A program made the position numbers and the translations under genes. Shown here piece by piece: positions 1 through 64,000 of a stretch of DNA of 64,000 nt. Where the stretch lies: assembly GCA_035547835.1 (NCBI GenBank), contig DASZTW010000005.1, positions 682,001 to 746,000 of the forward strand. Direction: 5' to 3'. Numbering within the stretch: position 1 is the stretch's first letter; every line of letters starts with the position of its first letter. The notes beneath the pieces were generated by a model. That model saw only the letters and a program-made list of their open reading frames with translations, ran no database searches and was not told the DNA's origin. The stretch comes from Acidimicrobiales bacterium (GTDB lineage: Bacteria > Actinomycetota > Acidimicrobiia > Acidimicrobiales > Iamiaceae).

Positions 1-3000
1 ACCTCGGGCGAGTCGCCAAAGATGTCGAGGACTACTACCTAGGCTCGGGCGAAGCCCCCGGCCGGTGGCGAGGCAACGGCACCGCCGCCCTGGACGTGTC
101 AGGCCCCGTCGACGACAAGGCGTTCATGGCGGTGTTCGCCGGCACGCACCCCTCAGACGGCACCCGCCTGGTCCGAGCCGGCACCCCGGCCCAGCCTCGC
201 CTCCCCGGTTTGGACTTGACGTTCTCGGCGCCGAAGTCGGTGTCGGTCCTGTACGCGCTCGGCGACCGCGAAGTCGCTGGCCAGGTCGTCGAGGCCCACG
301 AAGCCGCGGTCGATGCCGCACTGGGCTACCTGGAACGCAACGCCACCTTCACCCGACGCCGTATCGACGGATCAATCCAGCAGCTGCCGACCGACGGTTT
401 GATCGTGGCGGGTTTCCGGCACCGGACAAGTCGCGCTGGTGACCCGGCGCTGCACACCCATTGTTTGGTAGCGAACATGGTCCAAGCCCTCGACGGACGA
501 TGGGGGGCGCTGGACAGCCGTGCGATCTTTCGTAACTCGCGCACCAGCGGGTTCATGTACCAGGCAAAGCTGCGCGCGGAGTTGACCCGACGGTTGGGCG
601 TGGCGTGGCGTCCGGTTCGTAACGGCTACGCCGACATCGATGGCATCCCCCGGCCGGTGCTGCGGGCCTTCAGTCGTCGACGCGAACAAATCGAAGCACT
701 CCTCGACCAACGCGGGCAGTCCTCGGCACGCGCCGCGCAAGCCGCGACCCTCCAAACCCGCCAAACCAAGGACAGCGACGCCAACCAGATAGCGCTGCGT
801 GAACGGTGGGCCGAGCAAGCCGCCACTATGGGATTCACCGCCGACGACGTGAACCAAGTCCTCGGACGCCACCAACCGGCCGCCCTCGACCGAGGGGCCC
901 GTCATGACCTGTTGGATGCGCTCGCCGGGCCCGACGGCCTGACGCACCGACAGTCGAGCTTCTCGCGCCAAGACGTCGTCCGCGCCCTCGCCCAAGACCT
1001 CCCCGCAAGCAGCGACACAGGCGACGCCGAGGCGGCGGCCGATGAGTTCCTCGCCAGCGAACGTGTGGTCCGCACGGTCACCGCCGGGAGCCTCGGCGCG
1101 CGCATTGGTCGCTCCGACGGCACCCCAGTGGCGATGGAAGAAGATCTCCGCCGTTGGTCCACACCCGAGATGCTGCGCATCGAAGCCGAACTCCTCGACA
1201 GTGCCACCCACCGCAAACACGCCAGCGCCGCGGTCGCGCCGCCCTCAGCGATCGCCGCCGCGCTCGCGGCCCGGCCCACCCTCAAAACCGAACAAGCCGC
1301 CATGGTCACCGCTGTGTGCTCGAGCGGTGATGGGATCCAAGTTGTCGTTGGGGCGGCGGGGACCGGCAAGACGTTCGCGCTCGACGCCGCCCGAGATGCC
1401 TGGCAACGCAGCGGCCACCACGTCGTCGGCTGCGCGCTCGCGGCACGCGCCGCACGGCAACTCGAAACCGGCTCCGGCATCGAGTCCACGACCGTCGCCC
1501 GGCTGGTCATCGACCTCAACGCGCCCCATCACCAGGTGCTGTCGACGCGAACCGTGCTGGTTATTGACGAGGCCGCGATGGTCGACTCCCGCACGCTGCA
1601 CGCCCTGTTCGAACACGCCCAACGCGGCGGCGCCAAGGTGCTGCTGGTCGGGGACCATCACCAACTCCCCGAAATCGGCGCCGGCGGTGCCTTCGCCAGC
1701 CTGCAGGCGCGACTCGGCGCCGTCACCCTCAACCGCAACAGCCGCCAAAGCGAGCCCTGGGAACGCGGCGCGCTTGCTGAGCTGCGCCACGGCGCCGTAG
1801 CGAGCGCCATCAGAGCCTACCGACGCCACGGCCGCGTCACGCTCTGCGATACCGCAACCGACGCGCTCGCCACGATGGCACAGGACTGGTGGACCGCCAC
1901 CCAAACCAGACAGGACGTCCTCATGATCGCAACCCGCAACGTTGACGTCAGCGACCTCAATGCGGCGGCCCGCGCCCACCTCCGCGCGCAGGGGACCCTG
2001 CACGGACCCGACCTCGACGTGCACGGACGCGGCTACGCCGCAGGCGACCGAGTGCTATTCACCCGAGCCGACAAACACCTCGGCGTCATCAACGGCGACC
2101 TCGCCACCGTCACCTCAGTCAACCCAGCCACGGCCACCATCGCGGTGCAGACCGACACCGGGCAAAACCTCGACGTGCCGTCTCGGTACCTGCGACGCCA
2201 TCACCTCACCCACGCCTACGCCACCACCGTCCACAAAGCCCAAGGCACCACCGTCGACCGGCTGCTCGTCTACGGCGACGACCGCCTCTACCGACAAGCC
2301 AGCTACGTCGCCCTCTCCCGCGGCCGACACCACAACCAGCTCTATGCCGTCACCGCCGAACCCGACCCCGAACAACACCACCACGGCATCCAAACGGCTA
2401 CTCCCGACGCACAGCTCCTCGACTCGCTGCAACGCAGCGCCGCTAAGGCCCTCGCCACCGACGAAGCCGAGACGGACAACGAGCTGTGGGGCCAAGACCT
2501 CGTCCGGTTGTGGTGCGAATACGACCAGCTCGCACGCGACGTCAAGGCCCGACGGCCACACGCGCCCGGCGACGAAGAGGTCACCGATGCCCGACGCCGA
2601 CAAGCGCGGATCGCCAAACAACAGACCGACCTGGCCGTACGCCAAGCTCGCACCGCGCAGCGTCTCGCCGCCGCCCGTCGCCCTCAGCGAGAGCGAAAGC
2701 GGAAATGCAATGGCGCAGAACTCGAGCAGCGGCGCGGAACCGAACGACACGAGCTACTGGCCGAGCAGCGAGCGGCCGTAGACGCGAGGCTCGCCGCACT
2801 CCGGCTCCAGCAAAGGCGACGCACCCGGTGGGAAGAAGAACACGCGGAAGACCTAACACGACTCACCCGACTCCGCGCGGCCATCGACGGACTAGAGCGA
2901 TTGGCAGGCCGCGTGGCCGAACTTGGCGCACCGCCCCAACTCACCGCACAGATCGGCGCGCCACCCGACGAGCTAGACGCACGGCAACGCTGGCGGCGCG

Positions 3001-3221
3001 CCGCGGGAGCAATCGTCAGCTACCAGGCGCGCTGGGGCGGACCTCGCGAGTCCCTCGGCGCGGAGCCGGAACGGCGAGCACATCTGCTACATGTCGAGGA
3101 CCTGATCGGTCACGCCCGTGCTGCATTCCCGTCGAACATCCCGAGCCCCGAGGCGGCAGATCACGCTCCGCCCGGCTGGCCACACCAGCCGGCGACGCAC
3201 CAACTCGAACCGACGATCTGA
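1..3221 (+). CDS. MobF-type conjugative relaxase-helicase (TraA/TrwC-like), 5' end outside window
   Basis: Nicks oriT and unwinds the transferred strand during conjugation (known for the family). The reading frame is open from base 3 with family-like residues (VAKDVEDYYLGSGEAPG) and no start codon, so the N-terminus with the catalytic Tyr lies left of the window. A His-rich metal site (HRTSRAGDPALHTHCLVAN) is encoded at about 420-475. A RecD-like helicase follows: Walker A GAAGTGKT near 1350-1373, Walker B VLVIDEAAMVDS near 1557-1592, and a C-terminal helicase motif with VHKAQGTT and SYVALSRGR near 2230-2325. The last 250 residues are charged and coiled-coil-like. No other transfer genes are visible; they may lie to the left. 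Confidence 0.9.
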   Translation, partial: LGRVAKDVEDYYLGSGEAPGRWRGNGTAALDVSGPVDDKAFMAVFAGTHPSDGTRLVRAGTPAQPRLPGLDLTFSAPKSVSVLYALGDREVAGQVVEAHEAAVDAALGYLERNATFTRRRIDGSIQQLPTDGLIVAGFRHRTSRAGDPALHTHCLVANMVQALDGRWGALDSRAIFRNSRTSGFMYQAKLRAELTRRLGVAWRPVRNGYADIDGIPRPVLRAFSRRREQIEALLDQRGQSSARAAQAATLQTRQTKDSDANQIALRERWAEQAATMGFTADDVNQVLGRHQPAALDRGARHDLLDALAGPDGLTHRQSSFSRQDVVRALAQDLPASSDTGDAEAAADEFLASERVVRTVTAGSLGARIGRSDGTPVAMEEDLRRWSTPEMLRIEAELLDSATHRKHASAAVAPPSAIAAALAARPTLKTEQAAMVTAVCSSGDGIQVVVGAAGTGKTFALDAARDAWQRSGHHVVGCALAARAARQLETGSGIESTTVARLVIDLNAPHHQVLSTRTVLVIDEAAMVDSRTLHALFEHAQRGGAKVLLVGDHHQLPEIGAGGAFASLQARLGAVTLNRNSRQSEPWERGALAELRHGAVASAIRAYRRHGRVTLCDTATDALATMAQDWWTATQTRQDVLMIATRNVDVSDLNAAARAHLRAQGTLHGPDLDVHGRGYAAGDRVLFTRADKHLGVINGDLATVTSVNPATATIAVQTDTGQNLDVPSRYLRRHHLTHAYATTVHKAQGTTVDRLLVYGDDRLYRQASYVALSRGRHHNQLYAVTAEPDPEQHHHGIQTATPDAQLLDSLQRSAAKALATDEAETDNELWGQDLVRLWCEYDQLARDVKARRPHAPGDEEVTDARRRQARIAKQQTDLAVRQARTAQRLAAARRPQRERKRKCNGAELEQRRGTERHELLAEQRAAVDARLAALRLQQRRRTRWEEEHAEDLTRLTRLRAAIDGLERLAGRVAELGAPPQLTAQIGAPPDELDARQRWRRAAGAIVSYQARWGGPRESLGAEPERRAHLLHVEDLIGHARAAFPSNIPSPEAADHAPPGWPHQPATHQLEPTI

Positions 3222-3661
3222 GAGGCATGACATCGAGGGAGCACACCCCGCTGGGTGTGCTCGGCGAGGGGTGCACCGACCACTGCAACCGCTACGAAGA
3301 CCTCACCACTGACCACGACATAGTCGTCAGCTTCACCGTGTACTTCGCCACCGGCACCACCAAGACCCATGCGTTGAAGCCGGACGAAAGCGACCTCCCG
3401 AGACCACGTAGTGCAACGTGTCCAAGTTCAGCTGCGGCAGCGGGCCAACACCGGACTGCTGGGCCGCCCTCTACAAGAGCAGCAAGCTCGCGGCAGCACG
3501 GCATCGGCAGAAGTGCACCGGGTCTGCTGCACGAGCTGGTAACAGGCTTGACCTGAAGCCCAAGAGATGGGTCAGGTCAGGTAGTCACGTCTCAGTGCAG
3601 CAGACCCGGCCTCGAGCTCGACGACAGCACAGTCGCGGACCCCGCCTCCCTTAGCCGCGGT
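3222..3661. other. Intergenic region without a supported gene
   Basis: About 440 bases follow the relaxase stop. One open frame from ATG 3227 to 3556 (109 codons) is possible, but its ribosome site (GAGAGG) touches the start and the second half is low-complexity Ser/Arg/Ala, so I do not call it. No terminator with a T-run was seen. Confidence 0.4.
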
Positions 3662-3690
3662 GTTACAATGAAACCACTTCGTTTCATAAT
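3662..3690 (+). promoter_or_regulatory. Promoter with overlapping palindromic operator upstream of di-iron gene
   Basis: A -35-like TTACAA (3663-3668) and a -10-like CATAAT (3685-3690) are 16 bases apart. Between and over them lies a perfect inverted repeat ATGAAAC-cacttc-GTTTCAT (3668-3687), the size and symmetry of a TetR operator. The string GTTACAAT-N10-CGTTTCA recurs exactly at 39122-39146 in front of other cargo genes. The regulator is not identified. Confidence 0.6.
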
Positions 3691-3708
3691 GCTTTTGAGG
3701 AGGCCAGA

Positions 3709-3777
3709 GTGACGCACCTGCGCCCGACCACCGCGAACTCGTCAGCATCGACGCGACCCGCCGGACGGCTCTCATGA
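3709..3777 (+). CDS. 22-residue leader peptide overlapping the next gene (possible translational coupling)
   Basis: A strong ribosome site GAGGAGG (3697-3703) is followed after five bases by GTG 3709. The frame runs 22 codons (VTHLRPTTANSS...) and stops at TGA 3775-3777, overlapping the ATG of the di-iron gene (3774) as ATGA. The di-iron gene has no good ribosome site of its own and its frame offers no earlier start codon, so translation by re-initiation after this peptide is a reasonable inference. The peptide itself has no recognisable features. Confidence 0.45.
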   Translation: MTHLRPTTANSSASTRPAGRLS

Positions 3778-4697
3778 GCACCGATCTCGGTAAGATGCTC
3801 GGGCGGATCAAGGACCGCCAATGGGCTCTGGCGGACATCGACTGGGCCGCGCCCGGCGCAGACCGGATCCGACCGGACCAGCGCGACGGGCTGCAGTCGT
3901 TCATGTCAGATGTGACCTGGATCGAGCAGGTGGGATCGAGGGCTTTCGCCGCACTGGCCCGCAGCGCCACCGATCCCGTACTGGCCGACATCTATCGCTA
4001 CTTCCAGGCCGAGGAGCAGCGACACGCCAACGCTGAACTCGCGCTGATGCGCCGGTGGGGCATGGTCGAAACCGGCGGGGTACCGACTCCCAACCCCAGC
4101 ATCCGCCTCGCGATGAAGTGGCTCGATCGCTTCGCCGATGGACTGCCGCTGGCCGTGCTCGCGACGGCGATCCCGATGCTGGAGGTGGCACTCGACGGCG
4201 CACTTCTCAAGTTCCTCGTTGACGAGGTGGACGACCCGCTTTGCGGTCAGGTCTTCGACAAGATCAACAACGACGAGTCGCGCCACCTCGCGGTCGGCTA
4301 CCACGTGCTGGAGGTGCTCGGGCGCCAGCCGCGACTGCAACAGTTCCTCGATCTCGGCAAAACGATCTTTTCTCCGGCGGCGTTGGCCGTACTCCCCGCC
4401 GGCCTTCCCTTGATGTCGAAGGCACGCGACAGCGTCATCGCGATGGGCCTCGACGAGCGTCAGCTCTACGACGCGCTGGCGCGGTTCGACCTCGTCGGTG
4501 TGCGCACGCCGGTCGTACGGCGGAACCCGGCATATCTCGGGCTGAAGGAGTACGGGAAGATGGTGGCCGATCGATCTCATCCCTACCATCGGCTCGGCGA
4601 CGCGCTGGTGTGGCTCACCGACCGCATCCCGCAGGCAGCGCTGCCCCAACCCCCGTCCTGGATTAGCGGGCTCACCGCTGAACCGGCCGTCGGATGA
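3774..4697 (+). CDS. Ferritin-like di-iron protein
   Basis: A 307-residue helical protein with two carboxylate-His motifs typical of ferritin-like di-iron enzymes: AEEQRHA (about residues 82-88) and NNDESRHLA (about 164-172). This matches the spacing of two half-sites in a four-helix bundle. Family members include oxygenases, desaturases and hydrolase-annotated proteins; the substrate here is unknown. Its stop overlaps the following flavoprotein remnant (ATGA at 4694-4697). It stands under the palindromic promoter at 3662-3690. The start ATG 3774 is the first possible in frame after an upstream stop and probably depends on the short leader peptide. Confidence 0.7.
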   Translation: MSTDLGKMLGRIKDRQWALADIDWAAPGADRIRPDQRDGLQSFMSDVTWIEQVGSRAFAALARSATDPVLADIYRYFQAEEQRHANAELALMRRWGMVETGGVPTPNPSIRLAMKWLDRFADGLPLAVLATAIPMLEVALDGALLKFLVDEVDDPLCGQVFDKINNDESRHLAVGYHVLEVLGRQPRLQQFLDLGKTIFSPAALAVLPAGLPLMSKARDSVIAMGLDERQLYDALARFDLVGVRTPVVRRNPAYLGLKEYGKMVADRSHPYHRLGDALVWLTDRIPQAALPQPPSWISGLTAEPAVG

Positions 4698-5275
4698 CAT
4701 TGACGTTGAGGCACATCGATGCCTTCCAAGGACTCGTCCTCGACTCCGACACGTTCGACGACGAGCTCGTCGTCGTCGGTAGTCGCGTCGGATGCATCGG
4801 CACGGACGCAGAGATGCTCGAGGTGGTCGTCCGCATGGTCGACGCGGGCCACCGGGTAAAGGTGTTCGAGGATCAACCGCGACGCGTGGTGCCTTCCGTG
4901 GGGGTTGGGCTGCCCCGGTCCGCCGAAGCCCTGGCGGCCTCCGCTTACGTGCTTCGGCGCGCGGCTCGTGCCGCACAGCCCCTGCCTGGCGGGGGTCTGC
5001 TACGCCAACGTGCCCGACGGACGGCTGCGGCCATCGACACTCGGGCCGCGTCCGCCCTGCGGGCCCGGCAGGTCCCCGACAGGTGGGTCCGGCGCCAGCT
5101 CACGCCGACGCCCCTCGATCGACGGCCTTCACTCCGAAGCGACCGCTACCTCGCGGCTGTGGGGTCCGACGGCTGCGAACTCGTCGGCTGGCCGATCGCC
5201 TGCATCAGCCGCGATGGAGTCCGCACATGCGACGGCATCGAACACCGATTGGATGTGATCGTCGTCGCCAGATGA
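4694..5275 (+). pseudogene. Remnant of a flavin-containing (Baeyer-Villiger-type) monooxygenase
   Basis: The 193-codon frame begins with a nucleotide-binding-like strand (DELVVVGSRVGCIGTDAEML, VKVFEDQPRRVVPS) and later shows the C-terminal half of an FMO (RQVPDRWVRRQLTP, DGVRTCDGIEHRLDVIVVA), with scrambled sequence between. It stops exactly where an intact enzyme would read ATGF. N-terminal FAD domain and BVMO fingerprint are missing. Gene order (ATGA overlap with the di-iron gene) suggests it was once co-translated with it. I infer decay by deletion and frameshift; a short functional protein cannot be fully excluded. Confidence 0.55.
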
Positions 5276-5291
5276 CGAGGTTCGACGTCGG

Positions 5292-6800
5292 TCAGGCTGC
5301 GTCGATCGTGGCCGATACCGGCGCGCCGGCGGGGATCTCGTCGAATCGCATCGCGCCGTCCTCAACGCCGCCGAGTCGCATGGCCCTGTAGTCGCGCACG
5401 AAGCTCTGATGCACCTGCCAGGGGAACCGGGATCCCTGCGCGGGCATGAGTCCCGCGGCCCTCGCGATGTAGCCGGAGCGCATCTCGAGGATCGGCTTCG
5501 ACTCCAGATTGGGATCGTCGTTGCGCGGTGTGCACATCCACCGTGCCGTGGCCCGCATGTGGTTGAGGAGCCGTGCGACGTACGCGGCGGAGAGGTCACA
5601 CTTCAAGGTCCACGAGGCATTCGTGTAGCCGATGGCGAACGCGAAGTTCGGTAGGCCCTCGAGCATCATTCCCTTGTAGGTCAGGCGACCCGCCACGTCG
5701 ACCCGCTCCCCGTCGACGCGGAGCTCGATGCCTCCGATGAACAGCAACTCCAAGCCGGTCGCAGTAACGACGATGTCGGCCTCGAGTTCGCGCTGCGACC
5801 GGAGCAGGATCCCGGTCTCGGTGAACGAGTCGATCTCGTCGGTGACCACCTCTGCTCGTCCGGATGCGATCGCCTTGAACAGGTCTCCTCCCGGTACAGC
5901 GCACATGCGCTCGTCCCATGGGTCATACCGCGGGGTGAAGTGGGGATCGATCGCGTATCCCGCTGGGAGCTGTCGCTTCACCATCTGCTTCAACGCTGCC
6001 CGCACTAGCTTCGGATGGCGACGACTGAAGACGTACATGCCCTGTGTCCCGAGCGCATGCGCCCAGCGGGTGGCGTTCGCCGCCATGCGTGCGGGCAGTA
6101 CCCGCTGGAGAGCTCCGACGACCGGATTGCGAGCCGGGACGGACGCGACATACGTCGGCGACCGCTGCAGCATCGTGACCAGCGCTGCCTCCTCTGCCAT
6201 GGCAGGCACCAGCGTGACCGCCGTGGCGCCGCTCCCGATGACGACCACCCGCTTGCCGCGGTAGTCGAGTTCCTCCGGCCAATGTTGGGGGTGCACGAAC
6301 GTTCCGGAGAACCGCTCCTCGCCGGCGAACGACGGCCGATGCCCTTGCTCGTAGCTGTAGTAGCCGGTGCAACTGAAGAAGAAGCGACACCGGAAGTCGA
6401 CCGGTCCATCCGGACCTTCGGCGGTGAGTCGCCACCGCCCCTCCATCGTGTCCCAGCTCGCCGAGGTCACGCGGTGTCCGAAGCGAATGTGCTTGTCGAT
6501 GCCCTCGTCAGCTGCGGTCTGCTCGATGTACCGCTTGATCGAGGCGCCGTCGACGATCATGCGGTCACTCGTCCACGGCCGGAACGGGAAGCCGAGCGTG
6601 AACATGTCCGAGTCCGAGCGGACCCCGGGATAGCGGAAGAGATCCCACGTCCCCCCTATGGCGTTGCGCCCTTCCAGGATCGCGTAGGACGCCCAGGGCG
6701 CCGCCGCCTGAAGGTGATGTCCTGCGCAGATGCCTGACAGCCCCGCGCCGACGACGACGACGTCGAGTTCCTCAATCGGTGTCACTCGCATCTCAGGCAT
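5292..6800 (-). CDS. EthA-like Baeyer-Villiger flavin monooxygenase
   Basis: The 502-residue product closely resembles mycobacterial EthA in length and in long recognisable stretches: FAD site VVVVGAGLSG (residues 14-23), GGTWDLFRYPGVRSDSDM, NADPH site VVVIGSGATAV, and YKGMMLEGLPNFAFAIGYTN near the C-terminus. The BVMO fingerprint FxGxxxHxxxW is present as FSGTFVHPQHW. Such enzymes insert oxygen beside a ketone to give an ester or lactone, using NADPH and O2. The start ATG 6800 overlaps the stop of the upstream di-iron gene by eight bases; ATG 6791 is an alternative. No adjacent EthR-like regulator is seen. Confidence 0.88.
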   Translation of the reverse strand: MPEMRVTPIEELDVVVVGAGLSGICAGHHLQAAAPWASYAILEGRNAIGGTWDLFRYPGVRSDSDMFTLGFPFRPWTSDRMIVDGASIKRYIEQTAADEGIDKHIRFGHRVTSASWDTMEGRWRLTAEGPDGPVDFRCRFFFSCTGYYSYEQGHRPSFAGEERFSGTFVHPQHWPEELDYRGKRVVVIGSGATAVTLVPAMAEEAALVTMLQRSPTYVASVPARNPVVGALQRVLPARMAANATRWAHALGTQGMYVFSRRHPKLVRAALKQMVKRQLPAGYAIDPHFTPRYDPWDERMCAVPGGDLFKAIASGRAEVVTDEIDSFTETGILLRSQRELEADIVVTATGLELLFIGGIELRVDGERVDVAGRLTYKGMMLEGLPNFAFAIGYTNASWTLKCDLSAAYVARLLNHMRATARWMCTPRNDDPNLESKPILEMRSGYIARAAGLMPAQGSRFPWQVHQSFVRDYRAMRLGGVEDGAMRFDEIPAGAPVSATIDAA

Positions 6801-7695
6801 CCGACTCGCTGCGCCGCGCCGCGCCGCGATGGCCCAGCACCAAGGGGGCCGTCGTCAGGTGCTCGAGAGCTAGGGACAACGAGCCAGGGAGTTGGGACGG
6901 ATGGTGGAACGGCTTGAAGTACAGCCGCACGTCCCACATCGCCCGCGGCAACGAGAACACATGGCCCCGGCGAGCTGCCGCCATGTGGCTGCGCCATCGC
7001 CACCGGCCGTGAGCCGCGGGGTCTCGACGCATCAGCTCCGTCGTGATCAAAGGCCACATCACCGGAAGGAGGAGCGCGAGCGGGGCCATCGTCAGTGCCC
7101 GCCGGACGTAGCCGCCGCCGATCTCGGCGTAGACGTCGAACGCCACGTGCCGATGCTCGATCTCTTCGGCTGCGTGCCACAGCCAGAGTGCCGAGACATC
7201 CTCATCGACCCCGCTCGAGCACCAGGTGTTCCCCTCCAGCACATACCCGGCCAGCGAGGCTGTGAAGTGCTCGGCTGCGGCTGTGACCGCCAGCATCTGC
7301 AGCACGGCCTGGCGGCGCAGCGGCTCCGGCAGGCGGCGCACACGCTGATCTAAACCACGCCGGAACGCCTCGAACCAACGCAGCTCACGGTCGAAATCGA
7401 TGCCGTGCTCCCGAAGCCGCTCAACGCAGCGCTCGTGTTCCCGACCGTGGGTGACCTCCTGCCCGAGGAAACCTCGGATCTCGCCCCGGAGGTCGGGATC
7501 CGTGACATAGGCGAGGGCGTTCCGCAGGGAGTCGTTGAAGAACCGCTCGCCCGTGGGGAAGAGCAGGTTCCCCACGTTCATCGTGTGCGTGGATTGCGCG
7601 TCCCCGGCGAGCCAGTGGACGGCCGTTCCCGAAAGTCCGAAGGAGGTGCGGCGGGGGGCGAGTGCTGGTCGGTCGGCGTGCACAGTGAGGGCCAT
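6793..7695 (-). CDS. PF10118-type ferritin-like metal-dependent protein
   Basis: A 300-residue protein annotated in databases as metal-dependent hydrolase; the family has a di-iron-like helical fold. Visible metal motifs are GQEVTHGREHERC, AAAEHFTASLAG and HAAEEIEHRHVAFDVY. It is a paralogue of the gene at 38215-39093, which has the same three motifs in the same order. ATG 7695 is chosen because residues upstream of it are low-complexity and the promoter signals lie there. It overlaps the EthA-like gene and the two are likely co-transcribed. Function is unknown; the co-occurrence with Baeyer-Villiger enzymes at both loci suggests action on the same substrate class. Confidence 0.75.
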   Translation of the reverse strand: MALTVHADRPALAPRRTSFGLSGTAVHWLAGDAQSTHTMNVGNLLFPTGERFFNDSLRNALAYVTDPDLRGEIRGFLGQEVTHGREHERCVERLREHGIDFDRELRWFEAFRRGLDQRVRRLPEPLRRQAVLQMLAVTAAAEHFTASLAGYVLEGNTWCSSGVDEDVSALWLWHAAEEIEHRHVAFDVYAEIGGGYVRRALTMAPLALLLPVMWPLITTELMRRDPAAHGRWRWRSHMAAARRGHVFSLPRAMWDVRLYFKPFHHPSQLPGSLSLALEHLTTAPLVLGHRGAARRSESDA

Positions 7696-7708
7696 CGGCA
7701 GAGCATAT

Positions 7709-7750
7709 TGCCCAGGTGAGACCCTGTTGCAACTTTGTGTTCTTGTTGCA
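7709..7750 (-). promoter_or_regulatory. Promoter and inverted repeat upstream of PF10118-type gene
   Basis: Read on the minus strand, TTGCAA (7732-7727) and CAATAT (7710-7705 region) form a -35/-10 pair about 16 bases apart. An inverted repeat TGCAAC-N11-GTTGCA spans 7728-7750. It is suggestive of a repressor site and contains GTTGCAT, reminiscent of the CTGTTGCAT box found at 19922, 34433 and 41637, but with different spacing. Confidence 0.4.
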
Positions 7751-7911
7751 TTGATGCACAGGAGCGGCCCAGAGGCCGCGCAAGCCACCCCTGTGCCGCG
7801 GGCATGATTCGCCAGGTCGTACGGATCGCTGCGGTCCTGCTCATCGCGGGAGTCGACGGTTCGTCGATGCCAAGGACGGGGCCGCACAACGACCGTCACG
7901 AGTTCGCCAAC

Positions 7912-8937
7912 TCAGTCGGAGGTCTCCAGGCGCCATGCGTGACCGGCGCGGAGGCGATAGGGCTCGGACATCGGCCGGTCGAGGGTCAGCGCCAGCGCCT
8001 CGGGTCCGTACAGGTCGGAGATCGAAACTCCGTCGGGCAGCGCTGCGGCCAATGGTCCATCCAGGAGCGAGCCGACGATTGCGGGGAGAGTGTCAGCGTC
8101 CTCAAGGAGCCACGAGTGCCCACCTCGTTCGACTCGCACGAGCGTGCCATTGGCCGCTCGCGCCGCTGAGCGTCCACTCGCGAACCAAGTGACGAGATCG
8201 CGGTCACCATGGATCACGACCACCGGAACGGCGTCAGCCGCCAGTCGATGCAGCATCGCCGTCGAGCTCCGAGGTTGCAACGTCGCGGCGAAGGCCGGCA
8301 CGAGCGCTGGTAGCGAACGAAGACGGTCACCGAGCGATGGCGCGGCGAGTCGAGCGATCGACCCCATCTGTCGACGGCCACGCACTCCGCTCATGAGGGT
8401 GTCGGCAACGAGCAGGCCGAGCCCGAACGGCACGAGTGGAGGCGCGTAGCGGATCGCCCGCGTCATCGCATCGAACGATTGCCCGATCGCGGCATCCACC
8501 GGAATGACCGCGAGAGCGCGGTCTGGGTCGCGTGACGCGAGGTCCACGACGATTCGACCTCCCATCGAGTGGCCGAGCAACACGGCTCGCCGGACACCGA
8601 GCTCATCCAGCACCCGCCGGTGAAGGTCGACGTACGCGTCCCACGACCAGGCACTGGCCCCCAGAGAGGCGCTGCGCCCGTGTCCGGCGCTGTCGATGGC
8701 GATCACCCTGAAGCCCATGCCGGCAAGACGGCGCAGCGTCCGGGCATACAACATTCCCTCGGCGATGATGCCGTGAACCATGACAAGCGGAACGCCGTCG
8801 CCACAGATCGAGACCCCGACGCGGTGACCGTCGTCCAGGGTGACGGTCCGCCGCCGAAGTCGCGGAGGTTTCGATCCCTGGCTCGTGGTGATCTCCGCCA
8901 TCTCCGAGCGAAGGCCCGCTGGCCCTTCGTTGTTCAT
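7912..8937 (-). CDS. Alpha/beta-fold hydrolase
   Basis: A 341-residue hydrolase with nucleophile elbow GHSMGG, oxyanion region VMVHGIIAEGM, acid region VVVIHGDRD and catalytic His in RGGHSWLLED. The length and order of motifs fit the esterase/lactonase group. In this context an ester or lactone made by the neighbouring Baeyer-Villiger enzyme is an attractive substrate, but that is inference. ATG 8937 is chosen (purine-rich GGGGG upstream); a TTG at 8967 would add ten basic residues. Its promoter region carries the palindrome at 8961-8992. Confidence 0.8.
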   Translation of the reverse strand: MNNEGPAGLRSEMAEITTSQGSKPPRLRRRTVTLDDGHRVGVSICGDGVPLVMVHGIIAEGMLYARTLRRLAGMGFRVIAIDSAGHGRSASLGASAWSWDAYVDLHRRVLDELGVRRAVLLGHSMGGRIVVDLASRDPDRALAVIPVDAAIGQSFDAMTRAIRYAPPLVPFGLGLLVADTLMSGVRGRRQMGSIARLAAPSLGDRLRSLPALVPAFAATLQPRSSTAMLHRLAADAVPVVVIHGDRDLVTWFASGRSAARAANGTLVRVERGGHSWLLEDADTLPAIVGSLLDGPLAAALPDGVSISDLYGPEALALTLDRPMSEPYRLRAGHAWRLETSD

Positions 8938-8960
8938 GCCTGGCCCCCGTCTTTTGCGAC

Positions 8961-8992
8961 GTGACAATAAGACACTACTCTGTCATTGTCAC
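8961..8992 (-). promoter_or_regulatory. Inverted repeat (operator-like) between hydrolase and DUF35 gene
   Basis: GTGACAAT (8961-8968) and ATTGTCAC (8985-8992) form perfect 8-base arms around 16 bases; inner GACA/TGTC extend the symmetry. It lies just upstream of the hydrolase start and over the stop of the DUF35 gene. No T-run follows, so an operator is more likely than a terminator. Confidence 0.5.
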
Positions 8993-9408
8993 ACAAAGGG
9001 TGGCAACTCCAGCGTCGCGGCGTGGACCTGCACGAAGGTCGGTCCGCGGCTCTCGACTCCGAGCGCGACGCGCTGAGCGATGGCAACGTCGGCGTCATCA
9101 GCAAGCAGTGTGGCAAGGAGCCGAGGTCCTTCGTCGAGCTCGACGACGAGCGTCACAAAGGGTGCAAGCGCGTTCCATTCAGGGTCGAGACTGCGATGGC
9201 TCACGGCGTACGAGTACACCCGCCCCGTTCCGCTTACCGGCTGGAAGGATGACTCTCCGGAGAAGCATGAGGCGCAGAATCTGCGGGGTGGATGTCGCCA
9301 GTGACCGCACTCGTCACATCTCTGCATGTGCAGCCGACCCTCGGCGGCGCAGGCTCGGTGCCAGTCCGCCGTGAGCCACTCCGGCTCAGGAACGAAGGCA
9401 CCGGTCAT
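8989..9408 (-). CDS. DUF35 (zinc ribbon plus OB-fold) acyl-CoA-associated protein
   Basis: A 139-residue protein with a rubredoxin-like zinc ribbon [18 protein letters not shown] (residues about 30-47) followed by an OB-fold containing [14 protein letters not shown] and [19 protein letters not shown]35 proteins bind and activate thiolase-like partners; in sterol side-chain degradation the DUF35 part of ChsH2 forms the aldolase with Ltp2 (known). Here the gene overlaps the downstream end of a thiolase-like gene by four bases (ATGA), giving the same two-gene unit. A second such pair is at 22541-24108. Confidence 0.82.
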
Positions 9409-10592
9409 CGGTCTGCCCCCAGAATGGCGACGCTGCCGTCACCGAGATCGCCGTAGCCGGTGACCAACGCGAGCTCGGCGCCCTCCACCTGTGCTTCGCC
9501 GCCGTCCCCGCGAAGTTGGCGGGTGGCTTCGACGATGTGGTTGAGGCCCCAGCAGTGGCCTTGGGAGAGCAGGCCGCCATGCGTGTTCACCGGGAAGCGT
9601 CCACCGAGCTCGATGTTCCCGCCTGCGACGAACTCGCTGGCACCCCCAGGCTCGGCGTATCCGAGAGCTTCTAGTTCGAGCAGGACGACGTAGGTGAAGC
9701 AGTCGTAGATCTCCAGTACGTCGATGTCACTCGGGGTGACGCCGGCCATTGCATACGCACGGGGCGCCGCGGCGTGCAGGCCGAGGCGGAGCAGATCGGT
9801 CCTGCTCACGATCTCGTCGGCCGGGGTCGGATGCCCTTCGGCGCCCCCGAGGTAGACGACTGGGTGTCGGCGAAGGTCACGGGCGCGCTCAAGTGACGTC
9901 ACCACGACTGCGGCAGCGCAATCCGTCTCGAGACAGCAGTCGAACTTCCTCAACGGCTCCGCGATGTACGGGGCGGCGTCATACTCTGCCCGCGTGAGCG
10001 TGCGGCCACGCATCAGCGCCCGATCGTTGAGTTGAGCGTGGCCGCGACAAGCGAGCGCGACAGCCGCAGCGCCGTCAGGACCCACGCCGTACGTCTCGAT
10101 GTACCTCCTGATGTAGAGGCTGTAGGGCTGCGCCGCGCCCAGCAGACCGTACGGGGCGTAGTGATTGCGGAGCGTTTCGGTCATGGGTCCCACGTCGACT
10201 GAGCGATGCGTGCGGACTGCTCCTTCTCGAGGACGCATCGCGGAGTATCCGTTCCATCCCAGGCAGACGAGGATCGTCTCTGCCACGCCGCAGGTGATCG
10301 CCATGGCAGCGGTCTGCAATGCGGCGACCGGGCTCGCGCCCCCCATGTGGACGGTCACGCTGTAGCGCAGCTCCGGCACACCGAGGTTCGCTGCGATCTC
10401 CTCGGCCGTGATCACACCAGGTTGCGGAATGATCCCATCGACGGCGTCAGGGCGGAGGCCAGCGTCGGTGATCGCTCCCATGGCGGCGTTGAGGATCATC
10501 TCGCACACGTGCCGATCGACGCCTCGTGCATAGTCGGTTTCAGCGACCCCGACGATCGCCGTGGTGCCGCCGAACGATCTCGTTTCCCTCAT
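9405..10592 (-). CDS. Thiolase-like (Ltp2/SCPx-type) protein, probable retro-aldolase partner
   Basis: A 395-residue thiolase-superfamily protein: [17 protein letters not shown] at the N-terminus, [16 protein letters not shown] and [14 protein letters not shown] at the C-terminus. At the place where degradative thiolases carry the nucleophilic Cys the sequence reads [12 protein letters not shown], without Cys, as in Ltp2-type proteins that act as aldolases with a DUF35 partner. ATG 10592 is preceded by AAGGGAG. It precedes and overlaps the DUF35 gene (8989-9408). Expected action: retro-aldol cleavage of a 3-hydroxyacyl-CoA; substrate not known. Confidence 0.8.
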
Positions 10593-10935
10593 CGTCGACT
10601 CCCTTTGTGTTCGCACCGTCGGGCGACAACGGATGCCGTGAGACCAGAAGGATGCCTGGGCCTCGCATCACTGTGACGCTCGCGGTCCGGTCGAAGGATC
10701 CGAGCGCCGCTTCGATCTGGTCTGCTCTGAGCCGCTGAGATCCGCGAGGCGGCCGAGCAGACCGGCGGGCGCGGTGTCGTCGGGGTGGTGTCGGCGCTAG
10801 CGGACTTCCGCTGCACCGTGGGGAAAGGGATGCGGCCAACGCGAGGCCGACTCCGGCGACGGTCCATACGGCGACGACTCAGTGCACTCGGCGAAGCGAC
10901 GGCTCCCATGAACGGCTGGACACGTCGCCGGCCCC
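10593..10935. other. Intergenic region without a supported gene
   Basis: Short frames on both strands have no ribosome site or recognisable domain. The region separates the thiolase-like gene from the ABC1 kinase stop. Confidence 0.5.
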
Positions 10936-12273
10936 TCACGGTGACGGCGGCCTGGCGGAGCCGTCGTTCAGGCTCGACTCGAACAGAAAGGCGATCAGAT
11001 CGGGGTCGTCAAGGATGGTCCAGTCGGGGGCCATCAACTTCGCGTAGCGCTCGAAGTACAGGAGTTGCTTCGCCACCAGGACGAGCTCGCGCGGCAGGCG
11101 GACGTCGTAGCGCGTGCCGACCTTGATGATGTCGACGAGCACCTCGCCGTAGGAGATCTCCGACAGCGGTCGCTCCAGGATGGGCGAGACGAGCTCGGCG
11201 ATGTCCTTGGCTGATTGCTCGAGGTCGGCGGGGCTGAGGATGGCGCCGAGGTCATAGATCGCGCTCGCGACTCGTTCGAAGTCCTGATCCACGAGGAGCG
11301 CCGGAAGACCGTCGCACACGACGGCGCGGGTCGTGTCGTCGAGTGCCCCGCAGATTCCGAAGTCCAGGAAGACCACGCGTCCGTCGGTGTCGAGCATGAG
11401 GTTGCCCGCGTGGACGTCGCCGTGGAAGAAGCCGTGGACCAGCGCGGCCTCCATCCAGGCTCGCACGGCGGCCTTCAGCACAGCAGCGAGGTCCCAGCCG
11501 GTCTCGCCCAACGCGGCGAGGTCGTCGATCTTGTAGCCCTCGATCCGCTCCATAGTGAGTACCCGAGGAGTGGTGAGTCGCCAGTCCACCGCCGGGATGC
11601 GAACATTTTCGTTCGAGCCGAACGACCGCAGGTTCGTGTCGAAGCGCTCCATCGAGCGAGCTTCGGTGACGAAGTTGAGTTCGGAGGAGAGGGTGATCGC
11701 GAAGTCTTCGACCACCGCAGTCGGGTTCGCCATGCGGCCCGTGGCCGACAACCGATCGAGGAGGCGGGCGATCCTTGCGAGGATCGCCACGTCTGCGCGG
11801 AGGCGATCGGTGAGCCCCGGGCGCTGCACCTTTACGACGACCCTGGTTCCGTCGTGCAGCGTGGCTGCATGGACCTGCGCGATCGAGGCGGAGGCGAGTG
11901 GAACAGCATCGAATGTTCGATATAGCTCCTCGACCGTCGCACCTAGTTCGGCTTCGATGACCGAACGCACCAACTCGATGGATACAGGCGCAACTGCGTC
12001 CAAGCAGGCCCGGAATTCGGTCGCCAGTGCTTCGGGGAAAAGGCCGGGGCTTGACGCGACGAGCTGCGCGAGCTTGACGTAGGTCGGGCCGAGATCTTCG
12101 AACGCTCTCCGAAGTTCCTGGGCGATCACCTGATCGCGGCGGCGCCCACGAGTCCGTCGGGCGGCAGCTGCGGTGTGGCGCGCCAGCACTAGGCCCGTGC
12201 GGACCGCGCGGCGGCTCGTCTCGGTTCGGCGGCCGGCGCCCAGAGGGTTGACTGTTTCCGGGACCGATGTCAT
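10936..12273 (-). CDS. ABC1/UbiB (AarF) family atypical kinase
   Basis: A 445-residue member of the ABC1 kinase-like family, linked in other organisms to isoprenoid-lipid metabolism and export. Motifs in order: YVKLAQLVAS (the KxGQ motif with Ala for Gly), Ala-rich loop ASASIAQVHAA, VVVKVQRPG, catalytic FFHGDVHAGN, and metal-binding FLDFG. It is the intact copy of a gene whose 5'-truncated paralogue is at 50179-50928. The ATG 12273 follows a -10-like TACCTT by only six bases, so the transcript may be leaderless. The operator-like site at 12293-12323 lies just upstream. Confidence 0.85.
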   Translation of the reverse strand: MTSVPETVNPLGAGRRTETSRRAVRTGLVLARHTAAAARRTRGRRRDQVIAQELRRAFEDLGPTYVKLAQLVASSPGLFPEALATEFRACLDAVAPVSIELVRSVIEAELGATVEELYRTFDAVPLASASIAQVHAATLHDGTRVVVKVQRPGLTDRLRADVAILARIARLLDRLSATGRMANPTAVVEDFAITLSSELNFVTEARSMERFDTNLRSFGSNENVRIPAVDWRLTTPRVLTMERIEGYKIDDLAALGETGWDLAAVLKAAVRAWMEAALVHGFFHGDVHAGNLMLDTDGRVVFLDFGICGALDDTTRAVVCDGLPALLVDQDFERVASAIYDLGAILSPADLEQSAKDIAELVSPILERPLSEISYGEVLVDIIKVGTRYDVRLPRELVLVAKQLLYFERYAKLMAPDWTILDDPDLIAFLFESSLNDGSARPPSP

Positions 12274-12292
12274 GGAGTCAAGGTACGGTGTG

Positions 12293-12323
12293 GTCCGACG
12301 TCATGTCGAACACGGTGTCGGAC
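12293..12323 (-). promoter_or_regulatory. Operator-like palindrome upstream of ABC1 kinase
   Basis: GTCCGAC (12293-12299) and GTCGGAC (12317-12323) are inverted arms; ACACGGTGT (12310-12318) is a second palindrome inside. The minus-strand text CGACACCGTGTTC resembles the GACACRATGTCCAA boxes at 16814-16838 and 46937-46976. Confidence 0.45.
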
Positions 12324-12388
12324 GGGCCGCCGAACCCCGGCCATCCTCTGCCAGGGCTCTGCCCGAGTCTGGGTCGCTCGCCCGCGCG

Positions 12389-13615
12389 TCAGCTCGATGG
12401 ACTGCCGGGTGAGCCGAACGCGAGGGCCAGGCGGCTGGGCCCCCAGATGCCAACCGTCGGCGGCTTCCACTGGATGGCCTCGACCAAGCTGAGGTCAGGC
12501 ATCCGGCGGGCGAGGATCGGAAGCGCTTCCTGAAGCTCGGCGCGGGCGAGCGATGCACCAAGGCAGTAGTGCAGCCCGGACCCGAAGGTCAGCTGCGGAG
12601 CGCCGCCTGACGGTCGCTGGATGTCGAAGGTCGAAGGATCCGTCCAGACTTCGGCGTCGTGGTTCGCGGCGACCAGGCTGAGCATGACAAGGGTTCCGGC
12701 CGGGAATGTCACACCACGGTGCTCGGCATCTTCGGCGACGATCCGAGCCGTGCCCCGGACCGTGCCGAGATGGCGCATCGCCTCCTCGACGGCTCTCGCC
12801 GCGAGCTCGGGGTCGGCCCCGAGGGCTGCCCACTGGGAGGGATGCTCCGCGAACAGCGCAACCGCGCAAGCCAGCTGGTTCCGAGTCGTGTCCGTTCCGG
12901 CCATGAGCACCGCTTCGGCCATCATCACCAGCTCGTCGGTACTAAGTCGATCGCCCTCTTCCTCCACCTGGATCAGTCGTGTGAGGAGATCGTCCGCAGG
13001 TCTTCCCCGGCGTTCGTCGATCATGTGCCGGACATACGCGTCGAGATGCTCCATCGCGCCTTCGATCGCGTCGAGGTCGTTCGCGAGGTCGTTGTTGAAC
13101 ATGCGGAAGATGTCCGTTGCCCACGCCGAGAACAACCGCCAGTCGTCCTTCGGCGCGCCGAGGAGCTCGCAAATGATCGGGATGGGGTACGGCTCGCATA
13201 CGTCATGCACCAGTTCGCAGCGGCTAGTGTCGGCGAATCCGTCGACGAGGTCGTTGATGACTCGGCGCATGAAGGGGCGAAGCCGCTCGGTGGCCTTGGG
13301 TGTGAAAGCGGGCGATGCAAGGCGTCGAAGCCGGTTGTGCTCATCGCCTTCCTTCGAGAGGATCGAGCGTTCCTGCCGGTTGCGTAAGCGACCTTCCGGA
13401 ACCCCACCGAGCTGTGGCAACAAGGACAACGCTGAGTGGAAGCGCTGGTCGCGCAGGATCGCAGTGACGTCCTCATGCCGACTCACGGCGTAGCCGAGCG
13501 GGGTGCGAGCCAGCCAGTGGCGCTTGGAGGCGGCCTCGAACGCGTGGACGAGGCTCGTCCGGTCGAGGCCGAAGATGTCGATTTCGGGGAGATCCAGTTC
13601 GTGGACGAGCGTCAT
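12389..13615 (-). CDS. Cytochrome P450 (copy 1 of duplicated module)
   Basis: A 408-residue soluble bacterial P450: I-helix oxygen site AGTDTTRN, K-helix EEAMR, and heme-ligand loop FGSGLHYCLGASLAR with the cysteine ligand. ATG 13615 is preceded by AGGAGG at six bases. It follows the thioesterase gene by 22 bases and is the last gene of the TetR-MBL-LLM-thioesterase-P450 operon. A clear paralogue of similar length lies at 48149-49363, also directly behind a thioesterase. It needs ferredoxin and reductase partners; the only ferredoxin visible is at 26939-27241. Substrate unknown. Confidence 0.92.
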   Translation of the reverse strand: MTLVHELDLPEIDIFGLDRTSLVHAFEAASKRHWLARTPLGYAVSRHEDVTAILRDQRFHSALSLLPQLGGVPEGRLRNRQERSILSKEGDEHNRLRRLASPAFTPKATERLRPFMRRVINDLVDGFADTSRCELVHDVCEPYPIPIICELLGAPKDDWRLFSAWATDIFRMFNNDLANDLDAIEGAMEHLDAYVRHMIDERRGRPADDLLTRLIQVEEEGDRLSTDELVMMAEAVLMAGTDTTRNQLACAVALFAEHPSQWAALGADPELAARAVEEAMRHLGTVRGTARIVAEDAEHRGVTFPAGTLVMLSLVAANHDAEVWTDPSTFDIQRPSGGAPQLTFGSGLHYCLGASLARAELQEALPILARRMPDLSLVEAIQWKPPTVGIWGPSRLALAFGSPGSPSS

Positions 13616-13637
13616 GACGGCCTCCTGACGACCGGGG

Positions 13638-14066
13638 TCAACGTGGGGCGGTGATGGTGACGGTTCCTTGAGCGGCGCCGACGACAACGGCGCCGTTGTG
13701 GATGTCGATGCGCACGACAGCAGTGCGCTTCGTCAAGGCGATGATCTCGCTCCGAGCGATGAGGGTGCCGCCCTTGCTGGCTGCGGTGAAGTTCAGGTTC
13801 AACTGGGTGGTAGCGGCCCACGCGCCCTTGGGGATCACGGGGTAGAGGACGGCGCCGAGCACATGGTCGGTCAGCGCGGCGAGGACGCCGCCATGCAGGC
13901 TTCCGAAGGGGTTCAGCAGTTCGGGTCGGACCTCAAGCTCGGCGGTCATCGTGCCGGGGCCCACATCAGTGGTGCGGATCCCGAGGTAGTCGGGGAGGCC
14001 GCCGCCAGCGTTCCCCGGACCGGTCAGCATCGAAGCGAGGTCGGGGTCGAACTGTTCGAATTCCAT
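13638..14066 (-). CDS. PaaI-type hotdog thioesterase (copy 1)
   Basis: A 142-residue hotdog-fold acyl-CoA thioesterase with the family signature NPFGSLHGGVLAALTDHVLGA. Same length and largely the same sequence as 47692-48120. ATG 14066 is preceded by AGGAGA at six bases. The likely role is release of CoA from a pathway intermediate or dead-end acyl-CoA. It sits between the LLM oxidoreductase and the P450 in one operon. Confidence 0.85.
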   Translation of the reverse strand: MEFEQFDPDLASMLTGPGNAGGGLPDYLGIRTTDVGPGTMTAELEVRPELLNPFGSLHGGVLAALTDHVLGAVLYPVIPKGAWAATTQLNLNFTAASKGGTLIARSEIIALTKRTAVVRIDIHNGAVVVGAAQGTVTITAPR

Positions 14067-14187
14067 CAGGTCTCCTGTCGGGCCGCCCGCGCGAGCATCT
14101 GCTCGAGTAATCCGCGTGGGGCGATTGCGCCGGACGAGTACGCACGTGCTCGATCGTGTCGCCCGGGTTCGGGTCGCCGGGAATCGC

Positions 14188-15228
14188 TCACTCGCAGCCA
14201 CCTGCGCGAACGGCCCGAGCGACCTCCCCCCACGCTCCTAGCGACGCTGGTTCCCGCGCCCAGGCCATGCCGGCGAAGTACGACACGACCCGTGTGGCGA
14301 CGCCGCGATATCGGGCGATGAGGCCGTCAGCGACGGCGGCCCACTCGCCGCTGACGCAGAAGTAGTCGAGTAGGTCGTCGTCCACCACTGCAGCCATGCC
14401 TGCGATGTCGCCGGCCTTCTGGCGCTCGCGGATCCGCTCTGTCGTTCCCGGTCGGCCGAGCTGATCGAAGACGAACGCGTAATTGGGCGTGGATCCGTAG
14501 AACGCCACCTGCACGCGAGCGAGTTCCCGCCAAACCTCGACCTCGTCGGAGTTGGACCCTGGAGCGGCGAACGTCGGAATGATGAGCTGGACATCGGTCG
14601 GGTCGCGTCCCGCGCTCTCGGCGCCGGCCGCTCGGTTCGGCAACACGGTCTCTTCGAGGTAGACGGGGTTGTTCAGAGGATGGACGTGGATGCCGTCGGC
14701 GATCGCGCTGGCCATTCGGAGCATCCAGGGATTCACGGCCGCTACGTCGATCGGCGGATCGGCGACCTCGATGGCACCGGGCGACCACATGGCGGGCAGG
14801 AGAGAAAGATCCCAGTGCTCGCCGTGATGATCGAGCGGCGCGCCCCGGAACGCTGCGAACGACGCGCGCACCGCGCTGACGTACTCGCGGAGACGGGGAC
14901 CGGGTGGGTCGAACTCGGAGCCATAGCGCCGCTGGATGTGCGCGCGAACCTGCGTCCCGAGACCGAGCCGGAACCGACCTCCAGATGCCTCCGCCAACTC
15001 CCAGGCGACCTGCGCGGTGACCATCGGGCTACGAGGGAACGCCACCGCAACGCCGGTCAAGACGTCGACATCCGCCGCAGTCGCCGCTATGGCACAGGCC
15101 AGGTAGGCGGTACGGCCGGCCTCGGCAACCACCAGGCCGGAGAAGCCACAGTCAGCGGCCGCACGTGCCAGCGGTGCCACGTCGCGCAGCGGCACGCCTC
15201 CGACCATCAGGTCGAATTCGAGGGTCAC
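14188..15228 (-). CDS. LLM-class (probably F420-dependent) oxidoreductase
   Basis: A 346-residue TIM-barrel protein of the luciferase-like monooxygenase superfamily: DLMVGGVPLRDVAPLARAA at the start, GRFRLGLGTQVRAHIQRRYG, and FDPPGPRLREYVSAVRASF, which resemble the F420-dependent TIGR03617-like group. GTG 15228 is chosen because it overlaps the stop of the MBL gene as GTGA, a coupling used repeatedly here; ATG 15207 is an alternative. Likely a hydride-transfer oxidoreductase on a lipid-like substrate, not a light-emitting enzyme. Confidence 0.83.
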   Translation of the reverse strand: MTLEFDLMVGGVPLRDVAPLARAAADCGFSGLVVAEAGRTAYLACAIAATAADVDVLTGVAVAFPRSPMVTAQVAWELAEASGGRFRLGLGTQVRAHIQRRYGSEFDPPGPRLREYVSAVRASFAAFRGAPLDHHGEHWDLSLLPAMWSPGAIEVADPPIDVAAVNPWMLRMASAIADGIHVHPLNNPVYLEETVLPNRAAGAESAGRDPTDVQLIIPTFAAPGSNSDEVEVWRELARVQVAFYGSTPNYAFVFDQLGRPGTTERIRERQKAGDIAGMAAVVDDDLLDYFCVSGEWAAVADGLIARYRGVATRVVSYFAGMAWAREPASLGAWGEVARAVRAGGCE

Positions 15229-16214
15229 CGGACCTGATACCTCGCTGGGCTGTCCGTCGATCGGTCTACACGACCGTCGTCCTCGAGTAGGTCGAGGTGG
15301 CCGACCACTTCGGAGACGGCAAGCATCACCGAGAAGTCGCGCACATGTGGGAACAGCTCGCCGGCGAGCTCGTACGGCGTCCGATCTCCTGACGCCTCGA
15401 GCACGTCGAGGATCTCCTGGCAGCGGTTTTCGTGGTGGTGGTGCATCGCTCCGGTCAGGGTTGGCACGTCCGTGAACCACGGGCCATGCCCGGGCAACAC
15501 CAGCAGCGGATCGAGCCGAACGAAGCGATCGAACGATGCGATGTACTCCACCAGGCTTCGGCGCCGCCCTTCGGGACCGTCATCCGGCTCCAGGACGGGG
15601 TTTGGCGTGATGCACGCGAGGAGGTGGTCGCCTGAGAGCAGCACCCGGTCGTCGCGATCGAACAGAGAGAGGTGTCCGACCGAGTGCCCAGGGGTGACGT
15701 GGGCATCCCACGATCGTCCGCCCGCCGCGACGTGATCGCCATCGTCGAGAAGAACGACCCTGTCCCGATCGATGGCGTAGCTCAACTCGCGCACGCCCTC
15801 GTAGAAAGCACGGAAGACGTCACGCAGCTCTTCCGGGATCCCGAGTCGGGCAACAAGGTCGGTCATCGGCGTGCGATCGACGGCTCCGCTGAGCTTCGGC
15901 CACTCCGGACGTCCGCAAACGACAATCGCGTCGGCTTCGTCGGCCAGCCAACCGGCCAAGCCGAAGTGGTCCGGATGGCCGTGCGTGACCACGACTTGTG
16001 CGACGTCGTTGATCGAGCGGCCGGTGAGCTCGATCGCAGCACGAAGGATCGCCGTGTTGTCTCCCCATGCCATGCCGGGATCGACGATCGTGAAGGGGTC
16101 CTCGTCGAGGATGTAGCAGTTGACCGGACCAACCGGGAACGGCGTCGGGATGGCGACGTGGCGGATCCAGCTCGGCAGCGTCTGCACAACAGGAGCGAGT
16201 GGGGCGGAGCTCAC
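15225..16214 (-). CDS. Metallo-beta-lactamase-fold hydrolase
   Basis: A 329-residue protein with the metal motif THGHPDHFG, later ligands in TPGHSVGHLS and SGDHLL, and PGHGPWF; a C-terminal winged-helix-like part (RTPYELAGELFPHVRDFSVMLAVSEVVGHLDLL) is typical of LACTB2-like thioester/ester hydrolases. GTG 16214 overlaps the TetR stop as GTGA and its own stop overlaps the LLM start, so three genes are translationally linked. Confidence 0.85.
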   Translation of the reverse strand: MSSAPLAPVVQTLPSWIRHVAIPTPFPVGPVNCYILDEDPFTIVDPGMAWGDNTAILRAAIELTGRSINDVAQVVVTHGHPDHFGLAGWLADEADAIVVCGRPEWPKLSGAVDRTPMTDLVARLGIPEELRDVFRAFYEGVRELSYAIDRDRVVLLDDGDHVAAGGRSWDAHVTPGHSVGHLSLFDRDDRVLLSGDHLLACITPNPVLEPDDGPEGRRRSLVEYIASFDRFVRLDPLLVLPGHGPWFTDVPTLTGAMHHHHENRCQEILDVLEASGDRTPYELAGELFPHVRDFSVMLAVSEVVGHLDLLEDDGRVDRSTDSPARYQVR

Positions 16215-16798
16215 AGACGGCCTCCTGCGACACCCTGCCAGAAGAACGGGAACACCGAGGCGGCCAACGCCGCCGGCTCCAGCGAGCCGCGACGAAGCAA
16301 TGCATCCAGTCCGAGGATCGTGACTGCGCCGTAGAGCGCAGTTGCGACCACGTCGGCGTCGAGGGCTTCGATCTCGCCGCTGGCGACTGCCTCTCGCAGC
16401 AGGTTGCGAACTGGGGCTCGGAATCCGGCTTCAATGCCATCCGCCAGGATCCGGAAGCGCTCGAGTTTGCCGAGGTTCATCAGAAGCAGTCGACCGAGCG
16501 CCGGGTTGGCAGCCAGGTGGGCGAATTGCGCCTCCACGACAGCGCGGAGCCGAAGGCGAACCCCGCCGTTCTGTTCGACGGCGGCGGCGACGGCGTGACG
16601 GAGGTCTTCAAGCATGGCGCGCAGCAGGAACGCAACCAGATCGTCCTTGCTAGCGAAGTGGTAGTAGAGCGTGGCCCGAGGGATCCCAGTGATCCGCGCG
16701 ATCTCACGCATGCCGAGGTTGTCCAGAGTGGTCGGCGCGAGATCCTCAGCCGCCGCGTGCAGCCGGGCGGCGAGTTGATCTGGAACGACTCGATTCAT
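16211..16798 (-). CDS. TetR-family regulator heading the MBL-LLM-thioesterase-P450 operon
   Basis: A 195-residue repressor-type protein with N-terminal helix-turn-helix (LGMREIARITGIPRATLYYHFASKDDLV) and a helical ligand domain. It is a paralogue of the TetR at 47069-47695, which also precedes a thioesterase-P450 pair. ATG 16798 is chosen because earlier ATG codons (16819, 16840) fall in the operator-like sequence at 16814-16838. Autoregulation through that site is likely. Confidence 0.85.
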   Translation of the reverse strand: MNRVVPDQLAARLHAAAEDLAPTTLDNLGMREIARITGIPRATLYYHFASKDDLVAFLLRAMLEDLRHAVAAAVEQNGGVRLRLRAVVEAQFAHLAANPALGRLLLMNLGKLERFRILADGIEAGFRAPVRNLLREAVASGEIEALDADVVATALYGAVTILGLDALLRRGSLEPAALAASVFPFFWQGVAGGRL

Positions 16799-16813
16799 GG
16801 ATGCGGTGTGATT

Positions 16814-16838
16814 GGACATCGTGTCTAAACACTGTGCC
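16814..16838 (-). promoter_or_regulatory. Operator-like site upstream of TetR operon
   Basis: On the minus strand two boxes, GGCACAGTGTTTA and GACACGATGTCCAA, lie in tandem. The second differs at one base from GACACAATGTCCAA at 46938-46951 in front of the paralogous TetR. An inner inverted repeat GTGT-ctaa-ACAC is also present. Confidence 0.5.
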
Positions 16839-16900
16839 ACAGATCCTCACGAGACACGTAACGCCTCACGTTGTGAGGTCCGACAGATGGGTCGCGTCGT

Positions 16901-17467
16901 TCAGTCCCAGTCCACGGGGCGCTGACCGTCCGGTGGCCAGGGTTCCACTCCGTCCTCGAGCGGAACGTCCAACGACAGCAGGACAGAGGCGAAGAGCCGC
17001 CAATTTGCGATGATGACGACGAGCTCCACGAGCTGGGCGTCGTCGAGGACCTCGGCACAGGCGCTCCAGGTCGAATCACCGATCGAACCTGTGTGCAGCA
17101 CGTCGTCAGTGGCGGACAGGACCGCGCGGTCCGCTGCATCGAAACGGTCGGAGGAGTGCCAGTCGCGAACTGCGACGACGTCGTGCGGATCGACGCCGAG
17201 CAATCCGGCAACCCGCCAGTGTTGGGTCCACTCATAGACCGAGCCGGTCGCCCATCCGAGTCGCATGATGATGAGCTCACGGCGTCGACCGTCGAAGGCG
17301 CTCCCGAACAGGAGGTGCCGCAACATCCCGTGGAGCGCCGCCGCTACGTTCGGGCTCCGGAGCGCGATCCTGAACACCGAGAGCTCGGCGAATTCCTTTG
17401 GAATCCCCACCTCTGCCGCGACGCGTCGCGCCTCGTCCAGCTCGAGTGGCGCGACTCGTGCGTTCAC
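16901..17467 (-). CDS. Carboxymuconolactone decarboxylase-family (AhpD-like) protein
   Basis: A 188-residue helical protein of the CMD/AhpD superfamily, recognised by LRHLLFGSAFDGRRRELIIMR and VYEWTQHWRVAGLLGV. The peroxidase-type Cys pair (ExxCxxC) is absent: the segment reads YEWTQHW, so thiol-peroxidase activity is unlikely and a decarboxylase- or hydrolase-like role is possible. GTG 17467 overlaps the alcohol dehydrogenase stop as GTGA. It is the last gene of the long minus-strand operon. Confidence 0.75.
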   Translation of the reverse strand: MNARVAPLELDEARRVAAEVGIPKEFAELSVFRIALRSPNVAAALHGMLRHLLFGSAFDGRRRELIIMRLGWATGSVYEWTQHWRVAGLLGVDPHDVVAVRDWHSSDRFDAADRAVLSATDDVLHTGSIGDSTWSACAEVLDDAQLVELVVIIANWRLFASVLLSLDVPLEDGVEPWPPDGQRPVDWD

Positions 17468-18567
17468 AGCGTCTCCGTGTGGGGCACCAGCACTGCATGG
17501 ACCGGCGGCACGTCGCGTTCGCCAGCCATCGTCATGAGCAGGTCGCTGACTCCGTCCAGGCCGACGACCGCTCGTGGCAGGTCGGCGAAGGGGAAGGTCC
17601 CCGCGACGAGCAGGTCGATGGCCGCGCCGTAGGCGGCCGCATCGACGCCGAGCGCGCCGTGCACGGCCAGTTCCTTGTACACGATTGCATCGGGCTCGAA
17701 GCCCGGCGCTCCCGAACCTGACCCACGGGTCCCGGCGACGACTACACGCGCGCTGGCCGCGGCGATTGTGATCGCCTGGCCGAAGGCTTGAGGCGCGTTC
17801 GACGTGACGTCGACGACCACATCCGCGCCGCCGCCGGTGCGGCGCCGGAGCTCTGCGGCCGGATCGTGCGTGAGTACGTCGATCGCGAGGTCTGCGCCGA
17901 ATGAGGGAGCGAGGGCGAGTCGCTCTCGGTCTCGTGGTCCCGCACCGGTGACGAGGACGAAGTCGGCGCCGGCGTGCTTGGCTGCCGCTGCGGCCGCCAA
18001 GCCGCGCATGCCGCAGCCGAGCACCGCGACGACGTCACCCGGGCCTGTGCCTGGCACGGTCACGCCCCAGCGCACACCTGCTCCGACCGGGTTGAAGGCG
18101 ACGGCGAGCACTGGATCGAGCTCGTCGGGGATCGGTAGCAACATCGAATCGGGCGCGAGGTACTGGTGCGTGGCGAAGCCACCCCACAGGCTTGGGGCCC
18201 GGGTTGCGCTGACCATGCCGTACATGTCCTTTAGGCCGTGCAGTTCGCAGTGCCGGTAGTCCTCGGAGCGGCAACGAGCGCATCGCCTACAGGACTGGAA
18301 GCATTCGACCGCGACCCGGTCTCCGACGTCGACCGCCCAGCGCTCCGCTGCCGCCGGCCCGATCGACTCGATCGTCCCGACGGTTTCGTGGCCTGGTACG
18401 AACGGGAACCCTGGCGTGAGCGCGCCCGTGTAGAGCTCATGGTCCGTGCCGCAGAGCCCGCACGCCTCGACTCGGAGCACCGCATCGTCCTCGCCTACGT
18501 CGGGCACGCCGAACCGGCGCCGTACTAGCGATCTCGGCGCCTCGAGTACCAGCGCGTCAGCAGGCAT
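17464..18567 (-). CDS. Zinc-dependent medium-chain alcohol dehydrogenase
   Basis: A 367-residue MDR protein: catalytic zinc region GLCGTDHELYTG and PGHETVG, structural zinc Cys cluster CRRCARCRSEDYRHC, and nucleotide-binding VVAVLGCGMRGLAAAAAAKHAG. It oxidises an alcohol to aldehyde or ketone with NAD(P). Both zinc sites are intact. It lies behind the decayed SCP2 gene in the same orientation as the igr-like operon and is coupled to the CMD gene. Confidence 0.88.
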   Translation of the reverse strand: MPADALVLEAPRSLVRRRFGVPDVGEDDAVLRVEACGLCGTDHELYTGALTPGFPFVPGHETVGTIESIGPAAAERWAVDVGDRVAVECFQSCRRCARCRSEDYRHCELHGLKDMYGMVSATRAPSLWGGFATHQYLAPDSMLLPIPDELDPVLAVAFNPVGAGVRWGVTVPGTGPGDVVAVLGCGMRGLAAAAAAKHAGADFVLVTGAGPRDRERLALAPSFGADLAIDVLTHDPAAELRRRTGGGADVVVDVTSNAPQAFGQAITIAAASARVVVAGTRGSGSGAPGFEPDAIVYKELAVHGALGVDAAAYGAAIDLLVAGTFPFADLPRAVVGLDGVSDLLMTMAGERDVPPVHAVLVPHTETL

Positions 18568-18605
18568 CGCGCTGGTCTCGTCCCTTGCGCCGGACCGAAA
18601 CGTCC

Positions 18606-18985
18606 TCAGGCCGTCGTGGCCTGAACGAACGTCTGGAAGGCGACCAGTTCGTCCGACGGGTACGAGCCGACTGGGTGGACAGCACCTTCACGAGGTTGCC
18701 CTCGACCTTGATCTCGCCGCCCATGGGCGCCGGCTTCGCGGTCGGCGGTTTACCTTCAATGAACGGGTGCCTGGCGACGTCGCTGAGACAGCGAGCTCCG
18801 GCGGATCGCCGTGGGCGCGGCCGCGCCCGATGTGCCCACCGGTGAGGCGCACGTCACCGGTCATCGTCCGGCTCGCCCGTGACGGTGCTGTTCACGAGCG
18901 GGTCCTTCATGGCAGCGGCGGCCAGTGCGCTTCGCCTGGCGTGGACAGCATCGATCCAGGCGTCGGAAGGGGCTCGGTCGGACAC
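18606..18985 (-). pseudogene. SCP2 (sterol carrier protein) domain gene broken by frameshifts
   Basis: Read on the minus strand, parts of one small lipid-carrier protein appear in changing frames: from GTG 18985 SDRAPSDAWIDAVHAR and VNSTVTGEPDDDR; then GDPPELAVSAT; then VARHPFIEGK and MGGEIKVEGNLVKVLS; and finally SYPSDELVAFQTFVQATTA ending at TGA 18608-18606. Joined, they resemble one SCP2 domain whose IKVEGNLVKVL strand is characteristic. At least two frameshifts separate them. The gene follows the hydratase stop by 51 bases, so it was probably the next gene of that operon. Sequencing error in this stretch is an alternative explanation. Confidence 0.6.
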
Positions 18986-19036
18986 GGGACGGGACCTCGA
19001 TTGCTGGTCGGCGGCGCCACCGCAGCGCCGGCGGGG

Positions 19037-19885
19037 TCAGTTGACGAAGGTGGCGCGGGCTTGCGACAGCACGATGGCGCCGGTCTGGATTTCGGCTTGG
19101 ACGATCGCTTCGCCCGCACCCAGGTCCCAGATCTTCGTGGTGATGGTGTCGCCGCAGTGGACCCGGTCGGCGAAACGAGCGTCAAACCCGCGGAACCGGT
19201 GGGGGTCGCCGTCGCAGACGGTGCCCAAGACTGCGCGACCAACGAAGCCGTAGGTACAGAGGCCGTGGAGGAACGGGCCATCGAAACCCGCTGCGGTAGC
19301 GAACGCGGGGTCGATGTGCATCGGGTTGCGGTCGCCGGAGAGTCGATAGATGGCGGCTTGCTCCGGGCGTGTGTCCATCGTGACGACGTGATCCGGCTCA
19401 CGCTCAGGCGGCTCGTTGCGACCCGCCGTCGATGGACCTCGCTCACCCCCGAAGCCGCCGGCGCCGCGCACGAACAGTGTGGCTTTGACCGTGAACAGCG
19501 GACCGTCGTCGTCGGCGACGATGCCCTCGCAGCCGATCACGGCCGCTTTCTCCTTGTCCCATACCTCACTGATTCTCCCGGTCACGGCCGCGTGGGCGCG
19601 AGGCGGGATCTCTCGATGGAGCGTGATTGATTGCTCACCGTGCAGCACCATCATCAGGTCGATGTCGACCCCGCCGCCGAGGATCGCCGCCATAGCCAGC
19701 ATGCCCGGCACGACGGCATACGTCGGCAGGACCTTCGGCCCGTGACCCTCGTAGAGGAAGTCGAGATCGGTTTCCGGCCGCGCGCCCACGCCGCAGGCGT
19801 AGAGCAGGACGTCACGATCGTCCCATGACACTGGATGCGGATCGGTCTCGAAGCCGACGAGATCGCTCGAGATGGGACGGCCCAT
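19037..19885 (-). CDS. Double-hotdog MaoC-type enoyl-CoA hydratase
   Basis: A 282-residue protein with two hotdog domains. The C-terminal one carries the hydratase-2 motif YRLSGDRNPMHIDPAFA and PFLHGLCTYG with the Asp/His active pair; the N-terminal one (VGFETDPHPVSWDDRDVLLYACGVGA, PTYAVVPGM) binds acyl-CoA. This is the layout of eukaryotic-type 2-enoyl-CoA hydratase 2. It would hydrate the enoyl-CoA made by the dehydrogenase pair upstream. ATG 19885 fits the usual N-terminus; ATG 19900 and 19906 are possible. A 150-base gap with an operator-like site separates it from the dehydrogenases. Confidence 0.87.
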   Translation of the reverse strand: MGRPISSDLVGFETDPHPVSWDDRDVLLYACGVGARPETDLDFLYEGHGPKVLPTYAVVPGMLAMAAILGGGVDIDLMMVLHGEQSITLHREIPPRAHAAVTGRISEVWDKEKAAVIGCEGIVADDDGPLFTVKATLFVRGAGGFGGERGPSTAGRNEPPEREPDHVVTMDTRPEQAAIYRLSGDRNPMHIDPAFATAAGFDGPFLHGLCTYGFVGRAVLGTVCDGDPHRFRGFDARFADRVHCGDTITTKIWDLGAGEAIVQAEIQTGAIVLSQARATFVN

Positions 19886-19921
19886 CGCCGTATCCTGCAT
19901 TGCCATTTCCACGAGGTCAAG

Positions 19922-19944
19922 ACAGAGATCATGCTCTGTTGCAT
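19922..19944 (-). promoter_or_regulatory. Operator-like site upstream of MaoC gene
   Basis: ACAGAG-atcatg-CTCTGT (19922-19939) is a perfect inverted repeat. It also fits the pattern ACAG-N10-CTGTTGCAT seen again at 34433-34455 and, with T for C, at 41637-41659. Confidence 0.45.
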
Positions 19945-20035
19945 GTGTCGAACGTGATACGACGACGATCCGATTCGGCACTCGCGGCGACAGCGCGCGG
20001 TCGACGGCAGACGCCTTCGACCCGCTGAGCTTCGG

Positions 20036-21334
20036 TCAACCGGAGATCTGCGTGCCGACCTTGAGAGCGCGGAAGGGAACTTCCTTGTCGACTCGCTGCT
20101 CGCTCGGCAGCCCGAGCACCCGCTCGCCGATGATGTTGCGCTGCACCTGATCGCTGCCCCCGGCGATGGAGACCGCCGGACTGAAGAGCGCGAGATGCTG
20201 CGCCATGCCGTCGAGCGGCGCGTCGGGCCGGGCCAGCGTGCCGTAGGGCCCTTCGAGACGGAGTGCCAGGTCGCGCAGCGTTCGGACGATGTTGGACGCC
20301 AAGAGCTTGCCGGTCGACACCTCCGGCCCAGGGCCATGGCCGAGCGCGGCTGCTGCCTGCGCACGAAGGCCGGTGAAGCGAGCGATCTCCAGGAGCGTGT
20401 AGGCCCGCGTGAGCTCCTGCCGGATCACAGGGTCATCGGCACTGCCAAAGGTGGCCGCGAGGAGCTTGAGCACGTCGCCCCCACCCCCGAAGACGGCCGC
20501 CATGCCCGCCATCGCCCCACCGCTGCCGCTGCCCACCAGCTCGCCGACGCGGCGGTCGAGATCGTGGGCGCCGATGATCGCACCACCCCCGAAGGAGGCG
20601 CCCGCACCCAAGGAGCTTCGCTCGTGCGCCAGTGTGGTCACCGCTACGCCCCACCCGCCGTTGACCTCGCCGAGCACGTTCTCGTGCGGCACGCGGGCAT
20701 CAGAGAAGAACACCTCGTTGAACATGGCCTCGCCGGTCATCTCCTTGAGGGGTCGGACCTCGATGCCGGGCTGCTCCATGTCGATGACGAAGTACGTGAT
20801 GCCCCGGTGTTTGGGCACTTCGGGGTTCGTCCGAGCGATCAGGATGCCCCACTTCGAGTACTGGGCACCGGAGGTCCACACCTTCTGGCCATTGACCACC
20901 CACTCGTCGCCATCTCGCACCGCACGGGTTTGCAGGCTGGCGAGGTCCGATCCCGAGCTGGGCTCGGAGAACAGCTGACACCAGACCTCGCGCCCGGCCA
21001 CCATGTCGGGGAGGAACCGCTTGCGCTGCTCATCGGTGCCGTGGGCGACGATGGTGGGTCCAGCCATCATGACGCCGATGCCGCTCGGCGGGCCGTACGC
21101 TCCGGCGCCGCGGCGCTCCTCGGCCACCACGGCGGCCTGCTGGGAGCTCAGCCCGCGCCCGTACCAGTCCGGCGACCAGGTAGGGAAGCCCCAGCCAGAT
21201 TCGGCGAGGCGTCGCCACCACTCCCCGAGCGTGAGCGTCGGGTCCCAATGCTCGTCGAACCACGCCCTCGCCTCGTCGCGGATGGTGTCGTCGTCATAAA
21301 CACGCACCGTTTCGGCTCCTTGATCTGTCGTCAT
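20036..21334 (-). CDS. Acyl-CoA dehydrogenase subunit (FadE/ChsE-like)
   Basis: A 432-residue FAD enzyme with signatures CQLFSEPSSGSDLASLQT and DEWVVNGQKVWTSGAQYS and C-terminal VSIAGGSDQVQRNIIGERVLG. Its start overlaps the stop of a second acyl-CoA dehydrogenase by four bases (ATGA, 21331-21334). Adjacent overlapping pairs of this kind in actinobacterial sterol clusters form alpha2beta2 enzymes (known for ChsE1-ChsE2, FadE28-FadE29); I infer the same here. A Gly/Ala-rich insertion (residues about 260-290) is unusual. Confidence 0.88.
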   Translation of the reverse strand: MTTDQGAETVRVYDDDTIRDEARAWFDEHWDPTLTLGEWWRRLAESGWGFPTWSPDWYGRGLSSQQAAVVAEERRGAGAYGPPSGIGVMMAGPTIVAHGTDEQRKRFLPDMVAGREVWCQLFSEPSSGSDLASLQTRAVRDGDEWVVNGQKVWTSGAQYSKWGILIARTNPEVPKHRGITYFVIDMEQPGIEVRPLKEMTGEAMFNEVFFSDARVPHENVLGEVNGGWGVAVTTLAHERSSLGAGASFGGGAIIGAHDLDRRVGELVGSGSGGAMAGMAAVFGGGGDVLKLLAATFGSADDPVIRQELTRAYTLLEIARFTGLRAQAAAALGHGPGPEVSTGKLLASNIVRTLRDLALRLEGPYGTLARPDAPLDGMAQHLALFSPAVSIAGGSDQVQRNIIGERVLGLPSEQRVDKEVPFRALKVGTQISG

Positions 21335-22530
21335 GTCAGTTGGCCACGGGTGTCGGCCCAGGTCTTGCCCGTTTCGATGTCGACATCGTGGGGGAGACCG
21401 AGCACGCGCTCACCGATGATGTTGCGCTGCACCTCGGAGGTCCCGCCCCCGATGGTGAGGGCCGGCGCAAAGAGGAAGCCGTGTGACCACATGTCGCCGT
21501 TGGACCCCGGTATCGCGGCTGCGGCGGCGCCAGCGGTGGCGTCCACGCCCCCGGATGCCGCCAACATGCCATGGGCGCCGGCCAGGTCCTTGGCCAGTCC
21601 CATGAGGCGCTGTCCGTGGTCGTCGGCAAGGGCCTTGCGAATCGAGGCCTCGGGTCCGGGTGGGCGACCTTTGAGTGCAGCGCTGACTGTGCGCAGCCGG
21701 ATCAGCCGCAGCATCTCACCCTCGACGTAGAGCCGCGCCAGCCGCTGACGGGCCAACTGGTCTCCTGTCGCTCCCAGCGCCCTCGCGTGGGCCAGGAGAT
21801 CATGCACGGTCGGGCCGCTGCCCCAGAGCGCGCCTTCGCCCGACAGGGACACCCGTTCGTTGCCGAGGGTGACCTTGGCGAGTTCCCAGCCCCGGTTCTC
21901 CTGACCGATGAGGTTCTCGGCCGGAAGACGCACGTCCGTGAAGAAGACCTCGTTGAACAGGTGTACCCCGGTCATCTCTATGAGGGGTCGGACTTCGATG
22001 CCGGGCAGGTCCATTGGGCAGACGAAGTAGGAGATGCCTTGATGCTTGGGGGCGTCGGGGTCTGTTCGGGCGATCAGGATGCCGTACTTCGACGAGTGCG
22101 CCATCGAGTTCCAGACCTTCTGGCCATTGACGACGTACTCCTCGCCGTCGCGGACCGCGCGGGTGCCGAGGTTCGCGAGATCCGAGCCGGCACCGGGTTC
22201 GCTGAACAGCTGGCACCAGAGGTCCTGCCCTGACAAGAGCCCCGGCAGGTACCGGTCGTGCTGTTCGGGCGTGCCGGCATGGAGAATCGTCGGCCCGGCC
22301 CAGCCGATGCCGATCGGGTTGAGCGGCCGGCGTACACCGGCTCGTTTCAGCTCGTCGTCGATCAGGAGCTGGTGCATCGGATCGGCGTCGAGGCCCCATG
22401 GAGTCGGCCAGTGGGGCACGACGTAGCCGGCCTCGGCGAGATCCGCGCCACTGGGGTTCGGGTGCGCAGCGAGCCACTGGCGCACGGCCACCCGACGGGG
22501 GTCGTCGTCGGAGGGGAGATCGAAGTCCAC
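21331..22530 (-). CDS. Acyl-CoA dehydrogenase subunit, partner of the following gene
   Basis: A 399-residue acyl-CoA dehydrogenase: CQLFSEPGAGSDLANLGT, EEYVVNGQKVWNSMAHSS, and LTIGGGTSEVQRNIIGERVLG at the C-terminus. It starts eleven bases after the thiolase-like gene and overlaps the second dehydrogenase. Which of the two subunits keeps the catalytic base cannot be decided by eye. Likely substrate: a branched or cyclic acyl-CoA rather than a straight fatty acid, judging from operon content. Confidence 0.88.
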   Translation of the reverse strand: MDFDLPSDDDPRRVAVRQWLAAHPNPSGADLAEAGYVVPHWPTPWGLDADPMHQLLIDDELKRAGVRRPLNPIGIGWAGPTILHAGTPEQHDRYLPGLLSGQDLWCQLFSEPGAGSDLANLGTRAVRDGEEYVVNGQKVWNSMAHSSKYGILIARTDPDAPKHQGISYFVCPMDLPGIEVRPLIEMTGVHLFNEVFFTDVRLPAENLIGQENRGWELAKVTLGNERVSLSGEGALWGSGPTVHDLLAHARALGATGDQLARQRLARLYVEGEMLRLIRLRTVSAALKGRPPGPEASIRKALADDHGQRLMGLAKDLAGAHGMLAASGGVDATAGAAAAAIPGSNGDMWSHGFLFAPALTIGGGTSEVQRNIIGERVLGLPHDVDIETGKTWADTRGQLT

Positions 22531-22540
22531 CGGGAGTCCC

Positions 22541-23683
22541 TCAGTTGCTCGATTGGAGGATGTGGACGACGCAGACTGCCCCTGCGCCCATCATGTGGGC
22601 GAGGCCGGTGCGTGCGCCATCGACCTGCAGCGGACCGGCCTCGCCGCGCAGCTGCCGGGTGACGTCCCAGATCTGCGCGAGTCCGGTCGGCCCGCCCGGA
22701 TGGCCTCGGCCGGTCAGGCCGCCATCGGTGGAGAACGGAATGCGTCCTCCTAGGCGGGTGGCGCCCTCGGCGACCAGCTTGTCGCCGTCGCCCGGGCCGC
22801 AGACCCCGAGCAACTCGTAGTACATGAGCTCCTCGATCGGGAAAGCATCGTGGACGTGCGCCAGGTCGAGGTCGGCGGGTCCGATTCCCGCTTCTTCGTA
22901 CGCAGCCTTGGCCGTCGACTCCGTGAGCTCGCCGGGTCCGACCACCGCCCCCATGAAGATGTGCCCCTCGGTGTATCGCTCCGACTCCTGCTGGCTGGCG
23001 AGCACCTTGACCAACGGCCTTCCGCCCGCGAGACGCTCGGCGACTTCGCGCGTTGCCAGGATCGCCGCCGCCCCCCCGGAGCCGGCAGCGCAAGCCATCT
23101 TCGAGGTGTGGGGGTAGGCCACCATCCGTGCGGCGAGGACCTCTTCGACGGTTACCTCGTGGTCGGCCCGGCGCTGCGCGAAAGGGTTGTGTCGAGCGTG
23201 GTTCCAGTTCTTCGCCGCGATCGCTGCGAAGGTCTCTACCGTCGTGCCGACGTCATGCATGCGACGGGTGGCCCACATGGCGAAGAACGCGGCGGGCAGG
23301 ATCACCTGGTCGATCGCGGGCTTACGTCTACCAACCGACGGCGCGGCCTTGTTCAGATCGTCGAACCCGAGTGCCATGGCCACATCGACGCTGCCGCCCG
23401 CCACTACCTGCACCGCCTCGCGGAACGCGCACGATCCGGTGGCGGAGGCGTTCTCGACGTGCGTCACGGGGATGCCCGTGAGACCGAGGTCCTTGGCGAG
23501 GGTGATGCCGGTCAGGAGCCCGGAGGTGAGGTAGCCGTTGTAGAGGTAGCCGACCTCGTGGAACCCGATTCCTGCGTCTGCCAGCGCCGCGACGCCAGCT
23601 TCGAAGCCGAGGTCGGCCGCCTTCGCGTCCGGCTGACCGAACGGCGCCATGCCAACGCCGATCACGTAGACGTCGCGGGCCAT
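22541..23683 (-). CDS. Thiolase-like (Ltp2/SCPx-type) protein of igr-like operon
   Basis: A 380-residue thiolase-superfamily protein: MARDVYVIGVGMAPFGQPD at the start, TDGGLTGRGHPGGPTG and DAFPIEELMYYELLG near the end. The usual catalytic Cys position reads HVENASATGSCAF, with Ser/Ala where NNNCSTGS is expected, consistent with an aldolase-type Ltp2 protein. Start ATG 23683 shares one base with the DUF35 stop (TGATG). Together with the DUF35 protein it would cleave a beta-hydroxyacyl-CoA. Confidence 0.85.
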   Translation of the reverse strand: MARDVYVIGVGMAPFGQPDAKAADLGFEAGVAALADAGIGFHEVGYLYNGYLTSGLLTGITLAKDLGLTGIPVTHVENASATGSCAFREAVQVVAGGSVDVAMALGFDDLNKAAPSVGRRKPAIDQVILPAAFFAMWATRRMHDVGTTVETFAAIAAKNWNHARHNPFAQRRADHEVTVEEVLAARMVAYPHTSKMACAAGSGGAAAILATREVAERLAGGRPLVKVLASQQESERYTEGHIFMGAVVGPGELTESTAKAAYEEAGIGPADLDLAHVHDAFPIEELMYYELLGVCGPGDGDKLVAEGATRLGGRIPFSTDGGLTGRGHPGGPTGLAQIWDVTRQLRGEAGPLQVDGARTGLAHMMGAGAVCVVHILQSSN

Positions 23684-24108
23684 CACCGGCTGCTCGCGCC
23701 CTCGATCGGTGCGAACCGGAACGAGCAGAGCTCGTCGCCGTCGCTGTCTGTCAGCACGGGGTACACCTCGAGCCGCATACGCATCCCGATCTCCCAGTCG
23801 CCCATGGCGCCGTCGAGGATGCACTGCACGCGCACTCCCTCCGGAAGATCGACCTGACCCACGCCGTGGCCGTCGGCCGTGGAGCCGAAGCGACTCTTGC
23901 CCATCCACGCCGACTGCACATACGTCCATGCGTAGAGCTCGCCGGTGGGCGAGAGCAGAACGTCCTCGACCGGGCCGGCCGTAAGCGGGCAACGGCGGCG
24001 TCGGGGGAAGAAGTAGGTGTCGGCCTCCGGGCTGTAGGACCCGATCAGCCGAGGTGGCTCGTCGCCATCGGGCATCGTGAAGTAGCCATCTTCGAGTGGC
24101 TTCTGCAT
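23683..24108 (-). CDS. DUF35-type OB-fold protein, zinc ribbon degenerate
   Basis: A 141-residue protein with the DUF35 OB-fold (LYAWTYVQSAWMGKSRFGS, VQCILDGAMGDWEIGMRMR) but only one Cys left in the ribbon (YFFPRRRRCPLTAG), so zinc is probably not bound. It precedes and is coupled to the thiolase-like gene as in the pair at 8989-10592. ATG 24108 is used; a TTG at 24141 would overlap the hydrolase stop as TTGA and is also credible. Confidence 0.75.
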   Translation of the reverse strand: MQKPLEDGYFTMPDGDEPPRLIGSYSPEADTYFFPRRRRCPLTAGPVEDVLLSPTGELYAWTYVQSAWMGKSRFGSTADGHGVGQVDLPEGVRVQCILDGAMGDWEIGMRMRLEVYPVLTDSDGDELCSFRFAPIEGASSR

Positions 24109-24137
24109 ACCTGGTTCCAGTGAGGGTCGGTGAAAGC

Positions 24138-24995
24138 TCAAGCGGGGATGTCGACGCCGTCTTGCTCGTCGAGAGCATCGAGGAAGGAGAGGACCGCGGC
24201 CACGAACGCGTCGTTGCGGTCCCCGACCACCATGTGCCCAGCGCCACGCACGTCGACCAGTCGTGCGGCCGGGACAAGGTCGAGGAACCTGCGGGCTCCC
24301 TCTTCGCTCAGCAGGTCGCTCTGGCGACCACGGACGAGCAGGCAGGGCTGCTCGAGGGACCGCGCTGCGGCCTCTAGCCGACCGGGGGGTCGAGAGCTGC
24401 GGGGAGTGAGGTCACCATCGAGGAACTTCGGATCCCAATGCCAGCGCCAGCGCCCGTCGTCGTCCAGGCGGAGGTTCTTCTCCAAACCGCTGAGGTCGCT
24501 CGGCCGTACCCCGCCGCGGTAGATCGCGATGGCGTCTCCGGCGTCCTCGAGGCTGGCGAAACCGTCGCGGGCGCCGCCCATGAAGGACACGATTCGGGAC
24601 ACGGCATCGTCCTCGATGTCGACGGCGATGTCGACGAGCACGAGCGCGCGATGCTCGACAGCGGGTGCCTCACCGGCGGCGATCAGCGATGCCAGCCCGC
24701 CCAGAGACGCCCCGACGAGCACAGGTGGCGTGTCGAGTTGGTCGACGATGGCCCGCACGTCGGCAGCGAACGCGTCGATCCGGTAGTCGCCCGCTGGGTC
24801 CCAGTCGCTGTCACCGTGGCCGCGCAGGTCGACGGTGATCGCCCGCCACCCGTCGGCGGCAAGGCGCTGAGCGGCGCCGGCCCAGGAGTGGCGGGTCTGC
24901 CCGCCCCCATGGAGGAGCAGCACGGGTGTGGCTGTGGGCGGACCGAAACTGTCGGCTGCAAGGTGCCCAGCCGCGCCGATGAAGGTCGTGTGCAA
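24138..24995 (-). CDS. Alpha/beta-fold hydrolase
   Basis: A 285-residue hydrolase: LLLHGGGQTRHSWAG, VDLRGHGDSDWDPAG, nucleophile motif VGASLGGLAS, and catalytic His in RGAGHMVVGDRNDAF. The TTG at 24995 is preferred because AGGAAG lies five bases upstream and homologues start near HTTFIGAAG. It lies between the small gene 25010-25318 and the DUF35 gene. A role in lactone, ester or CoA-thioester hydrolysis in this pathway is inferred. Confidence 0.82.
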   Translation of the reverse strand: MHTTFIGAAGHLAADSFGPPTATPVLLLHGGGQTRHSWAGAAQRLAADGWRAITVDLRGHGDSDWDPAGDYRIDAFAADVRAIVDQLDTPPVLVGASLGGLASLIAAGEAPAVEHRALVLVDIAVDIEDDAVSRIVSFMGGARDGFASLEDAGDAIAIYRGGVRPSDLSGLEKNLRLDDDGRWRWHWDPKFLDGDLTPRSSRPPGRLEAAARSLEQPCLLVRGRQSDLLSEEGARRFLDLVPAARLVDVRGAGHMVVGDRNDAFVAAVLSFLDALDEQDGVDIPA

Positions 24996-25009
24996 CAAAG
25001 CTTCCTGGG

Positions 25010-25318
25010 TCAGGGGGTACGGGCACGGGCGGTGCGGCGGACAATTGCAGCTATGGCGTCGAACGCCTGCGCTTTCACGGCGACCTCGCCGAGGGCGGAG
25101 AGGATCCGTGCGCCGGCGAGGTCGACCGTCTCCTGGTGGAGGAGGTACCGATTGGCCTCGCGCACGATGCCCGCGACGTCTCGGGCATCGAAGTCGAAGT
25201 GACCGCCAAGCTTCAAGACGTCGATGACGTCGGCAAACCCGCGGTCGCGCAGCCGCCTCTCGATGGCCAGGGTCTCGGCTACGCCCTCTGCGTCGTAGAA
25301 CCCCGCGGCGTCCGCCAT
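25010..25318 (-). CDS. Small protein of unknown function in igr-like operon
   Basis: A 102-residue, mostly helical, soluble protein (ADAAGFYDAEGVAETLAIER at the start). No domain recognised. Its ATG shares one base with the stop of the ferritin-like gene upstream (TGATG), so it is very likely translated with it and may be a subunit of the same enzyme. No Cys, no membrane segment. Confidence 0.65.
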   Translation of the reverse strand: MADAAGFYDAEGVAETLAIERRLRDRGFADVIDVLKLGGHFDFDARDVAGIVREANRYLLHQETVDLAGARILSALGEVAVKAQAFDAIAAIVRRTARARTP

Positions 25319-26073
25319 CAGGTTCGCAGGGCGGCGAGCTCTCGACGCTGCCGGAGCGCTGCGCCGAGCACAGCCCGCTCAGGAGCGACGATCCGAGAGC
25401 GCCCGCCGAGCGTCGCCGGGCCAGCGGCCCCACCGCTCTTCGCGAGGAGGACGTCGAGGTGGGTTTGCCACTTGCCAGCACGCGTTCGCAGCTTCGTCGT
25501 ACGGGCAAGGTCCTGAATCATCATTTCGCCGGTGATGATCTGCTCGATGTCGTCGTCGATCATGAACTTGAGATTCCGCACAGTCGGGGCGTCGACGATG
25601 TCGGACGTGACTCGCTGGTGGAATGAGTAGGTCGCGAGGAGGTGCGGGACGAGGACCCGAAACGTCCCGACCAGCTTCTCGATGGTGGCGTCGGCGTCGT
25701 CCGGGCTCGTCAACTCGCTCATGAACTGCGCGAACGCCTCGTTCGCCGGCTCGGCGCGGTTCTCGTCGTTCTCTCGCAGCTCTGGGAGACGGATGCGCCA
25801 CAGATCGGCGTGCCACGCATGCTGGTAGCAGGCGGGCCCGAGCATCGACTTGACGTCTAGCTCCGGGATGGTGGCCACCCACCCGCCGAGGGCGGCGGAC
25901 AGTTGCTGTTCCGCCCACTTGTAGTTGACGATACGTTCGACGGACTCCTCGACGGTCCACTCCCCGATGAGCCGACGACGGTCCCAGTAGGGGAAGGGCT
26001 GTGCGTGCCGCTTGGGGCCGTAACCCTCGACGACCGGCCCGTGGTGCGCCCCGTTGCCGTTGGTGGTGGTCAT
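25318..26073 (-). CDS. Putative ferritin-like helical protein, second oxygenase component
   Basis: A 251-residue protein. Possible metal-ligand segments are KWAEQQLSAALGG, QHAWHADLWRIRLPEL and DDDIEQIITGEMMI, spaced as in a ferritin-like bundle, but classic EExxH pairs are not complete, so metal binding is uncertain. It overlaps the di-iron gene before it (ATGA) and the small gene after it. I infer a partner or regulatory subunit of the di-iron protein 26070-26942. Confidence 0.55.
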   Translation of the reverse strand: MTTTNGNGAHHGPVVEGYGPKRHAQPFPYWDRRRLIGEWTVEESVERIVNYKWAEQQLSAALGGWVATIPELDVKSMLGPACYQHAWHADLWRIRLPELRENDENRAEPANEAFAQFMSELTSPDDADATIEKLVGTFRVLVPHLLATYSFHQRVTSDIVDAPTVRNLKFMIDDDIEQIITGEMMIQDLARTTKLRTRAGKWQTHLDVLLAKSGGAAGPATLGGRSRIVAPERAVLGAALRQRRELAALRT

Positions 26074-26942
26074 CGCGAGGCCACTACCTTCGGCGCCGAG
26101 CCGGCGACGTCGGCGATGTCCTCGTCGGAGAACCCCGCGGCCTTGCGGAACTCGATCGCGAGCGGAAGGAAGCCCGACGTGCCATTCGCGTCATAGGCCC
26201 CGCGCGTGCCGCCGAGGCTAAAGGCCCGGTCCACCTTGCGCTGGAACTCGACGACCTTCTTGCGCCGAGCCGGATCGTCCGCGGTGAGGGCCTTTGACCA
26301 GACCTGACCGAAGCGGACGTGGGTCACCTCGTCGGCGGACACGTAGTCGACCGACCGCCAGATCGCCTCGTCATCGGCCTGCTTGCCGAAGCGGATGGTG
26401 TCGTTGAAGACGTCGAGAGCGAGACCTTCGAGGCAGCGGTTGACACCGACCACGCGCTCGGCGGGGTCATCCGAACACCCGAACTCGAAGAGGAAAAGGT
26501 TCTCCGAGAACTCGCCGATCTCGCAGTTCACATGCTCGAGGAGGGCCGCGTAGGCCTCGACGTGTCGGGTCTCGTCCCAGCACTGCCGGGCCATGTCCAG
26601 CTGGAACTTCCAAGGGAGCTCGTCGTCATCCGTGAAGTCCCAGGCGCTGCGGCCGGCGGCCTCCAGAGCTTGCATCTCCCCCATGAAAATGCCGTGCATC
26701 TGGCTCTTGATGAAGACCGGCGCCTCGTCCTCGTCGGGTCGGACCCGGCGAAGGAGACTGCTTGCCGCCCCGCCTTGGTCGGCGACCATCTCCCGGACCT
26801 CCTCGTTGCCGAGCAGGGCCAGCATGGTCTCCTCGACCTGCTCGACGGTGACCTCTTCGGCCATCAGGAAGTCGAGCGGCACCTCCGTACGGGTAAACCG
26901 CTCGTCACGCGCCAGCTCGGCGGGCTTCATGAACCTCTTCAT
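26070..26942 (-). CDS. Ferritin-like di-iron protein (probable oxygenase component)
   Basis: A 290-residue protein with QMHGIFMGEMQALEAAG, WDETRHVEAYAALLEH and SADEVTHVRFGQVW: three carboxylate/His clusters of a di-iron four-helix bundle. It follows the ferredoxin gene with a four-base overlap (ATGA) and is followed by a second ferritin-like gene, so an electron-transfer plus oxygenase unit is likely. In the comparable sterol igr operon the first oxygenase is the P450 CYP125; here this protein takes that place (inference). Confidence 0.78.
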   Translation of the reverse strand: MKRFMKPAELARDERFTRTEVPLDFLMAEEVTVEQVEETMLALLGNEEVREMVADQGGAASSLLRRVRPDEDEAPVFIKSQMHGIFMGEMQALEAAGRSAWDFTDDDELPWKFQLDMARQCWDETRHVEAYAALLEHVNCEIGEFSENLFLFEFGCSDDPAERVVGVNRCLEGLALDVFNDTIRFGKQADDEAIWRSVDYVSADEVTHVRFGQVWSKALTADDPARRKKVVEFQRKVDRAFSLGGTRGAYDANGTSGFLPLAIEFRKAAGFSDEDIADVAGSAPKVVASR

Positions 26943-27241
26943 TGGTCTCCTCGCTTTCCCCCGGCGGCGACGAGCGCCCGCCAGTCTTCGAGCATGTAGG
27001 GCTTGTTCGACTCCCGGACCCTCGCCGCGCGGGGGTCGTCCATCGGCACGATCGTGCCGACTGGACAGGGTCCGAGGCAGCGGTTGCAGCTGGGGCAATC
27101 AATGCCTTGAACCACGTACTCCAGCTCGTCGCTCATGAAGATTGCGTCGTACGGACAGACCCGCTCGCAGATCCCGCACTCGATGCAGCCGTCAATGATG
27201 ACGTAGGGCGCGCCGTGGCGCTTCGTGAACGACCGTCCCAT
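26939..27241 (-). CDS. 2[4Fe-4S] ferredoxin
   Basis: A 100-residue ferredoxin with two complete cluster motifs, CIECGICERVCP and CPSCNRCLGPCP, and a short C-terminal extension. First gene of the operon. It would donate electrons to the di-iron protein encoded directly after it, and possibly to the P450s of the element. The ATG at 27241 follows a -10-like TAGTAT by seven bases, so the transcript is probably leaderless. Confidence 0.9.
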   Translation of the reverse strand: MGRSFTKRHGAPYVIIDGCIECGICERVCPYDAIFMSDELEYVVQGIDCPSCNRCLGPCPVGTIVPMDDPRAARVRESNKPYMLEDWRALVAAGGKRGDQ

Positions 27242-27290
27242 CGACGGTATACTACATGAAACGAGATTTGTCGCAAGACGTGAGTAGAGT
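27242..27290 (-). promoter_or_regulatory. Promoter of the ferredoxin-led operon (probably leaderless)
   Basis: On the minus strand TTGCGA, then TAGTAT 16 bases on, then seven bases to the ATG. Between them lies TCGTTTCAT, which also occurs in the operator sites at 3662-3690 and (TCGTTTCAC) 39122-39146. The divergent TetR at 27432 is the obvious candidate regulator. Confidence 0.5.
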
Positions 27291-27431
27291 GCCCACCCTG
27301 CACCGGCCGTGCCGTGAACCAGACGGCGTGAGTCCGCCTGTTGGGACCTCGAATCGTCGTCGAGACGACACAGAACGCTTGACGTCGCGCACCTTCTGTC
27401 GCTACCCGCATCTGCGGTACGATCTTTCGGG

Positions 27432-28094
27432 ATGAGCCAGCTTCGATGGGGCACCGAGGTGCCCAATGACATGACCGCGGCCAGAGAGCGGCTGATCGAC
27501 GCGGCGGAGGCCTGTTTCCGGCGCTTTGGGGTCATGAAGACGACCATCGAGGACGTCGCCCGCATTGCCCAGGTGTCGCGGGCGACGGTCTATCGGTACT
27601 TCGCCAGTCGCGACGAGCTCATCCTCGGGGTGCTGCTGCGTGAGGGCAACCGCTTCCTCGAGCGACTAAGCGCACGCATCGCCGACGTGCCGGAGCTGAG
27701 CGACGCCATCGTTGAGGGCGTCCTCTTCACGATCCGTGCGATCCAGAGCGACGAGAACCTCGCCCTGTTGTTCGCGCCCGAGGCTGCCGGCATCACGACA
27801 TCCATTGCGGGTGCCTCCGAGGCACTGTTCGACATGACTGCTCACTTCCTGCGGCCGTACTTCGAGACCGCGCAGCAGAGCGGCACCTTGCGCGCGGGCG
27901 TCGATCTCGACGAGGCGGCCGAGTGGGTCCTCCGGGCGATCCTGAGCATGGTCACCTTCGACGGTCCTCGCCAACGTCGAGACGACGACCTGCGGCGCTA
28001 CTTGTGGACCTTCCTGGCGCCAGCGCTCGTCGCTGGCCCGGCGACGGCCCCGTCGCCGCGGCCCCGGCGACGGGAGCCGCTCCGCTCTCGCTGA
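27432..28094 (+). CDS. TetR-family regulator divergent from the ferredoxin-led operon
   Basis: A 220-residue TetR protein: helix-turn-helix TTIEDVARIAQVSRATVYRYFASRDELI, ligand domain with FLRPYFETAQQSGTLRAGVDLDEAAEWVLRA. It is transcribed away from the 27241-16901 operon with 190 bases between. A -10-like TACGAT eight bases before ATG 27432 suggests a leaderless message. The C-terminus is Arg/Pro-rich. ATG 27471 is an alternative start. Confidence 0.87.
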   Translation: MSQLRWGTEVPNDMTAARERLIDAAEACFRRFGVMKTTIEDVARIAQVSRATVYRYFASRDELILGVLLREGNRFLERLSARIADVPELSDAIVEGVLFTIRAIQSDENLALLFAPEAAGITTSIAGASEALFDMTAHFLRPYFETAQQSGTLRAGVDLDEAAEWVLRAILSMVTFDGPRQRRDDDLRRYLWTFLAPALVAGPATAPSPRPRRREPLRSR

Positions 28095-28137
28095 TCTAGG
28101 CACCCCGGCGCGAGACGCGCGTCCTGCCACCCAGGAG

Positions 28138-28344
28138 TCGAAGTCCGACGGCTGCGAGATGACCGAGCGGGCTGTGTGCGCGATGCCTTCGACGTCGCGA
28201 TCCCGGGTTCGGTCATGGTCGCGTCGACCGACGCGACGAAGGTCGACTGCGTGCTGGTCGGGGCACTCACACGTCTAGCCACCGAGCGCGGCCCGACGGA
28301 CACGGTCGCGCGTCGGGATGGTGGTCCTCTCGCCGGCGCCTGAG
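28138..28344 (+). other. Coding-like fragment without start, unknown
   Basis: An open stretch on the plus strand reads CVRDAFDVAIPGSVMVASTD and ALTRLATERGPTDT and ends at TGA near 28344, with protein-like composition but no start codon or ribosome site. It may be a remnant of a deleted gene. The rest of 28095-28386 shows nothing. Confidence 0.2.
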
Positions 28345-28386
28345 GGACACGCCATTCAAGGACCTGCTCCAGGACGGTCGAGCTGA

Positions 28387-29526
28387 TCAGATGCGCATGA
28401 GGCCCTCGACCCGCTCCACCGCGTCGATGAACTCCTCGACCATGTCGAGCACCACTCGCCGAGCGGGTCGGACCGACTGCATGCTGCCGACGACCTGACC
28501 GACGAAGTAGGTCACCAGCTCGTGCGCACCCGATCCCTCGTGATGCGCGACGCGGTGGATGCGGGCGAGGGCTTCGCCGACGAGCATCGGCTGCAATGGC
28601 ATCATGAGCGCACCCGGCCCGTCGCGGCGCTCCCATTCATCGGTCCACGGCGTGCGTAGCATTCGCGCCGGCTTGCCGGTGATCGATCGGGAGCGCACCG
28701 TGTCCCCGCTGCTGGCAGCAAGGTACTTCTCACGAACCACCGGGGGCGTTTCCGCCTCCTCCGTGGTCAGCCACACGGATCCGCACCACACGCCCTCTGC
28801 CCCGAGGGTAAGGCCGGCTGCGAGTTGTCGACCGTTGCCGATGCCACCGGCCGCTAGCACTGGCGTGGGCGCAATGGCATCCACGACCTCGGGCACGAGA
28901 ACCATGGTCGCTACCTGGCCCGTGTGCCCCCCGGCCTCGGTGCCCTGCGCGATCACGATGTCCGCGCCGGCCTGCGCGTGTGCGACGGCGTGCTCGACCG
29001 CTCCGGCCAGGGCCGCTACGGGAACGTTCGAGTGACGGGCTCGCTCGACGAGGTGTGCCGGCGGAGGGCCCAGCGCCGAGGCGATGAGCCCGATCCGGTG
29101 GTTGAACGCTACGTCGAGGAGAGGCGCCATGCTCTTGGGGTCGATTCGCATGCCGGCGAACTGACGAGAGGACGTCTCGTCGCCGCCGCTCGGCAGCGGC
29201 GGCACGTCGTATCGCCGCAAGAGGTCGTCCAGCCATGTGCGGTGCTCATCTGGAACCAGTGCCCGCAACGCCGTCGCATCGATGCCGCCCTCCTCCTCGC
29301 CCGCGTAGTGCGTAGGGATCAGGAGATCGACCCCGAACGGCTTGCCGCTCGTCTCCTCCTCGATCCACGAGAGGTCGACCTCAAGCTGCTCGGGAGTGTG
29401 CGCAACGGCGCCCAACACGCCCATGCCGCCCGCGTTCGTGACGGCCGCGACCACGTCTCGACAATGGCTGAAGGCAAGAATTGGGAACTCGATGTCGAGC
29501 AACTCGGTAACAGCGGTGCGCATCAT
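28387..29526 (-). CDS. Nitronate monooxygenase/2-nitropropane dioxygenase-like FMN protein
   Basis: A 379-residue TIM-barrel flavoprotein: FPILAFSHCRDVVAAVTNAGGMGVLG at the start, ADIVIAQGTEAGGHTGQVAT, and VLAAGGIGNGRQLAAGLTLGAEGVWCG for FMN phosphate binding. The His of the AGGHTG segment is the usual catalytic residue. Related actinobacterial proteins (IpdC group) act in steroid ring degradation, which fits the context, but assignment to that group is not proven. Divergent from the acyl-CoA synthetase with an 83-base promoter region. Confidence 0.82.
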   Translation of the reverse strand: MMRTAVTELLDIEFPILAFSHCRDVVAAVTNAGGMGVLGAVAHTPEQLEVDLSWIEEETSGKPFGVDLLIPTHYAGEEEGGIDATALRALVPDEHRTWLDDLLRRYDVPPLPSGGDETSSRQFAGMRIDPKSMAPLLDVAFNHRIGLIASALGPPPAHLVERARHSNVPVAALAGAVEHAVAHAQAGADIVIAQGTEAGGHTGQVATMVLVPEVVDAIAPTPVLAAGGIGNGRQLAAGLTLGAEGVWCGSVWLTTEEAETPPVVREKYLAASSGDTVRSRSITGKPARMLRTPWTDEWERRDGPGALMMPLQPMLVGEALARIHRVAHHEGSGAHELVTYFVGQVVGSMQSVRPARRVVLDMVEEFIDAVERVEGLMRI

Positions 29527-29609
29527 CGCACCGTACCAGCACGATACGAACGACGCTCGATGTCGTGTGTATGGTCTGCCGCTGACGGATGGGATGACGA
29601 GGGGGAGTC

Positions 29610-31157
29610 ATGTACCCAGGCAGCACTGCGGCGGCGACGCCCGACAAACCTGCGATCGTCATGAGCGGATCGGGCGCGACGGTCACACACCGCCAGCTCG
29701 ATGAGCGATCCAACCAGCTCGCGCAGCTATGGCGGGCCAATGGATTGACTGTCGGCGATCACGTGGCGATCTTCATGGAGAACCACCCTCGCTACCTCGA
29801 GGTGATCTGGGCGGGGCTCCGATCGGGTTTCTACGTCACGACGGTCAACTCGTACCTGACGGCGTCAGAGGTCGGATACATCCTGGCCGATTCCGGAGCG
29901 GCATCGGTCGTCAGTTCGCCTGCGAAGGCTGGGGTGCTCCGTGAGGCGCTCGGGTATGCGCCTGACGTTCGGCTGCCACTCGTCGTGGACGGCGGCGCCG
30001 CGGACCTCGGCGATTACGAAGCGGCACTGTCCGCGCAGCCGAGTGGTCCCCTCGCGGAGCAACCCGCCGGCGAGCTGATGCTCTACAGCTCTGGCACAAC
30101 AGGTCGGCCGAAGGGCATCAAGCGGCCGTTGAGCGGTCGATCCATTGAGGACGGGCAGATGATCAGCATGCTCCTCAGTGAGGTCTTCGGCTTTGACGCG
30201 GACAGCGTCTACCTCTCGCCGGCGCCCATGTACCACGCATCGCCGCTCGGGTTCAGCATCGGCGTCGCGGCCCTTGGCGGCACCGTCGTCATGATGGAGA
30301 AGTTCCATCCGGTCGACGCCCTGGCGGCCATCCAGAGCCACGAGGTCAGCTGCGCGCAGTTCGTGCCAACCATGTTCACGCGGATGCTGAAGCTGCCGGA
30401 GGAAGAGCGGACGCGCTTCGATGTCTCCTCGCTCCGCATGGCCGTCCACGCCGCGGCACCGTGCCCCATCCTCACGAAGCAGGCCATGATGAATTGGTGG
30501 GGACCGGTGCTTTGGGAGTACTACGCCGGCACCGAGCTCAACGGCTTCTGCCTCGTGAAGCCCGAGGAGTGGCTCGCCCACCCAGGGACCGTCGGCAAGC
30601 CGTTGATCGGCGAGGTCCACATAGTCGGCGAGGACGGGGAGGAGCTTCCCCCCGGTCAGGCGGGAACGGTGTACTTCGGCGGCGGGCTTGCCTACGAGTA
30701 CCACAACGACCCGCGGAAGACCGCCGATGCACGAGATCCGGGTGGCCATGGCTGGACGACCCTCGGGGACGTGGGCCATCTCGACGACGACGGCTGGCTG
30801 TTCCTTACTGATCGCAAGGCGTTCATGATCATCAGCGGCGGCGTGAACATCTATCCCCAGGAGACGGAGAACGTCCTCGTGATGCACCCAAAGGTCGTCG
30901 ATGTGGCGGTGATCGGCGTACCGAACGACGAGATGGGTGAAGAGGTGAAGGCGTTCGTGGAACTCGCCGACCACACCGCCGCGGGACCCGAGCTCGAGCG
31001 CGAATTGTTGGCGTACTGTCGCGACCACCTCGCGCACTACAAGTGCCCGCGGACCATCGACTTCGAGGAAGAGCTGCCGCGGCTGCCGACCGGGAAGCTG
31101 TACAAACGGGTCCTCCGAGACCGCTACTGGTCCGGCCACGGGAGCAGCATCGTCTGA
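29610..31157 (+). CDS. Acyl-CoA synthetase (FadD-like, AMP-forming)
   Basis: A 515-residue ANL enzyme: P-loop-like YSSGTTGRPKGIKRP, EYYAGTELNGFC, GDVGHLDDDGWLFLTDRKAFMIISGG, and C-terminal catalytic Lys region LPRLPTGKLYKRVLRD. It activates a carboxylic acid with ATP and CoA. Start ATG 29610 has GAGGGGGAG upstream. It is the only CoA ligase of the visible cargo and so would feed the acyl-CoA dehydrogenase, hydratase and aldolase genes (inference). Confidence 0.9.
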   Translation: MYPGSTAAATPDKPAIVMSGSGATVTHRQLDERSNQLAQLWRANGLTVGDHVAIFMENHPRYLEVIWAGLRSGFYVTTVNSYLTASEVGYILADSGAASVVSSPAKAGVLREALGYAPDVRLPLVVDGGAADLGDYEAALSAQPSGPLAEQPAGELMLYSSGTTGRPKGIKRPLSGRSIEDGQMISMLLSEVFGFDADSVYLSPAPMYHASPLGFSIGVAALGGTVVMMEKFHPVDALAAIQSHEVSCAQFVPTMFTRMLKLPEEERTRFDVSSLRMAVHAAAPCPILTKQAMMNWWGPVLWEYYAGTELNGFCLVKPEEWLAHPGTVGKPLIGEVHIVGEDGEELPPGQAGTVYFGGGLAYEYHNDPRKTADARDPGGHGWTTLGDVGHLDDDGWLFLTDRKAFMIISGGVNIYPQETENVLVMHPKVVDVAVIGVPNDEMGEEVKAFVELADHTAAGPELERELLAYCRDHLAHYKCPRTIDFEEELPRLPTGKLYKRVLRDRYWSGHGSSIV

Positions 31158-31233
31158 CGGCTCGTGGATCTCATGAGACAACGTACGTCTCGCGTTGCTC
31201 ATCTCCCTCGGCTGGACCTGAGCCCGGTCTCCA

Positions 31234-31875
31234 TCAACGGTCTGACCCGAGTCGGTCGCGGACGAGTGTGATCGCCTCGGCGGCGGACCCAATGATCCGG
31301 TCGATCCCGAAGTCGGCGGGATCCTCCAGGGCGAGACGTACTGCGTGCTCGACAGCGGCGATCGCTGTATGGGCCAGAAGCTCCTCGTCGAGGTGTTCTG
31401 CGTCGTAGCGAACCAGCGCCCAGCGGACACCTGGCCGCAGAAGGGCGACCAAGCGGCGCCGGTGTGACTCGATCGCGGACCGCACGCCCGGTGGCGTCCC
31501 CGGCGCCGGAACCAGCAGGAGGCGCCACGAGTCGGGTCGGAGCCGCACATCGTCGAGGATCTGGTGCAGCGCAGCGAGCATGAGCGTTGCCGGCTCGTCC
31601 CGGAATGGCGGCATCGGGACCGCCGCGACGACGGCGTCAAACATGCGCTGCTGTTCGCGGGCGAAGAGAGCTTTCAATGCTCCGTCGACGTCGCCGAACA
31701 GGTTGTACACGACGGTCTTGGCGATCTCGCCGGCCCGAGCGATGGACTCCATGGACACCGAGCCGAACCCCTCCTCGTTTACAAGTACGAGGAGCCGGTC
31801 GAGTAGCTGCTCTCGTCGCGCCCCCGATTCGAGTCGGGGGCGCCTCTGCCGCGTCTTCGATTTTATGTACGCCAC
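31234..31875 (-). CDS. TetR-family regulator divergent from ABC1-SCP2 gene
   Basis: A 213-residue TetR protein with helix-turn-helix VSMESIARAGEIAKTVVYNLFGDVDGAL. The only credible start is GTG 31875, which lies in the centre of the perfect palindrome 31864-31883; the message must start at or very near this codon (leaderless) or the protein begins elsewhere. Divergent transcription and the shared operator argue for control of the gene at 31901-33808 and of itself. Confidence 0.82.
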   Translation of the reverse strand: MAYIKSKTRQRRPRLESGARREQLLDRLLVLVNEEGFGSVSMESIARAGEIAKTVVYNLFGDVDGALKALFAREQQRMFDAVVAAVPMPPFRDEPATLMLAALHQILDDVRLRPDSWRLLLVPAPGTPPGVRSAIESHRRRLVALLRPGVRWALVRYDAEHLDEELLAHTAIAAVEHAVRLALEDPADFGIDRIIGSAAEAITLVRDRLGSDR

Positions 31876-31893
31876 CGTACATACGCTAGCGTA
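31864..31893. promoter_or_regulatory. Double palindromic operator between TetR and ABC1-SCP2 genes
   Basis: TATGTACG-ccac-CGTACATA (31864-31883) is a perfect 8-base-arm inverted repeat and TACGCTAGCGTA (31882-31893) is a second perfect palindrome sharing two bases with it. The ABC1-SCP2 ATG follows at 31901, and the TetR start lies inside. Binding here would block both genes. Confidence 0.7.
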
Positions 31894-31900
31894 CCTAGCG

Positions 31901-33808
31901 ATGGACTTCCCCACTGAGGAGCAGCTGCAGGTCGACACGCCGCCGCTCGAGCACCTCGGACCGCGCGACGTCCTGCGCCTGGTCCACATCGTCGCCGCCC
32001 TTCTGTTCTCCGTCGGCTTCGCCGTCGTCGCCCGGTCGTGGCGCCGCCCTCGTCGCGCAGTGGCAGAAGTTGCGTGCGACGGCCTCGTCGACGGGCTCAT
32101 CCGCCTTGGCCCGACCATGGTGAAGGTCGGACAGATCGTCGCCAGCTCCGGCACGTTGTTCCCTCCGGTCCTCGCGAGTGCCGCCCGACGCTGCCTCGAC
32201 GAGGTCACTACCTTCCCGGCCGAACACGTGCGCCGCGCCGTGGAAGAGGACCTTGGACAGCCGATCGAAGCGCTGTTCGCGTCTTTCGACGACGAGCCGC
32301 TCTCTGCGGCGTCGATTGGCCAGGTTCATGCCTGCACGCTCCTCGACGGTCGCGACGCAGTGGTCAAGGTCCAGCGTCCTGGGATCCGCACGCGCATGGC
32401 GATGGACCTCCGAGTTGGCTTCAAGATTGCGCGCCTGCTCGAGCTGACCCCGTGGGCCCGGCGCTCGAACGCGCGGGAGATCATCCGCGACGTCCACACC
32501 ACGACGTTCCAGGAACTCGTGCCCCTGCGGGAGGCGTGGCAACAGCACCGGTTCCGTGAAGCCATCGGCGCGTTCGGCGACAACCGCCTGGTCACCGCGC
32601 CGGCGGTCTACTGGGATTACTGCGGCCCGCAGGTGATCTGCATGGAACGCGTGTACGGCACGCCGATGGATGCCTTCGACGCGCTCGCAGCCAAGGGCTT
32701 CGACGGTCAGACCGTCCTGCGACGCGGCGCGAAGGTGTGGGCCGAAGCGGTGATGATCCACGGTCCGTTCCACGGTGACATGCACGCTGGCAACATCTGG
32801 GCCTTGGACGACGGCCGTACCTGCTTCCTGGACTTTGGGATCATGGGCGAGCTCCCGGAGAGCTGGAAGCAGGTGATGAAGGATCTCTTCTACACGTGCT
32901 CCTTCGACTTGGACTTCGTTCGCATCGCCCGCTCGTACCGGGGTGTCGGCGCGATCCCCGCGGACGTCGGCACCGACGAGGAACTCGGCGCGGTGATCGA
33001 GGCGATCTTCGGTCCGCTCCTGACCGATGGTTTCGGCAATCTCGACATCGCTGCGATCGTCACCCAGTCCTTGGAGCTCCTCAAGCTCTATGACGCCACC
33101 GTCCCGCGCGAGCTGGTGCTCATCGGCAAACAGCTCCTCTACGTCGACAAGTTCACGACGTTCCTCGCGCCCGAGTACTCGCTCACAGCCGATCCCTATG
33201 TCGTCAAGAACATCTTCCCCGCCGAGGCTGCAGCTCGTGCGGCGGCGCTCGAGATGACGCTCGACGACGACGCGGTGTGGGTGTCGCCGGTGAAGACGGC
33301 GGCAGTCGCTTCCAGCGAACCGACCAGTACCCCTCACGACGGAGGACCTCTCGTGACCCTGCCGTTCCTAAGCCCCGAGTGGATCACCGCGATGCGAGAA
33401 CTACGCGACGAGTTGGATCTCTCGCTCCCCCCGGGCGTGCCGGCGGCGGTCGCCAACATCACCGTCACCGACGTCCCCTTCGGCAACGGCACCGTAGAGG
33501 CGCACGTCGATACGACGGACGGGTCCGTCCAGATGGACCTCGGCTACCTGCGCCATGCCCAGATCGACGTGAGTATTGATCACGCGACCGCGCGCGCCCT
33601 CGTGCTCGACCAGCAGCCGCAGCTCGCCGTCCGGGCGTTCCTCACTGGCAAGATCAAGCTCACAGGCAACCTCGAAGCCGTGCTCGGACCGGACACGGAT
33701 CTGATGGAGCTGCTGGGCGCCCTGGGCGCCACTGGTACGGCCACCGTCGCCGAACTCCACCCGGCAGCTGGCTCAGTCGGCGAGCGGGTGCGGTCGCTGA
33801 CTGCCTGA
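31901..33808 (+). CDS. ABC1/UbiB kinase fused to a C-terminal SCP2 lipid-carrier domain
   Basis: A 635-residue protein. After a short hydrophobic segment (HIVAALLFSVGFAVVA, about residues 29-44) comes a complete ABC1 kinase domain: MVKVGQIVASS (KxGQ), SAASIGQVHACTL, AVVKVQRPG, FHGDMHAGNIW and FLDFGIMGEL. From about residue 485 the chain continues with an SCP2-like sterol/lipid-binding domain (LSPEWITAMRELRDELDLS, VQMDLGYLRHAQIDVSIDHA, AFLTGKIKLTGNLEAVL). The frame is continuous with no sign of a stop or slip. ABC1 proteins act on isoprenoid lipids; the fused carrier suggests a lipid cargo presented to the kinase (inference). Under the operator at 31864-31893. Confidence 0.85.
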   Translation: MDFPTEEQLQVDTPPLEHLGPRDVLRLVHIVAALLFSVGFAVVARSWRRPRRAVAEVACDGLVDGLIRLGPTMVKVGQIVASSGTLFPPVLASAARRCLDEVTTFPAEHVRRAVEEDLGQPIEALFASFDDEPLSAASIGQVHACTLLDGRDAVVKVQRPGIRTRMAMDLRVGFKIARLLELTPWARRSNAREIIRDVHTTTFQELVPLREAWQQHRFREAIGAFGDNRLVTAPAVYWDYCGPQVICMERVYGTPMDAFDALAAKGFDGQTVLRRGAKVWAEAVMIHGPFHGDMHAGNIWALDDGRTCFLDFGIMGELPESWKQVMKDLFYTCSFDLDFVRIARSYRGVGAIPADVGTDEELGAVIEAIFGPLLTDGFGNLDIAAIVTQSLELLKLYDATVPRELVLIGKQLLYVDKFTTFLAPEYSLTADPYVVKNIFPAEAAARAAALEMTLDDDAVWVSPVKTAAVASSEPTSTPHDGGPLVTLPFLSPEWITAMRELRDELDLSLPPGVPAAVANITVTDVPFGNGTVEAHVDTTDGSVQMDLGYLRHAQIDVSIDHATARALVLDQQPQLAVRAFLTGKIKLTGNLEAVLGPDTDLMELLGALGATGTATVAELHPAAGSVGERVRSLTA

Positions 33809-34430
33809 CGCACTCGGCCGCGGGCAGTCCGGCGGTCGGCGCGGCGAGAGGCGGGCGAGGTCGACGGCGATGAACAACACCGCGTACCACACCGCCCGTT
33901 CGGATCCGGCGGAGCCGGTGGCCCTGATGCGGAGGCGCGGTCGTCCTGCCGCTCGAGTGAGCCCCCGGGACTCCAATGGGTTGCCGATCGGTGTTGGACG
34001 GTGGGAGCGGACGGTCAGCGAACCCATGCACGCGGGCATCCCGACGATGCGCAGAACGTGGCCGGTCACTTCGTCGAAGGTCGCTGCGATGCGGCCCCGA
34101 CGACGCGCTCGGGTGCTCGTTCGAGGCCCGGCCCCGATTCCAGCGTCGTGATCGCCTGATCGTCGACGATCGTTGAGGTTGATCGACCGCGGAGGGGTCT
34201 GTTGGATCCCAGCATCGGGCGCTACGCCGGCGGGGGATCCACCGACTCGAACCGAGCGCCGTTGTCACCGCTCGCCGGCAGGAACGCACCAATGCTGTGA
34301 GCGCGAGGTGGACGGGGGAAGCCATGCGGCGAACGACACGCTGAGCCACCACGACGACCCAACTCAGCGCGCATCTTGTGCGGGCGTCGGTGGTGGAAGG
34401 ACACCTGGCCAGGGCTACTTGGAAGGCGAA
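33809..34430. other. Long intergenic stretch, no supported gene
   Basis: About 620 bases with competing short frames on both strands. A minus-strand frame near 34069-33780 contains EVTGHVLRIVGMPACMGSLT and AVWYAVLFIAVDLAR, which look protein-like, but no start or family could be assigned. Probably degraded sequence. Confidence 0.35.
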
Positions 34431-34455
34431 CAACAGATTTCGTCTTCTGTTGCAT
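34431..34455 (+). promoter_or_regulatory. Operator-like inverted repeat upstream of decayed TetR
   Basis: CAACAGA-tttcgtct-TCTGTTG (34431-34452) is a perfect 7-base-arm repeat, followed by CAT to give ACAG-N10-CTGTTGCAT, the pattern also found at 19922-19944 and 41637-41659. Confidence 0.5.
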
Positions 34456-34519
34456 CGCCGCAGTAAGAGGCCTAATGTCTCGGTGTGCTCGCTACCTACG
34501 CAAGAGTTCCCGTGCTCGA

Positions 34520-34860
34520 TGGCGAGACCGCATGCCCGGCCTGGTGGCGGTGGGCAAGATGGCACTTGACGGCGTCGGAGCGGCGTCGGGCGGTCCCGGG
34601 CGATCACCTGCTGCCGGTTCCCCGGCGGCAAGGAAGCGCTCTTCAGCGCACTGGCCGAGCGTGAGGTCTCGCTTCGTCAAGCCTCGAGCGCTTGCTTTTA
34701 ACCCACTCGGTCACGGCGCCGATCGCCACCGAGCGGGTCGTGCCACTGACCCCGTCGTGCGCCATCGTGCCGCCTGCTTCACAGAGCCGACGCAGCGATC
34801 GAATGTCTCGTCGAACACCTCCTGACGCCGGGGATCAATGCCGCGACGTCTCCCAACACC
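34520..34860 (+). pseudogene. Decayed TetR-family regulator
   Basis: Fragments of a TetR protein occur in different frames on the plus strand: MPGLVAVGKMALDGVGAAS (34531-34590), then SGVGRSRAITCCRFPGGKEA with LFSALAEREVSLRQAS (about 34580-34685), and a C-terminal piece ADAAIECLVEHLLTPG (about 34788-34835). Stops and frameshifts separate them. The order and content match recognition helix, following helix and C-terminal helix of a TetR regulator that would have stood in front of the di-iron/P450 pair. Confidence 0.6.
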
Positions 34861-34879
34861 GCGAACAAGGAGCCAGGAC

Positions 34880-35995
34880 TTGACCACCTACGAGGAAATC
34901 CTCGGCCGCGCCCGTCTCGACGACGTAGACGCGATCCTCGAGATTGCCAACACCGACATGGACTCCACGATCCATGCCGTCACCGACAATGCTCAGGCGA
35001 TCTTCACGTGGGACTATGAGAAGGGATCCCGTCCGGCCCTCAGCCGCCTCTACGAGAAGGCGAAGACGTCTCAATGGAACGGCGAGACCGATCTGCCTTG
35101 GGAGACTGAGGTCGACCAGGAGCAATTGGCCAAGTTGATGGCGGCCCAGTTCGGGCTGCAGGGCGGTGACCTGAGCCACACCCCGTTCGCATCCTGGGGT
35201 GACGCCGAGTGGACGACGCTTGGGATCGAGAGCCAGAACTGGTCGCTGTCGCAGTTCATGCACGGCGAGCAGGGCGCACTCCTGTGCACGGCGAAGATCG
35301 TCGAGACCGTCCCGTGGATCGACGCCAAGTACTACGCCTCCACCCAAGTGATGGACGAGGCCCGACACGTCGAGGTCTTCGCGAAGTACCTCGACACGAA
35401 GCTCAGCGGCCATTATCCGATCAACGCCCACCTCGGGATGCTCCTCGACGACATCGTGGACGACAGTCGCTGGGACATGACCTACCTCGGCATGCAGATC
35501 ATGGTTGAGGGCCTGGCCCTGGCCGCCTTCGGCTTCATGCACCAGCTGACCACAGAGCCGCTCCTCAAGCAGCTGCTCCGCTACGTCATGAGCGACGAGG
35601 CCCGTCACGTGGCCTTTGGTGTCCTGTCTCTGAAGGAGTACTACGCCGAGCTCACCGATAAGGAAATGGCCGAGCGCCAGGAGTTTGCCTTCGAGGCCGC
35701 GGTGCGCATGCGTGACCGCTTCCTCCAGCAGGAGGTCTGGGAGCGCATGGGGGTCGCGCCGAAAGACGCCATCCCCGTTGTCATGGCCGCGCCCATACGC
35801 GCGGAGTTCCAACGAATGCTCTTCACCAAGATTGTGCCGAACTGCAAGAAGCTCGGCCTGCTCGACGCCAATGGCGGGTGGCTCCGCGAGCGCTTTACCG
35901 AGCTGCGCGTGATCGAGTTCGAGGACTTCGCCGACACCGGCGAGGAATACGAGGCGTTCGCGCTCGCCGAGGGCGAAGTTGCAGGTGCGGATTGA
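34880..35995 (+). CDS. Ferritin-like di-iron protein
   Basis: A 371-residue protein with SLSQFMHGEQGALL, VMDEARHVEVFAKYL and VMSDEARHVAFGVLSLKEYY: two DEARH motifs plus upstream ligands, as in R2-like and related di-iron oxidases. TTG 34880 is chosen because AAGGAG lies seven bases upstream; an ATG at 34838 would start inside TetR-derived sequence and has no ribosome site. The P450 gene follows within nine bases, so the two oxygenases are co-expressed. Confidence 0.8.
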   Translation: MTTYEEILGRARLDDVDAILEIANTDMDSTIHAVTDNAQAIFTWDYEKGSRPALSRLYEKAKTSQWNGETDLPWETEVDQEQLAKLMAAQFGLQGGDLSHTPFASWGDAEWTTLGIESQNWSLSQFMHGEQGALLCTAKIVETVPWIDAKYYASTQVMDEARHVEVFAKYLDTKLSGHYPINAHLGMLLDDIVDDSRWDMTYLGMQIMVEGLALAAFGFMHQLTTEPLLKQLLRYVMSDEARHVAFGVLSLKEYYAELTDKEMAERQEFAFEAAVRMRDRFLQQEVWERMGVAPKDAIPVVMAAPIRAEFQRMLFTKIVPNCKKLGLLDANGGWLRERFTELRVIEFEDFADTGEEYEAFALAEGEVAGAD

Positions 35996-36003
35996 CCAGG
36001 GCC

Positions 36004-37233
36004 ATGCGCGCCACGGACACCATCCCCGACCTGTTCTCACCAGCGGCGCTCGCCGATCCCTTTCCGTGCTACGCGGCGCTCCGGCGCCTCGGCGTTGTGC
36101 ACGATGAGGTGAACCGGATGTGGGTCGTCAGCCGTCACGCCGACGTCCTCGAAGTACTGCACCGACCCGAAGACTTCTCCTCGGCCGGCGGGTACGGAGC
36201 CTTCGCCTTGGGTGCAGCCGGACCTGGCGGTGGGGAGAGCGCACGCGGACGCGGCATAGGTCTGGACCGGGCGTTCGGCTCCCGTGTGCTCATCGCCAGC
36301 GATCCGCCGGAGCACACGATGCTGCGGCGGATCGTCAGTCGTGGTTTCACCAAGCGGGCGATGGCCGACTGGGAGGCGCGAGCCGCCCGGCTCGCCGATG
36401 GGCTCGTCGATGGGCTCGTCGAGCGGATGCGCGTCGGCGATGCGGATGTGGTCCGCGACCTCGCGATCCCACTCCCCGTCACCCTGATCGCGGAGATCCT
36501 CGGTGTTCCGGCGTCGAGGATGGCCGACTTCCGCCGGTGGTCGGAGGCACTCGTCGGCGCGTTGAGCAACGACATCGACATCGATAGAAGCGGGCTCGAG
36601 ATCGCCGCGATGGTTGGCTACTTCTCCGAGGTGGTCGCGGAGCGGCGCGCCATGCCGGGCGTCGACCTGATCAGCGCGATCGCACGATCGGCGCCCGACG
36701 GGGACGAGCTCAGCCAGTTCGAGGTCGTCATGTTCTGCATCCTCCTCCTCGTCGCCGGGAACGAGACCACGACCAACCTACTCGGCAACATGGTGCACGC
36801 CTTCTGGGAGCATCCGACTGAATGGTCGCGGCTCGTGCAAGATCCCGATCTCGCGCCACCCGCGGTCGAGGAGGGTCTTCGCTATTGCGGTCCCGTCCAA
36901 GGTCTCTTCCGCCAGACCACCGCGCCGACGACAGTCGGGGGGGTCAGTCTCCCCGCCGGCGCCAACGTCTACGTCTCCTTCGCCGCGGCGAACCGCGACG
37001 ACCGGGCCTTCGCCGAACCCGACCGGTTCCACGTCGGACGGGACGCAGGCGCGCAGGTCGCGTTTGGCCATGGCATCCACTTCTGCCTCGGGGCGCAGCT
37101 CGCGCGGATGGAGACTCGGCTGGCGATCGCGGCTCTCGCCCGCCGGGGGGTCACGCTGCGCGCCGCTGGTGCGGCGGTCCCCACCACGAGCCCGATCCTG
37201 CGCGGGTTCCGCTCGATCCCGGTAACCGCATGA
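36004..37233 (+). CDS. Cytochrome P450
   Basis: A 409-residue P450 unrelated in detail to the duplicated pair: I-helix VAGNETTTN, K-helix EEGLR, heme loop FGHGIHFCLGAQLAR. N-terminal LFSPAALADPFPCYAALR is typical of soluble actinobacterial P450s. Start ATG 36004; a TTG at 35992 would overlap the di-iron stop as TTGA. A short frame begins at its stop codon (ATGA, 37230). Confidence 0.9.
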   Translation: MRATDTIPDLFSPAALADPFPCYAALRRLGVVHDEVNRMWVVSRHADVLEVLHRPEDFSSAGGYGAFALGAAGPGGGESARGRGIGLDRAFGSRVLIASDPPEHTMLRRIVSRGFTKRAMADWEARAARLADGLVDGLVERMRVGDADVVRDLAIPLPVTLIAEILGVPASRMADFRRWSEALVGALSNDIDIDRSGLEIAAMVGYFSEVVAERRAMPGVDLISAIARSAPDGDELSQFEVVMFCILLLVAGNETTTNLLGNMVHAFWEHPTEWSRLVQDPDLAPPAVEEGLRYCGPVQGLFRQTTAPTTVGGVSLPAGANVYVSFAAANRDDRAFAEPDRFHVGRDAGAQVAFGHGIHFCLGAQLARMETRLAIAALARRGVTLRAAGAAVPTTSPILRGFRSIPVTA

Positions 37234-37516
37234 TCATGGAAGCGGTAATCCCCGCCGGGACCGTCGAGAAGCGGATCGGCGCGCACGCTTTGCTCGACGA
37301 CATGTCCTAGGTTCCCGGGCCGGCTCTCGGGGTCCGAGACCCTGCTCTTCGAGGAGCCCGACTCCGGCCCCGATCCCGGCCGGACGTCCCCTGCATCGAC
37401 GAGCTGGTGCGGAAGATCCAAGAGGAGATCACGACCGACAACCCGGTGATCGGCGAGCGGGGGACCGCTGCGTGGCGGCGACCCGGCGAGGCCGCCGTGG
37501 AGGTCAGGGCCGTCTG
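37230..37516 (+). pseudogene. Fragmented small gene behind the P450
   Basis: ATG 37230 overlaps the P450 stop (ATGA) and reads MIMEAVIPAGTVEKRIGAH before a stop at 37308-37310. Further on another frame reads IDELVRKIQEEITTDNPVIG up to TGA at 37514-37516. Both look coding, neither is complete, and I do not recognise the family. A decayed third gene of the di-iron/P450 operon is the simplest reading. Confidence 0.3.
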
Positions 37517-37567
37517 ACGCCGAGCAGTAGGCTGAGACATCACTGCGCGACCACTGGTGCTGTCGAC

Positions 37568-38206
37568 ATGGCCGAAGGGACATCGGGAGGCATGGCTGAC
37601 TCGTTGGCGGCAGAGGCCCTCGGCGTGCCCGAGGTTCCTGGACCCGATCTCGACCTGTACCTCGATGCGGCAGCACGTTGTTTCGCCCGCCACGGCCTTG
37701 GACGGACGAAGGTCGTGGACATCGCAGACGAGTTACGCGTGTCTCGCGTCACCGTCTACCGCCAGGTCGGCAACGTGGACCGGGCCGCCCGACTGCTCCT
37801 CGCTCGCGAGCTCGATCGTCTCCTGTCGACGCTGCTTCCCCGGCTCTCGTCCGCGACCCGACCCGACGACATCATCGACATCATCGCCGACGCCCTGCGT
37901 TTTGCGATCGACCATCCCGTCCTGTCGAAGGTGCTCCGCGACGAACCCGAGCTCGTCGGGGTCTTCGTCGTGACCGAGCTCGACAGCCTGCTGGAACGCC
38001 TCCGGCGACTGGCCGAGCCCCTCCTCGTCAAGCTCGAAGCGATCGGCGTCAAATCACCCGTCGATGTCGCCTACCTCGCCGACTGGGTTACGCGGGTGCT
38101 GGTCACTATGGTCTTGGCCCCCCCGGCGGACGACATTGACGGACACCTCCGCGCAGTCATGGGCCCGCTCCTCGCCCGGCCTGGACGAGCGGCGAGACAA
38201 CGCTGA
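37568..38206 (+). CDS. TetR-family regulator
   Basis: A 212-residue TetR protein with helix-turn-helix TKVVDIADELRVSRVTVYRQVGNVDRAA and a C-terminal domain ending in Arg-rich sequence. ATG 37568 or ATG 37592 may be the start. It converges on the PF10118-type gene at 38215 with eight bases between stops, so its target could be the bidirectional promoter at 39094-39182 (inference). Confidence 0.82.
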   Translation: MAEGTSGGMADSLAAEALGVPEVPGPDLDLYLDAAARCFARHGLGRTKVVDIADELRVSRVTVYRQVGNVDRAARLLLARELDRLLSTLLPRLSSATRPDDIIDIIADALRFAIDHPVLSKVLRDEPELVGVFVVTELDSLLERLRRLAEPLLVKLEAIGVKSPVDVAYLADWVTRVLVTMVLAPPADDIDGHLRAVMGPLLARPGRAARQR

Positions 38207-38214
38207 CCTTCGGG

Positions 38215-39093
38215 TCAGGCGCTATCCGCCGAACGGACGAGCCGGTCACGAAGGCTGCCCTCTTCGCCGAAAAGCTCAGTGCGCCAACGCGCGACCAGCT
38301 CCTCCGTGTCCCGGTCGTCCGGGTGGAAGCCGGGGCGGTGGTATTCGGCGATCCTCAGCAAGATCGTCTTGCGTGCGAACGGCGAGTTGCGCAGGTTGAA
38401 CAAGCTTGCCGCGAACCGCAGGGGGTGCCGCGCCGATCGGTCCGTGAGCACGCAGCTGGCGATCGACGCAGCTGCCACCGTCACAAGGGCCGCCGTGGTC
38501 ACGTCCATTACCAACAAGCGGATCACCTCGCTCCCGACCTGCTCGCGGTAGACGTCGTACGCCACGGACTTGTGCTCGCACTCCTCGAGCGCGTGCCACC
38601 GGAACAAGGCGCGCAGCTCCTCGGGCACTTCCTGCTCCTCGAAGGGGTCGTCGGCCAGTAGCTGCTCGGCTAGCACCGAGGTGAAGTGCTCGGCCGCGGC
38701 GGTGAAGGCGAGCTGCACCGCCTTGGGAGCGCGCCGATGGATGACGCCCAGGACGATTCCCGTCGCGCGATCGACGAACTTCGTCGGGTAGCCGAGATCG
38801 TGAAGCAGCAGGTTGAGCCGGTCGTGCTCCCGGCCGTGCATCGTCTCTTGGCCGATGAACCCGGCCACTTGCTGGCGGAGCTCGTTATCGCCGATGTCCT
38901 GGCGGTAGTTGCGGACGGAGTCGATGAAGAACTGCTCGCCCTTAGGGAACGTCGCCGACAGGATGGCCATGACGTGGCTCATCACGATGTCGCCGTCGAC
39001 GAAGTGCTTCGCGAGCGGCCTGTACCCGAAGGCGATCCGTCGGGTACGGACGCTCCGGTCGTAGGCGCCAGGCACCGCAGTCGCGTCATGCAT
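38215..39093 (-). CDS. PF10118-type ferritin-like metal-dependent protein
   Basis: A 292-residue paralogue of 6793-7695 with the same motif series: GQETMHGREHDRL, AAAEHFTSVLAEQ, HALEECEHKSVAYDVY. A hydrophobic stretch (ALVTVAAASIASCVL) follows the last motif. ATG 39093 is preceded by GAGGAGGAA. Divergent from the SDR-BVMO operon, sharing a promoter region with an operator-like site. Catalytic role unknown. Confidence 0.78.
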   Translation of the reverse strand: MHDATAVPGAYDRSVRTRRIAFGYRPLAKHFVDGDIVMSHVMAILSATFPKGEQFFIDSVRNYRQDIGDNELRQQVAGFIGQETMHGREHDRLNLLLHDLGYPTKFVDRATGIVLGVIHRRAPKAVQLAFTAAAEHFTSVLAEQLLADDPFEEQEVPEELRALFRWHALEECEHKSVAYDVYREQVGSEVIRLLVMDVTTAALVTVAAASIASCVLTDRSARHPLRFAASLFNLRNSPFARKTILLRIAEYHRPGFHPDDRDTEELVARWRTELFGEEGSLRDRLVRSADSA

Positions 39094-39113
39094 GGGACTT
39101 CCTCCTCGGTTGC

Positions 39114-39146
39114 GTAACGATGTTACAATAGCATCATATCGTTTCA
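39114..39146. promoter_or_regulatory. Bidirectional regulatory region with operator-like repeats
   Basis: GTAAC-gat-GTTAC (39114-39126) is a perfect palindrome. Overlapping it, GTTACAAT-N10-CGTTTCA (39122-39146) matches the text at 3662-3686 exactly in both boxes and spacing. It lies between the di-iron gene (minus, start 39093) and the SDR gene (plus, start 39183). Confidence 0.6.
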
Positions 39147-39182
39147 CGTCTCGACGAGGCGGACAGACCGTCAGGAGCCCGC

Positions 39183-40025
39183 ATGCAACTAGAAGGCCGC
39201 GTCGCCGCAGTCACCGGCGCAGGATCGGGCATCGGCCGCGCCGTCGCCCTTGAGCTCGCGAGGAGGGGGTGCCTGCTCGCCGTCTCCGACATCGACGCGG
39301 CGGGTCTAGACGGCACGGTGGCGATGCTCGACGGACTAGGCGCACCGACGATCCACCACCTCGTGGATGTGTCTGACCGCAACGCGGTCGAGGACTGGGC
39401 CGGCAAGGTCGTCGCCGAACACGGGCGCGCCAACGTCATCGTCAACAACGCCGGCGTGGCCCTCGGCGCCACGGTCGAGGCGATGAGTTACGAAGACATC
39501 GAATGGCTCATGGGCATCAACTTCTGGGGTGTCGTGCACGGCACGAAGGCCTTCCTTCCGCACCTGAAGGCGGCCGGCGAGGGGCACATCGTCAACGTGT
39601 CCAGCGTGTTTGGATTGATGGGCATCCCGTCGCAGTCCGCGTACAACGCAGCGAAGTTCGCTGTTCGCGGCTTCACCGAGGCGCTCCGCATCGAGCTCGA
39701 CGCTGATGGAACAGGGGTGTCGTGCACGACGATCCACCCGGGTGGCATCAAGACGAACATCGCACGGAACGCCCGCTTCGACGAGGACACCGTGCGAGGG
39801 CTCGGCCAGGATCCAGACCGGCTCGCCGCCGCGGCGGACCGCGCGTTCCTCACGAGCCCGGAGAAGGCGGCCGCCGTCATCGTGGGCGCACTCGAGGCCA
39901 ACAAGCGGCGCGCGTTCGTCGGCCCCGACGCCCATGCGTTTCGTCTGCTCTCTCTCCTCCCACCCGGCGTTTACCAGAATCTGATCCGCTTCGGGATCAA
40001 CCTCGGAACGAGGGTCGCTCACTGA
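39183..40025 (+). CDS. Short-chain dehydrogenase/reductase
   Basis: A 280-residue classical SDR: TGAGSGIGRA for NAD(P), NNAGV, SSVFGLMG and the active YxxxK in SAYNAAKFAVRG. It oxidises a hydroxyl to a ketone or the reverse. AGGAG precedes ATG 39183. Its stop shares one base with the start of the Baeyer-Villiger monooxygenase (TGATG at 40023-40027), so alcohol oxidation followed by oxygen insertion is a natural functional pair. Confidence 0.9.
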   Translation: MQLEGRVAAVTGAGSGIGRAVALELARRGCLLAVSDIDAAGLDGTVAMLDGLGAPTIHHLVDVSDRNAVEDWAGKVVAEHGRANVIVNNAGVALGATVEAMSYEDIEWLMGINFWGVVHGTKAFLPHLKAAGEGHIVNVSSVFGLMGIPSQSAYNAAKFAVRGFTEALRIELDADGTGVSCTTIHPGGIKTNIARNARFDEDTVRGLGQDPDRLAAAADRAFLTSPEKAAAVIVGALEANKRRAFVGPDAHAFRLLSLLPPGVYQNLIRFGINLGTRVAH

Positions 40026-41584
40026 TGAAGCGCGCACCCGACCACCACGTTGTCATCGTCGGCGCCGGTTTCGGCGGTCTCGGCGCAGCTATCGAGTTGC
40101 GTCGAGCCGGCATCGACGACTTCGTCATCCTCGAGAAATGGGACGGTGTTGGCGGGACCTGGCGCGCCAACACCTATCCGGGTGTTGCCGTGGACATCCC
40201 TTCCTTCATGTACAGCTTCAGCTACGAGCAGCGCGGAACATGGAGCCGGCTGTTTGCCCCAGGGTCGGAGCTCCTGGCGTACGCGGAGGACGTGGCCGAC
40301 CGGCACCACCTGCGGCCGAAGATCCGGTTCGAGACGACGGTCGTGTCGCTGACGTTCGACGAGGTCGACGATCTCTGGCGCATCCACGTCTCCGATGACG
40401 ACGGCGACAGGACGATCTCCGCTCGGTTCGTCATCTCTGCCATCGGTGCGCTCGAGCGGCCGGTGCTGCCCGACATTCCCGGGATCGGCGACTTCGGTGG
40501 AACGATCGTCCACACGGCTCGATGGCAACATGACCTCGATCTCTCCGGGAAGCGGGTCGCCTGCATCGGCACCGGAGCCTCCGCTCTCCAGCTGATTCCC
40601 GAGATCGCCGCGGCAGTCGAGTCCCTCGACGTCTATCAGCGCACCGCCATCTGGGTCGCCCCGAAGCTCGACCCTCGGATCGGTGTCGTAGGGCGGGCCG
40701 TGCTTTCGGTGCCGCCCATTCGATCCGCTGTCCGCGGTGTCGGAACCGTCGCTTTCGACCTTGCCGGCAACGTGATCTTTCAACACCGCCTGCGACCCGT
40801 CCGGGCCGGGCTCGAAGCAGGGCTCAGGGCGTGGATGCGTCGCCAGGTGGACGACCCAGCGACTCGGGAGGCGTTGATCCCCGATTACGGCTTCGGCTGC
40901 AAGCGGCCGTCCATGTCCAACGGCTACCTCAGCGCCTTCAACCGTCCCAACGTCGAGCTGGTCACCACGCCGATCGAAGGCGTCACCCCAGCCGGCGTGG
41001 TTACAACCGATGGCACCGAGCGAACCGCCGACGTGCTCATCTGCGCAACCGGGTTCCGCATCATGGCGGAGGCCGAGCCGGTCCCGTTCCCGATCTATGG
41101 CCGCAACGGCGTCGAGCTCGGCGCGCACTGGCTCGAACAACGGTTCCATGCCTACCAGGGGGTCAGCGTCTGCGGTTTCCCCAACCTCTTCTCCGTCGCA
41201 GGACCCTACGGGTTCGTCGTCGGCTCGTACTTCTGGATGATCGAGGCAACGACAAAACATGCTGCACGCGTGATCGCCGAAACCGACCGGCGTGCGCAGA
41301 CGACGGCCGAGATCCGTCGCGGCCCGCAGGATAGGTACGTCGAGCAGTGCCGGGAGCGACAAGCCGGAAGCCCCCTCTTCGGGGACGTATGCGCGACGTC
41401 GAACACCTACTACGTGAACTTCCAGGGCGACAGCCCCCTTCGGCCCTCTCTCTACGCGGAGATGTGGTGGCAGAACCGCCACTTCCCCCTCTCCCACTAC
41501 CGGTACGCGACGGCCCCACGGCCGGTTGCGCCTCCCGCTCGACGCCAGACACGCAAGCCGAAGTTGGTCCCGCAACCCAGGTAG
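40025..41584 (+). CDS. Baeyer-Villiger-type flavin monooxygenase
   Basis: A 519-residue class B flavoprotein: FAD site VVIVGAGFGGLGAA (residues 9-22), GGTWRANTYPGVAVDIPS, fingerprint FGGTIVHTARW, NADPH site VACIGTGASALQ, and DVLICATGF. The start is coupled to the SDR gene. Expected reaction: ketone to ester or lactone with NADPH and O2. The closest well-known relatives are 4-hydroxyacetophenone- and cyclic-ketone-type monooxygenases; substrate unknown. Confidence 0.88.
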   Translation: MKRAPDHHVVIVGAGFGGLGAAIELRRAGIDDFVILEKWDGVGGTWRANTYPGVAVDIPSFMYSFSYEQRGTWSRLFAPGSELLAYAEDVADRHHLRPKIRFETTVVSLTFDEVDDLWRIHVSDDDGDRTISARFVISAIGALERPVLPDIPGIGDFGGTIVHTARWQHDLDLSGKRVACIGTGASALQLIPEIAAAVESLDVYQRTAIWVAPKLDPRIGVVGRAVLSVPPIRSAVRGVGTVAFDLAGNVIFQHRLRPVRAGLEAGLRAWMRRQVDDPATREALIPDYGFGCKRPSMSNGYLSAFNRPNVELVTTPIEGVTPAGVVTTDGTERTADVLICATGFRIMAEAEPVPFPIYGRNGVELGAHWLEQRFHAYQGVSVCGFPNLFSVAGPYGFVVGSYFWMIEATTKHAARVIAETDRRAQTTAEIRRGPQDRYVEQCRERQAGSPLFGDVCATSNTYYVNFQGDSPLRPSLYAEMWWQNRHFPLSHYRYATAPRPVAPPARRQTRKPKLVPQPR

Positions 41585-41636
41585 CCGGCCGGGCCGAAGC
41601 CCGACGCTAGGAGCCGCCGAACAGCGGTCGGATGAT

Positions 41637-41669
41637 ACAGCCATCAAGATCTGTTGTATGTCGTAAGCT
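41637..41669 (+). promoter_or_regulatory. Operator-like box and promoter of third monooxygenase
   Basis: ACAG-N10-CTGTTGTAT (41637-41659) matches the boxes at 19922 and 34433 apart from one base. ATACA/TGTAT (41635-41659) are inverted. A -10-like TAAGCT (41664-41669) lies eight bases before ATG 41678, again suggesting a leaderless message. Confidence 0.45.
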
Positions 41670-41677
41670 CCTCGACA

Positions 41678-43303
41678 ATGGCTGAGTCAACCCCCTTGAC
41701 GCCCGAGTACGACGTCGTCCTGGTCGGGGCCGGCTTCGCCGGGCTCTACCAACTGCACCGCCTACGGGCCCTCGGCCTTTCGGTCGTTCTGCTCGAGGCG
41801 GGAGCCGGACTCGGCGGCATCTGGCACTGGAACTGCTATCCCGGGGCCCGCGTCGACACCCACGTGCCCATGTACGAGTACTCGGACGAGACGATCTGGC
41901 GAGACTGGTACTGGGATCAGCGGTTCCCCGACTGGCGCGCCCTGCGCCGGTACTTCGAGCACGTCGACGACGTCTGGGAGCTGCGTCGCGACATTCGCTT
42001 TGACGCGCGCGTCCAGGGGGCGTCGTGGAACGAGTCGAGCCATACCTGGTCCGTCCGGACCACCGACCGTGAGAGACTGCAGGCGCGATTTGTGGTCCTG
42101 TGCACTGGCTTCGCCGCCAAGGCGTTCGTGCCAAGCATCCCCGGTTTGGACGACTTCCGCGGCGCCTGCCACCACACGGCCCACTGGCCGCAGGACGGCG
42201 TCGACCTCGAAGGTCTGCGAGTCGGGATCATCGGCACCGGCGCGAGCGGTGTGCAAGTGACCCAGGAAGCTGCGAAGGTCGCCGCCGAGGTGATCGTGTT
42301 CCAGCGCACGCCGATGATGGCGCTGCCGATGCGCCAACGAGAGCTCACGCGCGAGGAGCAAGACGCCGCGAAGGCGGACTACCCCGCCCGATTCGACCTG
42401 CGGCGCCGGACCAACACCGGATTCGACTACCGGTCCACCGGCGACTCGACCTTCGCCGTGTCCGCCGAGGAGCGGGCCGCGGTCTACGAACGCCTGTGGG
42501 AAGCGGGCGGCTTTAGCTTCTGGGCCGGCGGGTTCAACGACATCGTGTTCGACGAACGCGCCAACAGCTTGGCGTACGACTTCTGGCGAGACCGCGTCCG
42601 CGAGCGCCTGCGCGACCCGCTGACGGCCGAACTCCTCGCTCCATCTGTGGCACCGCACCCGTTCGGCGTCAAGCGTCCGTCGCTCGAGCAGGACTTCTAC
42701 GACCTCTTCAACCAGTCCAACGTCTCACTCGTGGATCTCCGGTCGGACCCGATCGAGGGTGTCACCCGAGACGGCTTACGCACGCGGACGCGTCAGCACG
42801 ACCTCGACGTTCTCGTGCTCGCAACGGGCTTCGATGCCGTCACCGGAGGACTCACGAGCTTGGACCTTCGAGGCACGACCGGCGGCACACTCGCTGACCA
42901 TTGGCGCGACGGCGTGCGCACCCAACTGGGACTAATGTGCGCTGGCTTTCCCAACCTCTTCTTCCTGTATGGCCCACAGAGCCCATCGGGCTTCTGCAAC
43001 GGTCCAACCTGCGCGGAGGTCCAGGGCGACTGGCTCATCGACCTGTTGGAGCATCTCGCAGGCCGCGGGGTCACGAGGGTCGAACCCACGCCGGAGGCCG
43101 AGCTTGCATGGCGGGAACAGGTGCAGAGCATCGCTGCCATGACTCTCTTCCCCCGAGCGGACTCGTGGTACATGGGCGCCAACATCCCCGGCAAGACGCG
43201 GGAGATGCTGAACTGGCCGGGCGGTCTGCAGCTCTACCTCTCGGCGTGCTCGTCTGCCGCGGACGACGGCTATCGGGGCTTCGTGTTCGGTCCGGGCGCG
43301 TGA
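41678..43303 (+). CDS. Baeyer-Villiger monooxygenase (CHMO/PAMO/steroid-monooxygenase-like)
   Basis: A 541-residue protein, the length of phenylacetone and cyclohexanone monooxygenases. FAD site VVLVGAGFAGLYQLHRLR, GGIWHWNCYPGARVDTHV, fingerprint FRGACHHTAHWP, NADPH site VGIIGTGASGVQ, VLVLATGFDAVTGG, and FPNLFFLYGPQSPSG. Expected to make lactones or esters from cyclic or side-chain ketones. It stands alone with its own promoter at 41637-41669. Confidence 0.9.
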   Translation: MAESTPLTPEYDVVLVGAGFAGLYQLHRLRALGLSVVLLEAGAGLGGIWHWNCYPGARVDTHVPMYEYSDETIWRDWYWDQRFPDWRALRRYFEHVDDVWELRRDIRFDARVQGASWNESSHTWSVRTTDRERLQARFVVLCTGFAAKAFVPSIPGLDDFRGACHHTAHWPQDGVDLEGLRVGIIGTGASGVQVTQEAAKVAAEVIVFQRTPMMALPMRQRELTREEQDAAKADYPARFDLRRRTNTGFDYRSTGDSTFAVSAEERAAVYERLWEAGGFSFWAGGFNDIVFDERANSLAYDFWRDRVRERLRDPLTAELLAPSVAPHPFGVKRPSLEQDFYDLFNQSNVSLVDLRSDPIEGVTRDGLRTRTRQHDLDVLVLATGFDAVTGGLTSLDLRGTTGGTLADHWRDGVRTQLGLMCAGFPNLFFLYGPQSPSGFCNGPTCAEVQGDWLIDLLEHLAGRGVTRVEPTPEAELAWREQVQSIAAMTLFPRADSWYMGANIPGKTREMLNWPGGLQLYLSACSSAADDGYRGFVFGPGA

Positions 43304-43643
43304 CGCGGGCGGGCGACGAGAGGTAAAGCCTGTCGCGTCCTCACCACCCAGCTCGTTCCACCAGCCTGCACAGTCGAACCGTCGAACTCGGGGAGACCTG
43401 CCGAGCCGCCAAGGTCGGAGTCGCCAACCGTCGAGAGCGATCGCGGCGGCCGCGTCGCCGGCTGCACGAAGGGCTGTCGCTCATGCCCCTTGACGCCCCA
43501 GATCCGCGGCGATGCGCGTGGCAGGCCGCGCGGCTACAGGTCGGGGAAGTGAGGAGCGTGGCGTCTGTCAGGTTTTTGAGGGCCACGGGACACTCCCCAG
43601 TCCGAGGTCGGCTGTCGGGTGGAGGGGACTGACGGGGCCTCGT
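43304..43643. other. Convergent intergenic region, no gene seen
   Basis: Lies between the stops of the BVMO (plus) and MmpL (minus). Only short antisense-like frames are open; no clear hairpin with T-run was found. Confidence 0.45.
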
Positions 43644-46001
43644 TCAGGGCGCGTTGGTTCGCGCTGCTGCAGGTATGCGCGGCCAGAAGGCCCACTTGCC
43701 GAGGACCATCGTCGCTGAGGGCACGAGGAGGGAGCGCACGAGGAAGGTGTCGATGAGGATGCCGACGGTGACGCCGAAGCCGATCTGGCGCAGGTTGGGG
43801 AGCGGGGCGAAGGTGAGGGCGAGGAAGGTGCCAGCGAGGATGAATCCGGCGGAAGTGATCACTCGCCCGGTGAGGGTGAGACCTCGGCTGACGGCCTCGT
43901 GGATCTCGTAGCCGGCATCCGCTTCTTCGCGGATCCGGCTCATGATGAAGATGTTGTAGTCAGCGCCGAGCGCTACGAGGATCACGAAGAGGAACGGGGC
44001 GAGCCAGAAGGTGATCCCGGGGTCGCCGAGGAGTCCTTGGAACACGATGACGGTGATGCCCATCGTTGCGCCATAGGACAGGACCACGGTGGCGAGCAGG
44101 TAGATGGGGGCGACGAGGCTGCGAAGCAGGAGCGCGAGCACGACGAAGATCGCCAGGATGATCACGATGCAGATCACTCGGAAGTCGTTGTTCGAGATGC
44201 GCCGCATGTCGGCGTAGAAGCTGGACGGGCCGCCGACGGAGATCGTGGCGTGTCGCAGCGCGGTGTTGGCGAGCGATTGCTTTGCCCAGGTCCCGATGTG
44301 CTCGATGGTGTCGAGCGAGCTGGTGTCGTAGGGGTTCCCGGCCGGGGCGATGATCAGCCTTGTTGAGTTGCCGTCCGCGCCGAGCAGGAGCCCCATGCGC
44401 TGGGTGAGTTGGGGAAGCTCGCGCAGCAGCGGCCCGGTGAGACGCAGACCTCGCGGGGAGGCGAGGGCCTCGAGGAGAGCTGGTGCGTCAACGACGGCGG
44501 GGTCGATGTTGAGCGCCGTCGGCGCGACTGAACCGGCGGTGAGCTCGGGCAGGTTGTGCACGGTCAAGGGTGCGCCGACAGGTTGGGTGATCGATCGGAC
44601 TTCGGCGATGCCATGTCGGGTCCGGAGTTCGTCGGTGAGCTTGTCGATGGCGGCGACGCGGTCGGTGTCGAGGATTGGCCCGTTGGCTTGGATGACGAGG
44701 TACACGGGCGACACCATGCCGCCCGGATAGTGGGCGGCGACCGTGTTGTAGCCCTCTCGTGCGTCTGCGCCGTGGGGGAGGTCGGCTACAAGGTTGAACG
44801 ACTGGTGGTACCAGCCCAGCGCGGATGCGGGAAGCTGCAGCGCGATCACACCGGCAAGGAGCAGTTGTGCCGGGTGGCGTCGTACGGTTTTGGCGACGCG
44901 GGCCCAGCGAGCGGAGTGGTCCTGCCCGTGAGCGCGGACCTCATCGAGGGTCCGGGGCCAGAACGCCTTGGTGTTGGCGACGCGCAGCAGCGCTGGCGTC
45001 AAGGTGACCCCGGCGGCCAGGGTGACGGCGATCGCGATGCCCACCGCTGGGCCCATCGTCTTGAACATGCCGAAGTCGGCGGTGACCATCGACGAGAACC
45101 CGACGATGACGGTCGCGGCCGATGCCGCGATGACGGCTGCGATCGTCGTCGTCGTTCGCCGCACGGTGGTGGCGACGGACGCGCCGCTGGCGAGGTCTTC
45201 GCGATATCGAGAGGTGAAGAACAGGCAGTAGTCGGTGCCGGCGCCGAAGACCATGACGACGAGGAAGGTCCCCACCATCGTCGACACCTTGAGACCGCCA
45301 CTCGCGGCATAGGACACGACGCCGTTCGACACCGCGAACGCGAGTGCGATCGTGATGAGCGGGATGAGCGGTGCGACAACTGAGCGGTAGATGAGCAGCA
45401 AGAGTGCGAGCACGAGGATGACGGTGACGATCGCCGTGCGGGAGAAGGACTGCACCACCCCGTTCGCCTGATCAGCGGCCAGCCCGGCGAGGCCGGTGAC
45501 GTGGTGCGTCAGTCCCGGCGGTGCCGTGTCGTCGAGGTGGCTTCGGAGCTCGCCGATCGCGTGTGTCGACCGCTGCGTGAATGGTGCGCTGGTGAAGCTG
45601 ACGATCGCGAGCTCTGCCTTGCCGTCGGTGGATCGCAGGAAGGGTGCAAGGTCTGGGCTGGTGGTGGCGGTCTGGGCCTGCTTGATGGCTCCTCGCATCT
45701 GCGGGGTCGCGAGGTACGTCTCGAGCTGGCCGATGTAGGCGTGGTCTGCGGTGGTGAGGCCCGTTGGCCGTGCGAACACGAGGATTGCGGCGTCTCGTGT
45801 GGGGTCGTTCGGGAACACGCGGGCGAGCACCTTGTCGGCGCGTTGCGAGGGCGCGTTCGCCGGCAGGAAGTCCGCGGTGTCTTGGGAGCCGACATCGTTG
45901 AGTGACGGCGCTGCCAGCGTGAGGGCGACCGCTGCCAACAACCACGCGCCGATGACCCAGCGAGCATGACGTTCGACGGCGGCAACGAAACGGTCGAACA
46001 T
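43644..46001 (-). CDS. MmpL-family RND lipid exporter
   Basis: A 785-residue membrane protein with the MmpL layout: N-terminal helix (WVIGAWLLAAVALTLAA), a large extracytoplasmic loop (DFLPANAPSQRADKVLARVF), a block of helices with GAGTDYCLFFTSRYREDLASG, a second loop, and a second block with ALGADYNIFIMSRIREEAD. The two GTDY/GADY motifs carry the proton-relay Asp-Tyr pairs. Likely exports or imports a lipid or pathway intermediate. The ATG 46001 follows the stop of the ABC1-like gene without gap, so they are co-transcribed. Confidence 0.92.
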   Translation of the reverse strand: MFDRFVAAVERHARWVIGAWLLAAVALTLAAPSLNDVGSQDTADFLPANAPSQRADKVLARVFPNDPTRDAAILVFARPTGLTTADHAYIGQLETYLATPQMRGAIKQAQTATTSPDLAPFLRSTDGKAELAIVSFTSAPFTQRSTHAIGELRSHLDDTAPPGLTHHVTGLAGLAADQANGVVQSFSRTAIVTVILVLALLLLIYRSVVAPLIPLITIALAFAVSNGVVSYAASGGLKVSTMVGTFLVVMVFGAGTDYCLFFTSRYREDLASGASVATTVRRTTTTIAAVIAASAATVIVGFSSMVTADFGMFKTMGPAVGIAIAVTLAAGVTLTPALLRVANTKAFWPRTLDEVRAHGQDHSARWARVAKTVRRHPAQLLLAGVIALQLPASALGWYHQSFNLVADLPHGADAREGYNTVAAHYPGGMVSPVYLVIQANGPILDTDRVAAIDKLTDELRTRHGIAEVRSITQPVGAPLTVHNLPELTAGSVAPTALNIDPAVVDAPALLEALASPRGLRLTGPLLRELPQLTQRMGLLLGADGNSTRLIIAPAGNPYDTSSLDTIEHIGTWAKQSLANTALRHATISVGGPSSFYADMRRISNNDFRVICIVIILAIFVVLALLLRSLVAPIYLLATVVLSYGATMGITVIVFQGLLGDPGITFWLAPFLFVILVALGADYNIFIMSRIREEADAGYEIHEAVSRGLTLTGRVITSAGFILAGTFLALTFAPLPNLRQIGFGVTVGILIDTFLVRSLLVPSATMVLGKWAFWPRIPAAARTNAP

Positions 46002-46850
46002 CTAGCGCTGCGCCGCCTTCGTATTGGTAAATGAGATGAGCTGCTCCGTCCGTTCCGGGGTGGCCAGGCATGGGACGTGCTGTTGCCACCGAAAGGCCAG
46101 GTCGAGTCGGTGCAGCAGTTCGTCAGCCAGGAAGACCAGTGGCTCGCTTCGAGGGCCCGATCGGCTGGCTGCGCAGCTGAGGCCGTGCAGCGCCAACGCG
46201 AGGCCCAGCGGCGTCCAGATCGCATGCGCCGCCGTGAGGCTCCGCCCGATCTGCCTCGCAAGGTCGGCCGGGTGGTCTCGGCAAACCGCCGTCACACCGT
46301 CGTAGACGGCTTGCGCGTCGGAGTTGATGACACCGGCGACGGCGTGCACCAGGGCTGCCCGCTCGTCGGCCTCCAGCCGTGCCACGACGCAGAGGTCCTC
46401 GCAGGAGATGTGACCGCCGGTCGTCGTATGCGGTTGGCCGGTGGCGATGATCGTCCCGCTCCTGCATAGCTCCACAAAGAGGGCCGCTATGTAGGCATCG
46501 GTGGCCGCGTCGGTCGGCTGAGGCGGATCAGACCAGTCGGGCCGCTCGAGCCACAGCTCCTCAGACCCTATGGATCGCACCGCTGGCACCTGCACCACGG
46601 CCGCATGGCCGAGCGCCGCGGCAGTCGCGTAGTCAGCGGCGCAGGCGCCGGACATGCCCATCGCGCATCGCCGGACGAGGGCTGACTGGCCGTCGCCGAA
46701 CGTCGCGCGATGGATCTCACCCGACCGACCCCACGCAACGGACCGAGACTCGATCTCTCCCGGCCGAATCGTGGACCGGGCCAAGAGTGTTCCAAGGTCG
46801 GCCCAATCGAGCCGTTCGATCGACGCCCTGCGCACGATGGTTGGGTTCAC
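46002..46850 (-). CDS. Degenerate ABC1-like protein (putative pseudokinase)
   Basis: About 282 residues from GTG 46850. The middle has the pattern of an ABC1 kinase (GRSGEIHRATFGDGQSALVR, VVQVPAVRSIGSEELWLE, AALFVELCRSGTIIATGQPH, DERAALVHAVAGVINSDAQ), but the catalytic GDxHxGN is replaced by GQPHTTTGG and no DFG follows. I read it as a catalytically dead ABC1 relative; this is a judgement by eye and may be wrong. It shares an operon with MmpL and a promoter region with the divergent TetR. Confidence 0.45.
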   Translation of the reverse strand: MNPTIVRRASIERLDWADLGTLLARSTIRPGEIESRSVAWGRSGEIHRATFGDGQSALVRRCAMGMSGACAADYATAAALGHAAVVQVPAVRSIGSEELWLERPDWSDPPQPTDAATDAYIAALFVELCRSGTIIATGQPHTTTGGHISCEDLCVVARLEADERAALVHAVAGVINSDAQAVYDGVTAVCRDHPADLARQIGRSLTAAHAIWTPLGLALALHGLSCAASRSGPRSEPLVFLADELLHRLDLAFRWQQHVPCLATPERTEQLISFTNTKAAQR

Positions 46851-46936
46851 ACCCGGCCGACCCGCGGCGGGACCGAACGCTGCGGAGGCCGGACGACGTC
46901 GCTCGACAACATCGGGGACTGATCGTAGGATCTGTT

Positions 46937-46976
46937 CGACACAATGTCCAACGCAACGTCCGGCACAGCGTCGGAA
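46937..46976. promoter_or_regulatory. Tandem operator-like boxes between ABC1-like gene and TetR
   Basis: CGACACAATGTCCAA (46937-46951) and CGGCACAGCGTCGGAA (46961-46976) are imperfect direct repeats 24 bases apart. The first matches the box in front of the paralogous TetR at 16814-16838 except for one base. Confidence 0.5.
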
Positions 46977-47068
46977 GGGACCCTCATGTCGAGCAAACCT
47001 CGAGCGCTCGTTGCTGGCGGGAGTCGGCGACTCGACCCGGCGCAGCGCTGCGCGGGGCGGGGCCGAGG

Positions 47069-47695
47069 ATGAGCGGCTCGTCGGGAGCCACACTGGGTGG
47101 CGTGCGCGACGTCCCAGCCGAGATGGCGTCCAAGCTCGACCGAGCAGCCGACGATCTGCTTGCCCGTTTTGACGACCTGCAGATGAGCGATATCGCTCAG
47201 GCGGCTGGGGTGGCGCGGTCGTCGCTCTATTACTACTTCGTCAACAAGGACGCCGTTCTCGCGTTCTTGCTCCGAGCGATCCTGGACGACCTCACCGTCA
47301 GCGCGCGGGAGGCGGCCGGTGGACCGGGCGATCCCGCGTCGCGGCTGCGCGCGGTCATCCGGGCCCAACTCGAGCACCTCAACGGTCACCCTGCAGCGAG
47401 TCAGTTGCTGATCGCGAATCTCGGTCGGGCTGGCAAGCTCCCGGAGATCGCGGCACGGGTGAGCGAGGGATTTGAAGGCCCGGTTCGGCGGCTACTCGTC
47501 GAGGGAGCCGCCGACGGATCGCTTCGGCCGTTGCCCGACACTGAGCTTGGTGCAACGGCGCTCTTCGGTGCTGTTCTGGTTATCGGCCTGCGGTCGCTGG
47601 TTGTGGAAGGCCGTATCGATGTCGACCGAGTGATGGAGATGATCACGCCCATGTTGTGGTCGGGCATCGCTCCGACTGCGGGCCACGCGACATGA
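47069..47695 (+). CDS. TetR-family regulator of the duplicated thioesterase-P450 module
   Basis: A 208-residue TetR protein, helix-turn-helix LQMSDIAQAAGVARSSLYYYFVNKDAVL, paralogous to the protein at 16211-16798. ATG 47069 is used; upstream in-frame sequence overlaps the operator region and is not conserved in the paralogue. Its stop overlaps the thioesterase start (ATGA, 47692-47695), the same coupling logic as in the first module. Confidence 0.85.
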   Translation: MSGSSGATLGGVRDVPAEMASKLDRAADDLLARFDDLQMSDIAQAAGVARSSLYYYFVNKDAVLAFLLRAILDDLTVSAREAAGGPGDPASRLRAVIRAQLEHLNGHPAASQLLIANLGRAGKLPEIAARVSEGFEGPVRRLLVEGAADGSLRPLPDTELGATALFGAVLVIGLRSLVVEGRIDVDRVMEMITPMLWSGIAPTAGHAT

Positions 47696-48120
47696 ATTTC
47701 GCTCATTACGACGCCGACCTTGCCGCGCTGATCTCCGCCGAACCCGGAGGCGGCGGTGGCCTGCCGGGTTACCTCGCCATCCGCACGACCGAGGTCGGAC
47801 CGGGGACCATGACCGCCGAGGTCGATGTCCGACCCGACCTCCTCAACCCGTTCGGCTCCGTGCACGGCGGCGTTCTGGCGGCGCTCGCCGATCACGTCCT
47901 GGGTGCCGTGCTCTACCCCGTGATCCCACGCGGAGCCTGGGCAGCCACCACGCAGCTCAACCTCAACTTCACAGCACCGGTCAGGGATGGGACGCTCGCC
48001 GCACGGAGCCACATCATCTCCTTGACGAAGCGAACCGCGGTGGTGCGGATCGACGTGACCAACGGTGACCGCCTCGTGGGCGCCGCTCAGGGCACCGTCA
48101 CCGTGACGCCGGCCCGCTGA
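47692..48120 (+). CDS. PaaI-type hotdog thioesterase (copy 2)
   Basis: A 142-residue hotdog thioesterase with NPFGSVHGGVLAALADHVLGA, equal in length and largely identical in sequence to copy 1 at 13638-14066 (shared stretches such as GAWAATTQLNLNFTA). Coupled to the TetR gene and followed 28 bases later by P450 copy 2. Confidence 0.85.
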   Translation: MNFAHYDADLAALISAEPGGGGGLPGYLAIRTTEVGPGTMTAEVDVRPDLLNPFGSVHGGVLAALADHVLGAVLYPVIPRGAWAATTQLNLNFTAPVRDGTLAARSHIISLTKRTAVVRIDVTNGDRLVGAAQGTVTVTPAR

Positions 48121-48148
48121 TGTGTCTTCGCGACCTGGAGGCCGCTCG

Positions 48149-49363
48149 ATGACCACCGCGCACGAGCTTGACCTCCCCACGATCGACATCTTCGGTCTCG
48201 AACGCGCCGAGGCGTTGCGGGCCCTCGATCAAGTGAGGCGGCAGCACTGGCTGGCGCGCACGCCGCTCGGCTACCTGGTCACCCGCTACGACGACGTCAC
48301 CGCCTTGTTGCGCGACCAACGCTTCCACTCCGCGCTCTCGGCCCTGCCCGCGATGGCGGGCGTGCCCGAAGGCCGCATGCGCGACAGACAGCGGCGCTCG
48401 ATCCTGTCGATGGAAGGGGACGAGCACACCCGCGTCCGGCGGCTCGCGTCTCCAGCCTTCACGCCTCGTGCGACGGAGCGGCTACGGCCGTTCATGCAGC
48501 AGGTGGTCAACGAGCTGCTCGACCCGTTGGCCGCTACGGGCCAATGCGAACTCGTGGGCGACGTGTGCGAGCCCTACCCCATCCCCATCATCTGCGAGCT
48601 GCTCGGCGCCCCACGAGAGGACTGGCGACTGTTCTCGGAGTGGGCGACGGCCATCTTCCGCATCTTCAACAACGACATCGCCAACGACCTCGATGTGATC
48701 GAGGCAGCGATGACCGAACTCGACGCCTACGTCCGCCTCATGATCGACGAGCGTCGCAGCCAGCCCGCTGACGACTTGCTCACGCGCCTCATCAGGGCCG
48801 AGGAGCAGGGCGATCGCATGAGCACCGACGAGCTCGTGATGATGACCGAGGCCGTGTTGATGGCCGGCACCGACACCACACGGAACCAGCTTGCGTGCGC
48901 GGTCGCGCTGTTCAGCGGCCACCCTGACCAATGGGCTGCTCTCGCCGAGAGGCCCGCTTTGGCGGCGAGTGCTGTCGAGGAGGTGATGCGCCACCTCGGC
49001 ACCGTTCGTGCCACTGTTCGGATCGCCGCTCAAGACGTCGAATACCGCGGGGTGACCTTCCCAGCCGGCACCCTCGTGGCGACGAGCCTCGCGGCAGCGA
49101 ATCACGACCCGGACACCTGGTCCGATCCCGACCGCTTCGACATCGAGCGCGAGCCGAGCGGTGCGCCGCAACTCACCTTTGGCTCCGGGATCCATTACTG
49201 CTTGGGCGCCTCGCTCGCTCGCGCCGAACTCCAAGAAGCGCTCCCGATCCTCGCCCGTCGGATGCCGAACATCGGGCTCGCGGAGCCGATCGTGTGGAAG
49301 CCGCCAACCGTCGGCATCTGGGGCCCGAGCCGACTCGCACTGCACTTCGACCCAACCGGTTGA
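48149..49363 (+). CDS. Cytochrome P450 (copy 2 of duplicated module)
   Basis: A 404-residue P450 with AGTDTTRN, EEVMR and FGSGIHYCLGASLAR, closely similar over its whole length to 12389-13615 (shared CEPYPIPIICELLGAP and WKPPTVGIWGPSRLAL). TGGAGG lies eight bases before ATG 48149. The last gene before a second TetR. The two copies may act on related positions or substrates. Confidence 0.92.
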   Translation: MTTAHELDLPTIDIFGLERAEALRALDQVRRQHWLARTPLGYLVTRYDDVTALLRDQRFHSALSALPAMAGVPEGRMRDRQRRSILSMEGDEHTRVRRLASPAFTPRATERLRPFMQQVVNELLDPLAATGQCELVGDVCEPYPIPIICELLGAPREDWRLFSEWATAIFRIFNNDIANDLDVIEAAMTELDAYVRLMIDERRSQPADDLLTRLIRAEEQGDRMSTDELVMMTEAVLMAGTDTTRNQLACAVALFSGHPDQWAALAERPALAASAVEEVMRHLGTVRATVRIAAQDVEYRGVTFPAGTLVATSLAAANHDPDTWSDPDRFDIEREPSGAPQLTFGSGIHYCLGASLARAELQEALPILARRMPNIGLAEPIVWKPPTVGIWGPSRLALHFDPTG

Positions 49364-49382
49364 GCCACACGCTGCGCCGCCG

Positions 49383-50132
49383 ATGACTTCCGCTGGCCCC
49401 CAGACTCCGAGCACGCCCGGCGACGCGGCCGGTCCATTGCTTGACATCGCTGAGCAGCATTTCGCGGCGCGAGGTGTCGCCCGCTCGTCCGCGAGCGAGA
49501 TCGCCAATGCAGCGCGGATGTCGCGAGCGACGTTCTACCGGCGCGTCCCCAACAAGCAAGCGCTCGTCGCGCTCGTCGGCCTAAGGCAGGTCGATCGGTT
49601 GCTCGCCGAGCTGAGCGCCGCGGTCACCACGGAAGTGACGCTCGCTGAGGTTGTCGTCGAGGGATTCATCTCGGCCGTGGAGCGGGTCAAGTGTCGTGAG
49701 CCGCTCTGGCTGTTGGTCACGGGGAGCCTCGACGACGGCGGCGAGTGGTCGCCCTCGAGCTGGCTTGCGCAGGCTGAGGATCGGTTTCACGAGCTCGTTG
49801 CGCCATTGTTCGTCGTTGCGCAGCACGAAGGCCTGATCCGACCGGAGATCGATATCGAGGCGGTGGTGGCCGTTGTGGTGCCGCTTCTTCGATCCTGCTC
49901 CGCGGACGTGAGTACGACATCAGATCGTGGGCGCGCGCTTCGCCGCCTGCTGCGCTGCACGCTTGTCCCGATGATCGTCCCCGACGGAGCGGTCACCCAA
50001 CGGTTGTCACCCACCGCCGTCCAGGCCTTCCGCCGAGCGCTGCGAACCGACAGCCTGGCGCTGCCCGGGGTGCAAGCCGAGCCCAAGACCACCACCGTGG
50101 TCGGACTCACTGGCGGTGTGTGCGTGGGTTAG
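49383..50132 (+). CDS. TetR-family regulator
   Basis: A 249-residue TetR protein with helix-turn-helix SSASEIANAARMSRATFYRRVPNKQALV and an extended C-terminus. It follows P450 copy 2 by 19 bases in the same direction and has no counterpart in the first module. Likely co-transcribed with the P450; target unknown. Confidence 0.82.
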   Translation: MTSAGPQTPSTPGDAAGPLLDIAEQHFAARGVARSSASEIANAARMSRATFYRRVPNKQALVALVGLRQVDRLLAELSAAVTTEVTLAEVVVEGFISAVERVKCREPLWLLVTGSLDDGGEWSPSSWLAQAEDRFHELVAPLFVVAQHEGLIRPEIDIEAVVAVVVPLLRSCSADVSTTSDRGRALRRLLRCTLVPMIVPDGAVTQRLSPTAVQAFRRALRTDSLALPGVQAEPKTTTVVGLTGGVCVG

Positions 50133-50178
50133 GCGACGAGTGCGTTGGGTCCGGGTCTCGACAGGTCGGTAGCGAGGC

Positions 50179-50928
50179 TCACGGCACGTGTTCGTCAGCG
50201 GGCGGGCTGGAGAACAGGAACGCGATCAGCTCCGGGTCGTCGAGGATCGTCCAATCCGGGGCGATGAGCTTGGCGTAGCGCTCGAAGTAGAGGAGCTGCT
50301 TCGCGACAAGGACCAGCTCGCGGGGGAGGCGGACGTCGTAACGGGTGCCGATCTTCACAATGTCGACGAGGACCTCGCCATAGGAGATCTCCGAGAGCGG
50401 CCGCTCGAGGATCGGGGTGACCAGCTCAGCGATGTCGCGCGAGGACTGCTCGAGGTCCGCCGGGCCGAGGATGGCGCCGAGGTCATAGATCGCGCTCGCG
50501 ACGCGTCGGAAGTCACGGTCGACCAGCAGGGCTGGTAAGCCCTCGCTGATGACGCGGCGGGTCGCGTCATCGAGCTCGCCACAGATCCCGAAGTCCAGGA
50601 ACACGATGTGGCCGTCAGTGTCGAGCATGAGGTTCCCCGCGTGCACGTCACCGTGGAAGAACCCGTGCACGAGCGCCGCTTCCATCCAGCCACGCACTCC
50701 GGCCTTGAGCGCCTCGGCGAGGTCCCAACCGGTGGGTCGGAGTCGGGCGAGATCGTCGATCTTGTAGCCGTGGATCCGTTCCATGGTCAGCAGACGCGGG
50801 GTCGTGAGTGGCCAATGCACAGCAGGGACCCGGACCTCGACGTTGTTCCCGAACCGGTCGAGACCGCCGGCGAAGCGTTCCATCGATCTCGCTTCGATGA
50901 CGAAGTCGACCTCAGCTACGAGGGTGGG
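50179..50928 (-). pseudogene. 5'-truncated ABC1/UbiB kinase (copy 2)
   Basis: From position 50928 down to 50179 the frame matches the C-terminal half of the ABC1 kinase at 10936-12273 (VAEVDFVIEARSMERF, FFHGDVHAGNLMLDTDG, FLDFGICGELDD, YGEVLVDIVKIGTRYDVRLP). Upstream of 50928 the match ends abruptly and a stop (TAA) appears in frame. The KxGQ and Ala-rich motifs are missing, so an ATG at 50883 could yield only a partial kinase. The break marks a deletion or recombination junction. Confidence 0.75.
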
Positions 50929-51423
50929 TTAACTGTGCGTCTCCCGCTCGCGGGCCGAGAGGCGAGCAAGCACAGTGCTCACGCTGCCATGCCTACAAAA
51001 CAGGCGCTCTCGCTGCCCACAATCCATCGCGCGTCCATCGCGCGGACGCTGACTTCCACGAGCGTCCGCGACCCACCAACCCGACGACCTGGACGCCTAC
51101 TGCCGCCCCCATCTGCCCACCGATGCGCGACACGACCGGCTTCCCAAGCTGAATACGGGAGTCGATTCTCCCTCCCTAATCCACAAGAAGAAGCCCAGGT
51201 CAGCAGCGCTGCCACCCAGAGGCCGACGCCACATCGCGTTTGGACGATCGCGCCGGGGTCGCGCCAGAACCTCCAACGATGCTGAGTGGGCCTGGTCCCG
51301 CGAGTGAACTTCGGCGTCTACGCCTCTGATGGGCCCGCGTGCTCGGGCCTCGTGGGCTCGCCGTCGGCTTATCGCCGTCGGTCTCGACGCTCTGGGCCCT
51401 GGTAGTGCTGGGAGACTTCGGAG
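50929..51423. other. Intergenic region right of the truncated kinase
   Basis: No supported gene. It begins at the truncation junction and contains a strong hairpin at 51041-51070. It probably marks the border between the catabolic cargo and the integration/maintenance end of the element. Confidence 0.4.
51041..51070. repeat. Perfect inverted repeat
   Basis: CGCGGACGCT (51041-51050) and AGCGTCCGCG (51061-51070) are perfect 10-base arms around ten bases. No T-run on either side. Could be a terminator of the actinobacterial type, a protein-binding site or a recombination site. Confidence 0.5.
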
Positions 51424-52695
51424 ATGGGCTCGCTGCTTGCCGATCGAGTGTTGCCGCTGATTCGGACGCGTGGCGAACTGTGGGGCCGAGCCGCGGCGAC
51501 TGCGCACGGCCGCCAGATGCACGAGGCGGTCGCGATCCTGTACGGGGCCGCCGAGCGCGAGGACCCAGCGGTGGTGTTCACCGTGACGCAGCGAGCGATC
51601 GGGTCTGCGATCACGATCATTCTGCGAGCCGATGACTCCAACGGCGTCATCGGTGACGCAATCGACGGGTTGTTGGCCCTCCACCCCCGCCTCGCCGCCA
51701 AGGCATCGGTGCCGCCGGCGCGACTGGTCGAGTGGATGATCCGATTCCAATTCGACGGCCGCCAAGACTTCTTCAACCTCGACCCCGTCGCCTACGCGCC
51801 CGCGCTCGGCGCCGCCGGGACCGACCTCTACCGGTCCCGCCTCGCCGAGATCTACAACCAGCTCGGACCCGAACGTGCCGACGACCAATACGCGCCGCGG
51901 CTGCGGGTCGAGGATCCAGCTGCCTGGGACCACGTGATCGAGGAGCGCCGCACCCGATTCGTGTTGGACTACAACGCGCAGCGGCTCGCCGTCCTCGACC
52001 GCGACGTCGACGCGATCATCGCCACCCACGCCCCGGACCGAACAGTTGCCTCCCGTCTGCATGACACAGCGAAGGCGCTCGCTGAGATCGGCGAGACCGA
52101 CCCGGCCATTGACTGGGCACGCGAAGCCACCAACATCGACCACGGCCACCAAGCGCGCCAAGCCGCCCGCTACTGGTGCGACCTCATCACCGAACATCAC
52201 CCCGACCAGCTTTGCGACACCTGCCTCGTGGTGTTCAACCGGTGGCCCACCGCCGAAACCGCCAACGACCTCCGCCAGGCCGCCCGCGACGCCTGGCCTC
52301 GACACAAGGACCACGTCACGCAGACACTCGCCGCCCAGCCCCGCGAAGCCGTCCGATTCACACTCGACTACCTCCGCGAACCCGCACGTGCCTGGGAACT
52401 CGCCCACCAACTCGGACTCGCCGACAATCACACCTGGGAAACACTGGCCGACGCCTACGCCCAAATCGACCCCGCCGCGGTCTTGCCGGTCCTCGGCCGA
52501 CTCGTCGACCTCGACCTCCAAGTCGCCGACGCCAGGAACTACCGGAGCGCCGCCCATCGCCTACAACAGATGCGGGCGCTGAGCGCCGCGACTCCCGACG
52601 ACGCGGGCGTTGACCAACTCATCGCCGACCTGCGCCACCGGAACCGGCACCGACCGCGGCTGCAACGAGAATTCGACGCTGCCAACCTGCCCTAG
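51424..52695 (+). CDS. Hypothetical helical-repeat protein
   Basis: A 423-residue soluble protein, mostly amphipathic helices, with TPR-like stretches (RLHDTAKALAEIGETDPAID, WAREATNIDHGHQARQAARY). It resembles actinobacterial alpha-solenoid proteins sometimes labelled DUF6880, but I am not sure. GGAG stands just before ATG 51424. No metal or catalytic motif seen. It lies alone between the truncated kinase and the excisionase and may belong to the element backbone. Confidence 0.65.
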   Translation: MGSLLADRVLPLIRTRGELWGRAAATAHGRQMHEAVAILYGAAEREDPAVVFTVTQRAIGSAITIILRADDSNGVIGDAIDGLLALHPRLAAKASVPPARLVEWMIRFQFDGRQDFFNLDPVAYAPALGAAGTDLYRSRLAEIYNQLGPERADDQYAPRLRVEDPAAWDHVIEERRTRFVLDYNAQRLAVLDRDVDAIIATHAPDRTVASRLHDTAKALAEIGETDPAIDWAREATNIDHGHQARQAARYWCDLITEHHPDQLCDTCLVVFNRWPTAETANDLRQAARDAWPRHKDHVTQTLAAQPREAVRFTLDYLREPARAWELAHQLGLADNHTWETLADAYAQIDPAAVLPVLGRLVDLDLQVADARNYRSAAHRLQQMRALSAATPDDAGVDQLIADLRHRNRHRPRLQREFDAANLP

Positions 52696-52783
52696 CACCT
52701 CGACCGCCGGAAGGCCGAGCATCCCGGCTCGCTTGCGACCGGACCGTGCAGCATTCCGGTAATGGCAACGTTCGGGCATCGAG

Positions 52784-53101
52784 TCAGGATGCTGGGCGAA
52801 GTCCCGGCCCCCGCCCGCGGTCTCCCGACGCGGGCGGGGACTCAAGGTGAGCGGTCACGAGTTCTTCGATCTCGACTCGGGCAATGCGACGGGTCGCGGA
52901 CCCGAGGCCCGGCAGCAGATGCAGCAGGCCCACTTCCACGTACTTCGCGACCGTTCGGTCACACACGCCCAACAGGACGCCTGCCTCGCGGTAGTTCAGC
53001 GCCAGTGGTTGCTCGGACCGCAGCACTGCCACGACCTCGGTCAGCTTCTCTTCGAGGATCCGTTCGACAGTGTCCGACACCGCCGTCTCGATGGAGCTCA
53101 C
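52784..53101 (-). CDS. Excisionase-like helix-turn-helix DNA-binding protein
   Basis: A 105-residue protein. Residues about 38-80 form a MerR/excisionase-type HTH (LNYREAGVLLGVCDRTVAKYV). GTG 53101 is chosen because GGGAGGGAGG lies just upstream; longer frames would run into the integrase. It lies 103 bases downstream of the integrase on the same strand. A role in directing excision is the usual one for such a neighbour of an integrase. Confidence 0.7.
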   Translation of the reverse strand: MSSIETAVSDTVERILEEKLTEVVAVLRSEQPLALNYREAGVLLGVCDRTVAKYVEVGLLHLLPGLGSATRRIARVEIEELVTAHLESPPASGDRGRGPGLRPAS

Positions 53102-53204
53102 TACGCCTCCCTCCCGGTCGTTGCCCCTCGGTCCCCGCGCCGTGAGCGCAGCACCTGTTGCGTACGGTGAACAGCCGGTCATGTCCCGCAAGCTGGACAG
53201 GCTG

Positions 53205-54359
53205 CTACTGCCCACCATTGCCAATCCCTTCCTCAAGTGACACCGCCGCCGCGGCGTCTCGAGCGGGCAGGAAGTGCGCGTACACGCCGAGCGTCATCGA
53301 CGCGTTCGCGTGCCCAAGCCGGCCGGCAACCGTGCGTACGTCGTATCCCTGACCGAGCATGCGCGTCGCGACGGCGTGACGTAGGTCGTGGAACCGCACG
53401 TCACCCACACCAGCCGCCTTGCGGAGTCGCCGCCACCGGACGTTGAGAACCCCAGGATTCATGGGCCGCCTCGGGTCCTTGTCCGGCCCGAAGAGGTAGC
53501 TGTCCTCAGCGCCAATCCCCAGGGCCAGGTTTCGTTCCTGATGACGGTGTCTCATCGCACGGAGCGCAGCGACCACGGCGGGCCCGAGTGCTGCGGAGCG
53601 CACCGATGCCGCCGTCTTTGCTCGCTCGACGACGATGGCCTCGTGACCGACCATCTGGACGACGCGTCGAATGGTGACCGTCGCACCGTCGAGGTCGAAA
53701 TCCGACCACCGAAGCGCGCAGATCTCACCTCGACGAGCCCCCAGGTTCACCCCGAGCCGAACCAAGACAGCGAAGTCCACGTCGCGGGCCTCAGCGACCC
53801 GAATCAGCCGATCGAGAACGTCATCGGACGGCGGTTGCACCACCTGCCGTCCGACCTTTGGCGGGTGAGCGTCGGCAGCAGGGTTTGCGGCGATCCACCC
53901 CCAGCGCCGCGCCTGTTCGAAGGCGAGCCGCAACGGGACATGGACCTTGCGGATCGTCGACGCCGACAGCGGCCTTCCGCGGCGGCCGCCGCCCTCCGCG
54001 AGTCGCCGATAGAGCACCTCGAGCGTCCGGACATCGATAGCGTCGATCGGCTTGTCGCCGATGTGCGGGCGGATCTGGCAGCTAAGCGCCTGGCGCCATC
54101 GCTCGACAGTCGAACGCTCTGCGTCGGTCTGGTCGAGGAACTCGTCGAGCAGTTCGTCCACCGTGACCCGGCGGGTCCGTTGCTCCCATCGCGCTTGTCG
54201 GATCTGCTCCGTCAACTCGGCCAGCGCCTGGTTGGCAGCACGCTTGCCCGGCACCCGCACCAGGCGGGTGACGCGGCGTCGCTGCCCAGTCAAGGGGTCG
54301 GGTGGCGCCTCGACGAAGAGTCGCCAGCGGTCCCCGGTCAGGTGTTGCACTGACCCCAT
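53205..54359 (-). CDS. int: Tyrosine recombinase (phage-type integrase)
   Basis: A 384-residue site-specific recombinase. N-terminal arm-binding part (GSVQHLTGDRWRLFVEA), core-binding SAM-like domain (TVDELLDEFLDQTDAE), and catalytic domain with Arg in LGARRGEICALRW, HDLRHAVATRML and nucleophile Tyr in GRLGHANASMTLGVYAHF. ATG 54359 has GGGAGG seven bases upstream; an open extension to 54524 runs through the hairpin and tRNA and is not coding. It points away from the tRNA-Glu, as expected for an element integrated at the tRNA 3' end. Confidence 0.92.
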   Translation of the reverse strand: MGSVQHLTGDRWRLFVEAPPDPLTGQRRRVTRLVRVPGKRAANQALAELTEQIRQARWEQRTRRVTVDELLDEFLDQTDAERSTVERWRQALSCQIRPHIGDKPIDAIDVRTLEVLYRRLAEGGGRRGRPLSASTIRKVHVPLRLAFEQARRWGWIAANPAADAHPPKVGRQVVQPPSDDVLDRLIRVAEARDVDFAVLVRLGVNLGARRGEICALRWSDFDLDGATVTIRRVVQMVGHEAIVVERAKTAASVRSAALGPAVVAALRAMRHRHQERNLALGIGAEDSYLFGPDKDPRRPMNPGVLNVRWRRLRKAAGVGDVRFHDLRHAVATRMLGQGYDVRTVAGRLGHANASMTLGVYAHFLPARDAAAAVSLEEGIGNGGQ

Positions 54360-54453
54360 GTTGTCCTCCCATCTCGTGCCGATGTCCGTGGCGGTTTGGC
54401 ACACGGATGGCACACGGGCCCTGCGTGGGGCTCTCGTCGCTGATGGGGAGACG

Positions 54454-54488
54454 AGGGCGAAATCCCAGTTGACCTGGGATTTCGCCCT
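54454..54488. repeat. Perfect hairpin between integrase and tRNA-Glu
   Basis: AGGGCGAAATCCCAG (54454-54468) and CTGGGATTTCGCCCT (54474-54488) are perfect 15-base arms with a 5-base loop, directly after the CCA end of tRNA-Glu. It may terminate the tRNA transcript or be part of the att region. There is no T-run. Confidence 0.6.
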
Positions 54489-54564
54489 TGGCACCCCCAA
54501 CGGGATTCGAACCCGTGCCGCCACCTTGAGAGGGTGGTGTCCTAGGCCGCTAGACGATGGGGGC
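54489..54564 (-). tRNA. tRNA-Glu (anticodon CUC), CCA encoded
   Basis: The minus strand folds as a complete cloverleaf: acceptor GCCCCCA/TGGGGGT, anticodon arm CCACC-CTCTCAA-GGTGG with anticodon CTC, T-arm GGGTTCGAATCCC, discriminator G and CCA at 54491-54489. It is the integration target; its 3' half is the presumed att core shared with the unseen left end of the element. The gene is intact after integration. Confidence 0.93.
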
Positions 54565-54589
54565 TGGATTGGCGCCGCTGAGCGACGAG

Positions 54590-54661
54590 CTCGGGGGGGA
54601 GGACTCGAACCCCCAATGACTGGACCAGAACCAGTTGTGTTGCCGATTACACCACCCCCGA
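54590..54661 (-). tRNA. tRNA-Gln (anticodon CUG)
   Basis: Cloverleaf on the minus strand with acceptor TCGGGGG/CCCCCGA, anticodon arm ACTGG-TTCTGGT-CCAGT (anticodon CTG) and T-loop TTCGAGT. CCA is not encoded. It stands 25 bases upstream of tRNA-Glu, so the two are probably transcribed together. Confidence 0.92.
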
Positions 54662-54709
54662 ACGGGTGGACGGTTCACAATAGCGATTCCCCGCGACCCC
54701 TCCCAAACT

Positions 54710-54763
54710 CCGTTCTGGGCTGCTCTTTACGCGCTGGAGCGCGTAATTCTCAGCCCAGAACGG
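54710..54763. repeat. Large near-perfect palindrome upstream of tRNA-Gln
   Basis: CCGTTCTGGGCTG (54710-54722) pairs perfectly with CAGCCCAGAACGG (54751-54763); inside, TTACGCGC-tgga-GCGCGTAA (54727-54746) forms a second perfect stem, leaving symmetric 4-base internal loops. Lies between the ydcF-like gene and the tRNAs, where it could terminate read-through on the minus strand. Confidence 0.6.
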
Positions 54764-54828
54764 GGGGTGGGCGGGGGTGGACGGGGGGTGGGCGGGGGTG
54801 GACGGGGGTGGACGGGGGGTGGTGGGGG
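54761..54828. repeat. G-rich tandem repeat
   Basis: A 21-base unit (CGGGGGGTGGGCGGGGGTGGA) occurs twice in tandem (54761-54781, 54782-54802), followed by shorter variants of CGGGGGTGGA. Many runs of four or more G on the plus strand could form G-quadruplexes. It ends at the stop codon of the ydcF-like gene. Confidence 0.7.
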
Positions 54829-55503
54829 TCAGCGGTTGTCGAGGCGGCGGAAGCCGATCACCCGGCCGATGCCGAGCGCCACGGTCTCGCGCCCGAGTTG
54901 GTGGAGCTCCGCGGCGGTCGACCGCTGGTCGGGGGCGGGTGACACCTGGGCGGTGAGATGCACTTCGTGGGCGATCGCCAGCAGTCGGGCGCTGTGGTAG
55001 TCGTCGGACACGAGCATCACCTTGGTGATCCCCCGGGGTCGCAGGAACCCGGCCGACGCAGCCAGCGACTCGTACGTACTGCCGCCGTTGACCTCCTTCA
55101 GGATCTTGGTGTCGGGCACACCACGAGCACGCAGGTAGTCGTAGCCGGTGGTGGCCTCGGTGTAGCGGTCGCCGGGTTGGCGCCCGCCGGTCACGACGAT
55201 GATCGGTGCGACTCCCTGGCGCCACAAGGCGAGCGCGTGTTCCAGGCGGGCCGCCAAGTCGGGCGACGGCCGACCGTTGTACTGCGCGGCGCCGAGCACG
55301 ACGATGGCCTGGGCGTTGCCGTGGTCGACCCGGTACGAATCACCCCACACCTGCAGGAACGTCACGCCGAAGTAGCCGACCACGAGCGCCATGAACGCCG
55401 CGACCAACCGCAGGACCAAGCGCTTGGTGAAGCGGGCCACCACGAACAGCCCCGCAGCCCCGATGATCAGCGTGAACAGCAGCGCTGCCAGCGGACCGCT
55501 CAT
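54829..55503 (-). CDS. YdcF/SanA-like DUF218 membrane-anchored protein
   Basis: A 224-residue protein with one or two N-terminal membrane helices (PLAALLFTLIIGAAGLFVVA, VAAFMALVVGYFGVTFL) and a DUF218 domain: AIVVLGAAQYNGRPSPDLAAR, IIVVTGGRQPGDRYTEA, GSTYESLAASAGFLR, KVMLVSDDYHSARL. Family members are linked to envelope biogenesis and vancomycin tolerance in enterobacteria; exact reaction unknown. Starts eleven bases after the gltX stop region, same strand. Confidence 0.85.
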   Translation of the reverse strand: MSGPLAALLFTLIIGAAGLFVVARFTKRLVLRLVAAFMALVVGYFGVTFLQVWGDSYRVDHGNAQAIVVLGAAQYNGRPSPDLAARLEHALALWRQGVAPIIVVTGGRQPGDRYTEATTGYDYLRARGVPDTKILKEVNGGSTYESLAASAGFLRPRGITKVMLVSDDYHSARLLAIAHEVHLTAQVSPAPDQRSTAAELHQLGRETVALGIGRVIGFRRLDNR

Positions 55504-55514
55504 CGGTCAGGCGG

Positions 55515-56936
55515 TCATCCGACGCGGCGCCGGGTGGCCCGCAGTCGTTCGAGCGTGCGGTACCGGCCCAGCACCGCCAGCGACTCGAACAACGGGGGGC
55601 CCACCGTTCGCCCACTGACCGCGACCCGCACGGGCCCTTGTGCCTTGGAGAGCTGGGGAGCGCCTTCGCTGTTCACCAGCCCCGCGTCGATCGCCGCGGC
55701 CTCGATCGCGGCGCGCACCGGCTCGGGCGCCCACTCCGCGTCGGTCACTGCGTCGAGCCGAGCAATGGCGGCGTCGAGCATCTCGGGCACCTGCTTGCCC
55801 TTCACGATGGCCTTCTGCCACGACGCGCCGTCGATCGTTGGTTCGTCGAGGTACAAGAAGTCGATCATCGGGTCGACTTCCGCCAAGGTGCGCACCCGTT
55901 CTTGCACTTCGGTGGCCAACGACGCCAACGCGTCGCGAGCGGCATCGCCTCCGGCCAGGAACGGTGCGGTGGCGGCGAGGAACTCGTCGCGGCCCAGCGC
56001 GCGGATGTGCTCGGCGTTGACGTGCAAGAGCTTCTTGCGGTCGAAGAACGCAGGCGAGGGGTTGACGTCCTCGAGGCGGTACAGCTCCACGATCTCGGCG
56101 ACGGGACGCACTTCCACGCCGTCGGGTGGGCCCCAGCCGAGCAGCGCCAAGTAGTTGACCATCGCGTCGGGAAGGAACCCGGCGTCGCGGTAGTCGGCCA
56201 TCGACACGTCGTCGCGCCGCTTCGAGAGCTTCTTGCGCTGCTCGTTGACCAGCAGCGGCATGTGGGCGAACGCCACCGGCTTGGGCAGTTCCAAGGCGTC
56301 CTGCAACAGCAGGTACTTCGGCGTGTTGTTGAGGTGGTCCTCGCCCCGGATGACGTGGGTGATGGCCATGTCGCTGTCGTCGAACGCGTTGGCGAGCAGG
56401 AACATCGGGGCGCCGTTCGACCGCACCACCACGAAGTCCTCGATGTTGGCGTGCTCAAAGGAGACCTCGCCGCGGATCAGGTCGGTCCAGCCGGTGGCCC
56501 CGGAGTCGGGCACCCGGAACCGCAGGGCGCGGCCGGGCGCGGGGCCGAGGTTGCGGTCGCGGCAGTGGCCGTCGTAGCCGGGCTTGCCGCCACGGGCCTT
56601 GGCGCGTGCCTGCACTTGCTCGGGGGTGCAGTCGCAGTGGTACGCCGCTCCGGTGGCAACGAGCTTGGCGGCGGCGTCGAGGTACAGGTCGGCGCGAACG
56701 CTCTGGTGGACGGGGTCGCCGTCCCAGCGGAGGCCGAGCCACTCGAGCATCTCGAGCACGTTGTCGACGAGCTCAGGACGGTTGCGCTCGGCGTCGGTGT
56801 CCTCGATCCGCAACAAGAACGTCCCACCCGTGCGGCGGGCGACCAGCCAGTTGGCCAACGCCGAGTGCCCCGAGCCGACGTGCAGGTAGCCGGTGGGTGA
56901 GGGCGCGAAGCGGACACGGGGGGGAGCGTCGGGCAC
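55515..56936 (-). CDS. gltX: Glutamyl-tRNA synthetase
   Basis: A 473-residue class I synthetase: HIGH-type motif SPTGYLHVGSGHSALANW near the N-terminus, zinc-region Cys/His residues YHCDCTPEQ and DGHC, KMSKS-type KKLSKRRDDVS, and a helical anticodon domain. GTG 56936 is chosen (GGAG upstream, and the next residues PDAPPRVRFAPSPTG match family N-termini); GTG 56945 is also possible. It stands beside tRNA-Glu and tRNA-Gln; in many actinobacteria this enzyme charges both (known), which fits the grouping. Confidence 0.95.
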   Translation of the reverse strand: MPDAPPRVRFAPSPTGYLHVGSGHSALANWLVARRTGGTFLLRIEDTDAERNRPELVDNVLEMLEWLGLRWDGDPVHQSVRADLYLDAAAKLVATGAAYHCDCTPEQVQARAKARGGKPGYDGHCRDRNLGPAPGRALRFRVPDSGATGWTDLIRGEVSFEHANIEDFVVVRSNGAPMFLLANAFDDSDMAITHVIRGEDHLNNTPKYLLLQDALELPKPVAFAHMPLLVNEQRKKLSKRRDDVSMADYRDAGFLPDAMVNYLALLGWGPPDGVEVRPVAEIVELYRLEDVNPSPAFFDRKKLLHVNAEHIRALGRDEFLAATAPFLAGGDAARDALASLATEVQERVRTLAEVDPMIDFLYLDEPTIDGASWQKAIVKGKQVPEMLDAAIARLDAVTDAEWAPEPVRAAIEAAAIDAGLVNSEGAPQLSKAQGPVRVAVSGRTVGPPLFESLAVLGRYRTLERLRATRRRVG

Positions 56937-57067
56937 CCGCTCCACGGTAGTGCTCGTGCCTTCCGGCCCGGACGACGGGCACGGCGCGCCGAGCTCAGTG
57001 GCGGCGCCGAGCGGACCCAAGCGAGCGCGTCGGGCAGACTGTGGTGCCCGACAACTGGAGGACCACC

Positions 57068-57397
57068 GTGGCGTGGTTGTTGGTGATCGTTGCCGGCGTG
57101 TTCGAGACCGGCTTCGCCTTGTCGCTCAACGCGAGCGACGGCTTCAAGAAGCTGTGGCCGACGGTGTTGTTCTGCGTGTGCGCGCTGGCGAGCTTCGGCC
57201 TGTTGACGGTCAGCTTGAAGCATCTCCCCGTTGGCAGCGCGTACGCCGTGTGGACCGGCATCGGCGCCGCCGGCACGGCCGCAGCCGGCATCTTGTTCCA
57301 GGGCGACCCGGCCAGCGCGCTGCGCGTCACTGCCTTGGTGCTGATCGTGGCGGGCGTGGTGCTGCTGCCGCTGACGGGCGGCCACTCGGCACCCTGA
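57068..57397 (+). CDS. Small multidrug resistance (SMR) family exporter, SugE/Gdx-like
   Basis: A 109-residue protein with four membrane helices and the conserved membrane Glu in VAGVFETGFALSL. LPVGSAYAVWTGIGAAGTA is typical of the SugE/Gdx branch, known as guanidinium exporters. GTG 57068 has GGAGG six bases upstream and gives the usual MAWLLVIVAG start. No guanidine riboswitch was recognised upstream. Confidence 0.85.
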   Translation: MAWLLVIVAGVFETGFALSLNASDGFKKLWPTVLFCVCALASFGLLTVSLKHLPVGSAYAVWTGIGAAGTAAAGILFQGDPASALRVTALVLIVAGVVLLPLTGGHSAP

Positions 57398-57416
57398 CAC
57401 GAAAAGACTTCGGTGG

Positions 57417-57438
57417 CCCCCCTCTTGCAGCAGGGGGG
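57417..57438 (+). terminator. Possible terminator hairpin behind SMR gene
   Basis: CCCCCCT (57417-57423) and AGGGGGG (57432-57438) form a GC-only stem 20 bases after the SMR stop. No T-run follows. Confidence 0.4.
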
Positions 57439-57461
57439 TGCAGCGACCGCACCATCGGTTG

Positions 57462-57629
57462 ATGGACCACGACTCCGAGCTGCTCGTGCACCTGGTCATC
57501 GAGGACCGCGCCGACTTCCGAGGCCGATTGGTGCGCGACGACGGCTGGGAGCGGTCATTTCACGGCAAGCTCAGCCTCCTCGCCGCGCTGGAGGACGTCG
57601 CCGATCTCGGCCCGGGAAGCGATGCCTAG
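57462..57629 (+). CDS. Possible small protein converging into the LuxR gene
   Basis: ATG 57462 opens a 55-codon frame (MDHDSELLVHLVIEDRADFR, then WERSFHGKLSLLAALEDV) that resembles short actinobacterial proteins ending in a FxGxLxLLxAL pattern. It overlaps the 3' end of the LuxR-type gene on the other strand by 75 bases. No good ribosome site. Could be real or chance. Confidence 0.35.
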   Translation: MDHDSELLVHLVIEDRADFRGRLVRDDGWERSFHGKLSLLAALEDVADLGPGSDA

Positions 57630-60452
57630 CTTGCGGAACACGCCGCTGAGGTGGTTCTCGACCGTCCGCATCGACACGAACAGCTGCTGACCGATCTGAC
57701 GGTTGGTCAGGCCATCTGCGGCCATCTCGGCAACCCGCCGTTCGCTCGGCGTGAGGGCGTCGACCCCGACGAGGACCCGGCGCCTCGGCTTGGCGCCCGA
57801 TGCCCGTAGCTCGGCTTCGGCTCGATCCGCCAACGTACGGGCGCCGAGGCGCTCGGCGAGGTCGAGCCCCTCGCGCAGCACGGGTCGGGCATCGGCGCGC
57901 CGCTTGGCGCGCCGCAACGTCATGCCGATGTCCACGAGGACCAACGCTCGTTCGAGCGGTGTGTCCGGCCCCGACAGCACCTCGGTCGCCTCTTCGAGCA
58001 CGGCCAAGCGGTCCGCGGCGGGAGTCGCCGCGGCGTAGCCCCACAAGGCGGTACCGACCGCGCGCGAGGTGCCGAACGTGCGGGCATGGTCCAACGAGGT
58101 CGACGCCAATCCGAGCGCCTGGTCGGGATCGGTCGCCGCCAACGCGACCGCGGCACCGATGCGCCACGGGATGACGGCCGGGTTCTGAACCCCGAGGGCC
58201 AAGAACTGCTCGCCAACCCCGAGGAACTCCTCAGCGGCGAGCTCCGGCAGCCCGTCGAGGTACGCCAGCCATCCGCGCGCATCGCGCAAGAACGCGGTCG
58301 CGTAACCGCTCGGGAGGGGGCCGTCGAGCGCGTGTTCGGCAAGGACCTCACGCGCCTCGTCCGGCCGGCCGCAGAACGCGAGCGCCTTGACCCACCACGC
58401 CACCCACAGACGGGTCAGTTGGGCGGGCGGAGCGCCGCCCGCCTCGGCGACGGCCCGCGCCGCTGCCTCGGCGTCGCGCACTTGACCGCGCCGCAGCGCC
58501 ACATACGTCTGCACCATCCGTGCCTGGACGAAGCCCAGGCTCGACCCGGTGCGCAGCGCCTCGGTGGTGGCATCGTCGATGATCGAATCGACCATCTCGA
58601 AGTCCTCGCAGACCACCGACAGCAACGCGGTCGGGACGAACTTCGGCGACGCGGGGTTGATGAACCGCAGCACACCGTCGGCGCGCGCCGCACGCAGGTA
58701 GGACCGGCAGCGGTCGACCGGCTCGCCCCGGCGGATCAGCACCCCACCTCGCGTCACGAGGGCCACGCGGTCCTCGTACGTCGTCGGCACGGTGTCGGGG
58801 TCCAGGTCCTCGAGCGCACCCGCGGCTTCGAGAGGGCCCCGCGCCGCGTCGAGCGCCCGGGGCTCCACGCCCGCCGTGTCGATGAGGTCGGAGATCAGCA
58901 TCTTGGCCATCCGGTCGAGCCGGGCGCAGGTGGCCGGATCGGTTGCCTCCGCGAGCGCCGCCCGGACCTGCTCCAAGATGGCCGCCAAGACCTCGATCGA
59001 CTCGACCACCCGATCGGCAACCGCCAGGCGGCCGGCCAGGATGCGGGCCGCCAGCAGCTTTCCGTCCAAGTCCGACGGCTCTGCCAGGGCCGCGCGCAAG
59101 CGGTCCTCCGCCCCGTCGCGCAGGGCGAGCACCTCAGCGAGACGCCAATCACGCACCATCGCGGCGCGGAGCTCCAGCGGCGGGGGCTCCGCCACCGCAC
59201 GCTCCAAGTACCGGCAGGCCCGAGCGGTGTCCCAGTGCAACATCGCCACCTGCGACACGCGGTGCAGCAGCGCCACGATCTCGGGGTCACCCGCAGGCTC
59301 GGCGAGCACGAGGTGCGAGGCCACGCGCTCGTCGGGCGCGCCCTCCGTCCGGAGCAACGTGGCGGCTCGGCGATGGCGGCGGGCCCGCTCCGGCGCGGTC
59401 AGCTCGGCGTAGATCGACTGGCGCACGATCGGATGCACGAAGCGCACGGGCCGCGCGTCGTCGATGATGCCGTGGCGCACCAAGCCGTCGAGCGCGGCGG
59501 CCGCGTCGTCGAGACCGACGCCGGCCAGTGACGCCACCAATCGCAACTCGGTCTCGTCACCGAGCACGGCAAGGCTGCGAGCGACCTCGACCGAGCCGGC
59601 CGGAAGCTTGGCCAGCCGCACCAACACCGCTTCGGCCACGGCACGCGGCCCCACGTCGCGCACTGCGTCGGCCTCGGCCGCCGAGCCTTCCCAGCGGCCG
59701 ACCGCGAGCTCGCGGGCCAGTTCGCCGAGGAGGAACGGGTTGCCACCAGTGGTGTCGCGACAGGCCGTGGCGAACTCGGGCGTCGGGTCGAGCTCCGCCT
59801 GGGCAGCGAGCAGCTCGCGGACCGCGTCGATCGTCAGCGGCGCCGGCTCCAACACCTCGGCCTCGTGGTCGATCCCGGCGAGGAGGGAAGCCGACTGCAG
59901 TGGCCGGCCATCGTCACGCTCGCTCAGCACGAGCAAGAGCCCGAGACCTTCGAGACGGCGGGCCAGGTAGGAGAGCACTTGCAGCGAGGCGTGGTCGCAC
60001 CACTGCACGTCGTCGACGAACAACACGACCGGCGTGTGCTCGGTCAAGGCCACCATCAGCCAGTAGAAGCCGAGCAGGATCGACTCCTGGCTGATCGCCA
60101 GCGTCGAGACGGAGTCGGAGCTCAACAGGTCCTGGGCGAAGCGGGCCGACCCGTCGAACAGCTCCGAACCCGGCCCCGTGGGCTGGCCTCGCAGGAGCGG
60201 CTGGAACAGCTGGCGAACGACGGCATACGGAAGATCGAGCTCGAGCTCACCCGCAGTGGCTGCGAGCGCGCAGAGACCGAGACCGGCCGCTGACGCAATG
60301 GCTTGCTTGACCAGGCGCGTCTTGCCGATGCCCGCCTCGCCACGCACCAACGCGATGCCACCGCTTCCCGACGCCAACCGCTGCATGGCCCCTTGGAGCG
60401 CCGCCTGCTCGGTGGCCCGCTCCAGGATCCGCGGCGCCTCGACCCGCTTCAC
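57555..60452 (-). CDS. Large LuxR-family ATP-binding regulator (LAL/MalT-like)
   Basis: A 965-residue STAND-type regulator. N-terminal NTPase: Walker A RGEAGIGKTRL, Walker B VVLFVDDVQWCD, sensor-like CRDTTGGNPFLLGEL. A long helical TPR-like middle follows. The C-terminus is a LuxR helix-turn-helix (LTPSERRVAEMAADGLTNRQ, VSMRTVENHLSGVFRKLGI). GTG 60452 is preferred (GGGAGG upstream, N-terminus matches the family); ATG 60509 would add 19 residues. The signal sensed is unknown. Confidence 0.88.
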   Translation of the reverse strand: MKRVEAPRILERATEQAALQGAMQRLASGSGGIALVRGEAGIGKTRLVKQAIASAAGLGLCALAATAGELELDLPYAVVRQLFQPLLRGQPTGPGSELFDGSARFAQDLLSSDSVSTLAISQESILLGFYWLMVALTEHTPVVLFVDDVQWCDHASLQVLSYLARRLEGLGLLLVLSERDDGRPLQSASLLAGIDHEAEVLEPAPLTIDAVRELLAAQAELDPTPEFATACRDTTGGNPFLLGELARELAVGRWEGSAAEADAVRDVGPRAVAEAVLVRLAKLPAGSVEVARSLAVLGDETELRLVASLAGVGLDDAAAALDGLVRHGIIDDARPVRFVHPIVRQSIYAELTAPERARRHRRAATLLRTEGAPDERVASHLVLAEPAGDPEIVALLHRVSQVAMLHWDTARACRYLERAVAEPPPLELRAAMVRDWRLAEVLALRDGAEDRLRAALAEPSDLDGKLLAARILAGRLAVADRVVESIEVLAAILEQVRAALAEATDPATCARLDRMAKMLISDLIDTAGVEPRALDAARGPLEAAGALEDLDPDTVPTTYEDRVALVTRGGVLIRRGEPVDRCRSYLRAARADGVLRFINPASPKFVPTALLSVVCEDFEMVDSIIDDATTEALRTGSSLGFVQARMVQTYVALRRGQVRDAEAAARAVAEAGGAPPAQLTRLWVAWWVKALAFCGRPDEAREVLAEHALDGPLPSGYATAFLRDARGWLAYLDGLPELAAEEFLGVGEQFLALGVQNPAVIPWRIGAAVALAATDPDQALGLASTSLDHARTFGTSRAVGTALWGYAAATPAADRLAVLEEATEVLSGPDTPLERALVLVDIGMTLRRAKRRADARPVLREGLDLAERLGARTLADRAEAELRASGAKPRRRVLVGVDALTPSERRVAEMAADGLTNRQIGQQLFVSMRTVENHLSGVFRKLGIASRAEIGDVLQRGEEAELAVK

Positions 60453-60571
60453 CGCCCCGCCTCCCAAACTTTGGGGGGCGCCCCACTCATGCGCCCGCTG
60501 CCCCATCACTCTACGTTCATCAACGGCCGCGAGCAGCGGCGAACCGAACCCACGACCCGGAGGGGTGAACA

Positions 60572-61399
60572 GTGAAGCACCGCAGTCGGCGCATGCCCGC
60601 GCTCGTGCTGCTCGGCGCGATCGTCCTTGTCACTGCAGTGGCGGGATGTTCGAGCAGCAAGAGCTCCAAGAGCAGCCCGAACAAGACCAGCAGCACCACC
60701 GTCAGCAGCGCGGTCAGCCAGGCCTGCAATGCGTGGATCGAAGTCGAAAAGGTCGCGAGCAGTGGGCCGGGCGGGCCCGATGAACAACCCGACGCCGCCG
60801 CAGTCAAGGCGTTCGCGACCACATTGGCGACGCCGGTCGACGCGTTCACCGGCCTGGCCCCCGCCGCGGTGAAAGCCGATGCGACCACGATCCAGGGGAT
60901 CGTCCACGCCGCCACCCAGGGACAGAACCTCGACCAGCTCGACCCGAGCAGCCCCGCGCTGGCAACACCCCTGACGGGGGTCGAGAAGTGGGTCCACACG
61001 GCATGCCCCTTCACCAAGCTCAACGTGCAGGCGGTGGACTACGGCTACAAGGGCCTGCCGGCCACCGTCAGAGCCGGGAAGGTCAGCCTCGAGCTCACCA
61101 ACACCGCGATGGACGAGGAGCACGAGCTGTCCATCCTGCGCATCAAAGACGGCAGCGACGTCACCAGCGACGAGCTCGTGAAGGCCCTGGTGTCGGACCC
61201 CAACGGCGCCGAGCAGAAGTACGGCGACAAGGTCGACTTCGTCGCCGACGTGTCGGCCGCCCATGACAAGACCAACTACACCACCACCGACCTCACGCCC
61301 GGCGACTACGTGGCGGTCTGCTTCCTCCCGTTGCACGGCCAGGAGAACGGCGCCCCGCACGTGAGCAAGGGGATGATCCAGGCGTTCAAGGTCGCCTGA
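60572..61399 (+). CDS. Secreted lipoprotein with cupredoxin-like C-terminal domain
   Basis: A 275-residue protein starting with a lipoprotein signal (basic KHRSRR, hydrophobic core, lipobox TAVAGC near residue 26) and a Ser/Lys/Thr-rich linker. The C-terminal half (VDYGYKGLPATVRAGKVSLE, TPGDYVAVCFLPLHGQ, GAPHVSKGMIQAFKV) has the pattern of plastocyanin-like domains seen in actinobacterial lipoproteins; copper ligands are not all evident. GGAGGGG precedes GTG 60572. Divergent from the LuxR-type gene. Confidence 0.78.
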   Translation: MKHRSRRMPALVLLGAIVLVTAVAGCSSSKSSKSSPNKTSSTTVSSAVSQACNAWIEVEKVASSGPGGPDEQPDAAAVKAFATTLATPVDAFTGLAPAAVKADATTIQGIVHAATQGQNLDQLDPSSPALATPLTGVEKWVHTACPFTKLNVQAVDYGYKGLPATVRAGKVSLELTNTAMDEEHELSILRIKDGSDVTSDELVKALVSDPNGAEQKYGDKVDFVADVSAAHDKTNYTTTDLTPGDYVAVCFLPLHGQENGAPHVSKGMIQAFKVA

Positions 61400-61462
61400 C
61401 CACCAGGCCCGGGAGCGGGCGGAGGGATCCCCGGCGTGGTGGGCGCCGGGGATCCCGGCGCG

Positions 61463-62587
61463 TCACGGCACGTAGGCCCCGACCAACGCCAGACTGGCCA
61501 AGGCCACCATGGTGGCCGCGCTGCCGGCGGTGACGATGCGGTCGACGCGGTCGTCGCCCGAGATCGTGACCAGCCCGAGGACGATCGGGAAACCACCGAG
61601 CGCGTAGCGCTCCAGCGAGTTGATGTTCGCCGAGCCGAGGGCCACCACCAGCACCGCAGCCGCGAACAGCCCGTACGACACCGGCCATCGCCACAGCACC
61701 ACCAGCACGAGCACCACGAAGATCACTGCAAACGGCACGTGCAGGCCCTGCTTGAGGCCTTGCGACCCGCCGAGCTGCTTGACCCCGTCGACCAGCCGCG
61801 TGATCGGGTCGACCGTCTTGCCGCGGAGGCCTTCCTGCACCGTGTAGGGCGCGAACCAGTCGCCGAAGCGAACGCCGACCCATGCCAAGTACGCGATCAG
61901 CCCCGCCACGGGCGCCAGGACCGCCGCCGCCTGGTCGGTGCTGACCAGCTTGCGACCCCGCCCTCGTGTGCGGACCACCTCGACGACTGCCGGGATCGCG
62001 AGCAGGCAGCCGACCGGCCGCAACAGCCCGGCCGCGAGCCCCGCCAGCGCCGCCCACCACCAGCGGCCGCGGCGATAGCCGATGAACGCGCCGATGGCCG
62101 CGCACAGGAACAGCGACTCCGCGTAGGCCCAGGCGAGCACGAACGCGGAGGGGAACAACGCCAAGTACCAGACCGAGCGGCTGGCCGCGGCGCGGTCGCC
62201 GGTCTCGTCGAGCACCAGGCGATGCAACAACAGCCCGGCGCCGAGCGCGCCGACGTTCGCCAACGCCAACAAGGCGAGTTGCGTGTTGCCGCCCAGCACC
62301 CACCCGAGCGCCTTGCCGAGCATCGGGAACAGCGGGAAGAACCGGAGTGATTCCTTCCCGAGGTGCCCGTAACCACCTCGGGCGATGGTCTCGTACCAGC
62401 TGCCATCCCACGAGACCCATCCGAGCGGTCCGTGGACGTTGGCGGTGAAGGGATGGCCAACCAGCCACTTCGTGCTCACCCTCGCCAGCAGCGAGGCCAC
62501 CACCACCAGGACCCGTGCGAACAACCAGGACGGGAGGACGGCGCTCACCAACGGTGAGCCGGCCCAGCGCGAGCGGCGGGCGTTCAT
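61463..62587 (-). CDS. PIG-V-like membrane mannosyltransferase family protein
   Basis: A 374-residue polytopic membrane protein with about eight to ten helices. The segment WVSWDGSWYETIARGGYG near residue 58 matches the WDxxWY...GY signature of the PIG-V family of polyprenyl-phosphate-sugar-dependent glycosyltransferases, with the acidic residue on the outer face. ATG 62587 begins with basic residues before the first helix. Substrate not known; probably envelope glycan synthesis. Confidence 0.78.
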   Translation of the reverse strand: MNARRSRWAGSPLVSAVLPSWLFARVLVVVASLLARVSTKWLVGHPFTANVHGPLGWVSWDGSWYETIARGGYGHLGKESLRFFPLFPMLGKALGWVLGGNTQLALLALANVGALGAGLLLHRLVLDETGDRAAASRSVWYLALFPSAFVLAWAYAESLFLCAAIGAFIGYRRGRWWWAALAGLAAGLLRPVGCLLAIPAVVEVVRTRGRGRKLVSTDQAAAVLAPVAGLIAYLAWVGVRFGDWFAPYTVQEGLRGKTVDPITRLVDGVKQLGGSQGLKQGLHVPFAVIFVVLVLVVLWRWPVSYGLFAAAVLVVALGSANINSLERYALGGFPIVLGLVTISGDDRVDRIVTAGSAATMVALASLALVGAYVP

Positions 62588-62615
62588 GGCTCGGGGCGAG
62601 ACGCCCGAGTGGAGG

Positions 62616-63167
62616 TCAGTGGCCGACGCGTCGCGCCGCGTCGAGGTCGAGCAGCGACTTCCAGTTCGTGGCGTGGGCGGAGGCGATCGCGGCAGGGGTC
62701 TGACACAACGTCTGCTCCGGCACCGTGTCGGCGATCGTGCGCTGCACGACGTACGAGTTGTGGTGCCCGGCACCCTCGAACAGCTGGCGCCGGGTCTCCA
62801 CCAACTCGTCATCGGGCGACTCGTCGAGGAAGCCCCACACCGTGAACGCCACCGTGAGGTCGTGGACGACGGGCGCGCGGCCGAACAACGACGACCGCTT
62901 CATCGCGATCTGCACGGCGCCCGCCTCCGCGTCGCGCCGGTGCTCACCGTCGGCGAGGTGGAGCTTGTCCGCGAACAGCCCGAGCAGCTTGTAGGCATAG
63001 CCGAGATCGGGTCCCGGCGAGCCGAGCCGATCGCCCCGCGGCTGGGCGTCGCGCGGGAAGTCGCCGGGACGGTCGGCGAGCCAGGGCTCAGGGCGTCGCG
63101 GGGTCGACACCCACACCAGGCGTGGGGCGTCGGAAGGGGAAGTCGGGACGTACTCGGGTGCGGCCAT
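62616..63167 (-). CDS. Conserved-looking hypothetical protein
   Basis: A 183-residue soluble protein beginning MAAPEYVPTSPSDAPRLVWV. I do not recognise a domain. The C-terminal half is helical (LVETRRQLFEGAGHHNSYVV, SAHATNWKSLLDLDAARRV). A -10-like TAGATT lies eight bases before ATG 63167, suggesting a leaderless message. Located between the PIG-V-like gene and cimA on the same strand. Confidence 0.65.
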   Translation of the reverse strand: MAAPEYVPTSPSDAPRLVWVSTPRRPEPWLADRPGDFPRDAQPRGDRLGSPGPDLGYAYKLLGLFADKLHLADGEHRRDAEAGAVQIAMKRSSLFGRAPVVHDLTVAFTVWGFLDESPDDELVETRRQLFEGAGHHNSYVVQRTIADTVPEQTLCQTPAAIASAHATNWKSLLDLDAARRVGH

Positions 63168-63178
63168 CGGGGCGCAAT

Positions 63179-64000
63179 CTATCCGTCGACTGCTGCCTGG
63201 TCCGAAATGGGCGTCCCGGCTCGACCTGCGTGGAGCAGCCCATAGACGATCGAGTCGAGCAGCGCTTCCCAGGACGCTTCGATCACGTTCTCGTGCACGC
63301 CGATCGTCGTCCAGGCCTGGTCGCCGTCGCTGGACTCGATCAGCACCCGGGTCACCGCGCTGGTGCCCACCGACGTGTCGAGCACGCGCACTTTGAAGTC
63401 GACCAACTTGATGTCGGCCAACTGGGGAAAGCGGTTGCCGACCGCGCTGCGCAGGGCGGTGTCGAGCGCGTTGACGGGACCGTTGCCCTCCCCCACGGCG
63501 ATGAAGCGCTCGTCGCCGACCCACACCTTGACGGTGGCCTCGGTGTCGACGAGTGGATCGATCGGGTCGCCTGCGAGGTCCGACACGTCGCCCGCGGTCC
63601 GGTGGTAGGTGGTGACCCGCCAGCCCTCGACGCGGAAGAAGTCCTGGTGCCACCCCGTGGCCGCCCGCATGCGGAGCTCGAGCGACGCGTCGGCCGCCTC
63701 GAACACGTAGCCCTCTGCCTCGAGCCGCTTGAGCTCCTCGCTCAGCGCGCCGGCCGCGGCACCGTCGAGCTCGACACCCAACTCGGCCGCCTTCATGGAC
63801 ATACCGGCCCGCCCGCCGAGGTCGCTGACGAGCACCCGAGTGTGGTTGCCGACGAGCGTGGGATCGACGTGCTCGTACGACGCGCCGCCGACCTTGCCGA
63901 GCGCGGAGGTGTGCAGACCTCCCTTGTGCGCGAACGCCGACGCACCCACGTACGGGTCCGCCTCGTGCGGCGGGAGGTTGACCAGTTCGGCCACGTGTCG
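63179..64000 (-). CDS. cimA: (R)-citramalate synthase-like protein, C-terminal part (5' end outside window)
   Basis: The frame is open to the right edge and reads HVAELVNLPPHEADPYVGAS, FAHKGGLHTSALGK with the metal-binding His motif, then the LeuA-type regulatory domain (VKVWVGDERFIAVGEGNGPV, NALDTALRSAV, KVRVLDTSVGTSAVTRVLIE). This matches the citramalate/2-isopropylmalate synthase family TIGR00977 in its C-terminal 273 residues. Likely role: isoleucine precursor synthesis from pyruvate and acetyl-CoA. The catalytic barrel start is beyond the window. Confidence 0.85.
   Translation of the reverse strand, partial: RHVAELVNLPPHEADPYVGASAFAHKGGLHTSALGKVGGASYEHVDPTLVGNHTRVLVSDLGGRAGMSMKAAELGVELDGAAAGALSEELKRLEAEGYVFEAADASLELRMRAATGWHQDFFRVEGWRVTTYHRTAGDVSDLAGDPIDPLVDTEATVKVWVGDERFIAVGEGNGPVNALDTALRSAVGNRFPQLADIKLVDFKVRVLDTSVGTSAVTRVLIESSDGDQAWTTIGVHENVIEASWEALLDSIVYGLLHAGRAGTPISDQAAVDG

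Follow-up and report, generated by a model that had tools for sequence, protein, structure and literature searches.

A putative single-chain fusion of an ABC1/UbiB-type ATPase and an SCP2-like lipid carrier on a conjugative element of an Acidimicrobiales bacterium

The roles of ATP and lipid in the ABC1/UbiB/COQ8 ATPases are a long-standing question. UbiB, an accessory factor of the ubiquinone pathway, has ATPase activity, and the SCP2 domain of UbiJ binds intermediates of that pathway and organises the Ubi complex; the stretch ubiE-ubiJ-ubiB-ubiD holds both ubiJ and ubiB (PMC6747719), which in E. coli are annotated side by side. A precedent for joining an SCP2 accessory protein to its partner in a pathway is UbiT-UbiU of Zymomonas mobilis, a fusion described in two genomes (PMC6747719). 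Among related ATPases, MABP-1 (Rv3197 / MSMEG_1954) is an actinobacterial ABC1 ATPase (PMC8696161), and COQ8B, given ATP, streamlines the CoQ metabolon (PMC7615680).

Here we describe a frame in which an ABC1 domain is followed directly by an SCP2-like domain. The window, by which we mean the whole 64,000-nucleotide stretch analysed, contains the following features of this gene:

31901-33808, + strand: fused ORF of 635 aa, ABC1/UbiB-type atypical kinase/ATPase plus SCP2-like domain (uninterrupted translation)
31901-33280, + strand: ABC1 part, residues 1-460 (PF03109, invariant columns, motif residues, fold matches)
31961-32044, + strand: N-terminal hydrophobic helix, residues 21-48, a putative membrane anchor (AlphaFold2 model and Kyte-Doolittle)
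33281-33352, + strand: linker, residues 461-484 (orthologue tails reach no more than about 25 aa past residue 457)
33341-33345, + strand: internal Shine-Dalgarno-like GGAGG, 7 nt before GTG 33353 (sequence)
33353-33805, + strand: SCP2-like domain, residues 485-635, starting V485-TLPFLSPEW (homologue family and profile)

A sequence-only reading had described one uninterrupted 635-residue frame carrying all ABC1 motifs, and both points held. The frame is open across 31901-33808, with no in-frame stop anywhere in 31901-33805; both domains share this frame in the given sequence, and joining them needs no frameshift. PF03109 matches residues 99-341 with 188.4 bits (E 1.5e-55; gathering cut-off, 22.9), and each motif was located, namely KVGQ (75-78), SAASIGQVH (SAAS at 135-138), K156 in VVKVQRPG, E205/E211, HGDMHAGN (291-298) and DFG (311-313), at positions that are invariant or nearly so in an alignment of 27 homologues. 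The ATP-site and catalytic residues of the ABC1 half, a putative ATPase, are intact. The AlphaFold2 model is confident across most of residues 1-460, including the helix at residues 21-48 (block pLDDT, 82-96), where the Kyte-Doolittle mean is 2.25 for the 19 residues that start at residue 24. Its best solved structural neighbours are human COQ8A and mycobacterial MABP-1.

Compared with these systems, the fusion combines familiar parts in an unfamiliar way. MABP-1 shares the ABC1 fold and the actinobacterial origin and is among the top sequence and fold matches, but it lacks an SCP2 domain and is only about 20-23% identical in fold alignments. COQ8A and COQ8B have the same kinase-like ABC1 fold, and COQ8B likewise represents ATP-dependent support of a lipid pathway, but both are eukaryotic, lack an SCP2 domain and show about 18% identity. 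The closest functional parallel, UbiB with UbiJ, also pairs an ABC1 ATPase with an SCP2 lipid carrier in one pathway and with genes side by side; these are, however, separate proteins rather than a single chain, and the UbiB-like rows of the alignment have a hydrophobic C-terminal stretch that the ABC1 part of the fusion does not. UbiT-UbiU differs in its partner, which is a U32-type hydroxylase subunit rather than an ABC1 ATPase.

UbiB and UbiJ also serve ubiquinone, whereas the genome carrying the fusion encodes MenB above cut-off, which points to menaquinone, and has no UbiG above cut-off (assembly 96.7% complete). The ABC1 part reached neither the cut-off of the UbiB equivalog model TIGR01982 (270.3 versus 487.55 bits) nor that of the NCBIfam MABP-1 model NF050082 (83.5 versus 800 bits). 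By its profile score the protein is not a UbiB equivalog, which together with the MenB and UbiG results makes ubiquinone an unlikely substrate; acyl, steroid/terpenoid and quinone-type molecules are all candidate substrate classes.

The identity of the tail required more than the sequence itself. Scanned alone, residues 485-635 matched no family at E<=0.01, and the PF02036 score of the fused protein lies below the cut-off (12.6 versus 21.3 bits, E 0.18), so an SCP2 call from this one sequence would not be acceptable. Its relatives make the assignment firm: 20 of 24 aligned relatives match PF02036 (best E 2.7e-15), and a joint profile of the family retrieves 1c44, 2c0l and 1qnd, animal SCP2 structures in the PDB, with E values of 2e-6 to 3e-6. 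The homologue family rules out chance as the source of the likeness, and by homology to these relatives residues 485-635 are a member of the SCP2 family. The alkyl-sulfatase C-terminal domain, Alkyl_sulf_C (PF14864), matches just six family members (best 7.9e-5). The domain search proposed earlier for residues 480-635 failed on the protein alone and succeeded through its family and the profile hits to solved structures, while the proposed boundary near residue 485 proved exact, this being where standalone relatives start. A single-protein query with SCP2 against viral contigs gave one short match.

The fused tail is divergent, is among the few family members without a significant Pfam match of their own and is longer at its C terminus than its relatives. 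In the structure prediction, proposed earlier as a way to look for a lipid tunnel, the AlphaFold2 model of the fusion has low confidence in this part (block pLDDT about 26-53), and an SCP2-only prediction from two sequences reached a mean pLDDT of 38. We considered whether the tail is a decaying passenger, translated by non-functional read-through on an active ABC1 protein, as could be suggested by its altered, longer C terminus and by its E of 0.18 against 2.7e-15 for the best of the family. This seems very improbable, since the tail retains the five family-invariant positions (F5, L6, W10, P42 and G105), and its reading frame is supported by the codon score right to the end and interrupted by no stop or frameshift.

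Members of the SCP2 family occur in 303 of the 395 genomes of the class; among the matches listed, nearly all lie in short frames, and outside the fusion the family is a separate protein of ~130-150 aa. The host genome encodes two further members (C5:784428 and C15:170869) that belong to the same family and have the same start as residues 485-635 but are free proteins, and no ABC1 gene lies beside them in the stretches examined. At three loci (L105, L198 and L199) a standalone SCP2 gene adjoins or lies near a gatC-like gene, at two of them (L105 and L199) with a gatA-like gene also near (all by eye); the gatC-like neighbours suggest a conserved chromosomal position for the standalone family. 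Four SCP2 hits in longer frames (G977, G089, G882 and G744) were rejected as fusions, as the extra frame holds no called gene; they appear to be standalone, and no ABC1 lies near them.

ABC1 genes were surveyed first in 148 genomes of the order and later in 397, as well as in 24 genomes of the family and in a scan of GTDB contigs. ABC1 homologues up to 68% identical match the first ~440-475 residues and then end, and the best orthologues (59-68% identical) terminate at the end of the ABC1 part; the few matches seemingly extending to residue 477-496 were, in those inspected, alignments running through a stop codon. Profile searches of all stop-to-stop frames in 200 fetched loci found ABC1 in 146 and SCP2 in 50, with both together solely in the three fetched copies of the window's own locus. 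No other ABC1 gene among the 146 loci had an SCP2 in frame or within the fetched flanks, and the two nearest ABC1 paralogues in the host genome (C11 and C13) are unfused. Across these fetched loci, a conserved ABC1-SCP2 partnership in the group was not found. No record in a plasmid collection covered 80% of the fusion protein, and our literature search did not find an ABC1/SCP2 fusion. The survey of its frequency thus returned a singleton, with SCP2 elsewhere a separate gene, and the fusion appears, from the sequences searched, to be unique among the genomes examined. It is seen in one genome and one assembly, inside a contig of 902,705 bases.

The junction itself suggests how the two genes met. 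Because the tails of the nearest ABC1 orthologues reach up to about 25 aa beyond the LDD motif, the linker can be read as an ABC1 C-terminal tail followed by the leader or ribosome-binding region of an SCP2 gene. Standalone SCP2 relatives start a few residues ahead of the motif F-L-S-x-x-W, and the V485 codon, GTG at 33353-33355, sits at their own start codon position; a GGAGG layout similar to that at 33341-33345 precedes the start codons of several standalone SCP2 genes. Little beyond one stop codon seems to have been lost at the join, which is probably a simple and recent in-frame one.

The same picture fits a missed stop equally well. In the alternative that the source is a sequencing error, adjacent ABC1 and SCP2 genes would have been merged by base-calling or assembly, either because a substitution hid the stop codon or because of a one-base indel, in the linker at residues 460-484. 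In the +1 frame, which is open from 33294, a TGA at 33354 overlaps the GTG (GTGA), as in coupled genes, and the genes would therefore also be split by an indel lying between 33294 and 33353. The intact SCP2 start and Shine-Dalgarno sequence likewise speak for an artefact, as does the finding of a single fusion in 397 genomes of the order and 146 ABC1 loci. Still, the frame as given has no stop, chance alone often produces a GTGA overlap at a start codon, and an error would need to strike precisely that stop or the linker. The assembly also has fair statistics (22 contigs; completeness, 96.7; contamination, 0.13), and we regard an artefact as unlikely, if less so than the remaining alternatives.

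One of these accepts the frame as real but takes its main output to be two proteins, an ABC1-SCP2 read-through product and a free 151-aa SCP2 initiated at GTG 33353. The GGAGG stands 7 nt from a GTG at the homologous start codon, and a product of 151 aa would be near the standalone relatives in length. Within the called genes of the window, GGAGG at 4-9 nt precedes 5 of 908 internal in-frame ATG/GTG codons (0.55%) compared with 7 of 56 called gene starts (12.5%). The motif may, however, be a mere relic of a recent join, and expression of the fused gene is itself putative; we consider two main products improbable.

Our preferred reading, held at about even confidence, is that the frame is a real and evolutionarily young in-frame fusion of an ABC1 gene with a complete SCP2 gene of the standalone type. 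Its occurrence in one genome, the divergence and longer C terminus of the tail, and the lack of a conserved ABC1-SCP2 partnership in the fetched flanks count against this view.

The genes around the fusion are as follows:

31234-31758, - strand: divergent TetR-type regulator (PF21943, E 0.0077, a weak match to the C-terminal part alone)
31864-31883: perfect inverted repeat TATGTACG-N4-CGTACATA between the TetR-type and fusion genes, a possible operator
34880-35995, + strand: AurF/ferritin-like diiron oxygenase-type protein, downstream of the fusion gene (PF11583, 2e-9)
35992-37233, + strand: cytochrome P450 (PF00067)
38215-39093, - strand: PF10118 'metal-dependent hydrolase' family protein (1.4e-72)
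39183-43303, + strand: short-chain dehydrogenase and two FAD monooxygenases

Across 31864-31900 the palindromes TATGTACG-N4-CGTACATA and TACGCTAGCGTA overlap, ending just ahead of the ATG at 31901. No Shine-Dalgarno sequence is evident upstream of this ATG, so the fusion-gene transcript may be leaderless. Genes for an acyl-CoA synthetase and an MmpL transporter also lie in the neighbourhood, as do acyl-CoA dehydrogenase- and thiolase-like genes identified by eye. The lipid-related island described earlier was thereby borne out, in that acyl-CoA synthetase, P450, flavin monooxygenase, AurF-type, PF10118 and MmpL genes make the setting rich in lipid and oxygenase functions.

Part of this gene set travels with the nearest ABC1 orthologues. 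One locus (L039) has homologues of PF10118, a flavin monooxygenase, a dehydrogenase and ABC1 in a row; at L040/L180 a divergent TetR gene adjoins ABC1; and in L181 and L182 a divergent TetR gene is followed by an MpaB/Lcp-type oxygenase gene and then ABC1. The MpaB/Lcp-type gene beside these close orthologues matches PF09995 at 3.6e-45 in L181 and has a similar start in L182; the family includes isoprenoid-chain-cleaving enzymes. Within the window, near-duplicate modules at 10936-14066 and 47069-50883 lie in opposite orientation, each with thioesterase, P450 and ABC1 genes and a TetR gene nearby, and the ABC1 copy of the second (50179-50883) is truncated, a TAA falling within the part that matches. 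Elsewhere in the host genome, a paralogous locus (L157, G000:C15:165000-177000) carries an AurF-type gene 68% identical to that of the window; AurF-type, PF10118-like and standalone SCP2 genes lie there within 4 kb, and within about 6 kb when two TetR-like genes and an acyl-CoA dehydrogenase-like gene are included. In 29 close relatives, the flanks that were fetched held no SCP2 beside an AurF-type gene.

The fusion gene is cargo of a conjugative element integrated at tRNA-Glu, marked within the window by:

53205-54404: integrase, adjoining tRNA-Glu
54489-54564: tRNA-Glu
96-3221: TrwC relaxase

The end of the tRNA recurs twice to the left, as a perfect 45-bp copy at 93 kb and as a 43-bp copy (98%) at 87 kb, the latter next to a second integrase, and coupling protein (T4CP), VirB4-like, VirB6 and NlpC/P60-SLT genes lie to the left of the window. 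An integrase at a tRNA, att repeats, a relaxase, a coupling protein and VirB4, the hallmarks of an integrative conjugative element, were all found. The copies of the tRNA 3'-end repeat lie near window positions -38883, -32654 and 54489, spanning C5:643117 to window position 54533. Apparently these are two tandem tRNA-Glu-integrated elements of about 6 and 87 kb with two tyrosine integrases. The lipid and oxygenase genes are cargo of the larger one (about 87 kb).

Under the young-fusion reading, an element-borne ABC1/UbiB ATPase gene would have lost its stop codon directly upstream of a complete SCP2 gene, yielding one 635-aa protein. Its N-terminal helix would serve the ABC1 part as a membrane anchor, and the binding or hydrolysis of ATP there may respond to, or lift out, hydrophobic substrates; the tethered SCP2 domain could hold an acyl, terpenoid or quinone-like molecule and offer it to the oxygenases encoded nearby (P450, flavin monooxygenases and diiron proteins), and the internal GTG may additionally yield free SCP2. 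Such a scheme would resemble UbiB with its separate carrier UbiJ, placed outside ubiquinone synthesis. By this analogy, lipid hand-over between ATPase and carrier is plausible. The interpretation offered by the sequence-only reading is partly supported: both domains, their boundary and the lipid-related setting were borne out, and the hand-over is a hypothesis. That a natural single-chain ATPase-carrier couples ATP turnover to the loading or unloading of hydrophobic substrates, in a mobile oxygenase pathway outside ubiquinone synthesis, is a proposal we make tentatively and think possible.

What is new here is the domain combination, both families being already known. Its value hinges on the junction being real, for which one genome provides support. 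The fusion of an ABC1 protein to a carrier points toward the same hand-over idea as UbiJ and UbiB, here in a bacterium with genomic signs of menaquinone. As a carrier-plus-ATPase construct, it would allow lipid binding and its coupling to ATPase activity to be measured in cis. If true, single-chain coupling would restate the UbiB-UbiJ relation in covalent form and provide a handle on the role of the ABC1 ATPases.
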